40,229 bases of DNA from Bacteroidota bacterium (GTDB taxonomy: Bacteria > Bacteroidota > Bacteroidia > Flavobacteriales > Flavobacteriaceae): positions 1 through 40,229 of the forward strand of contig JAQCBK010000012.1 in assembly GCA_027621505.1 (NCBI GenBank), written 5' to 3'. The notes under the pieces were generated by a model. That model had not been told where the DNA came from. It did not search any database and worked only from the letters and a program-made list of their open reading frames with translations. Made by a program: the position numbers and the translations under genes. Shown here piece by piece: positions 1 through 40,229 of this stretch. Position 1 is the first letter of the stretch; the number at the start of each line of letters is the position of its first letter.

Positions 1-1149
1 ATTGGATTCAATTTGGGGTTGGTTGGTTTCAATGATCTTTTTGGCCTCAGTCCGATTTTTTTGGGCCTGTTTTTCCAGTTGTAAGTATTTTTTTTGGGAG
101 GCTGTGTTGGAGAAAAAGTCTTCACTCAGGAGGTGTTTTTGTTTTTCTTGATGGATGATGCCATTGGCGAATTCAAGGGCCTCAAATCTTTCCCCTTCGG
201 TAGAGGCTTTAACTTTTTCCACGGCCAGGGGATTGAAATGGATGGGGGTCTTTTCAAATTGAAAAAAGACAAAGACCAAAACCCCGGTCAGTAAAATAAA
301 AAACTGCATGGGGATTTTCAGAAAACCGTTCATGATGAGCCCCCTTTGGCTTTCGGCCAAAGATTTTCCCGACAGGTAGCGCTGTACCTGACTTTGATCC
401 GTACCAAAATAGGAGAGGGCCAAAAAGAGCCCCCCTGTAACCCCACTCCAGAAGGTATAGCGGTTGTTAAAGTCGATGCTGAAGTCGAGTATATTCATCT
501 TTTCATTCAAACCTGCCAAATGAAGGGCATTGGAGAATGAAAGGGTGTCGGGCAAGGCTTTGACGATAAAGACAAACGCTGCTACCATACCCGAAAAAAT
601 GATTAGCATTTGTTGCTTTTGGGTGATATTGACAGCTTGTGTCCCTCCAATTAGGGTATAGAAGACCACCAATAGGCCAATAACCACTACCAATAATTTA
701 AGGTTCCAGCCCAACACCACACTCAGAATAATGGCGGGAGCATAAATGGTGATTCCAGAGGCCAGTCCGCGTTGGACAAGAAACAAAGCAGCGGTTAGGG
801 TTCGAGTTTTAAGATCAAAACGTTTTTCCAAAAACTCATAGGCGGTATAGACTTTTAGTCGATGATAAACGGGTAGGAAAAACAAACAGATGATGACCAT
901 TGCAAAGGGCAATCCAAAATAGAATTGGACAAAACCCATCCCGTCGTTGAAGGCTTGGCCCGGGGTGGATAAAAAAGTAATGGCACTGGCTTGTGTGGCC
1001 ATAACAGAAAGCCCCACGGTAAACCACGACGCTTGATTTCCCCCACGGATGTAGTCCTGGATGTTTTTGTGAGAATTGTTTTTCCAAATGCCATAGACAA
1101 TGATAAACAATAGGGTAACGGAAAGTATGCCCCAGTCAAGATTTTCCAT
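1..1149 (-). CDS. Sodium:solute symporter (SSS family), 3' part beyond the window
   Basis: The reverse strand is open for 383 codons from the ATG at 1149 to the window edge, so this is the N-terminal two thirds of a transporter that continues to the left. The protein is strongly hydrophobic. It carries the SSS signature region ATQASAITFLSTPGQAF near residues 55-71, a RGGNQASWFTVGLS stretch just before it, and later LIGGTQAVNITQKQQM and YFGTDQSQVQRYLSGKS, all typical of sodium-coupled sugar or solute symporters. The family moves a solute across the inner membrane with Na+; the solute cannot be read here. Its start codon shares one base with the stop of a 31-residue membrane peptide upstream, which itself overlaps the PIG-L deacetylase gene, so the three are probably one translationally coupled operon. 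A product of the deacetylase could be its cargo (inference). Confidence 0.9.
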   Translation of the reverse strand, partial: MENLDWGILSVTLLFIIVYGIWKNNSHKNIQDYIRGGNQASWFTVGLSVMATQASAITFLSTPGQAFNDGMGFVQFYFGLPFAMVIICLFFLPVYHRLKVYTAYEFLEKRFDLKTRTLTAALFLVQRGLASGITIYAPAIILSVVLGWNLKLLVVVIGLLVVFYTLIGGTQAVNITQKQQMLIIFSGMVAAFVFIVKALPDTLSFSNALHLAGLNEKMNILDFSIDFNNRYTFWSGVTGGLFLALSYFGTDQSQVQRYLSGKSLAESQRGLIMNGFLKIPMQFFILLTGVLVFVFFQFEKTPIHFNPLAVEKVKASTEGERFEALEFANGIIHQEKQKHLLSEDFFSNTASQKKYLQLEKQAQKNRTEAKKIIETNQPQIESN

Positions 1150-1244
1150 CAGCTAAAATTATTCATGAACAGATAGCAAAAGCCCCAAAAAACCAATTGT
1201 GTCAAAAGTAATATCCAATAAATTTTGGGTAGTTCTTTTTTCAT
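1149..1244 (-). CDS. 31-residue single-span membrane microprotein
   Basis: This short reading frame has an ATG at 1244 and a TGA at 1149-1151. It encodes a basic/acidic N terminus (MKKELPK), one hydrophobic span of about 20 residues (IYWILLLTQLVFWGFCYLF) and a short polar tail, MNNFS. Its ATG overlaps the stop of the PIG-L gene in an ATGA arrangement, and its own TGA overlaps the ATG of the symporter by one base. That double coupling, the membrane-like composition and the lack of any other explanation for the gap argue that it is a real gene. By analogy with small partners of other transporters (KdpF, AcrZ), it may be an accessory subunit of the symporter; this is inference. I recognise no named family for it. 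Confidence 0.7.
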   Translation of the reverse strand: MKKELPKIYWILLLTQLVFWGFCYLFMNNFS

Positions 1245-3724
1245 GGTTTTGCGATCAAATTGAAAAACAGACGATAGGCACCGGGTACACCAGCAGGCAA
1301 TTGGCGGAAGAAACTCAAACCGGTATAAACCACCCTGCCCTTGCCATAAGGCGCAACGAGCAGTGCTCCTTGTTTGGGGGATTCCCCTGGGTCATTCATC
1401 TGCAAGATTGGTGTAAACTGTTCATCCCATTGATTGGGGAAATACAGACCTCTTTCTTGCACCCAACCCTCAAAATCTTTTGGGGTGATCTCATTGGGAT
1501 AATTCAATATGGGGTGATTGGGATGGATCATGGTCACCAATGCTTCTTCATTGGATACACGATCTCGGGAAAGGTTTAATGTCAGGGGAGCCAGTTCCTT
1601 GGTTTTTAGCCCTCTACTGGTATTGTATTGAATGAGGAGATGGCCCCCAGCGGCTGCATATTCCCATAGGATTTTGTTTTTGTAGGCGAGTGCTTCCGCT
1701 ACATTAAATGCTCTTATCCCAATGATTACTGCATCAAAAGAATTTAATTTTTCAATGGTTATATTTTGCGCATTCAATGTTTCTACTTCGACTCCCAATG
1801 CCATTAAGCTCTGGGGAATATTGTCTCCGGCACCTTCGATATAAGCGACTTTTTCTACACCGGTTTTTAGGCTTAAGGCGACGGCTTTGGATTCGGCTGG
1901 GGTAATCATGTATTGTTTGGGGATATGGTCATAGGTAATTTCTTGGAGAGAGAATTGTATTTTTTGGGTTGCGGTTTGCAGCAGGGGTTTGATCAACCCT
2001 AAGCTAGTTTCCGCAGGGGCTTTTACATCAAAATAAAAATCACTTTCATTGCCTTTGCCCGAAAGTGCAACCTCAATAGCAGCAGGATTTGAAGACCAAG
2101 AACTGGGCATTTCCAATTTTAGTGTTCCCTTGACATCGGCCCCGTGGTTTTTGACATTCACCTTCACCTTTCGACTTTGGTGGGTGGCGAAAAGCTGAAC
2201 GGGGGCATCGAGTTGTAGGGTAGCCTCGGGGAGGATATGAAATGGTGTGACAACTTCACCTCTGACAGGATCTGTTCTACGGTATTGCAGGGGCAGTTCA
2301 GTGTCCCATTCTTTTCCTTCGATCATCAGCGTGAGAATTCCCTGGTAAGCAGGAGGGGTTTTGGCCTTACCCTTCCATTCTGTTTTTTCGGTAGCGTACA
2401 TGCCCTGACTTCCTTTTTTTATCAGCCAATAGGGGCTGCTGATCGAACCAATCACACTGGAATCAAAACTCTTACTAAACAATTGATTGGTTTGTAAGGC
2501 CGTATTTAGTTCATGGGTTTCGTCTTTCCAACGCATTTGTTTTAGATGCACCTTCAATGGACTGCTTTGGTTCACCAAAAGCCTTAAGGGCAGTCTTTCT
2601 CCAACAACCCCATAGGGAATTTGGGCATTGAATTGAAGTTCGATTCCCAGACAGCTTTGGATCAGGGCATTGACTTCTTTTATTTTAATGGTTTTCCAGT
2701 GTTCGTCTTTCAGTTGGGAAATCAGGGTTTTTACTTCCAATAGGGGAACCACACTTTTGTAGGGAGCAGAAAAATCAAAATCTTCGATGATTTTTTCAAT
2801 GGCCTCTCCAATGGGTGCCCCTCCTTTCACTCTTGTCCAACGGGTATTGATCCCATCAAATGGGTCGTTATGGGTCAGCATTTTTCCCCTGACCAATTCC
2901 AAATACTCTAATGTTTCCCCCAAGGCAGGAGCACTGCCAAAGCCCTGGGATTTGTGCTGACTCCTGCTCTTTGCTGCGATTTCGGAGTTGGTTTTTCCAG
3001 ACAGTGGATCGAAAATCCCCATGTCAATGGCGATCATTCCTTTCTTACTGGCTTTTTCGAAATTTTCTCTGCTGCCATAAAAATACCATGAGGTATTGTG
3101 GAAAACACGTTGAGGATGCCAGGCATTTTGGTCATCATTCATTTGGTCAAAAGCCCATTCACTGATCATGGCTGAAGCGGTGTGATGACCGTGGGTTCTA
3201 CCAGCGCTTCCACTACTGAATCGGTTGATGATGATGTCGGGTTTGAATTGTTGAATGCTGGCGATTGTTTGATTTAAAACTGCTTCTTTGTCCCAAATAG
3301 AAAGGGTTTCGGTAGGGTTTTTTGAATAACCAAAGTCGTTGGCCATGGTAAAAAACTGCGCCCCACCATCAATTTTTCGTGCAGCCAGTAGTTCTTGCGT
3401 TCGAATCAATCCCAAACCCTCTCGAAGTTCTGGCCCGATGAGGTTTTGTCCCCCATCACCACGGGTCATGGATAGGTAGGCAGTTCGTGCCATGATATGA
3501 TTGGAAAAATACGAAATCACCCGGGTGTTTTCATCGTCGGGGTGAGCAGCGAGATAGAGTACCGAACCCAAAAAATTAAATTTGTGAAATTGTTTGTAAA
3601 TCTCAGACGATGACTGGGCTTGAACATTTTTTGCAAATAGTAGCAATAATATCCAATGGACTGCTTGAGTCAAAGCGGGTTTTATTAAAAAGGATTTTCG
3701 AGCTTCAGTACCGTATAGATTCAT
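1241..3724 (-). CDS. PIG-L family deacetylase with C-terminal ThuA/amidotransferase-like domain (exported)
   Basis: An 827-residue protein with an N-terminal hydrophobic export signal (about residues 20-37, ending AKNVQAQ). The PIG-L/LmbE zinc deacetylase motif AHPDDEN lies at residues 60-66 and the second metal-binding element THGHHTASA at about 177-185. The C-terminal 200 residues (VAYIEGAGDN, AVIIGIRAFN, AAGGHLLIQYNTSRG) resemble a ThuA/class-I glutamine-amidotransferase-like fold, a combination common in Bacteroidota. The family removes N-acetyl groups from sugars such as GlcNAc derivatives; the real substrate is unknown. The gene is followed with a 4-base overlap by a membrane microprotein and then a symporter, suggesting a deacetylate-and-import unit. 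A 36-base gap separates it from the Maf-like gene upstream. Confidence 0.87.
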   Translation of the reverse strand: MNLYGTEARKSFLIKPALTQAVHWILLLLFAKNVQAQSSSEIYKQFHKFNFLGSVLYLAAHPDDENTRVISYFSNHIMARTAYLSMTRGDGGQNLIGPELREGLGLIRTQELLAARKIDGGAQFFTMANDFGYSKNPTETLSIWDKEAVLNQTIASIQQFKPDIIINRFSSGSAGRTHGHHTASAMISEWAFDQMNDDQNAWHPQRVFHNTSWYFYGSRENFEKASKKGMIAIDMGIFDPLSGKTNSEIAAKSRSQHKSQGFGSAPALGETLEYLELVRGKMLTHNDPFDGINTRWTRVKGGAPIGEAIEKIIEDFDFSAPYKSVVPLLEVKTLISQLKDEHWKTIKIKEVNALIQSCLGIELQFNAQIPYGVVGERLPLRLLVNQSSPLKVHLKQMRWKDETHELNTALQTNQLFSKSFDSSVIGSISSPYWLIKKGSQGMYATEKTEWKGKAKTPPAYQGILTLMIEGKEWDTELPLQYRRTDPVRGEVVTPFHILPEATLQLDAPVQLFATHQSRKVKVNVKNHGADVKGTLKLEMPSSWSSNPAAIEVALSGKGNESDFYFDVKAPAETSLGLIKPLLQTATQKIQFSLQEITYDHIPKQYMITPAESKAVALSLKTGVEKVAYIEGAGDNIPQSLMALGVEVETLNAQNITIEKLNSFDAVIIGIRAFNVAEALAYKNKILWEYAAAGGHLLIQYNTSRGLKTKELAPLTLNLSRDRVSNEEALVTMIHPNHPILNYPNEITPKDFEGWVQERGLYFPNQWDEQFTPILQMNDPGESPKQGALLVAPYGKGRVVYTGLSFFRQLPAGVPGAYRLFFNLIAKP

Positions 3725-3760
3725 TTTTTTAAATTACAAATTTTTAATTCAGCCTTCTAT

Positions 3761-4345
3761 TTATTTGTTGATCAAATGTTCAATTTTTTCTTTGACTTGA
3801 GCTAAGGGGAGGCCTACCACATTGGTATAGCTTCCTTCTATTTTGGTGATACCGATGGTTCCAATCCAATCCTGAATGCCATAGGCTCCGGCTTTGTCCA
3901 GTGGTGGTTGATGTTCGAGATAGTGATCTATTTCCGCCTCTGTAAGTTTTTTAAAATAGACTTTGGTGACCTCTGAGAGGAGCTCAAATTTATGGGTGGT
4001 CAGAAAACCCACTGCTGTTATGACTTCATGAGATTTACCCGAAAGCTGCTCCAACATTTCTTTTGCTTCTTGGATGTATTTGGGTTTTCCCAAATACCTT
4101 CCCTCACACCACACAATGGTATCAGCTGTGATGACAATCTGGTGGGGTTGGATGATTTTTTCAAAAGGGGCTTTTTTTTGTTTGACTATAAACTCAGCAA
4201 TGGCTTTCCCTTGGAGGTGATCGGGAAAATTTTCTTCTACCGAAAAAGTTTGAACGGTAAAGGGCAGTTTTAGACTTTCAAGAAAAGATTTTCTGCGGGG
4301 CGAACCAGAGGCAAGGATGATTTCGTAGCCGTTAAGGGGATCCAT
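3761..4345 (-). CDS. maf: Maf-like nucleoside triphosphate pyrophosphatase
   Basis: The 194-residue product has the Maf hallmark ILASGSPRRKSFLESL at residues 10-25, the conserved VITADTIVW segment, the LGKP loop, and DKAGAYGIQDW towards the end. Maf proteins hydrolyse non-canonical or modified nucleoside triphosphates to monophosphates in the cytoplasm, and length and motifs fit the family. I chose the ATG at 4345 because it puts ASGSPRR at the usual distance from the N terminus and lies 8 bases after the KdsC stop. An in-frame ATG at 4384 would add 13 residues inside the upstream gene. It sits in the DUF2520-KdsC-Maf run, probably co-transcribed. Confidence 0.9.
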   Translation of the reverse strand: MDPLNGYEIILASGSPRRKSFLESLKLPFTVQTFSVEENFPDHLQGKAIAEFIVKQKKAPFEKIIQPHQIVITADTIVWCEGRYLGKPKYIQEAKEMLEQLSGKSHEVITAVGFLTTHKFELLSEVTKVYFKKLTEAEIDHYLEHQPPLDKAGAYGIQDWIGTIGITKIEGSYTNVVGLPLAQVKEKIEHLINK

Positions 4346-4353
4346 CTTCGAAA

Positions 4354-4881
4354 TTAGGATTTTGTGTTTTCGGGGGTCATCCATTTCCCTTGCACCCTAA
4401 GTACCTGTTCCAAAATTTCACGAACACAACCATCTCCTCCTTTTTTGTGCGATACATAATGAACGATTTTTTTTACATCAGTAACAGCATCTTGAGGACA
4501 AGCAGCCACTCCCACCTTTTGCATGACTGCTATATCAGGAATATCATCACCCATATAGAGCACTTCATCTGCTTTTAAATCATAATTTTTGATGAAATTT
4601 TCAAAGGCCTGTTCTTTTTCATGCATTCCCAAATAAACTTTATCCACTCCGAGAAGCTCCAGTCTTTCCTTTACGCCCTGGTTGATTCCTCCAGAAATGA
4701 TCCCCACCTTAAAACCTTTATTCAAGGCGTATTTTAGAGCATAACCATCTTTAGTGTCCATCTGTCGGAGCATTTCACCCTCGGAGGTAATCAATATTTT
4801 TCCATCGGTCAAAACGCCGTCGACGTCAAAAACAAAAGCTTTAATTTGATTCAGAAGAATTTTGTAGTTGGGATTGTTCAT
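4354..4881 (-). CDS. kdsC: KdsC-like 3-deoxy-D-manno-octulosonate 8-phosphate phosphatase (HAD family)
   Basis: A 175-residue HAD phosphatase without a cap domain. The nucleophile motif FDVDGVLTDG has Asp19 and Asp21, followed by DTKDGYALKYAL, the second motif IISGG and the final acidic motif YMGDDIPDIAVM, with the KdsC-typical VGVAACPQDAV and KGGDGCVREILE near the end. KdsC removes the phosphate from KDO-8-phosphate in lipopolysaccharide core synthesis. Closely related HAD enzymes act on other sugar phosphates, so the substrate is by family. The start lies 41 bases inside the end of the DUF2520 gene, which points to translational coupling. Confidence 0.88.
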   Translation of the reverse strand: MNNPNYKILLNQIKAFVFDVDGVLTDGKILITSEGEMLRQMDTKDGYALKYALNKGFKVGIISGGINQGVKERLELLGVDKVYLGMHEKEQAFENFIKNYDLKADEVLYMGDDIPDIAVMQKVGVAACPQDAVTDVKKIVHYVSHKKGGDGCVREILEQVLRVQGKWMTPENTKS

Positions 4882-5626
4882 GAATTTTTTGGATTGAAGT
4901 GGTCAAATTTATGTATAGTTTTTTAATGTGTTCATCCGATAACAGATCAAGATGGTTTTGTATGCTATTTAGGTCATTTCTTATGGCAGGACCGGTCTGG
5001 GCATGCTCAGGCCCTAAATCCAATGCTTTTTTATAGGTTTCTTGAATCAAAGGTTGAAAAATTTCAAAAGGGAGATCATTCTCTGAGCATAATCTTTTAC
5101 AGAGGTGCAGCAGATGATTTCCAAAATTATTGGCAATAACAGCAATCATATGAAGTGTGGCTCGCTTTTTTCCGTTCATTTTGTAGGGGATTCCACCAAG
5201 GAGTTTGGCCAATTCCTCCAATAGGGATTGGTCTTTTGGATTTTTGGTTTCGATACAAAAGGGGAGGTCATTGGATTGAAGTGGGTGCTCTTTTGAAAAG
5301 GTTTGAAGGGGATAAAATACCGCAGCTCTCGGTTGACCTTTTAAACCATCCAAAGCAACCGCTCCTGCACAATGGGCAACGATCCCTTTTGCCTGGATTT
5401 TTGTGCTGAGGGATTCAATTTGGTCGTCATTGACACAAATCAGGTATAGATCGGCGGTTTCCAGCTCAGAAAGTTGGTCAGTGATCTTTGTTTCAGTTTC
5501 TGCAAAACGAATTTTTTCAATCTTTCGACCGTACCATTGGATCAGATCGATTGCTTTATTGACTTTAAATTGTTCGTAGAAATAAAATGCCAAATTCCCT
5601 GTTCCAATCAATACAATTCTTGTCAT
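4841..5626 (-). CDS. Rossmann-like DUF2520 protein
   Basis: The protein starts MTRIVLIGTGNLAFYFYEQF, a Rossmann nucleotide-binding loop, followed by segments typical of the DUF2520/ProC-like group: LYLICVNDDQIESL, IVAHCAGAVALDGL, AAVFYPLQTFSK, and a helical C-terminal half with ANNFGNHLLHLC and GPAIRNDLNSIQNHL. It resembles a pyrroline-5-carboxylate or 6-phosphogluconate dehydrogenase-like fold, but the reaction is not established. I placed the start at 5626, directly before the Rossmann strand. Upstream in-frame ATGs would prefix 20 residues encoded in the divergent promoter region. It is the first gene of the DUF2520-KdsC-Maf run and overlaps KdsC by 41 bases. Confidence 0.85.
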   Translation of the reverse strand: MTRIVLIGTGNLAFYFYEQFKVNKAIDLIQWYGRKIEKIRFAETETKITDQLSELETADLYLICVNDDQIESLSTKIQAKGIVAHCAGAVALDGLKGQPRAAVFYPLQTFSKEHPLQSNDLPFCIETKNPKDQSLLEELAKLLGGIPYKMNGKKRATLHMIAVIANNFGNHLLHLCKRLCSENDLPFEIFQPLIQETYKKALDLGPEHAQTGPAIRNDLNSIQNHLDLLSDEHIKKLYINLTTSIQKIHEQSQLQNSSESN

Positions 5627-5684
5627 ATTCCAAAAATACATAAAGAAATTTTCACTATCTTTATATAACCTAAATCTTATCATC

Positions 5685-5969
5685 ATGAAGCTTATTTCAG
5701 CCTTCCGTGGCCAATTTTTCTCAAGATTTTATTTGATGATCCCCATTTCAATTATCGTTCTTGCTTGTACGGGTTCTTTTGCTGTTTACTTTATTACCAT
5801 CAAGGGGAATTCACCCTTTAATTTTTTTCAAATGCTCATCAGCGTTGTGGCAGCCATGAGTTATTTAGCTGCATTGTTAGGACAGTTCAAGAAGCAAGTT
5901 TTATTTAATGTTTTGATGATTGCCATGTTGATTGAGACCCTCCTACTGATTCTAAATTTGGCCTTTTAA
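5685..5969 (+). CDS. Small three-span membrane protein, unknown
   Basis: A 94-residue protein that is almost entirely hydrophobic, with about three membrane spans (MIPISIIVLACTGSFAVYFI, MLISVVAAMSYLAALLG, VLFNVLMIAMLIETLLLILN) joined by short loops with Lys/Arg. I do not recognise a family. It is divergent from the DUF2520 gene and lies 61 bases before the cytochrome c maturation gene on the same strand. A good promoter in that gap suggests the two can be transcribed separately. Length, composition and the clean ATG support a real gene. Confidence 0.7.
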   Translation: MKLISAFRGQFFSRFYLMIPISIIVLACTGSFAVYFITIKGNSPFNFFQMLISVVAAMSYLAALLGQFKKQVLFNVLMIAMLIETLLLILNLAF

Positions 5970-5970
5970 A

Positions 5971-6003
5971 TTGCTAATATTTCCATTTCAAGCGATATCT
6001 TTG
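5971..6003 (+). promoter_or_regulatory. Bacteroidota-type promoter before the CcsBA gene
   Basis: TTG at 5971-5973 and TATCTTTG at 5996-6003 match the Bacteroidota -33 (TTG) and -7 (TAnnTTTG) elements with a 22-base spacer. The -7 element ends 27 bases before the ATG at 6031, leaving a short leader. This is a match by eye; the start site is not proven. Confidence 0.5.
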
Positions 6004-6030
6004 TAGTGAAAATGAGGCGGTGAAGATTGC

Positions 6031-9000
6031 ATGAAAGAAAAGTTTCTAAAGTATCTATTTTCCAATCAGTTGATGGCATTATTGTTCATCGCATTTTCTA
6101 CAGCGATGGCTTTCGGTACATTTATTGAAAGCTGGTACAGTACCGATACTGCCAAGATTTGGGTCTACAACGCTTGGTGGTTTGAATTGATATTGGCCCT
6201 TTTCATGGTCAATTTTTTTGGAAATATTTTTAAATATCGACTGCTGAAAAAAGAAAAGTGGGCCACTTTGAGCATCCATTTGTCATTTATTTTGATCATT
6301 TTCGGTGCGTTCATTACCCGTTATTTTGGATTTGAGGGTGTCATGCCGATTCGGGAAGGTGCCTCAGAAAGCACCTTTTTGTCAGAAAAAACCTATCTAA
6401 CAGTTTTTATCGAGGGTGAGATCGATGGTGTTCCTCAACGTAAGACCTTAGAAAAAGAGTTTCTTCTTTCTGAGCATACTGACAATTACTTCGAGTGGAA
6501 CAACGAATTCAATGGTCAAGATTTTTCCATTCGATATGACAACTTCGCCGAAGATGTGAGCGAACAATTAGTTTTGGACGATGAGGGGGAGCGTTACATC
6601 AAAATAGTAGAGTCCTCCGATGGAACCCGACATGATCATTCCTTAAAAGAGGGAGAAGTAGCCAATATTCACAACCTGCTCTTTAGCCTGAATAACCCTA
6701 TTGCCGGTGCGATTAACATTCGATCTGAAGGGGGATTGCATTACATTACAACGCCTTTTGATGGTACTTATCTGCGCATGGCGGATCAACAATCTGGAAC
6801 GGTACAGCAAGGGGTAGAGCAGGAGTTGCAATTAAGATCTCTGTATAACCTAAAAGGGTTTCAGTTTGTCATTCCTGAACCGCCCTTGAGAGGTAAATTT
6901 GATTGGGTTAAATCTGAGGAAGGCGCTCCTGGAGTTCAAGATGCCCTAAAACTCAATGTGGTCTCCAAGGGAGAAAATTCATCCATCACTGTTTTGGGGG
7001 GTAAAGGCATCGTCAACAATATGAAAAAAATAAGCGTCGGAGGATTGGACTTTTTTTTTAAATATGGTTCCAAAAGTTTAGCCCTGCCCTTTGCCATTCG
7101 ACTCAATGACTTTATTGCTGAAAAATATCCCGGAACAGAAAAAAGCTATTCCTCTTTTATGTCTAGAATAACAGTCGAAGAAGAAAAAGCTTTTGATTAT
7201 GATATTTATATGAATCATGTTTTGGATCACAGGGGTTACCGATTTTTTCAAGCCTCATTCGATCCGGATGAGAAAGGTACGGTACTGTCTGTAAACCACG
7301 ATTTCTGGGGTACTTGGGTAACCTATGTCGGCTATATTCTTTTGTATTTAAGTATGATGGGCATTTTCTTTATTGGAAAAACAAGATTTAAAGATTTGTC
7401 CAAGGCCCTTGATAAAATCAAAAATAAAAAACAGGCGGTGGCTTCTCTTTTATTTTTCACCTTCTCATTGGGGCTTAATGCCCAAGCCCATGATCACAGT
7501 CCCAAAAGTCCTTTTAATTTTGACTCCATCGTCAATGCCAATGCCATTGACAAACAACACGCGCTCAAGTTTGGGAGTTTGGTCATTCAAGACCTAGGAG
7601 GGCGAATGAAGCCGGCCAATACCTTTTCCTCTGAATTGCTTCGTAAAGTGAGTAAAAAAGATGATTTCGGTACGCTCAATGCAGATCAGGTGATGATGTC
7701 CATTGTAGAAAGTCCTGCCTTGTGGTACAATGTTCCCATCATCTACCTTAAAAGAGGCAATGATAGCCTGCGAAAAATAATTGGAGTGGACTCCAAACAA
7801 AAGTATGCCTCATTGGTATCTTTTTTTGACCCCCAGGGGAATTATAAAATTTCATCCCAATTGGAAGGGGCTTATCGGGCCGCCGTCCCCAATCAATTCC
7901 AAAAAGATTTTATCGAAGTTGACAAAAGGGTCAACCTTTTGTATTCGGCATTGGAAGGAAAAGTAATGAGGATTTTTCCCGTACCCAATGATGCATCTAA
8001 CAAGTGGGTTTCCTATCCTGAGTTGAATGAAGCCACATTTAGAGGCAAAGACTCCCTTTATGTCCATAATATATTACCATTGTATTTCAATTCTTTGAGG
8101 TTGGCCAGAGAGGACGGGGATTATACGCAGGCCGATAATTTACTGGAGAGCCTTGAAGGTTTTCAGAAGAAATTTGGAGGGAGTGTTATGCCAACCGAGC
8201 AGAAAATAGAAGCAGAGATTTTATACAATCAATACGATATCTTTAAAAAGCTTTTCAGCTGGTATTTGTATGCTGGTCTGTTGTTGTTTGTGTTATTGGT
8301 ACTTAAGATTTTTAGAGAGAGTAGTGCAATGTATTTTGCGGTTAAGTTTTTAGTAGGTGTCGTTTTGTTGCTCTTCTTGCTACATACTGGAGGCCTGGTG
8401 GCCCGTTGGTTTATATCAGGACATGCGCCTTGGAGCGATGCCTATGAATCCATGATCTATGTGGCTTGGGCCACCATGTTTTTTGGCTTGATTTTCGGGA
8501 GAAAATCTGAACTGACCCTAGCAGCTACTACATTTGTCTCATCGATGGTATTGATGATTGCCCATTGGAATTGGATGGATCCTGCCATTGCCAATCTTCA
8601 GCCTGTTTTAGACAGTTACTGGTTAATGATTCACGTTGCTGTGATTGTGGGCAGTTATGGTCCTTTTGCCCTGAGCATGATCATCGGTGTGGTTGCGCTC
8701 TTGTTAATTTCTATAGCTGCCAAAAAGAACAAAGCTAAAATTGATCTCAACATCAAAGAACTGACCATCATCAATGAATTGTCCTTGACCGTTGGACTGA
8801 TCATGCTAACGATAGGAAATTTTCTCGGAGGGATGTGGGCCAATGAGAGTTGGGGTCGATACTGGGGCTGGGATCCAAAAGAGACTTGGGCGCTGATAAG
8901 TATTTTGGTCTATGCTTTTGTGATTCATATGCGATTTGTCCCAGGTTTAAGGGGAAGATGGACTTTTAACTTTATGAGTATCATTGCTTTTGCCAGCATA

Positions 9001-9162
9001 TTAATGACCTATTTTGGGGTGAATTTCTATTTGGTTGGTTTACACTCCTATGCGAGTGGAGATAAAATCATTACACCCAGTTTTGTTTACTACGCCATCG
9101 TTATTATTGCCCTGTTGGGAGCTGTTTCCTATTGGCGTTACCAGAAGGTTTTTAAATCCTAG
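6031..9162 (+). CDS. ccsBA: Fused cytochrome c maturation protein CcsBA (ResB-ResC type)
   Basis: A 1043-residue membrane protein. The N-terminal part (about 1-470) is ResB/CcsB-like, with spans near the start, a large periplasmic region and another span around YVGYILLYLSMMGIFFIG. A soluble middle part follows, then a multi-span C-terminal CcsA/ResC domain from about residue 745. The haem-handling tryptophan-rich motif WGRYWGWDPKETW starts at residue 941, and likely haem-ligand histidines occur in HTGGLVARWFISGHAPWSD and MIHVAVIVGSYGPF. The system II machinery carries haem across the membrane and attaches it to CxxCH cytochromes. The single-chain fusion is normal for Bacteroidota. It is preceded by its own candidate promoter. 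Confidence 0.93.
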   Translation: MKEKFLKYLFSNQLMALLFIAFSTAMAFGTFIESWYSTDTAKIWVYNAWWFELILALFMVNFFGNIFKYRLLKKEKWATLSIHLSFILIIFGAFITRYFGFEGVMPIREGASESTFLSEKTYLTVFIEGEIDGVPQRKTLEKEFLLSEHTDNYFEWNNEFNGQDFSIRYDNFAEDVSEQLVLDDEGERYIKIVESSDGTRHDHSLKEGEVANIHNLLFSLNNPIAGAINIRSEGGLHYITTPFDGTYLRMADQQSGTVQQGVEQELQLRSLYNLKGFQFVIPEPPLRGKFDWVKSEEGAPGVQDALKLNVVSKGENSSITVLGGKGIVNNMKKISVGGLDFFFKYGSKSLALPFAIRLNDFIAEKYPGTEKSYSSFMSRITVEEEKAFDYDIYMNHVLDHRGYRFFQASFDPDEKGTVLSVNHDFWGTWVTYVGYILLYLSMMGIFFIGKTRFKDLSKALDKIKNKKQAVASLLFFTFSLGLNAQAHDHSPKSPFNFDSIVNANAIDKQHALKFGSLVIQDLGGRMKPANTFSSELLRKVSKKDDFGTLNADQVMMSIVESPALWYNVPIIYLKRGNDSLRKIIGVDSKQKYASLVSFFDPQGNYKISSQLEGAYRAAVPNQFQKDFIEVDKRVNLLYSALEGKVMRIFPVPNDASNKWVSYPELNEATFRGKDSLYVHNILPLYFNSLRLAREDGDYTQADNLLESLEGFQKKFGGSVMPTEQKIEAEILYNQYDIFKKLFSWYLYAGLLLFVLLVLKIFRESSAMYFAVKFLVGVVLLLFLLHTGGLVARWFISGHAPWSDAYESMIYVAWATMFFGLIFGRKSELTLAATTFVSSMVLMIAHWNWMDPAIANLQPVLDSYWLMIHVAVIVGSYGPFALSMIIGVVALLLISIAAKKNKAKIDLNIKELTIINELSLTVGLIMLTIGNFLGGMWANESWGRYWGWDPKETWALISILVYAFVIHMRFVPGLRGRWTFNFMSIIAFASILMTYFGVNFYLVGLHSYASGDKIITPSFVYYAIVIIALLGAVSYWRYQKVFKS

Positions 9163-9216
9163 GTTTGGCATGATATTCGAACGGGTATGTTTAGTTAGCC
9201 CCAAATTCGACTTAAA

Positions 9217-9645
9217 ATGAAACCCTACTTACTTTTTTTTTCAGTCTTTTTATTTTTTTCTTGCAACCCCGAAAACCCAGTAACGTTGACGGATTTCGAA
9301 CTCAACAAAAACAAATGGGAGACCCTTGGCATTGATTCATATACTTGTACGTTTCAAATTTCTTGCTATTGTATGAGGGAGGCTACCCTTCCTAAGACTG
9401 TTCAGGTTGTCAATGGAAAAATAGTAAAAGTCGATGGTGCTACCTATGATGAGGATGAGCATTGGGGGGTTCAAACCATTAGTCAATTGTTTAATTTAAT
9501 TGAGCAATCAGAAAAAGAAAAGGTTCATACTTTGGAGGTTGATTACCATCCTGATAAAGGTTATCCCACGATGCTTTATATCGATCGAGATGAAATGATT
9601 GCAGATGAGGAGATAGGGTATTATGTAAGTGACTTAAAATATTAA
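9217..9645 (+). CDS. DUF6174-type lipoprotein
   Basis: A 142-residue protein with a lipoprotein signal (hydrophobic stretch ending FLFFSC, lipid Cys at about residue 16). The body contains SYTCTFQISCYC, NGKIVKVDGATYDEDE and VDYHPDKGYPTMLYIDRD, the pattern of DUF6174 proteins: a short N-terminal helix, a beta-rich core and a 'Y-x-P-x-x-G-Y-P' turn. Function is unknown for the family; it should sit in the outer or inner membrane facing the periplasm. Its stop codon overlaps the stop of the convergent TerB-like gene by 4 bases. Confidence 0.75.
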   Translation: MKPYLLFFSVFLFFSCNPENPVTLTDFELNKNKWETLGIDSYTCTFQISCYCMREATLPKTVQVVNGKIVKVDGATYDEDEHWGVQTISQLFNLIEQSEKEKVHTLEVDYHPDKGYPTMLYIDRDEMIADEEIGYYVSDLKY

Positions 9646-10064
9646 ACCTTAAAGCTTGCAACAAAATCGTCTTGGTCTATCCCTTTGGATACCATTTCAA
9701 GCGCAGTTTTTACAACCTGACTGGCTTGGTCGGCTTCAAACCCCAAACCCAAGACCATTTTTTCCAATAATTTCTTTTCGTTGTCATCGGCAATGTTATC
9801 CGCATAAATCATTTTACTTAAGTCGTAAAGTCTTTCAAGACGGGAGTTTTTATCGGAGGGAGGCTCAGCTTTGAATTGCTCTGGGGACTCCATAACTTTT
9901 TGAACGACTTCAGGATCAATTTCAAGAAAGATGGCCAGCCGATCAATAAAGGCTTTCTCTTCCTCAGAGATATGACCATCCGCTAAAGCCAAATTGACAA
10001 TAGCCGCAAAATGAGCTCTGTTTCTGTTTTTAAATCCTGGGGTGTAAAGCTGAGTAAAATCCAT
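9642..10064 (-). CDS. TerB-like helical protein
   Basis: A 140-residue, mostly helical cytoplasmic protein. The opening repeat FAAIVNLALADGHISEEEKAFIDRLA (first part of the TerB pattern) and the second half KMIYADNIADDNEKKLLEKM give the two-fold acidic helical arrangement of TerB/DjlA-type domains. The family is linked to tellurite resistance and stress responses, but many members stand alone with unknown roles. It ends convergently on the DUF6174 gene with overlapping stops. A TATTTTTG -7-like element lies on the same strand at 10123-10116; no matching -33 element was found, so I did not list it as a promoter. Confidence 0.75.
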   Translation of the reverse strand: MDFTQLYTPGFKNRNRAHFAAIVNLALADGHISEEEKAFIDRLAIFLEIDPEVVQKVMESPEQFKAEPPSDKNSRLERLYDLSKMIYADNIADDNEKKLLEKMVLGLGFEADQASQVVKTALEMVSKGIDQDDFVASFKV

Positions 10065-10143
10065 ATAAAGTCAATTAATTTTTTTAAAGTTTCCCGTTAA
10101 AAGTAATCAGAATATCAAAAATACAGTCAATAAAAAATGATTT

Positions 10144-11391
10144 TTACTGTGTGTTTTTAAGAGGGGAATTGGTTTGGGAAGTATATTCAAAACACTGCAG
10201 TTCAAAGAAAGGTAGGGCGGCCAGAAGATGATCGAATATATCAGACATGATGCGTTCATAATTCACCCAAACTTTGTCCTTAACAAAGACGTAGACCTCA
10301 AGTGGAACACCTTCAGGGGAGGGTGCCAATTGCCTTACCATTACAGTCAAATCATTGTTGATTTCCGGGTGATTTTGTAAATAAGCCAAAGCATACCTTC
10401 GGAAGAGTCCAATATTGGTCATATTTCTTCCGTTGAGCAAAAGAGATTTATCCGTGCCTTTGGCATTGTTTTCCTCATCGATTTCATTTTTTCTTTGAGA
10501 GATATAGGGAGCAATTCGCTCGATCTTCAAAAGCTTTTGAAGCTGTAAATCATTAACAAAATGTATACTTGAGACCCTAATTAGTAATGCTCTTTTGATC
10601 CTCCTTCCCCCAGATTCGCTCATTCCCCTCCAGTTTATAAATGAATCTGAAACCAGTTTGTAGGTAGGAATAGAGGTGATGGTATTGTCAAAGTTCCGAA
10701 TTTTGACTGTTGAGAGGTTGATTTCTATCACATCTCCATCGGCGTTGCAGTTCTTCATGGTGATCCAATCCCCAATCCTTACCGTGTCGTTGATTGTTAC
10801 TTGAATGCTGGCAACAAAACCGAGTAAGGTATCTTTAAAGATCAACAAAATCAGAGCAGAGAGTGCCCCCATTGTAGCCAAAAAAGTACCGATGTCCTTT
10901 CCTGAGAGTATTGAGAAAATTAGCAGGACCCCAATAAACCAAACAAAAATCATGATGACTTGAATATAGCTGTCAATGGGTTTGTCTTTGAAGTTTTTGA
11001 GCGTTTTTAGGAAGTCTTTTAACGCATTCAGTAGCCTTCTTACCAAAACAATGGTCAAAACAGCTCCAAAAACATTTAAAAGGGATTCACTCAGCTTAAT
11101 CATAGAGGGAAAAGAATATAGTGCAGGCTTGACAAAGCTCATCAAAAAGAACAGTGATGGGAAGTATGATAGGGTTTCAGGAATTTTGTTAATGATGAGA
11201 TAGTCGTCCAGCTTAGATATTGTCTTCTTCGAGATCCTAACAAAAACCACCCTCAGGATCCGTTTGCAGATCAACCATAGGACACAGGCAAATACACCGA
11301 TAAAAATTAAAAAGGTTATTGCCTCAAGATTTTCGGATAAATTTTTACTGAGTCCCACTCCTTCGAGGAAATCCTTAACTAAATCTTTCAT
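10144..11391 (-). CDS. YbdG/MscM-type mechanosensitive ion channel
   Basis: A 415-residue protein with about four to five N-terminal membrane spans (up to residue 190) followed by the MscS-type pore helix and cytoplasmic beta domain: KDTLLGFVASIQVTINDTVR, IGDWITMKNCNADGDVIEIN, TITSIPTYKLVSDSFINWRG and MSESGGRRIKRALLI. The combination NADGDV, IPTYKLVSDSFINWRGM and SGGRRIKR is typical of the YbdG (MscM) branch rather than MscS itself. It would sit in the inner membrane and open under tension in hypo-osmotic shock. Monocistronic by spacing; a TAAATTTG -7-like element lies just upstream (11413-11406) without a convincing -33 partner. Confidence 0.88.
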   Translation of the reverse strand: MKDLVKDFLEGVGLSKNLSENLEAITFLIFIGVFACVLWLICKRILRVVFVRISKKTISKLDDYLIINKIPETLSYFPSLFFLMSFVKPALYSFPSMIKLSESLLNVFGAVLTIVLVRRLLNALKDFLKTLKNFKDKPIDSYIQVIMIFVWFIGVLLIFSILSGKDIGTFLATMGALSALILLIFKDTLLGFVASIQVTINDTVRIGDWITMKNCNADGDVIEINLSTVKIRNFDNTITSIPTYKLVSDSFINWRGMSESGGRRIKRALLIRVSSIHFVNDLQLQKLLKIERIAPYISQRKNEIDEENNAKGTDKSLLLNGRNMTNIGLFRRYALAYLQNHPEINNDLTVMVRQLAPSPEGVPLEVYVFVKDKVWVNYERIMSDIFDHLLAALPFFELQCFEYTSQTNSPLKNTQ

Positions 11392-11454
11392 GGTATTATT
11401 TTATTCAAATTTAAAATTAGATTAAATCGTCTCTATATCGAGGTGAGATTGAAT

Positions 11455-11480
11455 AAAAAAACCCCTATATGAGGGGTTTA
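11455..11480 (-). terminator. Rho-independent terminator after the DUF2911 gene
   Basis: A perfect inverted repeat AAACCCCT/AGGGGTTT (11459-11466 and 11472-11479) with a 5-base loop is followed, in the minus direction, by a run of seven T residues. It lies 20 bases after the DUF2911 stop and separates that gene from the mechanosensitive channel. Confidence 0.82.
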
Positions 11481-11499
11481 ACAAATGATTTTGGTTGAT

Positions 11500-12030
11500 T
11501 TATAGAATCGTAATGGGAATCTCTACCCTTACATTTCCCCAGCCACCATGAAGCACTACATTATTTCCTTGTCCACTAAATGCAAATGAAAAGGCTTCTA
11601 TGTACTCCGTTGATTCCATGACAGGAACTTCAAGTCTTGCAACGTCTTTTGATTGGTCATAGTTATAGGCTCCCCAAACGTTAGTTGCAGAATTAATGAT
11701 GATTTCTGAAGTGTTATCCTTGGCATAGGAGTACATGGTGTATGTTCCCGCTTTGATAACGGTATCTCCTAATTTGATTGATTTATAAAGTCTAATTTCG
11801 GTTGCTTCATTGGCACCGGTTCTCCAAACTTTGTAAGTGGGAACTAAATCCGCTAAATCTCTTCCTTTCAATTGAGGTCGGCTGTAAGTGATCACAATAG
11901 CCTTATCCGTTTCACGGTTGGAAGCAGGGTAATAAGCTCGATCCATTGGACTTTTGTCCAAACCCTTAAAATCTTGAGCTTTGATTGTCGAAGCTGAAGC
12001 TACAATAAGAATAATGAGTAGTTTTTTCAT
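11500..12030 (-). CDS. DUF2911 secreted protein
   Basis: A 176-residue protein with a cleavable signal (MKKLLIILIVASASTIKAQ). The body matches DUF2911: SPMDRAYYPASNRETDK, ITYSRPQLKGRDL, KVWRTGANEATEI, AGTYTMYSYAKDN and the closing HGGWGNVRVEIPITI. Members are exported proteins of Bacteroidota with unknown function. It follows the zinc-ribbon gene by 24 bases and is followed by a strong terminator, so the two probably form a short operon. Confidence 0.85.
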   Translation of the reverse strand: MKKLLIILIVASASTIKAQDFKGLDKSPMDRAYYPASNRETDKAIVITYSRPQLKGRDLADLVPTYKVWRTGANEATEIRLYKSIKLGDTVIKAGTYTMYSYAKDNTSEIIINSATNVWGAYNYDQSKDVARLEVPVMESTEYIEAFSFAFSGQGNNVVLHGGWGNVRVEIPITIL

Positions 12031-12054
12031 TGGGTAATTTATTATGTTAAAAAT

Positions 12055-12246
12055 TTAATTGTTGCAAACCATCTCGATACCACAACAAGAGGGAGATTTG
12101 ATCTTACCTTCACATTCTGGGCATTTTGATATTTGGATTGTTGTTCCATCGTCCAGTCTTAGAAGGTCATCAACCAAAGGCTGGTCACATTTAGCACAGC
12201 TGGCATTGACGGCCATTCCACAATTATTGCATTCGTAAGTTGCCAT
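12055..12246 (-). CDS. Small zinc-ribbon protein
   Basis: A 63-residue protein with four cysteine pairs or near-pairs: CNNC at the start, CAKC in the middle, CPEC, and a CC at the end (SPSCCGIEMVCNN). The spacing suggests two zinc-binding ribbons. It is cytoplasmic by lack of any signal. Role unknown. It is the last core-type gene before the glycan cluster begins and is probably co-transcribed with the DUF2911 gene 24 bases downstream. Confidence 0.7.
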   Translation of the reverse strand: MATYECNNCGMAVNASCAKCDQPLVDDLLRLDDGTTIQISKCPECEGKIKSPSCCGIEMVCNN

Positions 12247-12300
12247 TGTTTTTTATTTAAAGTTAATCATTTGAATTAAATTGGTATGCATTCAGGCAAT

Positions 12301-14604
12301 TTATTTCACTTCTAACAAGTGATTTCCAGAGGGAAAGTTTTGGAGGTGAAAGCTCCCATTGTCAATATTTGCATTTAAGATGTTTCCATTCACGTAAAGT
12401 GACTTACTCCCTTTGGATGCGGGGATTTTAATATCTGCAACAACTCCACCAGGAATTTCTACTGTAAGGGAATATTTGTTTTCAGTTTGTTTGCACTCTA
12501 CCGCTACACTACCACTGATAAAACTTGTTTTTAGACGGGCAAATTCCAATTCTCCTATTTTGGGATGTATTTTAATATGTTGCGCACCAGGACTGATCGG
12601 TTCCACACCCATCATTTTTCTTACTATGATGTTGGCTGGTGCACCGCCCCAAGCGTGATTCAAGTCTAAATTGGGCTTGTAGCGCTTGTCCCAAGCTTCC
12701 ATGGTCATGGTTGATCCATATCGGATCATATTGTACCAGCTTCGCTCGGTTTTTGCTGCCATCAGTCCAATGGCATGTTGGTCTCCGCCATTATCAAATA
12801 ACCCTTCCAATAATATTTGAGAACCATAAACACTACAAGACATTTTTTTCTCACCAATGAAATCAACCACATTTTTGACATCTTTTTCTGGAATCAGACC
12901 GAAAGTCAAAGCAAACATATTGGCGTGTTGAGATTTGTGTGAGGTATCCTCTCCGTCATTGATCAGGCCATTGGTTGAATCTTGAAAGGTTTCTAAAAAA
13001 GCAACTTTAAGTCGCTCAGCTTGATCATTGTACAGGGCAACATCATCGCTTTTATTGAAGTCCTTCGCTATGTTCACCATTATTTTTAGTGCCCCATAGT
13101 ACAGTGAATTGACCACAGCGTTATAGGTTTGATAAACATATCCATCATTTTCTCCAGGATGTTCTTTTTCTGTCCCTTTAAAATGATCCAGGTTGTCATA
13201 ACCACCCGGGGGAGCGGCCTGTGGCCAGTCGACAATGTCTCTCAGATTGTTATTTTTTCCCCAATGGTTTTTGTGTAATTTTTTAAAAAAAGCTTCGGTT
13301 TGTTTGCCCGTTAACGTGCTGATCAGTCCCGTCTCGTCTGACAGATCCATGAGGGTTTTGATTTTCAGCTCGTCATAATATTTTAAGATAAATCGATTGT
13401 CACCAGTATAAAGGTAATCGTACCAAGCCATCAATATATTGTAAAGCGTCCACTCGGTGGGCCAGGTTGGGTTGAACAATAGATGCTTCATGCTCCCCCT
13501 CGCAAGGCCATACTCTGCATCCACGGCATAGTGGGAAAGTTGATTGATATAAGCATCAGCTTCATAAGGGATTCGCTCTCTGTCTCCGTCAACATAATAG
13601 CCACAGAAACTGGTAGCTTTCATGGAGTATTTACAAAGATCCCAAACCTGGTTTAAAACCTCATCACTTGAATCGAATGAGGAGGCAGTTTCATCAAAAG
13701 TATAGTTTACCATTGTTCTTACCACATCATCTGATTTCAACTCGCCTGTATAACCTTCAACTTGCAAATATCTGAAAGGATAAACTTCTCCAATGTAATC
13801 TGGCATTTGAATCATAAACCGGTTGCTGGCCCTTTTTTTGTTTTCAGGCCAATTGATTTCATACCAATGCGTTCCTGGTTTCAGTAAGAGTTGGCTTTGG
13901 TGATATCTTATGTTTTGTCCAGGTTTTGGATCGATTGAAAATTTATTTTTTTGCACCATTTCACCCACACTTATCAAAATGGTGTCTTCTTCGCTGGCGG
14001 TTAAAGCCAACTTGAGCTTGGCAAAAGCTGCTTTTTCGAAATCAATAAAATAACCCAGCTTTGTTTTCTTGACCATTTTCGGAGATTGATCAGTGGCAAT
14101 AAGGGGTTCTTGGGAAAATTTTTCATCGCTGGGATTGGGGGCAACAACAAATGCCTGGGGCTGGGAATAGCTTGATGTTTTCTCTTGTTCGTCCCAATAT
14201 CTTAGCTTCCAATGGTATACTTTGTTTCCCTCTAATTTTTTTCCTTGATAAAGGGTTGAAGCTTTTTGAGAGGATACCTTACCGCTATCCCATAGGTCTC
14301 CTTTGTTTTGATTCAATAAATCTGGATTACTGCTCACCAATAGCTGAAAAGCTGAGGTTTCCTTGGAACGATCATCCAATTTCCAATGAAAGATAGGGTT
14401 ATTGGATTGTACTATGGCGATCTCATATTGATTTTTGCTTAAAATGTCGTCATTCAAACCAAGGTCTTGTTTTTTTCCTTCCAATCCGACATAGTCGGGA
14501 TGACGCATCAAATCGGTGCGGAGGCCGGTGGGTTGAATAGGAGATTGGCAACTCAAAAACAGTGGAATTAAGATCCAAATCTTTAGATAATGTGAAATTT
14601 TCAT
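12301..14604 (-). CDS. GH78-like alpha-L-rhamnosidase lipoprotein
   Basis: A 767-residue protein with a lipoprotein signal (FLSC, lipid Cys19). Residues about 60-155 form a fibronectin-like N-terminal domain of bacterial rhamnosidases (FQLLVSSNPDLL, VYHWKLRYWDEQ). A beta-sandwich follows to about 300 (FRYLQVEGYTGEL), then an (alpha/alpha)6-barrel. The catalytic region DGDRERIPYEADAYINQ lies at 339-355, with WPTEWTLYNILMAWYDYLYTG next; in GH78 the acidic residues here supply the general acid. The C-terminal piece (GVEPISPGAQHIKIHPK, then GGVVADIKIPA) is the usual beta-sandwich. It should release terminal alpha-L-rhamnose, perhaps from an oligosaccharide already desulfated. Family placement is firm; specificity is inferred. 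It is the last gene of the minus arm, 203 bases after the phosphatase. Confidence 0.82.
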   Translation of the reverse strand: MKISHYLKIWILIPLFLSCQSPIQPTGLRTDLMRHPDYVGLEGKKQDLGLNDDILSKNQYEIAIVQSNNPIFHWKLDDRSKETSAFQLLVSSNPDLLNQNKGDLWDSGKVSSQKASTLYQGKKLEGNKVYHWKLRYWDEQEKTSSYSQPQAFVVAPNPSDEKFSQEPLIATDQSPKMVKKTKLGYFIDFEKAAFAKLKLALTASEEDTILISVGEMVQKNKFSIDPKPGQNIRYHQSQLLLKPGTHWYEINWPENKKRASNRFMIQMPDYIGEVYPFRYLQVEGYTGELKSDDVVRTMVNYTFDETASSFDSSDEVLNQVWDLCKYSMKATSFCGYYVDGDRERIPYEADAYINQLSHYAVDAEYGLARGSMKHLLFNPTWPTEWTLYNILMAWYDYLYTGDNRFILKYYDELKIKTLMDLSDETGLISTLTGKQTEAFFKKLHKNHWGKNNNLRDIVDWPQAAPPGGYDNLDHFKGTEKEHPGENDGYVYQTYNAVVNSLYYGALKIMVNIAKDFNKSDDVALYNDQAERLKVAFLETFQDSTNGLINDGEDTSHKSQHANMFALTFGLIPEKDVKNVVDFIGEKKMSCSVYGSQILLEGLFDNGGDQHAIGLMAAKTERSWYNMIRYGSTMTMEAWDKRYKPNLDLNHAWGGAPANIIVRKMMGVEPISPGAQHIKIHPKIGELEFARLKTSFISGSVAVECKQTENKYSLTVEIPGGVVADIKIPASKGSKSLYVNGNILNANIDNGSFHLQNFPSGNHLLEVK

Positions 14605-14782
14605 ACTTATAAATTTAATTTTTTAAAAAAATCTGAACTCCTCTATACCTCACACCATTAACTTGTCTGAATGGATTATAAAAAAAGCAGTATGGGGAAT
14701 CTATAGAATCAGTCACTTCAACGTCTTTTTATGGGTTTTGTTTATTGGTCTTTTTAGAATTTCATTGAGAAAAAGAAGCCCT

Positions 14783-14796
14783 TTGAGTAAACGATC
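14783..14796 (-). promoter_or_regulatory. Weak copy of the cluster's shared motif
   Basis: In the minus direction the sequence reads GATCGTTTACTCAA, sharing the TCGTTTAC octamer with the site before the Gfo/Idh/MocA gene. It lies in the 203-base gap between the phosphatase and GH78 genes, about 180 bases before the latter. The match is partial and could be chance. I see nothing else of note in this gap. Confidence 0.2.
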
Positions 14797-14807
14797 CACC
14801 AAAAAAA

Positions 14808-16130
14808 TTAGTCAATAAATCTGTTTTTACCCTTGGTTTTTTCTAACTCAAAACGATCAAACATTTCACCAGTAGCGGTAAATGATTTGTAAATCAATCG
14901 ATTTTCATCAATCGTTATGTGTTGAAACAACTGAGTTCGTTCTCCGGTTTTTTCTTTTGTGGCTCCAAATTCTCCCCAGCCAGACTCACTCAGGCTATAC
15001 ATCTTTCCTCCACTGACCGAGACCACATAAACCGGGCCTACAACATATTTTTCTTCTGTAATATTGTCTACTGCAATGGGGTTTTCATAGACGGCCCCTC
15101 GGGCATAACTGTGGTCGTGTCCTTGCAAAGCAAGATCAACACCGTATTGATCAAATATGGGTTTCCAATGTTTCCTGAGTTCCTCATTGTCCCGTCCTCT
15201 TGAAGCTGAAAAAACAGGGTGATGGTAGGTTACAACGGTCCACTTTTTGTCATTTTCCTCCAATACTTTTTTGAGCCATCCGGCTTGGAGTTCTATATCT
15301 CTATTACTGTTTAGTCCTATGACTTTAAGGTCTGGGTAATCAATAAAATAACAGGTTTCAAGCAGCTCCTCAGGTCCATTATTTGGGAGGCCAAACTGTG
15401 CGTTCCATTGCATGGAGAGTACTCTTTCCCCTTTGGGTGTGTTGGAGTCCATACTGCGGTATTCGTGATTTCCTGGAACTGCAATGGCAGGGATTTCACT
15501 GTGTATAAATCCTCCAGCATCAAACCACTCATTCCACTCACTTTCATCATGAGCATTGTTCACCAAATCACCCGCATGAATAAAAAAATCTGCTTCAGGG
15601 GCTTTTTTGTAGGCATTTCTGATCACTCTCGACCATAATTCTAAAATAAAATTCTGTGCATCTCCTACATATAAGAATGATAGGGGTGCGGTTTGGTCAT
15701 TGGCTGTAGTAAATTGGTGCCACTCACTTTTAAAATCATCATTTCCAACACGATATGCATACAGTGTATTGGGGCTCAAACTCTCAATTTGAACCTCAAA
15801 AAAAGAGGATTCAAAACCATCTGGTGTGGCGTTGGCAGAATTGATGAGTGTCCTTTTGGCAGTATGTGTCTTGCTGTTTTCCCTAAAATCAGGTCCCGGT
15901 CCAGCTGGAGCAATTTGAACATAGCCAACTTTATTGTCCGCATGGGTTCTCCAGTTGATGGCAATGGATCGCGCAGGATCTGAAGTAGCACTCAAAATTA
16001 CATGATCTGGAAAATGATTGGGAGCTGCCCATTCCTTAATGATTTCATTAAGTTGTTGTGATTTATCTTGACCAAAACCAAAAGAAAGGGTAAAGAAAAC
16101 CAACATCAAAGAGAAGATTGTTTTGATCAT
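14808..16130 (-). CDS. Purple-acid-phosphatase-like metallophosphoesterase (exported)
   Basis: A 440-residue protein with a signal peptide (IFSLMLVFFTLSFGFGQ). A fibronectin-like purple-acid-phosphatase N domain (about 40-143: ATSDPARSIAINWRT, LSPNTLYAYRVGND) precedes a metallophosphoesterase core with every metal motif: VGDAQN (Asp157), HAGDLVNN (Asp188), PGNHE (220-223), YHHP (302-305) and GHDHSYARG (337-345). The family hydrolyses phosphomonoesters or diesters in the periplasm. I chose the ATG at 16130 because it opens the signal peptide; an upstream in-frame ATG at 16310 would add 60 unlikely residues lying inside the neighbouring gene. It lies 88 bases after the DUF6807-DUF1080 gene. Its place among sulfatases suggests a phosphorylated or sulfated glycan substrate, or nucleotide scavenging; unproven. 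Confidence 0.85.
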   Translation of the reverse strand: MIKTIFSLMLVFFTLSFGFGQDKSQQLNEIIKEWAAPNHFPDHVILSATSDPARSIAINWRTHADNKVGYVQIAPAGPGPDFRENSKTHTAKRTLINSANATPDGFESSFFEVQIESLSPNTLYAYRVGNDDFKSEWHQFTTANDQTAPLSFLYVGDAQNFILELWSRVIRNAYKKAPEADFFIHAGDLVNNAHDESEWNEWFDAGGFIHSEIPAIAVPGNHEYRSMDSNTPKGERVLSMQWNAQFGLPNNGPEELLETCYFIDYPDLKVIGLNSNRDIELQAGWLKKVLEENDKKWTVVTYHHPVFSASRGRDNEELRKHWKPIFDQYGVDLALQGHDHSYARGAVYENPIAVDNITEEKYVVGPVYVVSVSGGKMYSLSESGWGEFGATKEKTGERTQLFQHITIDENRLIYKSFTATGEMFDRFELEKTKGKNRFID

Positions 16131-16218
16131 AATTTTAATATTGATTTGGTGTAAGGTATAAAAAAACCGCAAACAAAATATTTGAAATCTGGATGGTGGT
16201 TCAAATTTTAAAAAAGGT

Positions 16219-17796
16219 TTAGAAACTTGCAATATCGATCGACTTGTACCATATTTCCATGTCTCTATTGCCGTGCAGTTGAAGACCAACAGGCCCTGAT
16301 AAATTGGCATTTTCCATAATGTAGTCCATCACTTGTTTTCCGTTGAGCCATACACGATAACGGTTGCCGATTGCTTCGGCTTCCATTTTGTTCCAACCCT
16401 CCAGTTTGAGAAGTGATGCTGCTAAGGTGGCTTCTTTTGGATATCCTTGTTTGGGGACATATGGAGAGCCAGTCATGTCTCTTTTAAGCGAACCCGAAAT
16501 TCCAATTTGAATTTGAGGATTGCTGGCATCGTCACCACGCATAAAAATCCCCGAGTCGACTGTGCCTGGGCCAAATTTAAATTTTAAACGAACGCGGAAG
16601 TTACCAAAGCTGTCTTTGGTCCATAGGGTTGATCCTTTTTGTTCAGGACCGCTTTTGACTTTTAATATTTTATCTTCAACAGACCACCATATATTGTTTT
16701 CTGGTATAATCCACTGATCCAAATTACTACCGTCAAAATAACTTGTGTACTCTTTGGCGACCAAAGAAAATTTATTGATTTCCTTTGGATTTAAAACGGA
16801 ACCATTGTGAATGAGCATTCTGTAATGAAAGCTCACGGATTCACCGTTTTTCAACGCGAAATTTAAGGCTTCTTTTCCTTCAGAGAAAACCGCTTGCCCT
16901 AAGGGATTGGCAGAGAACAGACCATAGTCTCTGGCATGCCAATAGGTTGGATATCCCACATTATTGGGGTGGTCCATAATGGTAATGGATACCGGTTCTC
17001 CATCTATGGTGCTGTAAAGTTTTACCCATTCGGCACGAGTCCCCCAAACATCGTTCCCCTCGATTCCCTCGCTGCTGAGGTAATTTCCATTGACTCCAGT
17101 ATTGTCCAATACCTTTACCTCTGTAGGGTTGCCTTGTGCATCGACAAAAATAGCCGGTTTTTTCGCGGGCAACTCCATGGCTCGGGTAACACGAACACCA
17201 AATACACCCTCTTTGTTGTCCTTAAAAGAAATATCTTGAAGTGCTTTTAGCGTGGTGTATCGATCAATGACTCGGGTTTTGCCTTCTTGAGAAAATTTAA
17301 AGACCGTAGTCTCCTCCAACATGGATTCACCAGCAGTGCTTTGCCAACTACTTCTGGTAGTCAAACTTCCATTTTGCTGATCAATCTTGACGATCTCGTT
17401 GTGTACAATTTTACCATAATCCTTTAATTTCTCCTTTGGGATGGCATGTGAGTTGTTCCAAAAATCAAGTCCATTAACATCACCATAGTTGAACCAATGC
17501 CCCATATGATGCGGATGATCCACGCGTTCCCCTGGTTTGGGATCAATAGGAAAACCTCTTGTTAAGGTTTTACCACTGGTGGTCACCAAGGGAAAAAGCA
17601 CTGGTTTTGGTAATGTTGCTTCATAATGATAACTGCTGAATAGAGACCCATTGAGTAGGACGTCAATTTTTTGATTGGGCTGATCGTTAACAAAAACAAC
17701 CGAAGGACTTTCTCCTCCGGTTTTTTTGGTTTGTCCCTCGCACGAAATCATACTGATGCCTAGGATAAAGATTATAATAAAAACCCTTCTCATCAC
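16219..17796 (-). CDS. DUF6807 (PmoA-like) - DUF1080 fusion lipoprotein
   Basis: A 525-residue lipoprotein (signal ending SMISC) with two domains. Residues about 30-340 are a DUF6807/PmoA-like beta-rich domain: PVLFPLVTTSGKTLTRGFPI, then VDHPHHMGHWFNYGDVNGLD with the conserved HPHHMG. Residues about 350-525 are a DUF1080 (3-keto-disaccharide hydrolase-type, jelly-roll) domain: SYFDGSNLDQWI, SGIFMRGDD, EGWNKMEAEAIGNRYRVWLN. DUF1080 proteins of gut Bacteroides have been reported to cleave 3-keto-glycosides by elimination (from memory of that work). The gene starts 6 bases after the stop of the Tat-type Gfo/Idh/MocA oxidoreductase, the kind of enzyme that would make the 3-keto sugar. Confidence 0.82.
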   Translation of the reverse strand: MMRRVFIIIFILGISMISCEGQTKKTGGESPSVVFVNDQPNQKIDVLLNGSLFSSYHYEATLPKPVLFPLVTTSGKTLTRGFPIDPKPGERVDHPHHMGHWFNYGDVNGLDFWNNSHAIPKEKLKDYGKIVHNEIVKIDQQNGSLTTRSSWQSTAGESMLEETTVFKFSQEGKTRVIDRYTTLKALQDISFKDNKEGVFGVRVTRAMELPAKKPAIFVDAQGNPTEVKVLDNTGVNGNYLSSEGIEGNDVWGTRAEWVKLYSTIDGEPVSITIMDHPNNVGYPTYWHARDYGLFSANPLGQAVFSEGKEALNFALKNGESVSFHYRMLIHNGSVLNPKEINKFSLVAKEYTSYFDGSNLDQWIIPENNIWWSVEDKILKVKSGPEQKGSTLWTKDSFGNFRVRLKFKFGPGTVDSGIFMRGDDASNPQIQIGISGSLKRDMTGSPYVPKQGYPKEATLAASLLKLEGWNKMEAEAIGNRYRVWLNGKQVMDYIMENANLSGPVGLQLHGNRDMEIWYKSIDIASF

Positions 17797-17802
17797 ACTG
17801 TA

Positions 17803-19185
17803 TTAATATTTAAATACTTTACCGCCTGCCAAAACTTCTTGATTTTCAACATCAAAAGTGGCCTTAAGTCCTGTTCTCATTGATGCTGTAGTCATGATGT
17901 TGGCGATGGAATGGTTGTAACCCGCCTCTACAGGTGCGTTGGTTTTTTCTCTGGAACGGATACATTCCAACCAGTTCAACATATGGTTGGAGGTCATGTT
18001 ATCCACACCGGTATTGGCCGAGGTAACGACTTCTGTATTAATTTCTGAAAGTGAGAATTCATCCAAAAGATTGGGTTTCATATTCATTGAACTTGAGTGA
18101 CGTTCTACAAGTCCACCGTTGGGAGTTACTTTGTTGGTTTTCATGTTCAACTCACCTCCATTTGAATAATAAATTTCTTTGGTTCCCCCTGCAGAGTTGG
18201 TAAATCGAGAGGAATATACCACTTGGAAACCTGTGGTGGTATCCTCCAGAGGTCCATAATCAAAAACAGCTGTCATGGTATCGAAATTCGTGCGGCCATC
18301 TTTCCAAAGATAGATTCCGCCGTTGGCGGCTACACTTCTGGGGTGATCCAAACCTGAGAACCAGTGAACAGTATCAATCTGGTGGGCCATCCACTGTCCA
18401 GGAATCCCAGATGAAAATGGCCAAAACAATCGGTATTCCAAATATTTTCTAGGATCCCATTTTTCATAGGGCCGATTCATTAAATACCGTTTCCAATCCA
18501 CATCCGATTCTTTGATGTCACTTACAGCATTGGGATACACCCTCCATCTTCCAGGTTGGTTGACATTCCAAGTCATTTCGACCATGACAACATCACCGAA
18601 AGCACCGGATTTGATGTACTTTTCCGCGGCATGGTAATTTTTTCCGCTTCTGCGTTGGGAGCCCACTTGAAGAACAATACCAGCTTCATTGGCCGCTTTT
18701 TTACCCAATCTGGCATCTTCCATGGTCTCTGCAAAAGGCTTTTCTACATAAACATCTTTTTTGGCATTTGCCGCTTGGACTGTATGCAAAGCATGCTGGA
18801 AGTCTGCAGTTGAAATGATGACGGCGTCAATTTCATTTTTGTCATACATTTCCTCATTGTTTCTCCAGGTTTTAATTGGGTTGCCTGTTTTTTCCTCAAG
18901 GAAAGCTTTTCCTTCGTCTCTTCTTCTGTTCCAAATGTCTGAAACGCCAACTATTCTGCAATTCTGTTGTTTGGAGTGGGCTAGAAAAGCAGGAATTAAT
19001 GATCCTTTTGCACGGTTTGAAAAACCAACAATTCCTACATTGAGTCGATCGTTAGCACCAATAATTCTTCTGTAACTTGCTGCGCTCACAGCACTACTGG
19101 CTGCACTTACACCACTTACCCCAGCAATGACACCTGCAGAGGCAAGGGAGGCTTCTTTGATAAATTTTCTTCGGTTTAAATCCAT
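17803..19185 (-). CDS. Tat-exported Gfo/Idh/MocA oxidoreductase
   Basis: A 460-residue protein with a twin-arginine signal (NRRKFIKEASLASAGVIAG). The Rossmann domain follows (NVGIVGFSNRAKGSL), with IDAVIISTADFQHALH and the family hallmark VYVEKPFAETMEDARLG. The C-terminal domain includes GQWMAHQIDTVHWFSGLDHP, where the His residues are candidates for catalysis. Gfo/Idh/MocA enzymes oxidise or reduce sugar hydroxyls with tightly held NAD(P); some (GH109-type) use NAD for glycoside cleavage. Tat export fits folding with cofactor before secretion. Immediately upstream of the DUF1080 fusion gene, it is a good candidate for making 3-keto sugars in the periplasm (inference). A palindromic motif lies 36 bases before its start. 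Confidence 0.88.
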   Translation of the reverse strand: MDLNRRKFIKEASLASAGVIAGVSGVSAASSAVSAASYRRIIGANDRLNVGIVGFSNRAKGSLIPAFLAHSKQQNCRIVGVSDIWNRRRDEGKAFLEEKTGNPIKTWRNNEEMYDKNEIDAVIISTADFQHALHTVQAANAKKDVYVEKPFAETMEDARLGKKAANEAGIVLQVGSQRRSGKNYHAAEKYIKSGAFGDVVMVEMTWNVNQPGRWRVYPNAVSDIKESDVDWKRYLMNRPYEKWDPRKYLEYRLFWPFSSGIPGQWMAHQIDTVHWFSGLDHPRSVAANGGIYLWKDGRTNFDTMTAVFDYGPLEDTTTGFQVVYSSRFTNSAGGTKEIYYSNGGELNMKTNKVTPNGGLVERHSSSMNMKPNLLDEFSLSEINTEVVTSANTGVDNMTSNHMLNWLECIRSREKTNAPVEAGYNHSIANIMTTASMRTGLKATFDVENQEVLAGGKVFKY

Positions 19186-19220
19186 GATGATGTTGTTTTA
19201 ATATTGTTGTTCTATTTATA

Positions 19221-19238
19221 GTGTGCGTAAACGAACAT
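19221..19238 (-). promoter_or_regulatory. Candidate operator, copy A
   Basis: In the minus direction it reads ATGTTCGTTTACGCACAC. Positions 3-16 form the imperfect palindrome GTnCGTnnACGnAC. It lies 35 bases before the oxidoreductase ATG and matches 14 of 18 bases of a second site before the first gene of the minus arm (25740-25757). Such palindromes are typical of LacI- or GntR-type operators, and a LacI-type gene lies at the right end of the window. Found by eye. Confidence 0.4.
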
Positions 19239-19320
19239 ACCAATCAAAAATAATTTTTTTTTTGATAACACAGCCTTTTTTCTAACATTTAGTAAAATAA
19301 TTGCTGCTAATCCTATCGGT

Positions 19321-21201
19321 TTATCTGACCTCATTATCCGTTCCCCTGAGTTGGTTTAATCCATGATTGAGTACCCTTGCCACATATTTATTGTAATCCG
19401 TTTTGATCAACTCTTGTGCTTTGTCTTCCAATGTTTTCATCACTTCACTAAAATCATCCAAAACCAAGGCGGTCTGAAGACGGGTCCATTCGTTATCACT
19501 CTCAAGTCCACGGACCAATGTATTGATGATTTGTTTGGATGAATGTTGGTTTTTGAGTAGCGCTCGTGCTGCACTTATTCCGACGTTGATGATGGAATCA
19601 TTTAGTTTTTTGTGAAGTCTCTCTACAGTGAAATCGCTGATTTCCTGATCCAAGTTGTATAATCCTTGTCCCGCCCAATATCGAACGGCTTCATTGGGAT
19701 GATTCAAACCTTCATACAAAAAGTCTTCATTTTCCGATGATGACATTTGAATTAAAATTTCATAAAAATCACCTTGTTTTCTTATCCAATCGTATATGGG
19801 CTGACCGCTCTTTTCCTCCCAATTTCTCATTATAGGCTCGGGAATTAATCCCACGTCTTTGGTTTTTATCATCCATTGATCGTGAACCTCCCTCAAGCGT
19901 TTTAGTTGGTTCATTTGATTGGGGTCGTTAGACAAGTCATTCAATTCCAATGGATCTGTATGCAAATCGAACAAAGATTCTTTGGGTTTTGTAAGGGATA
20001 CCAATTGAAGTGCCTCGGGACTGAGGGCTCCATTCTTTTCAGCCTTTCTTAATTCGGTCATCAAAGGCCCTTTTTCCGGGGTATTCATGTATTGAATAAA
20101 CGATTTTTTGGGCTCATAGTATCTCAAATATTTATAACGTTTTGTTCTTACTCCCCTTTGCATGTCGTAACGTTCATCCATTCTTCCTCGGGCAATAAAA
20201 ACGTATTCTCGTTCTGTTTTTAAATCTTTTCCTAAAAAGGCCTGACCTTGCATATTGGATGGGATTTGTGCCCCTGCAAGATGCAAAGCAGTGGGAGCCA
20301 GGTCAACAAAACTGACCAATTGATCGACTTCGTCACCGGGTTGACTTGGATAAAGAGATTGAAATTTTTCTGGAATGTAAACGATCAATGGCACTTTTAC
20401 GCCTGTATCAAACAACCATCTTTTGTGTCTCGGTAATCCTGTACCGTGGTCAGAATAAAAGAAAACAATCGTATTTTCAAGCTCTCCAGCTTCATCAAGT
20501 TCCTTGAGTATGCTTGCCACCTTGCGATCCATGGTAGCGATATTGTCGTAATGTCGAGCCAGTAATGTCCTAATGGTGGGGGTGTCTGGATAATAGGGTG
20601 GAACCGCGACCATATCAGGATTTGTTCTGAGAGCAGTGGGTAGGTCTTGGGTGAGCCTGTCATGTTTTTCTTTATTATTGATACAACTCTCATGGGTCAT
20701 GGTGAGGTTAAATATTGAAAAAAAAGGGGTCTGTGAATTGGGTCTGTTTTTCCAGTGGGCATTTTTGCTGGATTCATCCCAAATATTTCTTTTCAAGTCA
20801 AAATTATAATCCTCTTTGCTGTTGTTGGTACAGTAATAACCGGCGGCTCTTAAAAGCTCGGGGTACATTTGAATGTGATCAGGAACTCTACCGGAGCTTT
20901 TCATTTCCTTAGAGAAAGACCGCATATGGAGTGTTCCAAGTGCTGAGGGATACATTCCGGTAATGATGGCGTTTCGTGCCGGAGCACAAACAGGAGCGTT
21001 GGCGATGGCATTACTGTATCGAAAGCCTTTGGACGCCAAATCATCCAAGGCTGGAGTTTGAGCCAATGGGTCGCCGTAGCAACCTAGATCAGGGCTAATG
21101 TCTTCCACAGTAATCCATAGAATATTTGGAGGATGGGATGAAACGTCCAAGCAGCCGTTAAGCCCAAATCCTATTAGTAGACTGAAGAAGTATTTCCTCA
21201 T
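19321..21201 (-). CDS. Sulfatase (S1 family, heparan-sulfatase-like) with C-terminal HEAT-like tail
   Basis: A 626-residue lipoprotein-type sulfatase (signal with GFGLNGC). The formylglycine motif is VCAPARNAIITG with Cys72, to be matured to formylglycine. Metal-binding residues begin in ITVEDISPDLG (Glu-Asp in place of the common Asp-Asp). NNSKEDYNF replaces the usual GKWHLG, TMTHES supplies the substrate-site His, and FFYSDHGTGLPRH the distal metal site. After about residue 480, helical repeats appear (NHPNEAVRYWAGQGL, GISAARALLKN, WTRLQTALVLDD), resembling HEAT repeats. It hydrolyses sulfate esters or N-sulfates of a glycan in the periplasm. Its start overlaps the GH28-like gene's stop by 4 bases (ATGA), so the two are coupled. 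Confidence 0.87.
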   Translation of the reverse strand: MRKYFFSLLIGFGLNGCLDVSSHPPNILWITVEDISPDLGCYGDPLAQTPALDDLASKGFRYSNAIANAPVCAPARNAIITGMYPSALGTLHMRSFSKEMKSSGRVPDHIQMYPELLRAAGYYCTNNSKEDYNFDLKRNIWDESSKNAHWKNRPNSQTPFFSIFNLTMTHESCINNKEKHDRLTQDLPTALRTNPDMVAVPPYYPDTPTIRTLLARHYDNIATMDRKVASILKELDEAGELENTIVFFYSDHGTGLPRHKRWLFDTGVKVPLIVYIPEKFQSLYPSQPGDEVDQLVSFVDLAPTALHLAGAQIPSNMQGQAFLGKDLKTEREYVFIARGRMDERYDMQRGVRTKRYKYLRYYEPKKSFIQYMNTPEKGPLMTELRKAEKNGALSPEALQLVSLTKPKESLFDLHTDPLELNDLSNDPNQMNQLKRLREVHDQWMIKTKDVGLIPEPIMRNWEEKSGQPIYDWIRKQGDFYEILIQMSSSENEDFLYEGLNHPNEAVRYWAGQGLYNLDQEISDFTVERLHKKLNDSIINVGISAARALLKNQHSSKQIINTLVRGLESDNEWTRLQTALVLDDFSEVMKTLEDKAQELIKTDYNKYVARVLNHGLNQLRGTDNEVR

Positions 21202-22766
21202 TTTAATTCGATTCCCGAATTTTTTCCTATGATTTCAACCTCTTTATCCGTCATGATTTTGATGTTTTTTACATCTTTAACAACGATCTGTTTGGGGTAT
21301 CCTTCGCCTTTTATCTGTAGGGCTGATAAATTTGAATTATTTACATCATCCAAGACAATTGAGGGTCTATAATCCGCTTCCTTGGCTTCAAGCCTAATGT
21401 TTTTTAAATTAAGACCTGACACATGTCTTACGTACAACCCCCAAGCTGGTAATTCCCCAAACATACTGAACTCGGGGTAACTTTCTTTATTTTCGGGTAC
21501 TCCCTCCATACGCCATGTAGGCATATTGGCATAGGCTTGATTTCCACCTCCAGGATATCTGATAACTACATTTTCAATACTGACATTTTTTACATAATAT
21601 CCTGGAATACCAGTGATCGAAGAAGGGAATTTATTGTGAAAGAAAGGCAACATGGGTCCTCTGATTTCATAATCTTTGTCGGGAATCTCTTTAGGGACAG
21701 TTACATCAATATTTTTGATCTCTACATTTTGCAAACTCCCTACAACACCGGGTGCATTTCGGTGCCCCAATTTTATAAAAATAGCATTTCCCGTGTTAAC
21801 AGCTTTGATATTACTCACTTTTACACCATCTATAAAGCCCCCATCTACGGCCTCTAAGGCAATCGCAGATCGATAGGTGTCGTAGATATTTAGATTATTT
21901 AATTCAATATTTTTGAATCCTCCATGGGAGGCGGTACCGAATTTTACAGCACTGGCACTGGATCTGATTTTGCAGTTGGAAACGTAGATGTTTTCGCAAT
22001 AAGAGAACTTATGATGTGATTTAAAACATATGGCATCATCTGCAGCATTGATGTCGCTATTGGTAATTCGCACATTTTTACTGTCGACTAAATCTATTCC
22101 GTCATTATTCCAATAAACATCACTTTCCAATTTTATGTTATCGATTACTACCGAGTCACAAAGCTCGATTCGTGTGACCCATTCTGCACCATTTTTTAAG
22201 GTAACACCTTTAATTTGTATGTTTTTGGATTGATTTAAAAAAATAAGGTTGGGTCTTCCTCCTTCGTTGGGTCTTTTTCTTCTTTCGTTATAACTCCTTG
22301 AGATTTTGAAATAAGAGTCTGGATCTGCATAGTACAGACTGTCCAAAGCCAAAGCCAAATATCCTCCCTGACCATTGACCGTTCCGTAGCCGGTAATTTT
22401 GACGTTATTTCTTAAATGAGCACTGATTAATGCTGTATTGTGGCGGGTCGATAGGGTGTCCTTTGAGACTACTTTTTTATAATCAAAAGGATTTTTACTA
22501 CCCAATAAAACTGCTCCTGCTTCAAAATAAAGCTCAATTTCGTCCTTAAGTTCAATGCTCCCGCTCAGAAATTTTCCAGCGGGAAAAATAATTTTTCCTC
22601 CCCCATTCTTACTCACTTGATCGATCAAATTTTGAATGTTCTCTGTGTTTAGTGTTTTGGCATCTCCGATAATTCCATAATCGGTCACCAAATAATCAGA
22701 TTGGTAGGAGGTTTTAAATGATAATAAGATCAATACTAGACTAAGAAAAATGAATTTTGGATTCAT
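21198..22766 (-). CDS. GH28-like right-handed beta-helix glycosidase
   Basis: A 522-residue protein with a signal peptide (IFLSLVLILLSFKTSYQ) and the N-terminal pectinase pattern VTDYGIIGDAKTLNTENIQN then GGGKIIFPAGKFLSGSI. The parallel beta-helix has the GH28 acid residues: NNDGID (220-225; Asp222) and AADDAICFK (Asp243, Asp244). The canonical GHG motif is SHG (280-282), and the RIK motif appears as FIK. GH28 enzymes hydrolyse alpha-galacturonosyl or related linkages; exo-action on an oligosaccharide is likely. I chose 22766 because it opens the signal peptide; an in-frame ATG at 22814 would add 16 residues overlapping the previous gene. Downstream sulfatase overlaps by 4 bases. Confidence 0.82.
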   Translation of the reverse strand: MNPKFIFLSLVLILLSFKTSYQSDYLVTDYGIIGDAKTLNTENIQNLIDQVSKNGGGKIIFPAGKFLSGSIELKDEIELYFEAGAVLLGSKNPFDYKKVVSKDTLSTRHNTALISAHLRNNVKITGYGTVNGQGGYLALALDSLYYADPDSYFKISRSYNERRKRPNEGGRPNLIFLNQSKNIQIKGVTLKNGAEWVTRIELCDSVVIDNIKLESDVYWNNDGIDLVDSKNVRITNSDINAADDAICFKSHHKFSYCENIYVSNCKIRSSASAVKFGTASHGGFKNIELNNLNIYDTYRSAIALEAVDGGFIDGVKVSNIKAVNTGNAIFIKLGHRNAPGVVGSLQNVEIKNIDVTVPKEIPDKDYEIRGPMLPFFHNKFPSSITGIPGYYVKNVSIENVVIRYPGGGNQAYANMPTWRMEGVPENKESYPEFSMFGELPAWGLYVRHVSGLNLKNIRLEAKEADYRPSIVLDDVNNSNLSALQIKGEGYPKQIVVKDVKNIKIMTDKEVEIIGKNSGIELK

Positions 22767-22786
22767 TATTTTATAAATTTTATGCT

Positions 22787-24340
22787 CTATTTTATTTCGA
22801 ATTGTTTTGCCCATTCGTGGTAATGTTTTTTGAGTTCCTCAGCTTTTTCAGGTTCCTCTTGCATCAAATTTTTTTCCTCAACAGGATCTGTTTCCAAATT
22901 ATACAACTCCCAGTCGTTATTATAAGCAACCATTTTCCAGTTACCCTCCCTTACAGCTTTTCCACGATTCCATTGCCAAAAGAGGGGAGTATCCCTTCGT
23001 TCTGATTCATCTCCGAGTAATTGGGGTAAAAAACTTACTCCGGGACTGGGGAGGATGTCCGTTCCCTTGAATTTTTTTGGATACTGAGCTTGTATAACCT
23101 CTTGAAGGGTGGGGAGGAAGTCAATAAAATGAACTGGCAAGTGAGATACACCCCCTTTATTTTTTATTTTTTCCGGCCAGTGAGCGATAAGGGGGGTTTT
23201 GATGCCTCCCTCGTGGCTCCAATTTTTATATTGTCTGTAGGGAGTATTGCTCACATTGGCCCAATTTTTACCCAAAGATTTCCAATTTGTCAATTCTCCG
23301 ATTTTTCCAACTCCATTGGAGATACTTACCACTTCACTTGATCCACCGTTATCTGAGGCGAAGAGAATGAGCGTGTTATTGAGTTTTCCTTGTTTTTTAA
23401 GTAGTTCTAATACCCTCCCTACGTTTTGATCCAATCGATCTATCATGGCAGCATAGACAGCCATAGTTCTACTTTCTTCTTCACGTTCTTGGTCAGTAAG
23501 TGTGTTCCAAGGGGGGTGTTCTGCCTTGGACAACTTTGCGTTTTTAGGAAGAATCCCTAATTGTTGTTGTTTTTTAAACCTTTGCTTTCGGATGACTTCA
23601 TAGCCTTCGGTATATCGATTTTTGTATTTCTCTATGTCTTCAGGCCAAGCCATCAAAGGGTCATGGGGGGCCGTGTAGGAGAGGTATAGAAAAAATGGCT
23701 TATTGGATTTTACATCATTCAACCATGCCAAGGCATAATCGGTAAAAACATCGGTAGTGTAAAAGTCTTTAGACTTGGGCGTATAGGGATTGAATACTTC
23801 ACCTTCGATGACCCAATTCCTGTAGGTGACGTTTGATTTTTTTAAGCCCTTTTGTGCAGGTTGACCTTCTCCGGTCCGCCGAAGTCCGGGGTTAAAATGA
23901 TTTGCCGCTCCGTCCAGCAATCCGCTGTAGTGATCAAAACCTCTTTCAACAGGGTTTTCTCTGCTGTGGTGTTTTCCCGACCAAAGGGTTGTATATCCTT
24001 TTGATTGAAACAACTCCCCCAAAGTAATGGCATTGCGCATGGGTTGACTAAAGCTCTCGTGGTAACCGGTTTGTTGAGAATAAAGACCAGTTATCAAGCA
24101 GGCTCGGGAAGGAAAACACTTGGAGGTATTGTAGGCGTTGGTAAACCTAAGGCCATTAAATGCCAACCGATCAAGATGAGGGGTAGCGATCTCACTCCCA
24201 TAAGAACCCAAATCCGAATAACCCATGTCGTCAACCAAGATAAGGATGACATTGGGTGGATTTTCCAAACTGGAATTTTCTTTAAAACCACTTAAAGAAA
24301 AGGCTATGATTAAAACATAACCAAATATTTTAGAATTCAC
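22787..24340 (-). CDS. Sulfatase (S1 family, arylsulfatase A-like)
   Basis: A 517-residue exported sulfatase (hydrophobic N terminus, IFGYVLIIAFSLSGF). Metal-site LVDDMGYSDLGSYG at 36-48 and formylglycine motif KCFPSRACLITG with Cys75. LWSGKHHSRENP replaces GKWHLG but keeps the Lys and a His; YTAPHDPL carries the substrate His and LFASDNGGSS the distal metal site. It removes a sulfate ester from a glycan in the periplasm; which position is not readable. It overlaps the tandem-DUF1080 gene by 11 bases and is 20 bases before the GH28-like gene, so the three should be one transcript. Confidence 0.87.
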   Translation of the reverse strand: MNSKIFGYVLIIAFSLSGFKENSSLENPPNVILILVDDMGYSDLGSYGSEIATPHLDRLAFNGLRFTNAYNTSKCFPSRACLITGLYSQQTGYHESFSQPMRNAITLGELFQSKGYTTLWSGKHHSRENPVERGFDHYSGLLDGAANHFNPGLRRTGEGQPAQKGLKKSNVTYRNWVIEGEVFNPYTPKSKDFYTTDVFTDYALAWLNDVKSNKPFFLYLSYTAPHDPLMAWPEDIEKYKNRYTEGYEVIRKQRFKKQQQLGILPKNAKLSKAEHPPWNTLTDQEREEESRTMAVYAAMIDRLDQNVGRVLELLKKQGKLNNTLILFASDNGGSSEVVSISNGVGKIGELTNWKSLGKNWANVSNTPYRQYKNWSHEGGIKTPLIAHWPEKIKNKGGVSHLPVHFIDFLPTLQEVIQAQYPKKFKGTDILPSPGVSFLPQLLGDESERRDTPLFWQWNRGKAVREGNWKMVAYNNDWELYNLETDPVEEKNLMQEEPEKAEELKKHYHEWAKQFEIK

Positions 24341-25718
24341 GAATTTTTATGTTCTTAAAGTAAACATCTCCTGGACTGTGGTCTTGAAGCAAAATTCTTC
24401 CACTGGATCCCATTCCAAATCCTTTGTGTTTTGAATACTTGCTCTTTTTAATCAGATTTTTCATGCTTTGTGAAAATCTATCGTATTCAACTACTTTGAT
24501 GTTATTGATCCAGTGTTGTACTTTTCCTCCATTGACAACGATTCTCGCTCTGTTCCATTTTTCTGCTCCACTGGCTCTAATGCTTCCGCCATTTTTCTCC
24601 GAGAGGTTTTCGGCAGTAATGAGATCGTACAAAGAGCCGATGGTTCTGTTACCGTCCATTCCCTTGCTGTGATCGGGATGGGCCTTGTCCAATATTTGGT
24701 ATTCAAATCCTATGCTCCTGCCATCGCCTTCTTCTAATGCATCGACAAAATATTTGATGCCGCTATTACTCCCTTTTTGGAACATGAAATCGACTTCCAA
24801 TTCAAAGTTGTCGAATTTTTCCTCGGTAACGATGTCCCCCGATTTTTTTGAATCTTTGGTGCTTTCGTGTTTTAAAAAGTGCAGCGTTCCATCAACGATT
24901 TCGATCCCGTGTTTTGGGAATTCAGCAGATTGGGCACCTTTCCAACCTTTGGAAGTTTTCCCATCCCATAGCAGTCTCCAACCTTTTCGTTTTTCCTCTG
25001 GGGTAAGTCTATTGGTCAAATAGGAGATTTGTCTGGCGTTGGGCTGGTTTTTTGTTTGGTATTGCTCGAGATTTTCAGTGAGGATTTTGATATTTTTCCA
25101 TTGGATGGTTTTTCCCTCTTGCGACTTATCTCGGATGGAATGTACTTGCAAGGCGATAAAGCCTTCGGAAGTCATATCATCCACCAAATTAGCACATTGC
25201 ACCCCATTCATGAAAGTTTTAATCGTGTTTCCGATGGCTTCAATTCTCACTTTGTTCCAATCCCCATTTCTGAAAGCATCTCCCCCTTTGGTATTAATGG
25301 TAAGGGGATACAGCCAGCCTCGGCGACCTTCGTCATAGATACCTGCAGACCATTTTCTGTTGCTGGTGTCCAACTCTGACTGATAGCCGTGTACCCGCCC
25401 ATTTTGATACTCTTTCATTGAATTGGATCGAAATTGGATTCCCGAATTGAGTCCCGGTGAAACCATTACTTCTAACTCAAGGATAAAATCACTGTACATC
25501 TTTTGAGTACACAAAAAAGTATTGGGGGTTCCAGTTTCGGAGGTTCCAACTATTGCACCATTTTCAATGTGATATTTGGCATTTCCGTTTTTTACTTCCC
25601 AACCGGATAAATTTTCTCCATCAAAAAGAGAGGTCCACTGGGATTGAGCTACCAACGGCATGAAAAAAATAACAATGCAGTTGAACGGTTGTTTAAAAAA
25701 GTTAAATTTGGTTTTCAT
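24330..25718 (-). CDS. Tandem DUF1080 protein (3-keto-disaccharide hydrolase type)
   Basis: A 462-residue exported protein (signal ending MPLVAQSQ) made of two DUF1080 jelly-roll domains. The first spans about 28-215 (WTSLFDGENLSGWEV, LNSGIQFRSNS, GDWNKVRIEAIGNTI). The second spans about 245-462 (WRLLWDGKTSKGWKG, GSNSGIKYFVDA, EKWNRARIVVNGGKVQHWIN). The repeated SLFDGxxLSGW / LNSGIxFR / xWNxxRI pattern shows internal duplication. Members act on 3-keto-glycosides in gut Bacteroides (recalled family knowledge), working after a Gfo/Idh/MocA oxidoreductase. It is the first gene of the minus arm, downstream of a good promoter and of a shared palindromic motif. Confidence 0.85.
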   Translation of the reverse strand: MKTKFNFFKQPFNCIVIFFMPLVAQSQWTSLFDGENLSGWEVKNGNAKYHIENGAIVGTSETGTPNTFLCTQKMYSDFILELEVMVSPGLNSGIQFRSNSMKEYQNGRVHGYQSELDTSNRKWSAGIYDEGRRGWLYPLTINTKGGDAFRNGDWNKVRIEAIGNTIKTFMNGVQCANLVDDMTSEGFIALQVHSIRDKSQEGKTIQWKNIKILTENLEQYQTKNQPNARQISYLTNRLTPEEKRKGWRLLWDGKTSKGWKGAQSAEFPKHGIEIVDGTLHFLKHESTKDSKKSGDIVTEEKFDNFELEVDFMFQKGSNSGIKYFVDALEEGDGRSIGFEYQILDKAHPDHSKGMDGNRTIGSLYDLITAENLSEKNGGSIRASGAEKWNRARIVVNGGKVQHWINNIKVVEYDRFSQSMKNLIKKSKYSKHKGFGMGSSGRILLQDHSPGDVYFKNIKIREF

Positions 25719-25739
25719 GCTTTATTGATTAATTTTAAT

Positions 25740-25757
25740 GTGTGCCTACACGTAAAT
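25740..25757 (-). promoter_or_regulatory. Candidate operator, copy B
   Basis: In the minus direction it reads ATTTACGTGTAGGCACAC, matching copy A at 19221-19238 in 14 of 18 bases. It lies 21 bases before the tandem-DUF1080 start and overlaps the -7 element, a position where a repressor could block transcription. It sits between the two divergent arms and could affect both. Confidence 0.4.
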
Positions 25758-25781
25758 GTAATTAAATTTGTCATAATACAA
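25753..25781 (-). promoter_or_regulatory. Promoter of the minus arm
   Basis: In the minus direction TTG (25781-25779) and TACATTTA (25760-25753) are separated by 18 bases, matching the Bacteroidota TTG/TAnnTTTG pattern with one mismatch in the -7 element. It would start transcription shortly before the tandem-DUF1080 gene. I found no equally good promoter for the plus arm in the same 77-base gap. Confidence 0.45.
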
Positions 25782-25795
25782 TATTATAAAATAAG

Positions 25796-27340
25796 ATGAG
25801 ACACTGCTACATTATTTTCTTGACTTTAATAGTTTTGGGCTGCACAAATCCCACCACTGAAAAAAAGGAGCAGCGTCCAAATATTATCTTTGTAATGTCT
25901 GACGATCACACCAGCCAAGCATGGGGCATATACGGTGGGGTTCTTGAAAACTACGCCATTAATCAAAATATCAAACGTTTGGCCACTGAAGGGGTGGTAT
26001 TGGAGAATGCTTTTTGCACCAACTCCATCTGTGTACCCAGTCGTGCTTCCATACTCACAGGTCAATACAGTCACAACAACCAAGTATACACCCTTACCGA
26101 TGCCCTCGACCCCAATCGGCAAAATGTAGCTCAACTCATTCAAAAATCAGGCTACCAAACTGCCCTTATCGGAAAGTGGCATTTAAAAGACAAACCCTCT
26201 GGTTTTGATTTTTTCAACATATTACCGGGACAGGGCAGGTATAACAATCCGATTTTAAAAAACAATGACAATTGGGAATACGGGAATAAAGGTGGAAAGC
26301 CCTACGATGGATTTTCCTCCGATGTTATCATGGATGAATCTCTCAAGTGGTTGGATCAAAGAGATAAAGAAAAACCCTTTATGCTGATGACCCATTTTAA
26401 AGCTACCCACGAACCCTTTGACTATCCCGAAAGATTCAAAAATTTATTTGAAAACGACACCATACCCGAGCCTGTTTCACTACTCGATTTTGATCCCCAA
26501 AATTCGGGGAGAAGCTTTGAAGGGCAAATTCTTGAAATTTTGGCAGAACGATGGCGGCAAGCCTCGATTAAAAACAAAGGCAACTACCCCGGACTTCCTT
26601 TTGATACCGATGGATTGGATGCAGTTCAGTCAAGGAAAAAAACCTATCAAAAGTTTGTCAAAGACTTCATGAAGTCTGCTGCTGCCATTGATGACAACAT
26701 AGGGCGGCTATTGGACTATCTCGATCAAAACAATCTTTCACAGAATACCGTAATCATTTACACCTCCGATCAGGGATATTTTTTGGGGGAGCATGGAATG
26801 TTCGACAAGCGCATGTTTTTGGAAGAATCCGCGAGGATGCCATTTGTCATTCGTTATCCTAAAGAATTACCTGCGGGGAAAAGAGTAAAGGACATCATAC
26901 TGAATATCGACTTTCCCTCTCTGCTTTTGGACTATGCGAACATTTCGCAGCCAGAGGAATTCCAGGGCGAGAGTTTTCGTAAAAACCTCATCATGGAAAC
27001 TCCCGATCAATGGAGGGATAAGATGTATTATCGTTATTATGCTCATGCACCCAATCGACCCGCGCATTTGGGGATACGGACAGATCGCCACAAACTGATT
27101 TTTTATTATGGTCTTTCATTGGGACTCAATGGAACTTACACCGATGAAGCGACCCCTCCTGCATGGGAGTTTTACGATTTGGAAAATGATCCGATGGAAC
27201 TCAAAAATCAATACCAAAACCCCAAGTACAAAACCATTATTCAGCAATTAAAAAAGGATTTGATTGGGTTGAGAGAAAACTATGGAGATGCTGCGACTGA
27301 TGGTGCTGAGATGAAAAAGGTAATACAGGATAATTGGTGA
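25796..27340 (+). CDS. Sulfatase (S1 family) lipoprotein
   Basis: A 514-residue lipoprotein (VLGC, lipid Cys16). Metal motif VMSDDHTSQAWG at 34-43 and formylglycine motif ICVPSRASILTG with Cys79, then TALIGKWHLKDKP, FKATHEPFD and the distal site YTSDQGYFLGEHGMFDKRM. The last stretch and ESARMPFVIRYP are typical of the iduronate-2-/GlcNAc-6-/choline-sulfatase-like branch. It would desulfate a glycan in the periplasm. First gene of the plus arm, divergent from the tandem-DUF1080 gene with 77 bases between starts. Confidence 0.88.
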   Translation: MRHCYIIFLTLIVLGCTNPTTEKKEQRPNIIFVMSDDHTSQAWGIYGGVLENYAINQNIKRLATEGVVLENAFCTNSICVPSRASILTGQYSHNNQVYTLTDALDPNRQNVAQLIQKSGYQTALIGKWHLKDKPSGFDFFNILPGQGRYNNPILKNNDNWEYGNKGGKPYDGFSSDVIMDESLKWLDQRDKEKPFMLMTHFKATHEPFDYPERFKNLFENDTIPEPVSLLDFDPQNSGRSFEGQILEILAERWRQASIKNKGNYPGLPFDTDGLDAVQSRKKTYQKFVKDFMKSAAAIDDNIGRLLDYLDQNNLSQNTVIIYTSDQGYFLGEHGMFDKRMFLEESARMPFVIRYPKELPAGKRVKDIILNIDFPSLLLDYANISQPEEFQGESFRKNLIMETPDQWRDKMYYRYYAHAPNRPAHLGIRTDRHKLIFYYGLSLGLNGTYTDEATPPAWEFYDLENDPMELKNQYQNPKYKTIIQQLKKDLIGLRENYGDAATDGAEMKKVIQDNW

Positions 27341-27432
27341 TCACAATAAATAAACCCAATTCATATCCAACTAAAGGTTAACGGTATTATGAAAAAAAGA
27401 TCATGGGATAAATACAGGAATTGATAAAAAAA

Positions 27433-27510
27433 ATGAATGGTGCTTTAATCCGAATTTGGATTGAAGCCAATGAAGAAAAATCCAACCAAAATCTTAAACT
27501 CAAAAAATGA
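27433..27510 (+). other. Short frame of doubtful status before the enolase relic
   Basis: A 25-codon frame (MNGALIRIWIEANEEKSNQN...) ends with a TGA that overlaps the ATG at 27507. It may be the tail of another decayed gene or chance; no family recognised. The remaining bases from 27341 show no other feature. Confidence 0.2.
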
Positions 27511-27998
27511 ATCATTCAAGGAGAAAATTTATAAAGCAATCCAGAGGGGCATTACCGCTACTTCATACCCCCAGTCTATTCTCTTACTCCTCATTGGCCT
27601 CCTCTAAGGAAGTAAGGATCGATGCAATCAATTTATTTCTCACCAATGTCACCAAGGAGCAAAACTTTGGCTTTGGCGTTTGGAAAAATCGACAGCACGT
27701 GATGATCAATATCAAAGGGGGAGATCAGATCGGTTGTGGAGAGACAAAAGTCGCTAACAATCAACCCGATTTTGATTTGTCTCCTTGGTCTGAGGAGTTT
27801 ATAAAACTAAAAGGGATGAAGCTGGTAGAAGCCCCAGAAAAACCATAAGAACAAGATGCTTTTTTAAAGTGTATTCTGGAAAAAGCGACTTACCTCGACA
27901 AATAGGGGAAAGTAGCCGCAGATTTTAAACCCGGTTTTGGACTCAAAGTTGATGAACAAAAATTAATTTCAATTACTAACGATCACTTAAATATTTAA
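27507..27998 (+). pseudogene. Decayed enolase-superfamily (mandelate racemase/MLE-like) gene
   Basis: A Tat-like start (MNHSRRKFIKQSRGALPLL) is followed by the capping-domain pattern of mandelate-racemase-like enzymes (RIDAINLFLTNVT, GFGVWKNRQHVMINIKGGDQ, IGCGETKV). The frame stops at 27846 (TAA) and again at 27903 (TAG). The same frame then continues to 27998 with KPGFGLKVDEQKLISITNDH, which matches the C terminus of that superfamily. The catalytic barrel (over 200 residues) is missing. So the gene has lost its middle and gained two stops. Family members dehydrate sugar acids such as galactonate, fuconate or rhamnonate, so the cluster once had such a step. The first 113 codons could still be translated but cannot be an active enzyme. 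Confidence 0.78.
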
Positions 27999-27999
27999 A

Positions 28000-30378
28000 A
28001 TGAAAAAAATAAAATTAATTATCCTATTATTTGGAACGCTGATCTATGCACAGCGACCCGTAGATTTGGTAAACCCTCTGATTGATTCTGCCAATTCCAG
28101 ATGGTTCTTTTTTTCCTCCGCCACCCGTCCATTTGGAATGGTCAATTTAAGCCCTGATATGGGAACCTCTGGAGCTTGGGAATCTGGCTATCGCTACAAC
28201 CAAAAAACCATCAACTTTTTTAGCCACATACACGCATGGCAACTGTCCGGGATACCTGTAATGCCTACTACCGGTAAAATCAAAGCCCATTTGGGACCTA
28301 AAGCCTATGGGTCAGCCTACTCCCACGACAGAGAAACCGTTGAAGCAGGCTACCACTCCATTGTTTTGGATGATTACAACATCAAGGCAGAATTGACCTC
28401 GACAGTTCGTGTAGGTTTTCATCGTTACACCTTTCCAAAATCCGAACAAAGTGCGGTTATCCTGGATTTATCGGCCCAATTGGGTCCCAGTGGTACCAGA
28501 AGCGGTTATGTAAAAAAAGTATCTAACAAAAAACTTCAGGGCCATGCGATAATGGAAAAAACCATTAGAAGACCCAAAGACACCAAAGTCTTTTTTTCCA
28601 TTCATTTTGATAAACCTTTTGAGGACTTACATGCTTTCCAAAATCAGAAATTATTGGGTAAAGTAAAAGAATTCGAAGGTGAAAATGGAGGGGTATATTC
28701 TGTATTTAAGACCAAAGAAGGGGAGCAAATTCAGATGAAAGTTGGGATTTCCTACGTCAGTGCGGAACAAGCCGAACTCAACCTCCAAACAGAGTTAAAC
28801 CATTGGGATTTTGATGCGGTGGTTAATGATTCCAAAAATCAGTGGAACGACTATCTCAGCAGAATCGAAATCAAAGGAAATACCCAAGACCAGCAAATTC
28901 GGTTTTATACCGATCTGTGGCACGCCTTACAGGGGAGGAGGATCATCAGCGATGTGAATGGAAAATACAGCGACATGACTGGAGCAAAACAACGCATCGG
29001 TCAAATCCCTCTTAATCAAAACGGAAAACCAAAGTTTAATCACTACAATTCCGATTCTTTTTGGGGCGCACAATGGACCCTCAACACGCTCTGGCATTTG
29101 GTTTATCCCAGAATCTCTGAGGAGTTTGTCAATTCTATGTTGTTGATGTACGATGATGGTGGATTAATCCCAAGAGGACCTTCAGGAGGAAATTATACCT
29201 ACGTAATGACTGGAGCCTCCACCACTCCTTTTATAGTCAGTGCCTATATGAAAGGTATTAGAGGTTTTGATATTGACAAAGCCTATGAAGGGATGCTTAA
29301 AAATGCCCTTCCCGGGGGAATTATGAGTAAGGTAGGCTATGAACACAACACCAGCAAAGGGGGCGGTATTGAATATTATATTGATCGGGGATACGTTCCC
29401 TTTCCTTTGTATGATAAGGAATATGGATTTCACCAATGTGGACCTGGTGTAACTATGGAATATGCCTATCAGGATTGGACTTTGGCACAGTTGGCTAAGG
29501 CACTTGACAAAAACGACGATCATAAAATGCTACAAAAAAGAGCTCACAATTATCGCAATATTTATGACCCTTCATCGGGTTGGATGCGGGGAAGGACCAT
29601 GGACGGCAATTGGATAGAACCTTTTGATCCTTTGGTATACGAAGGTGACTACAAAGACCCTGTAGGATCTGGATTTGTGGAAGCCACAGCCGCAGCGGCC
29701 ACTTGGTTTGTACCCCATGACTTGGCCGGATTGGCGGATCTGATGGGGGGTAAAACGGTTGCTGCCAAAAGACTCAATCAATCCTTTTTGATCGCTGAAC
29801 AGCACAATTTTGTGACCCATCACTATCGTACGGATAACTTTGTGGCCAGTTTTCGTAAAAGAGCATTTATCAACTATGGCAATCAACCTTCCATGCAAAC
29901 AGGATATATATTTAATTACCTCGGTCAACCTTGGCTCACTCAGAAATGGGTGAGAGACGTTATTGAGAAAGTTTACAGTGATAATGACCCTCAAAACGGA
30001 TACAGTGGTGATGAAGACCAAGGCCTGATGGGATCATTATCCGTATTGATGAAAATGGGACTCTTCGAAATGAAAGGGGGAGCAGACATCCAACCTGCCT
30101 ATGATCTCTCCAGCCCAATTTTCGATGAAATCACAATTCATCTTGATTCCGATTATTACCCAGGGGGGAAGTTTACCATCAAAACTCAAAGTAACAGTCC
30201 TGAAAATAAGTATATTCAGAGTGTAAAACTCAATGGAAAACCTCTCAATCATGCTTGGTTTTACCACAAGGATTTGGTAAAAGGAGGAGCTTTGGAGTAT
30301 GTTTTGGGTGAGAAACCCAATTTTGAATGGGCGACTGCAGAGGAATTACTCCCCACGAGTATGTCCGATAAAAAATAG
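28000..30378 (+). CDS. GH92-family glycosidase, divergent (alpha-mannosidase-like)
   Basis: A 792-residue exported protein (signal ending GTLIYAQ). GH92 features include VNPLIDSANSR and ATRPFGMVNLSPD (41-53), the beta-sandwich, the barrel segments DSFWGAQWTLNTLWHLVYP (352-370) and DGGLIPRGPSGGNYTYVMTG, and WFVPHDLAGLADLMGG (569-584). Near the end come NYGNQPSMQTGYIFNYLGQP (625-644) and YSGDEDQGLMGSL (668-680). Glu561 is the candidate general acid, and Asp671/Asp673 candidate bases; their spacing (110 residues) is like the published pair in BT3990 (from memory). The usual EGNAxQY and GNEPSH motifs are altered. GH92 enzymes are calcium-dependent exo-alpha-mannosidases; the altered pocket leaves specificity open. 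It follows the enolase relic by one base. Confidence 0.82.
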   Translation: MKKIKLIILLFGTLIYAQRPVDLVNPLIDSANSRWFFFSSATRPFGMVNLSPDMGTSGAWESGYRYNQKTINFFSHIHAWQLSGIPVMPTTGKIKAHLGPKAYGSAYSHDRETVEAGYHSIVLDDYNIKAELTSTVRVGFHRYTFPKSEQSAVILDLSAQLGPSGTRSGYVKKVSNKKLQGHAIMEKTIRRPKDTKVFFSIHFDKPFEDLHAFQNQKLLGKVKEFEGENGGVYSVFKTKEGEQIQMKVGISYVSAEQAELNLQTELNHWDFDAVVNDSKNQWNDYLSRIEIKGNTQDQQIRFYTDLWHALQGRRIISDVNGKYSDMTGAKQRIGQIPLNQNGKPKFNHYNSDSFWGAQWTLNTLWHLVYPRISEEFVNSMLLMYDDGGLIPRGPSGGNYTYVMTGASTTPFIVSAYMKGIRGFDIDKAYEGMLKNALPGGIMSKVGYEHNTSKGGGIEYYIDRGYVPFPLYDKEYGFHQCGPGVTMEYAYQDWTLAQLAKALDKNDDHKMLQKRAHNYRNIYDPSSGWMRGRTMDGNWIEPFDPLVYEGDYKDPVGSGFVEATAAAATWFVPHDLAGLADLMGGKTVAAKRLNQSFLIAEQHNFVTHHYRTDNFVASFRKRAFINYGNQPSMQTGYIFNYLGQPWLTQKWVRDVIEKVYSDNDPQNGYSGDEDQGLMGSLSVLMKMGLFEMKGGADIQPAYDLSSPIFDEITIHLDSDYYPGGKFTIKTQSNSPENKYIQSVKLNGKPLNHAWFYHKDLVKGGALEYVLGEKPNFEWATAEELLPTSMSDKK

Positions 30379-30383
30379 GTCTG

Positions 30384-31406
30384 GTGGGAAAAAAAATCGG
30401 ATTTGGAGTTATTGGGACGGGTAACATCGCCAAATTCCATGCGGATTGCATCGAAAAAATACCCAATGCACGCCTTTGGGGGGTATTGAGTAAATCCGAG
30501 ACCCGATCCCTTCAAGTAAAGGAAGATTACAATGCCCCTGTTTTTTGGGAAATGGATCAATTACTCTCCCACCCTGAAATAGATATTATTTGCGTTTGCA
30601 ACGAAAGCGGATTGCATGGAGCGACCATTGCCAAAATCGCAAAATCGGGCAAACATATACTTTGCGAAAAACCATTAGAGACCACGGTAGAAAAAATCGA
30701 ACAAATTGCTAAGGTCGTAAAATCCAGCGGAATCCAATTGGGCTGTGTCTTTCAAAACCGGGAGAACCCGGAATATAAAAAGCTTAAAAATTTTGTAGAA
30801 ACAGGGGTTCTGGGTAAAATATTACTGTGTCAAACCAGTATCAACTGGTACCGTTCCCCTGATTATTATAAGGACTCTTGGCGGGGTATACTGGCCATGG
30901 ACGGTGGGGCTGCCCTTATCAACCAAGGCATTCATACCATTGACCTGATGCTCGATCTAATGGGAGAGGTCGTTCAGGTCAGCGGAATTGTCAACACCCT
31001 GTTTCACCAAATCGAAGGAGAAGATGTCGCAGTAGCTGCCTTACAATTTGAGAGTGGTGCATTGGGTACGCTCTCTGCTGGTACTGCTCTTTTTCCCGGG
31101 GAACCCGAGTCGATTACCATTTATGGTACACTGGGGAATATTGTTTTCAAGGGAGGAAAAATTACTTCTTCAACCGTTAACTCCCTGAATCAAGCATTGA
31201 ACAATACCATTGAAGTTTATGGTTCCGGTGCTTCTGATCCCATGGCCATTAGCGATCAATTTCACAGGGCTGCCATAGAGGACATGATGGATGCGGTGAT
31301 AAATAACCACCCTCCAAAAGTAAACATAGATCAAGCCAAAAAGTCCATTGCACTGATCAACGCTATTTATCAGTCGAAGGGAGACAGAACAAAACCAAAA
31401 AAATAA
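30384..31406 (+). CDS. Cytoplasmic Gfo/Idh/MocA oxidoreductase
   Basis: A 340-residue protein with no export signal: a Rossmann loop (FGVIGTGNIAKFHADC), then IDIICVCNESGLHGATI and the hallmark LCEKPLETTVEKIEQ, and the second domain with AMDGGAALINQGIHTIDLMLD. It would oxidise or reduce a sugar or sugar acid with NAD(P) in the cytoplasm. The start is GTG at 30384, 5 bases after the GH92 stop, with no ATG in frame before the Rossmann strand. With the Tat-exported homologue in the other arm, it could be the reducing partner that regenerates a normal sugar from a 3-keto product (inference). Confidence 0.87.
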   Translation: MGKKIGFGVIGTGNIAKFHADCIEKIPNARLWGVLSKSETRSLQVKEDYNAPVFWEMDQLLSHPEIDIICVCNESGLHGATIAKIAKSGKHILCEKPLETTVEKIEQIAKVVKSSGIQLGCVFQNRENPEYKKLKNFVETGVLGKILLCQTSINWYRSPDYYKDSWRGILAMDGGAALINQGIHTIDLMLDLMGEVVQVSGIVNTLFHQIEGEDVAVAALQFESGALGTLSAGTALFPGEPESITIYGTLGNIVFKGGKITSSTVNSLNQALNNTIEVYGSGASDPMAISDQFHRAAIEDMMDAVINNHPPKVNIDQAKKSIALINAIYQSKGDRTKPKK

Positions 31407-31415
31407 ACCAATCCT

Positions 31416-32762
31416 ATGCGAAAATTTCTCTACTCAGCTTCATTAGTCATTGTTTTCCTTTCGTCGACGATGATGTCTTGCCAATCGCAACAAAGGGAAA
31501 CCACAAAACCCAATGTTATTTTAATCATGGCCGATGATATCGGTTTTGAATGTTTGAGTATCAACGGCAGCACATCTTATAAAACTCCGGTTTTGGATTC
31601 CTTGGCCCGTAACGGAATCAATTTTACCAAAGCCATTTCACAACCCCTTTGCACCCCATCGAGAGTAAAAATAATGACAGGTAAATTTAATTTTAAGAAT
31701 TACGATTATTTCACCTACCTCAATCCAAAAGAAAAAACATTTGGAAACCTTTTTAAAGAAAATGGCTATAAAACTGCCGTTGTTGGCAAATGGCAGCTCA
31801 ATGGTCTCAAATTTGAATTAGAAGGCCATGATGACAATACCAGGCCTCACCATTTTGGTTTTGACGAGTACAGTTTATGGCAGCTGACTAAAAATAAATC
31901 TTTTGGGGAGCGTTTTGCCAATCCTTTGATTGAGCAAAATGGAAAAATTTTGCCAAGAGATGAAAATGCTTATGGCCCCGATATTGTTTCTGATTATGCC
32001 GTTGATTTCATCAAAAGAAACAAAAACCAACCCTTCTTTGTCTACTATCCCATGCTGCTGGTTCACGATCCGTTTGTACCTACTCCCGACTCGCCCGAAT
32101 GGCAATCTCCGGATACCCGATCCAAAAAAGACAACCGCTTTTTTATTGATATGGTGGCCTATATGGATAAGATTATTGGTAAAATTGTCAATACCCTTAA
32201 TGAGGAAGGGATAGCAGACAATACCCTTATTATTTTTGTTGGTGATAATGGAACCAATACTAAATTGGTGTCTCAAACTAAAAAAGGACCAGTAAAAGGC
32301 GCCAAGGGAAACACCATTACCCATGGCAATCACGTTCCTATGGTCGCCCATTGGCCCAATCAAATTAAAACTCCAAGAAGTTACCAAGGTTTGATTAATT
32401 TCACTGATTTCTATGCTACCTTCTCCGATATTTTGGGGGTACCGCATCAAACCGATGGGATGAGTATGACGAAGATATTCGGTGGACAAAAATCTCTTGA
32501 TCGGGAAACCGTAACAACTTATTACAATCCTATGTGGTCCCCCAATGTGAACAAATACAGAAACGTTTACACTCAAAACAGCAGATACAAACTATACAAA
32601 GACGGGCGATTTTTCGACATGGAAAATGACATTTTGGAAACACAACCTCTCTTTGACAGGGATTTGAATGTAGATCAAAAAAGAATCAAAGCAAGCTTTG
32701 CTAGTGAATTGGAAACTTTTCCCTCACTTCCAGAAAATGAAACCAATAACAGCAAAAAATAA
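31416..32762 (+). CDS. Sulfatase (S1 family) lipoprotein with altered GKWH motif
   Basis: A 448-residue lipoprotein (MMSC, lipid Cys22). Metal motif IMADDIGFECLSING (37-51), formylglycine motif LCTPSRVKIMTG with Cys79, VVGKWQLNG in place of GKWHLG (His to Gln), MLLVHDPFVP with the substrate His, and IFVGDNGTNTKLV at the distal metal site. The core is complete and shorter than its neighbours. The Gln suggests changed substrate contacts. It begins 9 bases after the oxidoreductase. The stop TAA overlaps an ATG (TAATG) leading into the next sulfatase's frame. Confidence 0.86.
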   Translation: MRKFLYSASLVIVFLSSTMMSCQSQQRETTKPNVILIMADDIGFECLSINGSTSYKTPVLDSLARNGINFTKAISQPLCTPSRVKIMTGKFNFKNYDYFTYLNPKEKTFGNLFKENGYKTAVVGKWQLNGLKFELEGHDDNTRPHHFGFDEYSLWQLTKNKSFGERFANPLIEQNGKILPRDENAYGPDIVSDYAVDFIKRNKNQPFFVYYPMLLVHDPFVPTPDSPEWQSPDTRSKKDNRFFIDMVAYMDKIIGKIVNTLNEEGIADNTLIIFVGDNGTNTKLVSQTKKGPVKGAKGNTITHGNHVPMVAHWPNQIKTPRSYQGLINFTDFYATFSDILGVPHQTDGMSMTKIFGGQKSLDRETVTTYYNPMWSPNVNKYRNVYTQNSRYKLYKDGRFFDMENDILETQPLFDRDLNVDQKRIKASFASELETFPSLPENETNNSKK

Positions 32763-32848
32763 TGGTTGCAAACCAGCAAAATCGTCAATATAACCAAGCT
32801 CTTTTTCAGCAACCGAAATTTAAAAATGTGGAGCATCAATTAAAATCA

Positions 32849-34219
32849 ATGAAAAATAATTTATTAACCTTATTGGCACTTTTTTGTTTGACCTCAGCAT
32901 TGGTCAGCGCACAAAAAAAACCAAACGTTATCATCATTTATACCGATGACCAAGCCACCTTGGATGTGAATGTCCTAGGAGCTAAAGATTTGGTCAGTCC
33001 ACACATGGATGAACTTCTTTTGAGTGGAACCACTTTTACCCAGTTTTATGCTTCCCCGGTTTGTTCTCCATCTCGGGCCTCCTTGCTCACAGGCAAAAAT
33101 CCCCAAAGGGCAGGTGTGCCTGGAAATGCAGGGCAAGATTTAAGTGCAAAATCTGGACTCCCACCATCGGAATATACCATGGCCGAAATGTTTAAGGAAA
33201 ATGGCTACAGCACCTACCTCATCGGCAAGTGGCATTTGGGTTATCAGCCAGAAATGCGTCCGAATAAACAAGGTTTTGATTATAGTTTTGGACATTTGGT
33301 GGGCTGTATTGATAACTATTCCCATTTCTACTACTGGGGGGGCGACAACAATTATGTGGGAGGCCCCAACCGTCACGACCTTTACCGCAACGACCAAGAA
33401 ATTTTTCTTGACGGTCAATATTTCCCAGATCTTTTGGTGCAAGAGGCAAAGCAAGTCATAGAAAACAAATCGGAAAAACCCTTTTTTATCTTTTTTGCTA
33501 TGAATACCCCCCATTATCCCTATCAGGGCTATGCCAAATGGATCAAATACTATAGAGAAAAAGGAGTGGCCTCCCCCAGAGATTTATATGCAGCATTTTT
33601 AACCACTCAAGATGAAAAAATAGGAGAATTGATTGGGCTTTTAGAAGCAAATGGCCTCAGAGAGGATACCATCGTTATTTTTCAATCCGATAATGGCCAC
33701 TCCACGGAAACCCGAGCCTATCACGGTGGAGGTTATACTGGTCCATATAGAGGAGCCAAGCAGTGTTTGTTTGAGGGTGGCATTAGAGTTCCCGCATCCA
33801 TCTCGTGGCCCGGTAAAATTCCTGCCAATCAGTTCAGAGATCAAATGAGTGTCAATGTAGATTGGATGCCGACTTTAATTGAACTCTGTGGTTTTAAAAC
33901 CGATACCTCTGATATGGACGGTAAATCCCTCATGCCCATCATCCAAAACGAAAAGGCATCCTCCAACCACCGAGATGGATATTGTTGGGAGTTTCGTAAT
34001 CGAGGAAAATTGAGTTGGGTCGCCCGAAAAGGCAAATGGAAACTCTACGCTCACCCCTACGATACCAGTAGGAGAGATTATACCTATTCCGAAGAATTCC
34101 TCCTTTTTGATTTGGAATATGACCCCGGAGAATCCATCAATCTATACGATCAACAGCCCCAAGTGGTAGCAGAACTCACAAAACTATATCAGGAATGGAA
34201 AAGTCAACACAGAAAATGA
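32849..34219 (+). CDS. Sulfatase (S1 family)
   Basis: A 456-residue exported sulfatase with a cleavable signal (LLTLLALFCLTSALVSAQ). Metal motif IIYTDDQATLDVN, formylglycine motif VCSPSRASLLTG with Cys72, YLIGKWHLGYQPE, MNTPHYPYQGY and distal site IFQSDNGHSTETRAYHGGG. It removes a sulfate ester in the periplasm; the position is not readable. I took the ATG at 32849 because it opens the signal peptide. An in-frame ATG at 32762, sharing a base with the previous stop, would put 29 Gln/Asn-rich residues before it; translation could begin there by coupling. Its end overlaps the next sulfatase by 4 bases. Confidence 0.86.
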   Translation: MKNNLLTLLALFCLTSALVSAQKKPNVIIIYTDDQATLDVNVLGAKDLVSPHMDELLLSGTTFTQFYASPVCSPSRASLLTGKNPQRAGVPGNAGQDLSAKSGLPPSEYTMAEMFKENGYSTYLIGKWHLGYQPEMRPNKQGFDYSFGHLVGCIDNYSHFYYWGGDNNYVGGPNRHDLYRNDQEIFLDGQYFPDLLVQEAKQVIENKSEKPFFIFFAMNTPHYPYQGYAKWIKYYREKGVASPRDLYAAFLTTQDEKIGELIGLLEANGLREDTIVIFQSDNGHSTETRAYHGGGYTGPYRGAKQCLFEGGIRVPASISWPGKIPANQFRDQMSVNVDWMPTLIELCGFKTDTSDMDGKSLMPIIQNEKASSNHRDGYCWEFRNRGKLSWVARKGKWKLYAHPYDTSRRDYTYSEEFLLFDLEYDPGESINLYDQQPQVVAELTKLYQEWKSQHRK

Positions 34220-35730
34220 AACTTACTCAACTTCCCTTTTTTTTATTATCGTTTTTTTTCTTTCAAAGCTGTGAGCTGAGTCCTAAGAAAATTATACACC
34301 CTAACATCATCTATATTTTGGCCGATGATCTGGGTTATGGAGATTTGTCGATATACAATGAGGCGTCAAAAATCAAAACGCCTCATTTGGATCAATTGGC
34401 ACGCCAAGGTATGCGTTTTATGGACATGCATTCTACTTCTTCCGTTTGCACGCCTACCCGCTATAGCATCCTTACGGGAGAATACGCCTGGCGAACTTCC
34501 CTAAAAATGGGGGTATTGTGGAGCTATGGTCCACTGATGATCCCCGATGAAAAAGAAACCGTTGCCAAACTACTAAAACGCAATGGCTATCAAACCGCCG
34601 TGGTAGGGAAGTGGCATTTGGGATTGGACTGGCAATTGAAGTCGGATCCTCAACCGAATCAAGTCATTCAAAACGATTGGGGTTTGATCACCGATTATAA
34701 AGAAGAAATCATTGATTTTTCCAAAAACCCCACCAAAGGACCCACACAGGTTGGTTTTGATTACAGCTACATTCTCCCTGCTTCACTTGATATCCCCCCC
34801 TACGCCTATCTGGAAAACGAAAAAATCACCCAACCCGTCACTTCCTATACCGATGGGAGTAATCTGGAGGGGGACAGAGATTATGATTTTTGGCGTCCTG
34901 GGCCCATGGCTGAGGGATTTGATTTTTATGAAGTACTCCCCAATTTTATCGACAAGGCCAAAGCTTTTATCAAGAAGACCCAACAGAAGAAAGCACCATT
35001 TTTCCTCTATCTTTCCTTGGCGGGTCCTCATACCCCTTGGGTACCCAAAGCCAAAGCTCCCTACTCTTCTAAAGCGGGAATGTACGGGGCATTTGTGGAA
35101 ATGGTAGATGAACAATTGGGGCAACTTTTTGCATACATAGATGAACAAGGTATAGGAGAAGAAACCATGGTGATTTTTACCAGCGACAATGGTCCCTATT
35201 GGAAACCCCATCACATTGAAAAATACAATCACAAGGCTGCGGCACAGCTGCGGGGGATGAAAGGTGACATTTACGATGCGGGACATCGGGTGCCTTTTCT
35301 GGTTCGGTGGCCAGCTAAGGTGAGCCCAGGCAGCATGGCTCAGGGCGCATCCTCTCTGGCCAATTTCTATGCTACTGTCGCCGATTTACTCGGTATTCCC
35401 TCAAAAGCATTGGACAGTAACAGTCTGTTGGGGCAACTCACCGATTCGGATTTTCAGCAGCAAGCTCAACCCGTCATCCATCATTCTTCCAGAGGACATT
35501 TCGCCATTCGCTACGGGGACTGGAAAATGATCGAAAAAAGAGGCTCGGGAGGTTTTACCCCACCAGCAAGCCAACCCACGCCCCCCGGGGATCGACCCCA
35601 ACGCCTTTTTAACCTCAAGGAGGACCCCTCAGAACTGAACGATGTTTCCCAAGAATACCCCCAGAAATTGGAGCAACTCATACAGCAACTTGATTCCATA
35701 AAACAACGCCACTTAATTTCGTTAAAATGA
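34216..35730 (+). CDS. Sulfatase (S1 family) lipoprotein with CTPTR motif
   Basis: A 504-residue lipoprotein (FFQSC, lipid Cys19). Metal motif ILADDLGYGDLSIYN (34-48), formylglycine motif VCTPTRYSILTG with Cys78 (CxPxR kept, Thr instead of Ser), VVGKWHLGLDW, LAGPHTPWVP and the distal site IFTSDNGPYWKPHHIEKYN. A Pro-rich loop (FTPPASQPTPPGDRPQ) lies near the C terminus. It starts with ATGA overlapping the preceding stop, which decides the start against the ATG at 34195, and ends with a 4-base overlap with the next sulfatase. Tight coupling suggests equal production of the tandem enzymes. Confidence 0.87.
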   Translation: MKLTQLPFFLLSFFFFQSCELSPKKIIHPNIIYILADDLGYGDLSIYNEASKIKTPHLDQLARQGMRFMDMHSTSSVCTPTRYSILTGEYAWRTSLKMGVLWSYGPLMIPDEKETVAKLLKRNGYQTAVVGKWHLGLDWQLKSDPQPNQVIQNDWGLITDYKEEIIDFSKNPTKGPTQVGFDYSYILPASLDIPPYAYLENEKITQPVTSYTDGSNLEGDRDYDFWRPGPMAEGFDFYEVLPNFIDKAKAFIKKTQQKKAPFFLYLSLAGPHTPWVPKAKAPYSSKAGMYGAFVEMVDEQLGQLFAYIDEQGIGEETMVIFTSDNGPYWKPHHIEKYNHKAAAQLRGMKGDIYDAGHRVPFLVRWPAKVSPGSMAQGASSLANFYATVADLLGIPSKALDSNSLLGQLTDSDFQQQAQPVIHHSSRGHFAIRYGDWKMIEKRGSGGFTPPASQPTPPGDRPQRLFNLKEDPSELNDVSQEYPQKLEQLIQQLDSIKQRHLISLK

Positions 35731-37280
35731 AAACAGCATTTCCAATCGTATTTTTTTTACTAACCATCACCAACTCCTTCGGCCAGACCAAAAAGGAACA
35801 AAAACCTTTACCCAATATCCTCATTGCCATAGCTGACGATCATTCCTATCCCCATACGGGAGTTTACGGTTTTGCCGAGACCCAAACCCCCGGTTTTGAT
35901 TATGTTGCCCAAAACGGTGTTTTGTTCCACAATGCCTTTGTTGCAGCTCCCCAATGCAGTCCCTCAAGAGCCGCCATGCTAACTGGAAAAAACATTTGGG
36001 AGCTGGAAGAAGCTGGCACCCATGCCAGTAATTTCCCAAAAAAGTTTAAGGTCTTTACCGAGCTGTTGGATGCGCACGGTTATTTTGTAGGCTATACCGG
36101 AAAGCCTTGGGGCCCCGGCAACTGGCAGATCAGCGGACGCAAACAAAACCCCGTAGGAAAACCCTACAACTCACATCAATTGCTTGACCCACCAACCAAG
36201 GGTATCAATTCGAATGACTACGCAAGAAATTTTATAGATTTTTACAATCAAAAAGGGGAGGGGAGCCCTTTTGTGTTTTGGTATGGAGCCTTTGAACCCC
36301 ATCGGGTTTATGAATATCAAAGTGGTATCAAAGCAGGAAAAAATATCGAGGCCGTTCAGTTACCAGAATTTTTACCTGATACTGAAGTCGTTCGCAATGA
36401 TGTAATCGATTATATATTGGAAATCGAACATTTTGATAATCACCTGCTTCAGATGATTCAATTCCTGGAGAAAAAAGGGGAGCTGGACAATACCTTTATT
36501 GTGGTCACCGCCGATAATGGCATGCCCTTTCCCTATGCCAAGGCTAACCTTCAAGAGTTTGGTACACATGTGCCCTTGGCAATTTCCCTGCCTCACGGCA
36601 TCAAAGGAAAAGAAGTGCAAGATCTGGTCGGTTTGATCGATTTGGCCCCTACCTTGATGGAGCTAGTGGGATTGGAGGATGCCATGACCACCAGTGGAAA
36701 AAGCCTGATGCCGGTACTTACGCAAGCTGAACACCCCACCCACCGTAGCCATGTTCTTACCGGAAGGGAACGCCACACCCACGCGCGGCCAGACAATTTA
36801 GGTTACCCCGCAAGGGCCATCAGAACGCAAGACTACTTGTATGTACATCATTTTAAACCCGATCGCTGGCCGCAAGGCGATCCCGTTCCTCAAAACTCAG
36901 AAAATGACCAAAGGAGCAAGGCAAAAGGTTTTAAAGCCCTCTACCCGGGCTACCACGATATAGACCCCTCACCCTCAAAGGAGGTGATCATGGCCATGGA
37001 AGGTTCCTCCTATTTTAAAAGGGCCTTTGCCAAAAGACCCCAAGAACAACTCTATGACATACAAAAGGATCCCTATTGCATGCACAATATCGCCACTCAG
37101 CCGAAGTATAGGGAAGTACTCAGCCAGCTTAAACAACAGCTATTTAGGGACTTGGAGGAACAAGGCGATCCACGGGTGAGGGATAGCCCTGTTTTTGACA
37201 GCTATCCTCGATATTCTTCGATGCGCAACTTTTCTGGATTCAACAAAAGAGGACAGTATAACCCAGCCTTTGACCAATAG
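35727..37280 (+). CDS. Sulfatase (S1 family, heparan-sulfatase-like)
   Basis: A 517-residue exported sulfatase (signal ending TNSFGQ). Metal motif AIADDHSYPHTGVYG (35-48), formylglycine motif QCSPSRAAMLTG with Cys77, GYTGKPWGPGNW replacing GKWHLG, YGAFEPHRVYE with the substrate His, and VVTADNGMPFPYAK at the distal site. The GKPWGPG sequence and DDHSYPHTG fit the N-sulfoglucosamine-sulfohydrolase-like group, as does the first sulfatase of the minus arm. It is the last of four consecutive sulfatase genes; the transcript probably ends at the terminator at 37635-37660, past a decayed SusD fragment. Confidence 0.87.
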   Translation: MKTAFPIVFFLLTITNSFGQTKKEQKPLPNILIAIADDHSYPHTGVYGFAETQTPGFDYVAQNGVLFHNAFVAAPQCSPSRAAMLTGKNIWELEEAGTHASNFPKKFKVFTELLDAHGYFVGYTGKPWGPGNWQISGRKQNPVGKPYNSHQLLDPPTKGINSNDYARNFIDFYNQKGEGSPFVFWYGAFEPHRVYEYQSGIKAGKNIEAVQLPEFLPDTEVVRNDVIDYILEIEHFDNHLLQMIQFLEKKGELDNTFIVVTADNGMPFPYAKANLQEFGTHVPLAISLPHGIKGKEVQDLVGLIDLAPTLMELVGLEDAMTTSGKSLMPVLTQAEHPTHRSHVLTGRERHTHARPDNLGYPARAIRTQDYLYVHHFKPDRWPQGDPVPQNSENDQRSKAKGFKALYPGYHDIDPSPSKEVIMAMEGSSYFKRAFAKRPQEQLYDIQKDPYCMHNIATQPKYREVLSQLKQQLFRDLEEQGDPRVRDSPVFDSYPRYSSMRNFSGFNKRGQYNPAFDQ

Positions 37281-37286
37281 CCAACT

Positions 37287-37620
37287 TTAATATGATTCTG
37301 GAAGAAAGAGACCGGGAAACTCTGAGGGAAGGTCATACCATCGGTGTCCCTCTCCTACCAATTCACGCGCCCTTTCGTCCAATATCATGCTCAAATCCAC
37401 CGCTGCGGCAGTAATCTGCATTTCGGTTTCCTTACCGTCCCATGCAGCTCGGGTTCGGATCTTGTTGATGTCCTCTGCAGCCCCCGCCGTATTGCCTTGC
37501 TTTAGGCGTGCCTAGGACAACATTCAGTCCCATCACGTCGTCAGGCCCATTCCGTTGAGTCAAATTGACCGAACCAAAGGAGGATATCCTCAGAATCCTG
37601 GATATTCTCAATAGTCGAAC
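37287..37620 (-). pseudogene. Decayed SusD-like gene fragment
   Basis: This is most of the 512-base stretch between the last sulfatase and the PhoD-like gene. On the minus strand one frame (37511-37287) encodes ARLKQGNTAGAAEDINKIRT, then RAAWDGKETEMQIT and ILDERARELVGEGHRWYDL, a very characteristic SusD/RagB C-terminal sequence, broken after YDL by unrelated codons and a stop. A TAG stands where the Glu of 'AEARL' would be. Just upstream (37569-37512), a different frame gives NLTQRNGPDDVMGLNVV, perhaps another SusD piece joined by deletion. SusD proteins bind glycans at the outer membrane with SusC. Only the remnant is left; no SusC piece is seen. Confidence 0.78.
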
Positions 37621-37634
37621 AACGACTGAATTAT

Positions 37635-37660
37635 AAACCGCCTTCGGGCGGTTTTTTTTT
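37635..37660 (+). terminator. Strong Rho-independent terminator
   Basis: A perfect 8-base stem AAACCGCC/GGCGGTTT (37635-37642, 37647-37654) with a UUCG-type loop (TTCG) is followed by a run of T to 37660 in the plus direction. It would end the transcript of the plus-strand sulfatase arm. The remaining bases to 37792 are AT-rich leader of the PhoD-like gene with no clear promoter. Confidence 0.85.
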
Positions 37661-37792
37661 AGGAAATCAATGAAGCCCTTTGTTGGTATCTTTTGAGTGC
37701 TTTACATTATGAATAAATTTATATATTTATGAACCATATTTTTATGGTTTAATCCCTGTGAAAACAATTTTAAATCCAATCCATCTCATTCC

Positions 37793-39259
37793 ATGTCTAT
37801 AAAGCATCTAGCAAGGCAACTGTCTATTTTAGTATTTTCCATTCTTTTTTCCTGCCAATCGACGATGGATGGAAATGGTCCCCATTTTGCCAACGGCATA
37901 AAAAACGGCTGGGCCGATCAAAACTCCATTGTACTCTGGACACGATTGACTCAAGACAAATTGGCCCACTTTAAGGGAGAACCATTTATAGAGATTCCAG
38001 TTGGAAAAATGAAATCCTTGGCGGAAAACCAAGACCTTGAGGGCATCTACAACACGCAAATTCCTGATGGATTGAGCCTGAAAGATATGGAAGGCTATTG
38101 CCCAGGAAGCGAGGGGCAGGTTTTATTAAAATACCATAAATATGGAGATTCTGCCAACGAAAAAACTGTGGATTGGAGATCAGTTGATCCCCAAAAAGAT
38201 TTCACCCATCAATGGAAACTTGAGGGTTTAGAGGCTGGTGAAAAGTACAGCCTAAAAATTTATGCCCGGGCTAACAAAGGTGCCCAAATCAGCGACAGTA
38301 TCTCTGGTAGTTTTCTACTGCCTGCTGATCGACAGACCAAGAGGGATGTTAAATTTTGCGTCGTTTCCTGTCATGACTATAACCGCCGTGATGACCTGGA
38401 AAACGGACATAAAATTTACCCCAGCATGGCACAATTACAACCCGATTTCTATGTTCATACTGGAGACGTTGAGTATATGGACAAACCCACACCCTATGCC
38501 ATGACCGAGGAGTTGATGCGGTTCAAGTGGAATCGTTTGTTTGCCCTTCCGTTTCAACGTTCCTTCTACAACCACCACACTTCCTACTTTATGAAGGACG
38601 ACCACGATGTAGGTTTTGACGATAGCTACCCCGGTCGTGACTATGGAATGGTTTCTTTTGAAAGGGGATTGGAAATTTTCGATTTGGAACAGTTTCCAAG
38701 TCATCCCAAAAGATATAAAACCATACGTTGGGGTAAAGATTTACAAATTTGGATTGTTGAAGGCCGAAACTACAGGAATCAAAATTATTTGGAAGACGGA
38801 CCTGAAAAAACCATTTGGGGTACCGATCAAAAACAATGGTTTTATAACACGGTGACCGAGTCAGACGCAACTTATAAGGTATTGATTACTTCCTCTCCCA
38901 TTTTGGGTCCAGACAGGGTAAAAAAGAATGACAACTTGAGTAATGCCACCTACTCTTATGAACAAACTGAAATATTGGATTTTATAAAAAAACAAAAAAA
39001 CCTATTCATCGTGAATGGGGATCGACACTGGCAATACGTAACGCATTTTGAGAACACCAATCTCTGGGAATTTGGTTGTGGAGCGGGTGCTGATGTTCAT
39101 GCAGGCGGATGGAAACAAGAAGATTTTCGTCCTGAACACCAATTTTTAAGAGTAAAAGGAGGGTTTTTGTCGGTATCCCTAACCACTGAAAAACAAGCTG
39201 CGATTAAATTTATCCATCACGATGTAGCGGGAAATCCCGTTAATGAAGTTAGTTTTTAA
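37793..39259 (+). CDS. PhoD-like metallophosphoesterase lipoprotein
   Basis: A 488-residue lipoprotein (LFSC, lipid Cys21). An N-terminal PhoD domain (FANGIKNGWADQNSIVLWTR, WKLEGLEAGEKYSLKIYARA) precedes a catalytic core with FCVVSCHDYN, HTGDVEYMDKP, KDDHDVGFDD, the VEGRNYRN segment, and NGDRHWQYVTH, the metal-binding set of the alkaline phosphatase D/COG3540 group. It cleaves phosphate esters or diesters in the periplasm or at the surface. It is monocistronic, after the terminator, and ends convergently on the LacI-type gene with an 11-base overlap. Second unrelated metallophosphoesterase in the cluster. Confidence 0.87.
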   Translation: MSIKHLARQLSILVFSILFSCQSTMDGNGPHFANGIKNGWADQNSIVLWTRLTQDKLAHFKGEPFIEIPVGKMKSLAENQDLEGIYNTQIPDGLSLKDMEGYCPGSEGQVLLKYHKYGDSANEKTVDWRSVDPQKDFTHQWKLEGLEAGEKYSLKIYARANKGAQISDSISGSFLLPADRQTKRDVKFCVVSCHDYNRRDDLENGHKIYPSMAQLQPDFYVHTGDVEYMDKPTPYAMTEELMRFKWNRLFALPFQRSFYNHHTSYFMKDDHDVGFDDSYPGRDYGMVSFERGLEIFDLEQFPSHPKRYKTIRWGKDLQIWIVEGRNYRNQNYLEDGPEKTIWGTDQKQWFYNTVTESDATYKVLITSSPILGPDRVKKNDNLSNATYSYEQTEILDFIKKQKNLFIVNGDRHWQYVTHFENTNLWEFGCGAGADVHAGGWKQEDFRPEHQFLRVKGGFLSVSLTTEKQAAIKFIHHDVAGNPVNEVSF

Positions 39260-40229
39260 CTTCGCTGTAGTAAGCCCTTTCATCGGAATGGCTGAATCGG
39301 TAATTTTCCTTGGTAATGATCTCCAGTGGCATGGGAACTTCGTTTTCGGGTAGCTCTCGGTGAACCAGATAGTGAGTCATCATTTTAATGGATTTGTATC
39401 CTTGATTAAACGACTTTTGTGAGATCAAAAAGGTGACAAATCCCGCTTCGAGAGCGGCTATGTTTTGAGGGGTGGTGTCAAAACCGATCATCTTGATTTT
39501 TGATAGTTTATCCCGGTCTATAACTTCACAAACATTAGAAACCCTACTGGAGGGAACCATGATGCATTTGATCTTGGGATGTTGTTCTAAAAACGCATTG
39601 ATATTTACTTGTTGTTCGCCAATTTTATCGTACTGGTTAAATTGGATTTGATGAATTTTGGTTTTGGGTGTGTTTTGTTTAAAATAATTATTAAAACCAT
39701 TTATCCGCTCGTAAATAGCCTCGTTGTTATAGGGATTTTTTCGGGTAAGGATCATCAATAACTCATCGTCATTTTCAACACAAAGCTGGGTTAGCTTTCC
39801 TGCCAATACTCCAGCTTCAAATGATTTTTGACCAATATAACACAGATTGTTAAATCCTTTTAAGTCAACATTGAGAAACAAATAAGGAATTTCTTCCGCA
39901 TCCAACTTTTCAATGATGGTTGCGGTTTCTTTGATAAAAATCGGAACCATAACCACAGCATCTGGTTTGGATTTGATCAGATCATGAAAAGCATTTAGAT
40001 AACTCTGGGGGTCAAACTGATCAAATGTAAATACATGAATTTCAATCCCAAAGGCATTCACATCCTGCCCACCTTTTTGAATTCCCAAAAAGGGAGATTT
40101 CCAGAAAAGGTTTTGTTCATCGTATTGGGGAATCAAAGTGGCCAGATTGTGATGTTTTTTCATAGCCAAAGAGCTTGCAATCTGATTGATCTTAAACTTC
40201 TTTTGTTTTAAGATCTTTCTGATTTTTGC
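39249..40229 (-). CDS. LacI-family transcriptional regulator, N-terminal end beyond the window
   Basis: The frame is open to the right edge: 327 codons including the stop. Its first visible residues (KIRKILKQKKFKINQIASSL, then AMKKHHNLATLIP) match the end of a LacI helix-turn-helix/hinge region running into the periplasmic-binding-protein-like sensor domain. The sensor shows PDAVVMVPIFIKETATIIE, YIGQKSFEAGVLAGKL, IKMIGFDTTPQNIAALEAG and FLISQKSFNQGYKSIKMM, the usual sugar-binding fold. An internal ATG or TTG near 40160 is not the true start. It probably senses a sugar released by the cluster and controls it through operators such as those at 19221 and 25740 (inference). Its stop overlaps the PhoD-like gene's end by 11 bases. 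Confidence 0.85.
   Translation of the reverse strand, partial: AKIRKILKQKKFKINQIASSLAMKKHHNLATLIPQYDEQNLFWKSPFLGIQKGGQDVNAFGIEIHVFTFDQFDPQSYLNAFHDLIKSKPDAVVMVPIFIKETATIIEKLDAEEIPYLFLNVDLKGFNNLCYIGQKSFEAGVLAGKLTQLCVENDDELLMILTRKNPYNNEAIYERINGFNNYFKQNTPKTKIHQIQFNQYDKIGEQQVNINAFLEQHPKIKCIMVPSSRVSNVCEVIDRDKLSKIKMIGFDTTPQNIAALEAGFVTFLISQKSFNQGYKSIKMMTHYLVHRELPENEVPMPLEIITKENYRFSHSDERAYYSEVKN

Follow-up and report, generated by a model that had tools for sequence, protein, structure and literature searches.

The window, i.e. the whole stretch of DNA analysed here, covers 40,229 nt (positions 1-40,229 of contig JAQCBK010000012.1) of the genome of a marine Flavobacteriaceae member deposited as Bacteroidota bacterium (assembly GCA_027621505.1, 86% complete). 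Twenty window proteins were scanned with Pfam, and the genes assigned are given in Table 1. The start of the metallophosphatase was set at 16130, the listed ORF starting at 16310.

Table 1. Genes of the window and the evidence for their assignment
Feature	Position	Strand	Evidence
GH78-like alpha-L-rhamnosidase, lipobox	12301..14604	-	Pfam
Purple-acid-phosphatase-like metallophosphatase	14808..16130	-	Pfam; next block gene in genus (synteny)
DUF6807-DUF1080 fusion, lipobox	16219..17796	-	Pfam; structure models; fold searches
TatGFO, putatively Tat-exported Gfo/Idh/MocA oxidoreductase, proposed glycoside C3 dehydrogenase	17803..19185	-	Pfam; Tat-like motif; NCBIfam; PDB
S1 sulfatase S1a, C-terminal HEAT repeats, CAPAR motif, lipobox	19321..21201	-	Pfam; motif
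GH28 hydrolase	21198..22814	-	Pfam; NCBIfam; synteny
S1 sulfatase S1b, CFPSR motif	22787..24340	-	Pfam; motif; best PDB match 7all, 297 bits
Tandem DUF1080 (PF06439 twice), signal-peptide-like start, proposed 3-keto-glycoside eliminase/hydratase	24330..25718	-	Pfam; PDB 4jqt
S1 sulfatase S1c, CVPSR motif, first plus-arm gene	25796..27340	+	Pfam; motif
GH92 hydrolase	28000..30378	+	Pfam
Cytoplasmic Gfo/Idh/MocA oxidoreductase, candidate reductase	30384..31406	+	Pfam; PDB matches
S1 sulfatase S1d, CTPSR motif	31416..32762	+	Pfam; motif
S1 sulfatase S1e	32762..34219	+	Pfam; best PDB match 6prm (carrageenan sulfatase), 196 bits
S1 sulfatase S1f, CTPTR motif	34195..35730	+	Pfam; motif
S1 sulfatase S1g, CSPSR motif	35727..37280	+	Pfam; motif
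LacI-type regulator, truncated by contig end, sugar-binding part alone found	39249..40229	-	Pfam

In agreement with the preliminary description, the minus arm encodes three DUF1080 domains, shared between a tandem protein (PF06439, 286.5 bits over two stretches) and a fusion to DUF6807 (107.5 bits for the PF06439 part, 260.3 bits for DUF6807), and TatGFO (PF01408, 64.7 bits; Tat-like motif RRKFI) lies directly upstream of the fusion, with a gap of 6 bp. The second, cytoplasmic Gfo/Idh/MocA protein of the plus arm and the seven sulfatases were likewise recovered, the latter all belonging to PF00884 and each carrying a C-x-[PA]-x-R motif. Comparison of two of the seven (S1b and S1e) with PDB entries gave mixed matches. 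From the tandem DUF1080 gene to TatGFO, the minus-arm genes lie on the same strand and either overlap or are at most 135 bp apart, which suggests co-transcription.

As for hydrolases, the module had been described as 'without endo-enzymes' and as one in which 'hydrolases are partly replaced'. The former statement is not confirmed and the latter is weakened, because a GH28 gene (65.8 bits) sits within the module itself and GH92 and GH78-like genes flank it. The best NCBIfam match of the GH28 protein is the rhamnogalacturonidase BT4146 (256 bits, under the 500-bit cut-off), and the enzyme may act in either exo or endo fashion. GH92 is the sole match at E 1e-20 in the incomplete genome.

A Sus-type locus was ruled out for the window, SusC and SusD having no Pfam match among the 20 proteins scanned. 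Neither the PF01261 xylose-isomerase-like TIM barrel nor any polysaccharide lyase family, ulvan lyase or GH88/GH105 was found among these proteins; one GH88/GH105-family gene lies elsewhere in the genome, on another contig (C94).

Conservation in the genus and linkage outside it

The succession tandem DUF1080, sulfatase, GH28 (when present), sulfatase, TatGFO, DUF6807/DUF1080 fusion and phosphatase constitutes a block that is kept in all eight genus-mates covering it, with two sulfatase genes between the tandem DUF1080 and TatGFO in each of them, while GH28 occurs in three of the nine covering genomes, window included. TatGFO was present in 10 of the 12 genus-mates searched, and in two further genus-mates (G009 and G001) the block is broken by contig ends.

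Altogether, 97 TatGFO loci were collected which, after removal of four same-contig duplicates, left 93 loci, 84 outside the genus and nine within. The EKP lysine was found in 92 and a loose twin-arginine pattern in all 93 rows, one of which (L144) represents a wrong ORF. Outside the genus, DUF1080 or DUF6807 was found by tblastn within 300 bp of TatGFO at 67 of the 84 loci, within 2 kb at 71 and within 10 kb at 74; at the genus loci, the distance was at most 300 bp in 9/9 cases. An ORF-based count, in which the L144 row is again the wrong ORF, gave 65/84 outside loci within one gene and 71/84 within four. Sulfatases were present within 300 bp at all nine genus loci vs. two of the 84 outside (four within 5 kb). 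Given the 71/84 loci with DUF1080 or DUF6807 within 2 kb vs. these two with a sulfatase within 300 bp, the operon seems to be the older element, into which the sulfatases would have been inserted later. Their being a core part of the module is ruled out by the same outside counts.

A PF01261 TIM barrel lies within one gene of TatGFO at 14 of the outside loci (L144 row as above), half of which (7/14) are Algoriphagus records. Eight of the 84 loci have neither DUF1080, DUF6807 nor TIM barrel; a contig end is near in four of them (L099, L101, L123 and L129) and not in the four others (L068, L119, L130 and L139).

Domains, oxidoreductases and related systems

The tandem DUF1080 protein matches PDB 4jqt (BT3469) over its full length (482 bits). 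This entry is titled 'putative glycosyl hydrolase', the protein is called hypothetical in the excerpt of PMC6560043, and no function for it was found in the literature searched. Other solved DUF1080 relatives bear the PDB titles '3-keto-glycoside eliminase/hydratase' (8rr2, 9fbe) or '3-keto-2-hydroxy-glucal-hydratase' (8tda, 8v31); of the solved relatives to which a function has been assigned, 8v31 comes nearest to domain 2. The chemistry proposed below would be known in kind, because DUF1080 has already been tied to 3-keto-glycoside elimination/hydration.

DUF1080 domains without the known active-site residues would have refuted the preliminary description, and this refutation does not hold: Q-x-H, with the catalytic histidine, is present in both domains of all 42 aligned tandem proteins and in all 28 aligned single or fused DUF1080 proteins. 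The E-x-Q...H-P-D set of the B. thetaiotaomicron-type enzymes, however, as judged by eye from the alignments, occurs in domain 2 and is missing from domains 1 and 3, so that a close resemblance to a known eliminase/hydratase is confined to domain 2. In chain 8rr2, the histidine of QDH has the number 250 and, with an assumed offset of 25, would correspond to H275 of PMC13273386. The oxidise/eliminate idea as such has the support of family evidence and of the conserved linkage of TatGFO to DUF1080 and DUF6807.

The DUF6807 part models as a galactose-mutarotase-like supersandwich. The 50 Foldseek matches listed had E-values of 1e-6 to 6e-4 and probabilities of up to 1.00, but query TM-scores of just 0.27-0.47, and no PDB sequence match to this domain was obtained at E 1.

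For TatGFO, the best NCBIfam model is the glycoside 3-dehydrogenase BT_2158_fam, with 96.5 bits vs. a cut-off of 750, so it is a distant relative, orthology with BT2158 being ruled out by this score. Its best PDB matches are 8tdh/8tdf, and glucose-fructose oxidoreductase is among its profile matches; 2ixa, which we take to be the GH109 structure, is absent from the PDB matches listed. The cytoplasmic protein is closest to 3q2k (132 bits) and also matches 8tdi (66 bits), the glucuronide-3-dehydrogenase P2B11, a Gfo/Idh/MocA enzyme named for glucuronide C3 oxidation that is not among the TatGFO matches listed.

The BT2156-BT2160-type 3-keto-glycoside pathway needs a PF01261 TIM barrel. Reportedly described by Nasseri and colleagues in Nature in 2024, it has in common with the window an exported Gfo/Idh/MocA dehydrogenase, a DUF1080 eliminase/hydratase and a further Gfo/Idh/MocA nearby; the window differs in its distantly related TatGFO, in the lack of PF01261 among the proteins scanned, in the addition of tandem DUF1080, DUF6807 and interleaved sulfatases, and in the hexuronate linkage presented below. 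The excerpt of PMC11300592 presents BT2158 as a glycoside 3-dehydrogenase of the periplasm. In Caulobacter and Pedobacter, the LacABC-DUF1080 pathway combines, according to the excerpt of PMC9007349, periplasmic oxidation with a subsequent DUF1080 protein, as proposed here, but with a LacABC dehydrogenase and for lactose instead of uronides. Finally, the ulvan oligosaccharide dehydratase P29_PDnc of Formosa agariphila handles terminal saturated uronic acids non-hydrolytically after sulfatase and GH78 action; the route differs in using cofactor-independent dehydration and GH105, and the excerpt of PMC8511951 names neither Gfo/Idh/MocA, DUF1080 nor DUF6807.

Hexuronate genes and the proposed pathway

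Tandem DUF1080 tracks hexuronate catabolism, both statistically and by physical linkage. Glucuronate isomerase (UxaC) was found in 54 of the 55 genomes with a tandem DUF1080 vs. 28 of the 78 with other DUF1080 only, at most five tandem candidates per genome being scored and phylogeny being ignored in these genome counts. In two families (f17 and f37) of the 14 broken down, tandem and non-tandem genomes were alike in UxaC, and one genome (G141) has TatGFO and tandem DUF1080 yet no UxaC. Among the matches listed, UxaC lies within 50 kb of 10/55 tandem genes vs. 0/99 single DUF1080 genes (77 plus 22 more; 113 rows used, then 25 added).

In the stretches covered, which reach up to 10 kb on each side of TatGFO, UxaC, UxuA or UxaA occurs at 11 of the 84 outside loci. 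At one of them (L096), UxaC, a PfkB kinase, a TRAP-like trio, a UxaB-like gene and UxaA form a single run; the TRAP and KdgA labels used there and at L103 are based on gene size and family counts. Some hexuronate queries were derived from loci that they matched (L091, L094, L096, L103 and L108), at which Pfam identifies UxaC, UxuA and UxaA. Two SusCD loci (L157 and L158) carry tandem DUF1080 genes together with UxaC, UxuB-like and UxuA genes. The window contains no hexuronate gene in its 40,229 nt; elsewhere in the same genome (contig C24), UxaC (truncated by the contig end), UxuA and D-mannonate oxidoreductase (UxuB; 375 bits vs. a cut-off of 281) are adjacent. New here are this link between tandem DUF1080 and hexuronate catabolism and the TatGFO-DUF1080/DUF6807 linkage across Bacteroidota, with sulfatases rare outside the genus.

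The minus arm is read as a periplasmic 3-keto module that would cleave uronic-acid glycosides by oxidation and elimination and to which sulfatases have been added here; we give this reading an even chance. The sulfatases would strip sulfate esters and free the C3 hydroxyl of the sugar, after which TatGFO, presumably exported folded with its nicotinamide cofactor, would act on a hexuronic acid at the non-reducing end, either glucuronic or galacturonic, and oxidise its C3. DUF6807, as a galactose-mutarotase-like partner of DUF1080, may handle the released keto-sugar or an intermediate, and a Gfo/Idh/MocA reductase would regenerate the hexuronate for UxaC, UxuA and UxuB. The GH28, GH92 and GH78-like enzymes alone could also be doing the work.

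It is further possible, though we lean slightly against it, that tandem DUF1080, Tat-exported Gfo/Idh/MocA and DUF6807 represent a hexuronide-dedicated 3-keto branch across Bacteroidota and some Verrucomicrobiota, with 3-keto-hexuronate or its glycal as the substrate of DUF6807, a new component of mutarotase fold, and that this branch has merged with sulfatases in a marine Flavobacteriaceae genus, giving a third route, beside hydrolases and dehydratase/GH105, for removing terminal uronic acids from sulfated polysaccharides. If so, a substrate class could be named for the tandem DUF1080 proteins, whose structure 4jqt is solved, DUF6807 would gain a fold and a pathway, and redox cleavage would be seen to enter marine sulfated-polysaccharide breakdown, in which special enzymes are required for terminal uronic acids. 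A testable rule would also follow, namely that growth on uronic-acid glycosides can be predicted from the presence of a tandem DUF1080.

An unlikely explanation, and one to be weighed seriously, is a 3-keto pathway of broad specificity that serves ordinary neutral glycosides, similar to BT2156-BT2160, the hexuronate neighbours reflecting a diet of plant and algal polymers. The substrates of named homologues include trehalose, leucrose and palatinose (PMC11300592, excerpt) and possibly lactose (PMC9007349, excerpt), 73/84 TatGFO loci are without hexuronate genes in the up to 10 kb covered on each side, and AraA is likewise commoner in the tandem genomes (31/55 vs. 17/78). UxaC nevertheless follows the tandem protein even in genomes without AraA (23/24 vs. 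13/61 for other DUF1080), and it lies near some tandem genes and, among the matches listed, near none of the single ones; among UxaC-positive genomes, AraA shows no difference (31/54 vs. 15/28).

Decidedly improbable is the alternative that neither DUF1080 nor DUF6807 is more than an ordinary hydrolase or binding domain and that TatGFO, glucose-fructose-oxidoreductase-like or GH109-like, acts alone, with no 3-keto elimination. A Thermogutta DUF1080 protein is reported in the excerpt of PMC10881899 as an endo-xanthanase with a GH16-like structure, and the residues missing from domains 1 and 3 and the glucose-fructose oxidoreductase match point the same way; the assignment of 8v31, the tight DUF1080-TatGFO linkage, which suits an oxidise-then-eliminate pair, and the absence of 2ixa from the listed matches argue against it.

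If anything slightly less probable again is an ordinary ulvan-type locus for sulfated polysaccharides, in which degradation falls to sulfatases, rhamnosidase and GH92 and the redox module is a passenger with an unrelated substrate. In its favour, the GH78-like and sulfatase genes are as in ulvan degradation (PMC8511951, excerpt), 80/84 outside loci have the module without sulfatases within 5 kb and a GH88/GH105-family gene exists on contig C94. The sulfatase pair within the block in 8/8 covering genus-mates, the gene spacing in the window and the lack of polysaccharide lyase and GH88/GH105 genes among the 20 window proteins scanned weigh against it.

With regard to the wider surroundings of the module, SusD and SusC come after it in several Maribacter-type loci, and the LacI gene of the window resembles, with up to 129 bits, the one that closes this operon in Maribacter/Arenibacter. 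Ninety-one of the 117 operon neighbours were scanned with Pfam, the other 26 being for the most part small proteins and LacI genes that recurred. No CE15 motif was found in a scan of the TatGFO loci, and a glucuronyl-esterase-like family was observed in 3/91 operon neighbours.

Gene content of the window and known 3-keto chemistry

The window is the entire contig C6 of a 1.85 Mb genome (G000, 86% complete) belonging to a genus of uncultured marine Flavobacteriaceae. Pfam bore out the domains of the preliminary description, i.e. the tandem DUF1080 protein, the DUF6807-DUF1080 fusion, the Tat-type Gfo/Idh/MocA oxidoreductase (TatGFO, a putative glycoside C3 dehydrogenase), the cytoplasmic Gfo/Idh/MocA and seven S1 sulfatases, all seven with the C-x-[PA]-x-R motif. 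No SusC/SusD was found by Pfam among the 20 window proteins scanned. An absence of hydrolases is no feature of the locus, because a GH28 gene lies inside the block concerned, and a GH92 and a GH78-like rhamnosidase had been left unweighed. As for the short Tat-like ORF, it looks like a broken copy, its homologues in genus-mates G007, G004 and G012 being longer (at least 359, 347 and 281 aa, respectively); the G007 homologue matches the enolase superfamily weakly, at a score under the cut-off.

Genes of the window and remarks on their structure
Feature	Coordinates	Strand	Remark
Phosphatase ORF (as listed)	14808-16310	-	Begins inside fusion gene; likely start near 16130
DUF6807-DUF1080 fusion (DUF1080 domain 3)	16219-17796	-	
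TatGFO	17803-19185	-	
GH28 gene	21198-22814	-	Overlooked in the preliminary description
Tandem DUF1080 protein (domains 1 and 2)	24330-25718	-	
Short ORF, Tat-like start	27507-27848	+	Window copy ends after 113 aa
LacI-type regulator	39249-40229	-	Cut off by contig end; resembles the LacI at the end of the Maribacter and Arenibacter module operons

Pfam already names DUF1080 '3-keto-disaccharide hydrolase'. Among its relatives, 8rr2 (its alignment corresponds to 3osd, which carries the title BT2157) and 9fbe bear the PDB title '3-keto-glycoside eliminase/hydratase', and 8tda (B. thetaiotaomicron) and 8v31 (Alistipes) that of '3-keto-2-hydroxy-glucal-hydratase'. According to PMC11300592, BT2158 is a periplasmic glycoside 3-dehydrogenase. 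PMC13273386 sets out a scheme of four steps (oxidation, elimination, hydration, reduction) and reports a lyase variant, H275N, that is without hydration. The oxidise/eliminate idea put forward for the window is therefore not new in kind. The module is real and conserved, of the known 3-keto kind in a new combination (tandem DUF1080, DUF6807 and sulfatases). TatGFO itself is ruled out as a BT2158-family member and is a distant relative, this best NCBIfam match reaching 96.5 bits vs. a cut-off of 750.

Conserved core and probable sulfatase insertion

TatGFO was found in 18 of the 296 genomes of the phylum sample, the window genome counted. Seventeen loci from this sample and at least 80 from named genomes gave, after removal of four duplicates, 93 loci, nine in the window's genus and 84 outside. 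Among the 84 outside loci listed, tblastn found DUF1080 or DUF6807 at a distance of up to 300 bp from TatGFO in 67, up to 2 kb in 71 and up to 10 kb in 74, vs. a sulfatase at up to 300 bp in two (L101 in Saprospiraceae and L111 in Puniceicoccaceae, Pfam-confirmed) and at up to 5 kb in four. An ORF-based count, in which L144 is misanchored, agrees (partner within one gene in 65/84, within four in 71/84). Eight of the outside loci listed have no partner gene, four of them with a contig end close by.

In the Maribacter-, Arenibacter- and Ulvibacterium-like set (16 loci, L084-L098 and L100), the order tandem DUF1080, TatGFO, DUF6807, DUF1080, LacI is found 11 times, often with SusD and SusC downstream; DUF6807 and DUF1080 are fused in L089 and L097, and DUF6807 is missing from L086, L087 and L096. 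Between the tandem gene and TatGFO, members of the window's genus have two sulfatase genes, with the GH28 gene between them in three of the nine covering genomes (window, G010 and G002) and absent from the other six. In the TatGFO tree, rooted for drawing only, this genus forms one clade (10 rows, support 100) nested in a 29-row clade (support 98), where no other lineage has a sulfatase as close as two genes away; the insertion is therefore most simply derived. TatGFO is the best-kept gene of the block, with 86-92% identity within the genus vs. 56-81% for the tandem protein.

Concerning other neighbours, TatGFO relatives occur in Verrucomicrobiota (L111, L143 and L144), L111 adjoining a sulfatase and a TIM barrel. 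At L063, the nearest ORF listed upstream of a tandem DUF1080-TatGFO pair encodes a PQQ-dependent dehydrogenase with cytochrome domain (12806-14965), and at L062 an ApbE flavin-transferase (10890-11801) lies immediately downstream of TatGFO, this family being present in 3 of the 91 operon neighbours scanned.

Conserved residues of DUF1080 and DUF6807

In all 42 tandem proteins aligned, domain 2 has invariant N318 S319 G320, E339, Q341, D344, H347, D349, Y364, D365, Q445 and H447 (D446 in 40/42), and domain 1 invariant N91 S92 G93, Q113, E115, Q191 and H193, its middle segment being unlike that of domain 2. The E-x-Q and H-P-D residues are no general feature of the 28 single or fused DUF1080 proteins aligned. 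Loss of the known active-site residues, the objection foreseen in the preliminary description, is not borne out, the Q-x-H pair being present in 42/42 tandem and in 28/28 single or fused proteins. Judging from sequence, domains 1 and 3 may have an activity different from that of domain 2.

The DUF6807-DUF1080 fusion occurs in the window, in nine genus loci (L074-L082, some from the same genomes as those compared under G handles), L089 and L097; G004 and G012, of the same genus as the window, encode DUF6807 in a gene of its own. Within the Maribacter clade of the TatGFO tree, L098, which is unfused, clusters with L097 and L089, a pattern that points to recurrent fusion or fission and to a common function. 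The DUF6807 model (mean pLDDT 91.9) shows similarity to galactose mutarotase and to enzymes of GH36, with E values of 1e-6 to 6e-4 and TM-scores of 0.27-0.47 among the matches listed. D64, H65, P66, H67, H258 and R260, invariant in 38 sequences, suggest an active site, and DUF6807 might act on keto-sugar intermediates.

Link with hexuronate catabolism

The hypothesis of a hexuronide substrate is new and, while unproved, well supported. In the phylum sample, glucuronate isomerase (UxaC) is present in 17/18 TatGFO genomes vs. 65/115 other DUF1080 genomes, and in 54/55 genomes with the tandem protein (calls based on the best five or fewer candidates scored per genome) vs. 28/78 DUF1080 genomes without a tandem match (Fisher 3e-15; phylogeny is ignored in all of these comparisons). 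Within families, tandem vs. non-tandem, the counts are 7/7 vs. 8/16 (f1), 9/9 vs. 5/13 (f30), 8/8 vs. 0/1 (f11), 4/4 vs. 0/1 (f12), 5/5 vs. 0/2 (f15) and 2/2 vs. 1/2 (f23), the contrast being absent in f17 (1/1 each) and f37 (1/1 vs. 2/2). The control L-arabinose isomerase (AraA) is also commoner in tandem genomes (31/55 vs. 17/78), although it does not differ among UxaC-positive genomes (31/54 vs. 15/28), and UxaC remains associated with the tandem protein where AraA is lacking (23/24 vs. 13/61). In one genome, G141, the tandem protein and TatGFO both occur without UxaC.

UxaC, UxuA or UxaA lies in the flanks compared (up to 10 kb on each side of TatGFO) in 11 of the 84 outside loci listed, and the flanks of the other 73 contain none of the three; the window itself has no hexuronate gene. 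Of the 55 tandem genes, 6 have UxaC at a distance of up to 10 kb and 10 at up to 50 kb, vs. 0/99 of the single DUF1080 genes listed. Downstream of TatGFO, L096 carries UxaC, a PfkB kinase, a presumed aldolase gene of 221 aa, three TRAP-like genes, a gene resembling mannitol dehydrogenase (UxaB-like) and UxaA. In the window's own genome, contig C24 (L161) groups UxaC, cut by the contig end, with UxuA, a D-mannonate oxidoreductase, a further Gfo/Idh/MocA gene and a sugar porter.

In the most economical reading, the sulfatases and the rhamnosidase-like enzyme would expose a terminal hexuronic acid, TatGFO would oxidise it at C3, DUF1080 would eliminate the oxidised sugar and DUF6807 would act on the product. 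C3 oxidation of glucuronides has precedent, since PDB 8tdi is named glucuronide-3-dehydrogenase. Against the hexuronide reading count the 73 outside loci whose flanks contain no UxaC, UxuA or UxaA, the lack of a hexuronate gene in the window, G141, the eight loci with no partner gene and the neutral-sugar use documented for named relatives (PMC9007349 and PMC11300592). In ulvan breakdown, saturated uronic acids at chain ends require dedicated enzymes, either GH3 or a dehydratase plus GH105 (PMC8511951); if the hexuronide reading is true, the TatGFO/DUF1080 module would add a third route. With GH92 and GH28 present, a polymer resembling glucuronomannan or rhamnogalacturonan would also be compatible with the locus.

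In the Algoriphagus-type loci L059, L060, L109, L113-L117, L122, L125 and L126, TatGFO has a PF01261-like TIM barrel ahead of it and DUF6807 behind it, no DUF1080 being found in the flanks compared (up to 10 kb on each side). The TatGFO of G095 and G213 groups with Algoriphagus in the tree, and both genomes have the tandem DUF1080 in a separate hexuronate locus (L157 and L158), a SusCD locus with a second Tat-type Gfo/Idh/MocA, UxaC, a UxuB-like gene and UxuA; related sets occur at L159 and L160.
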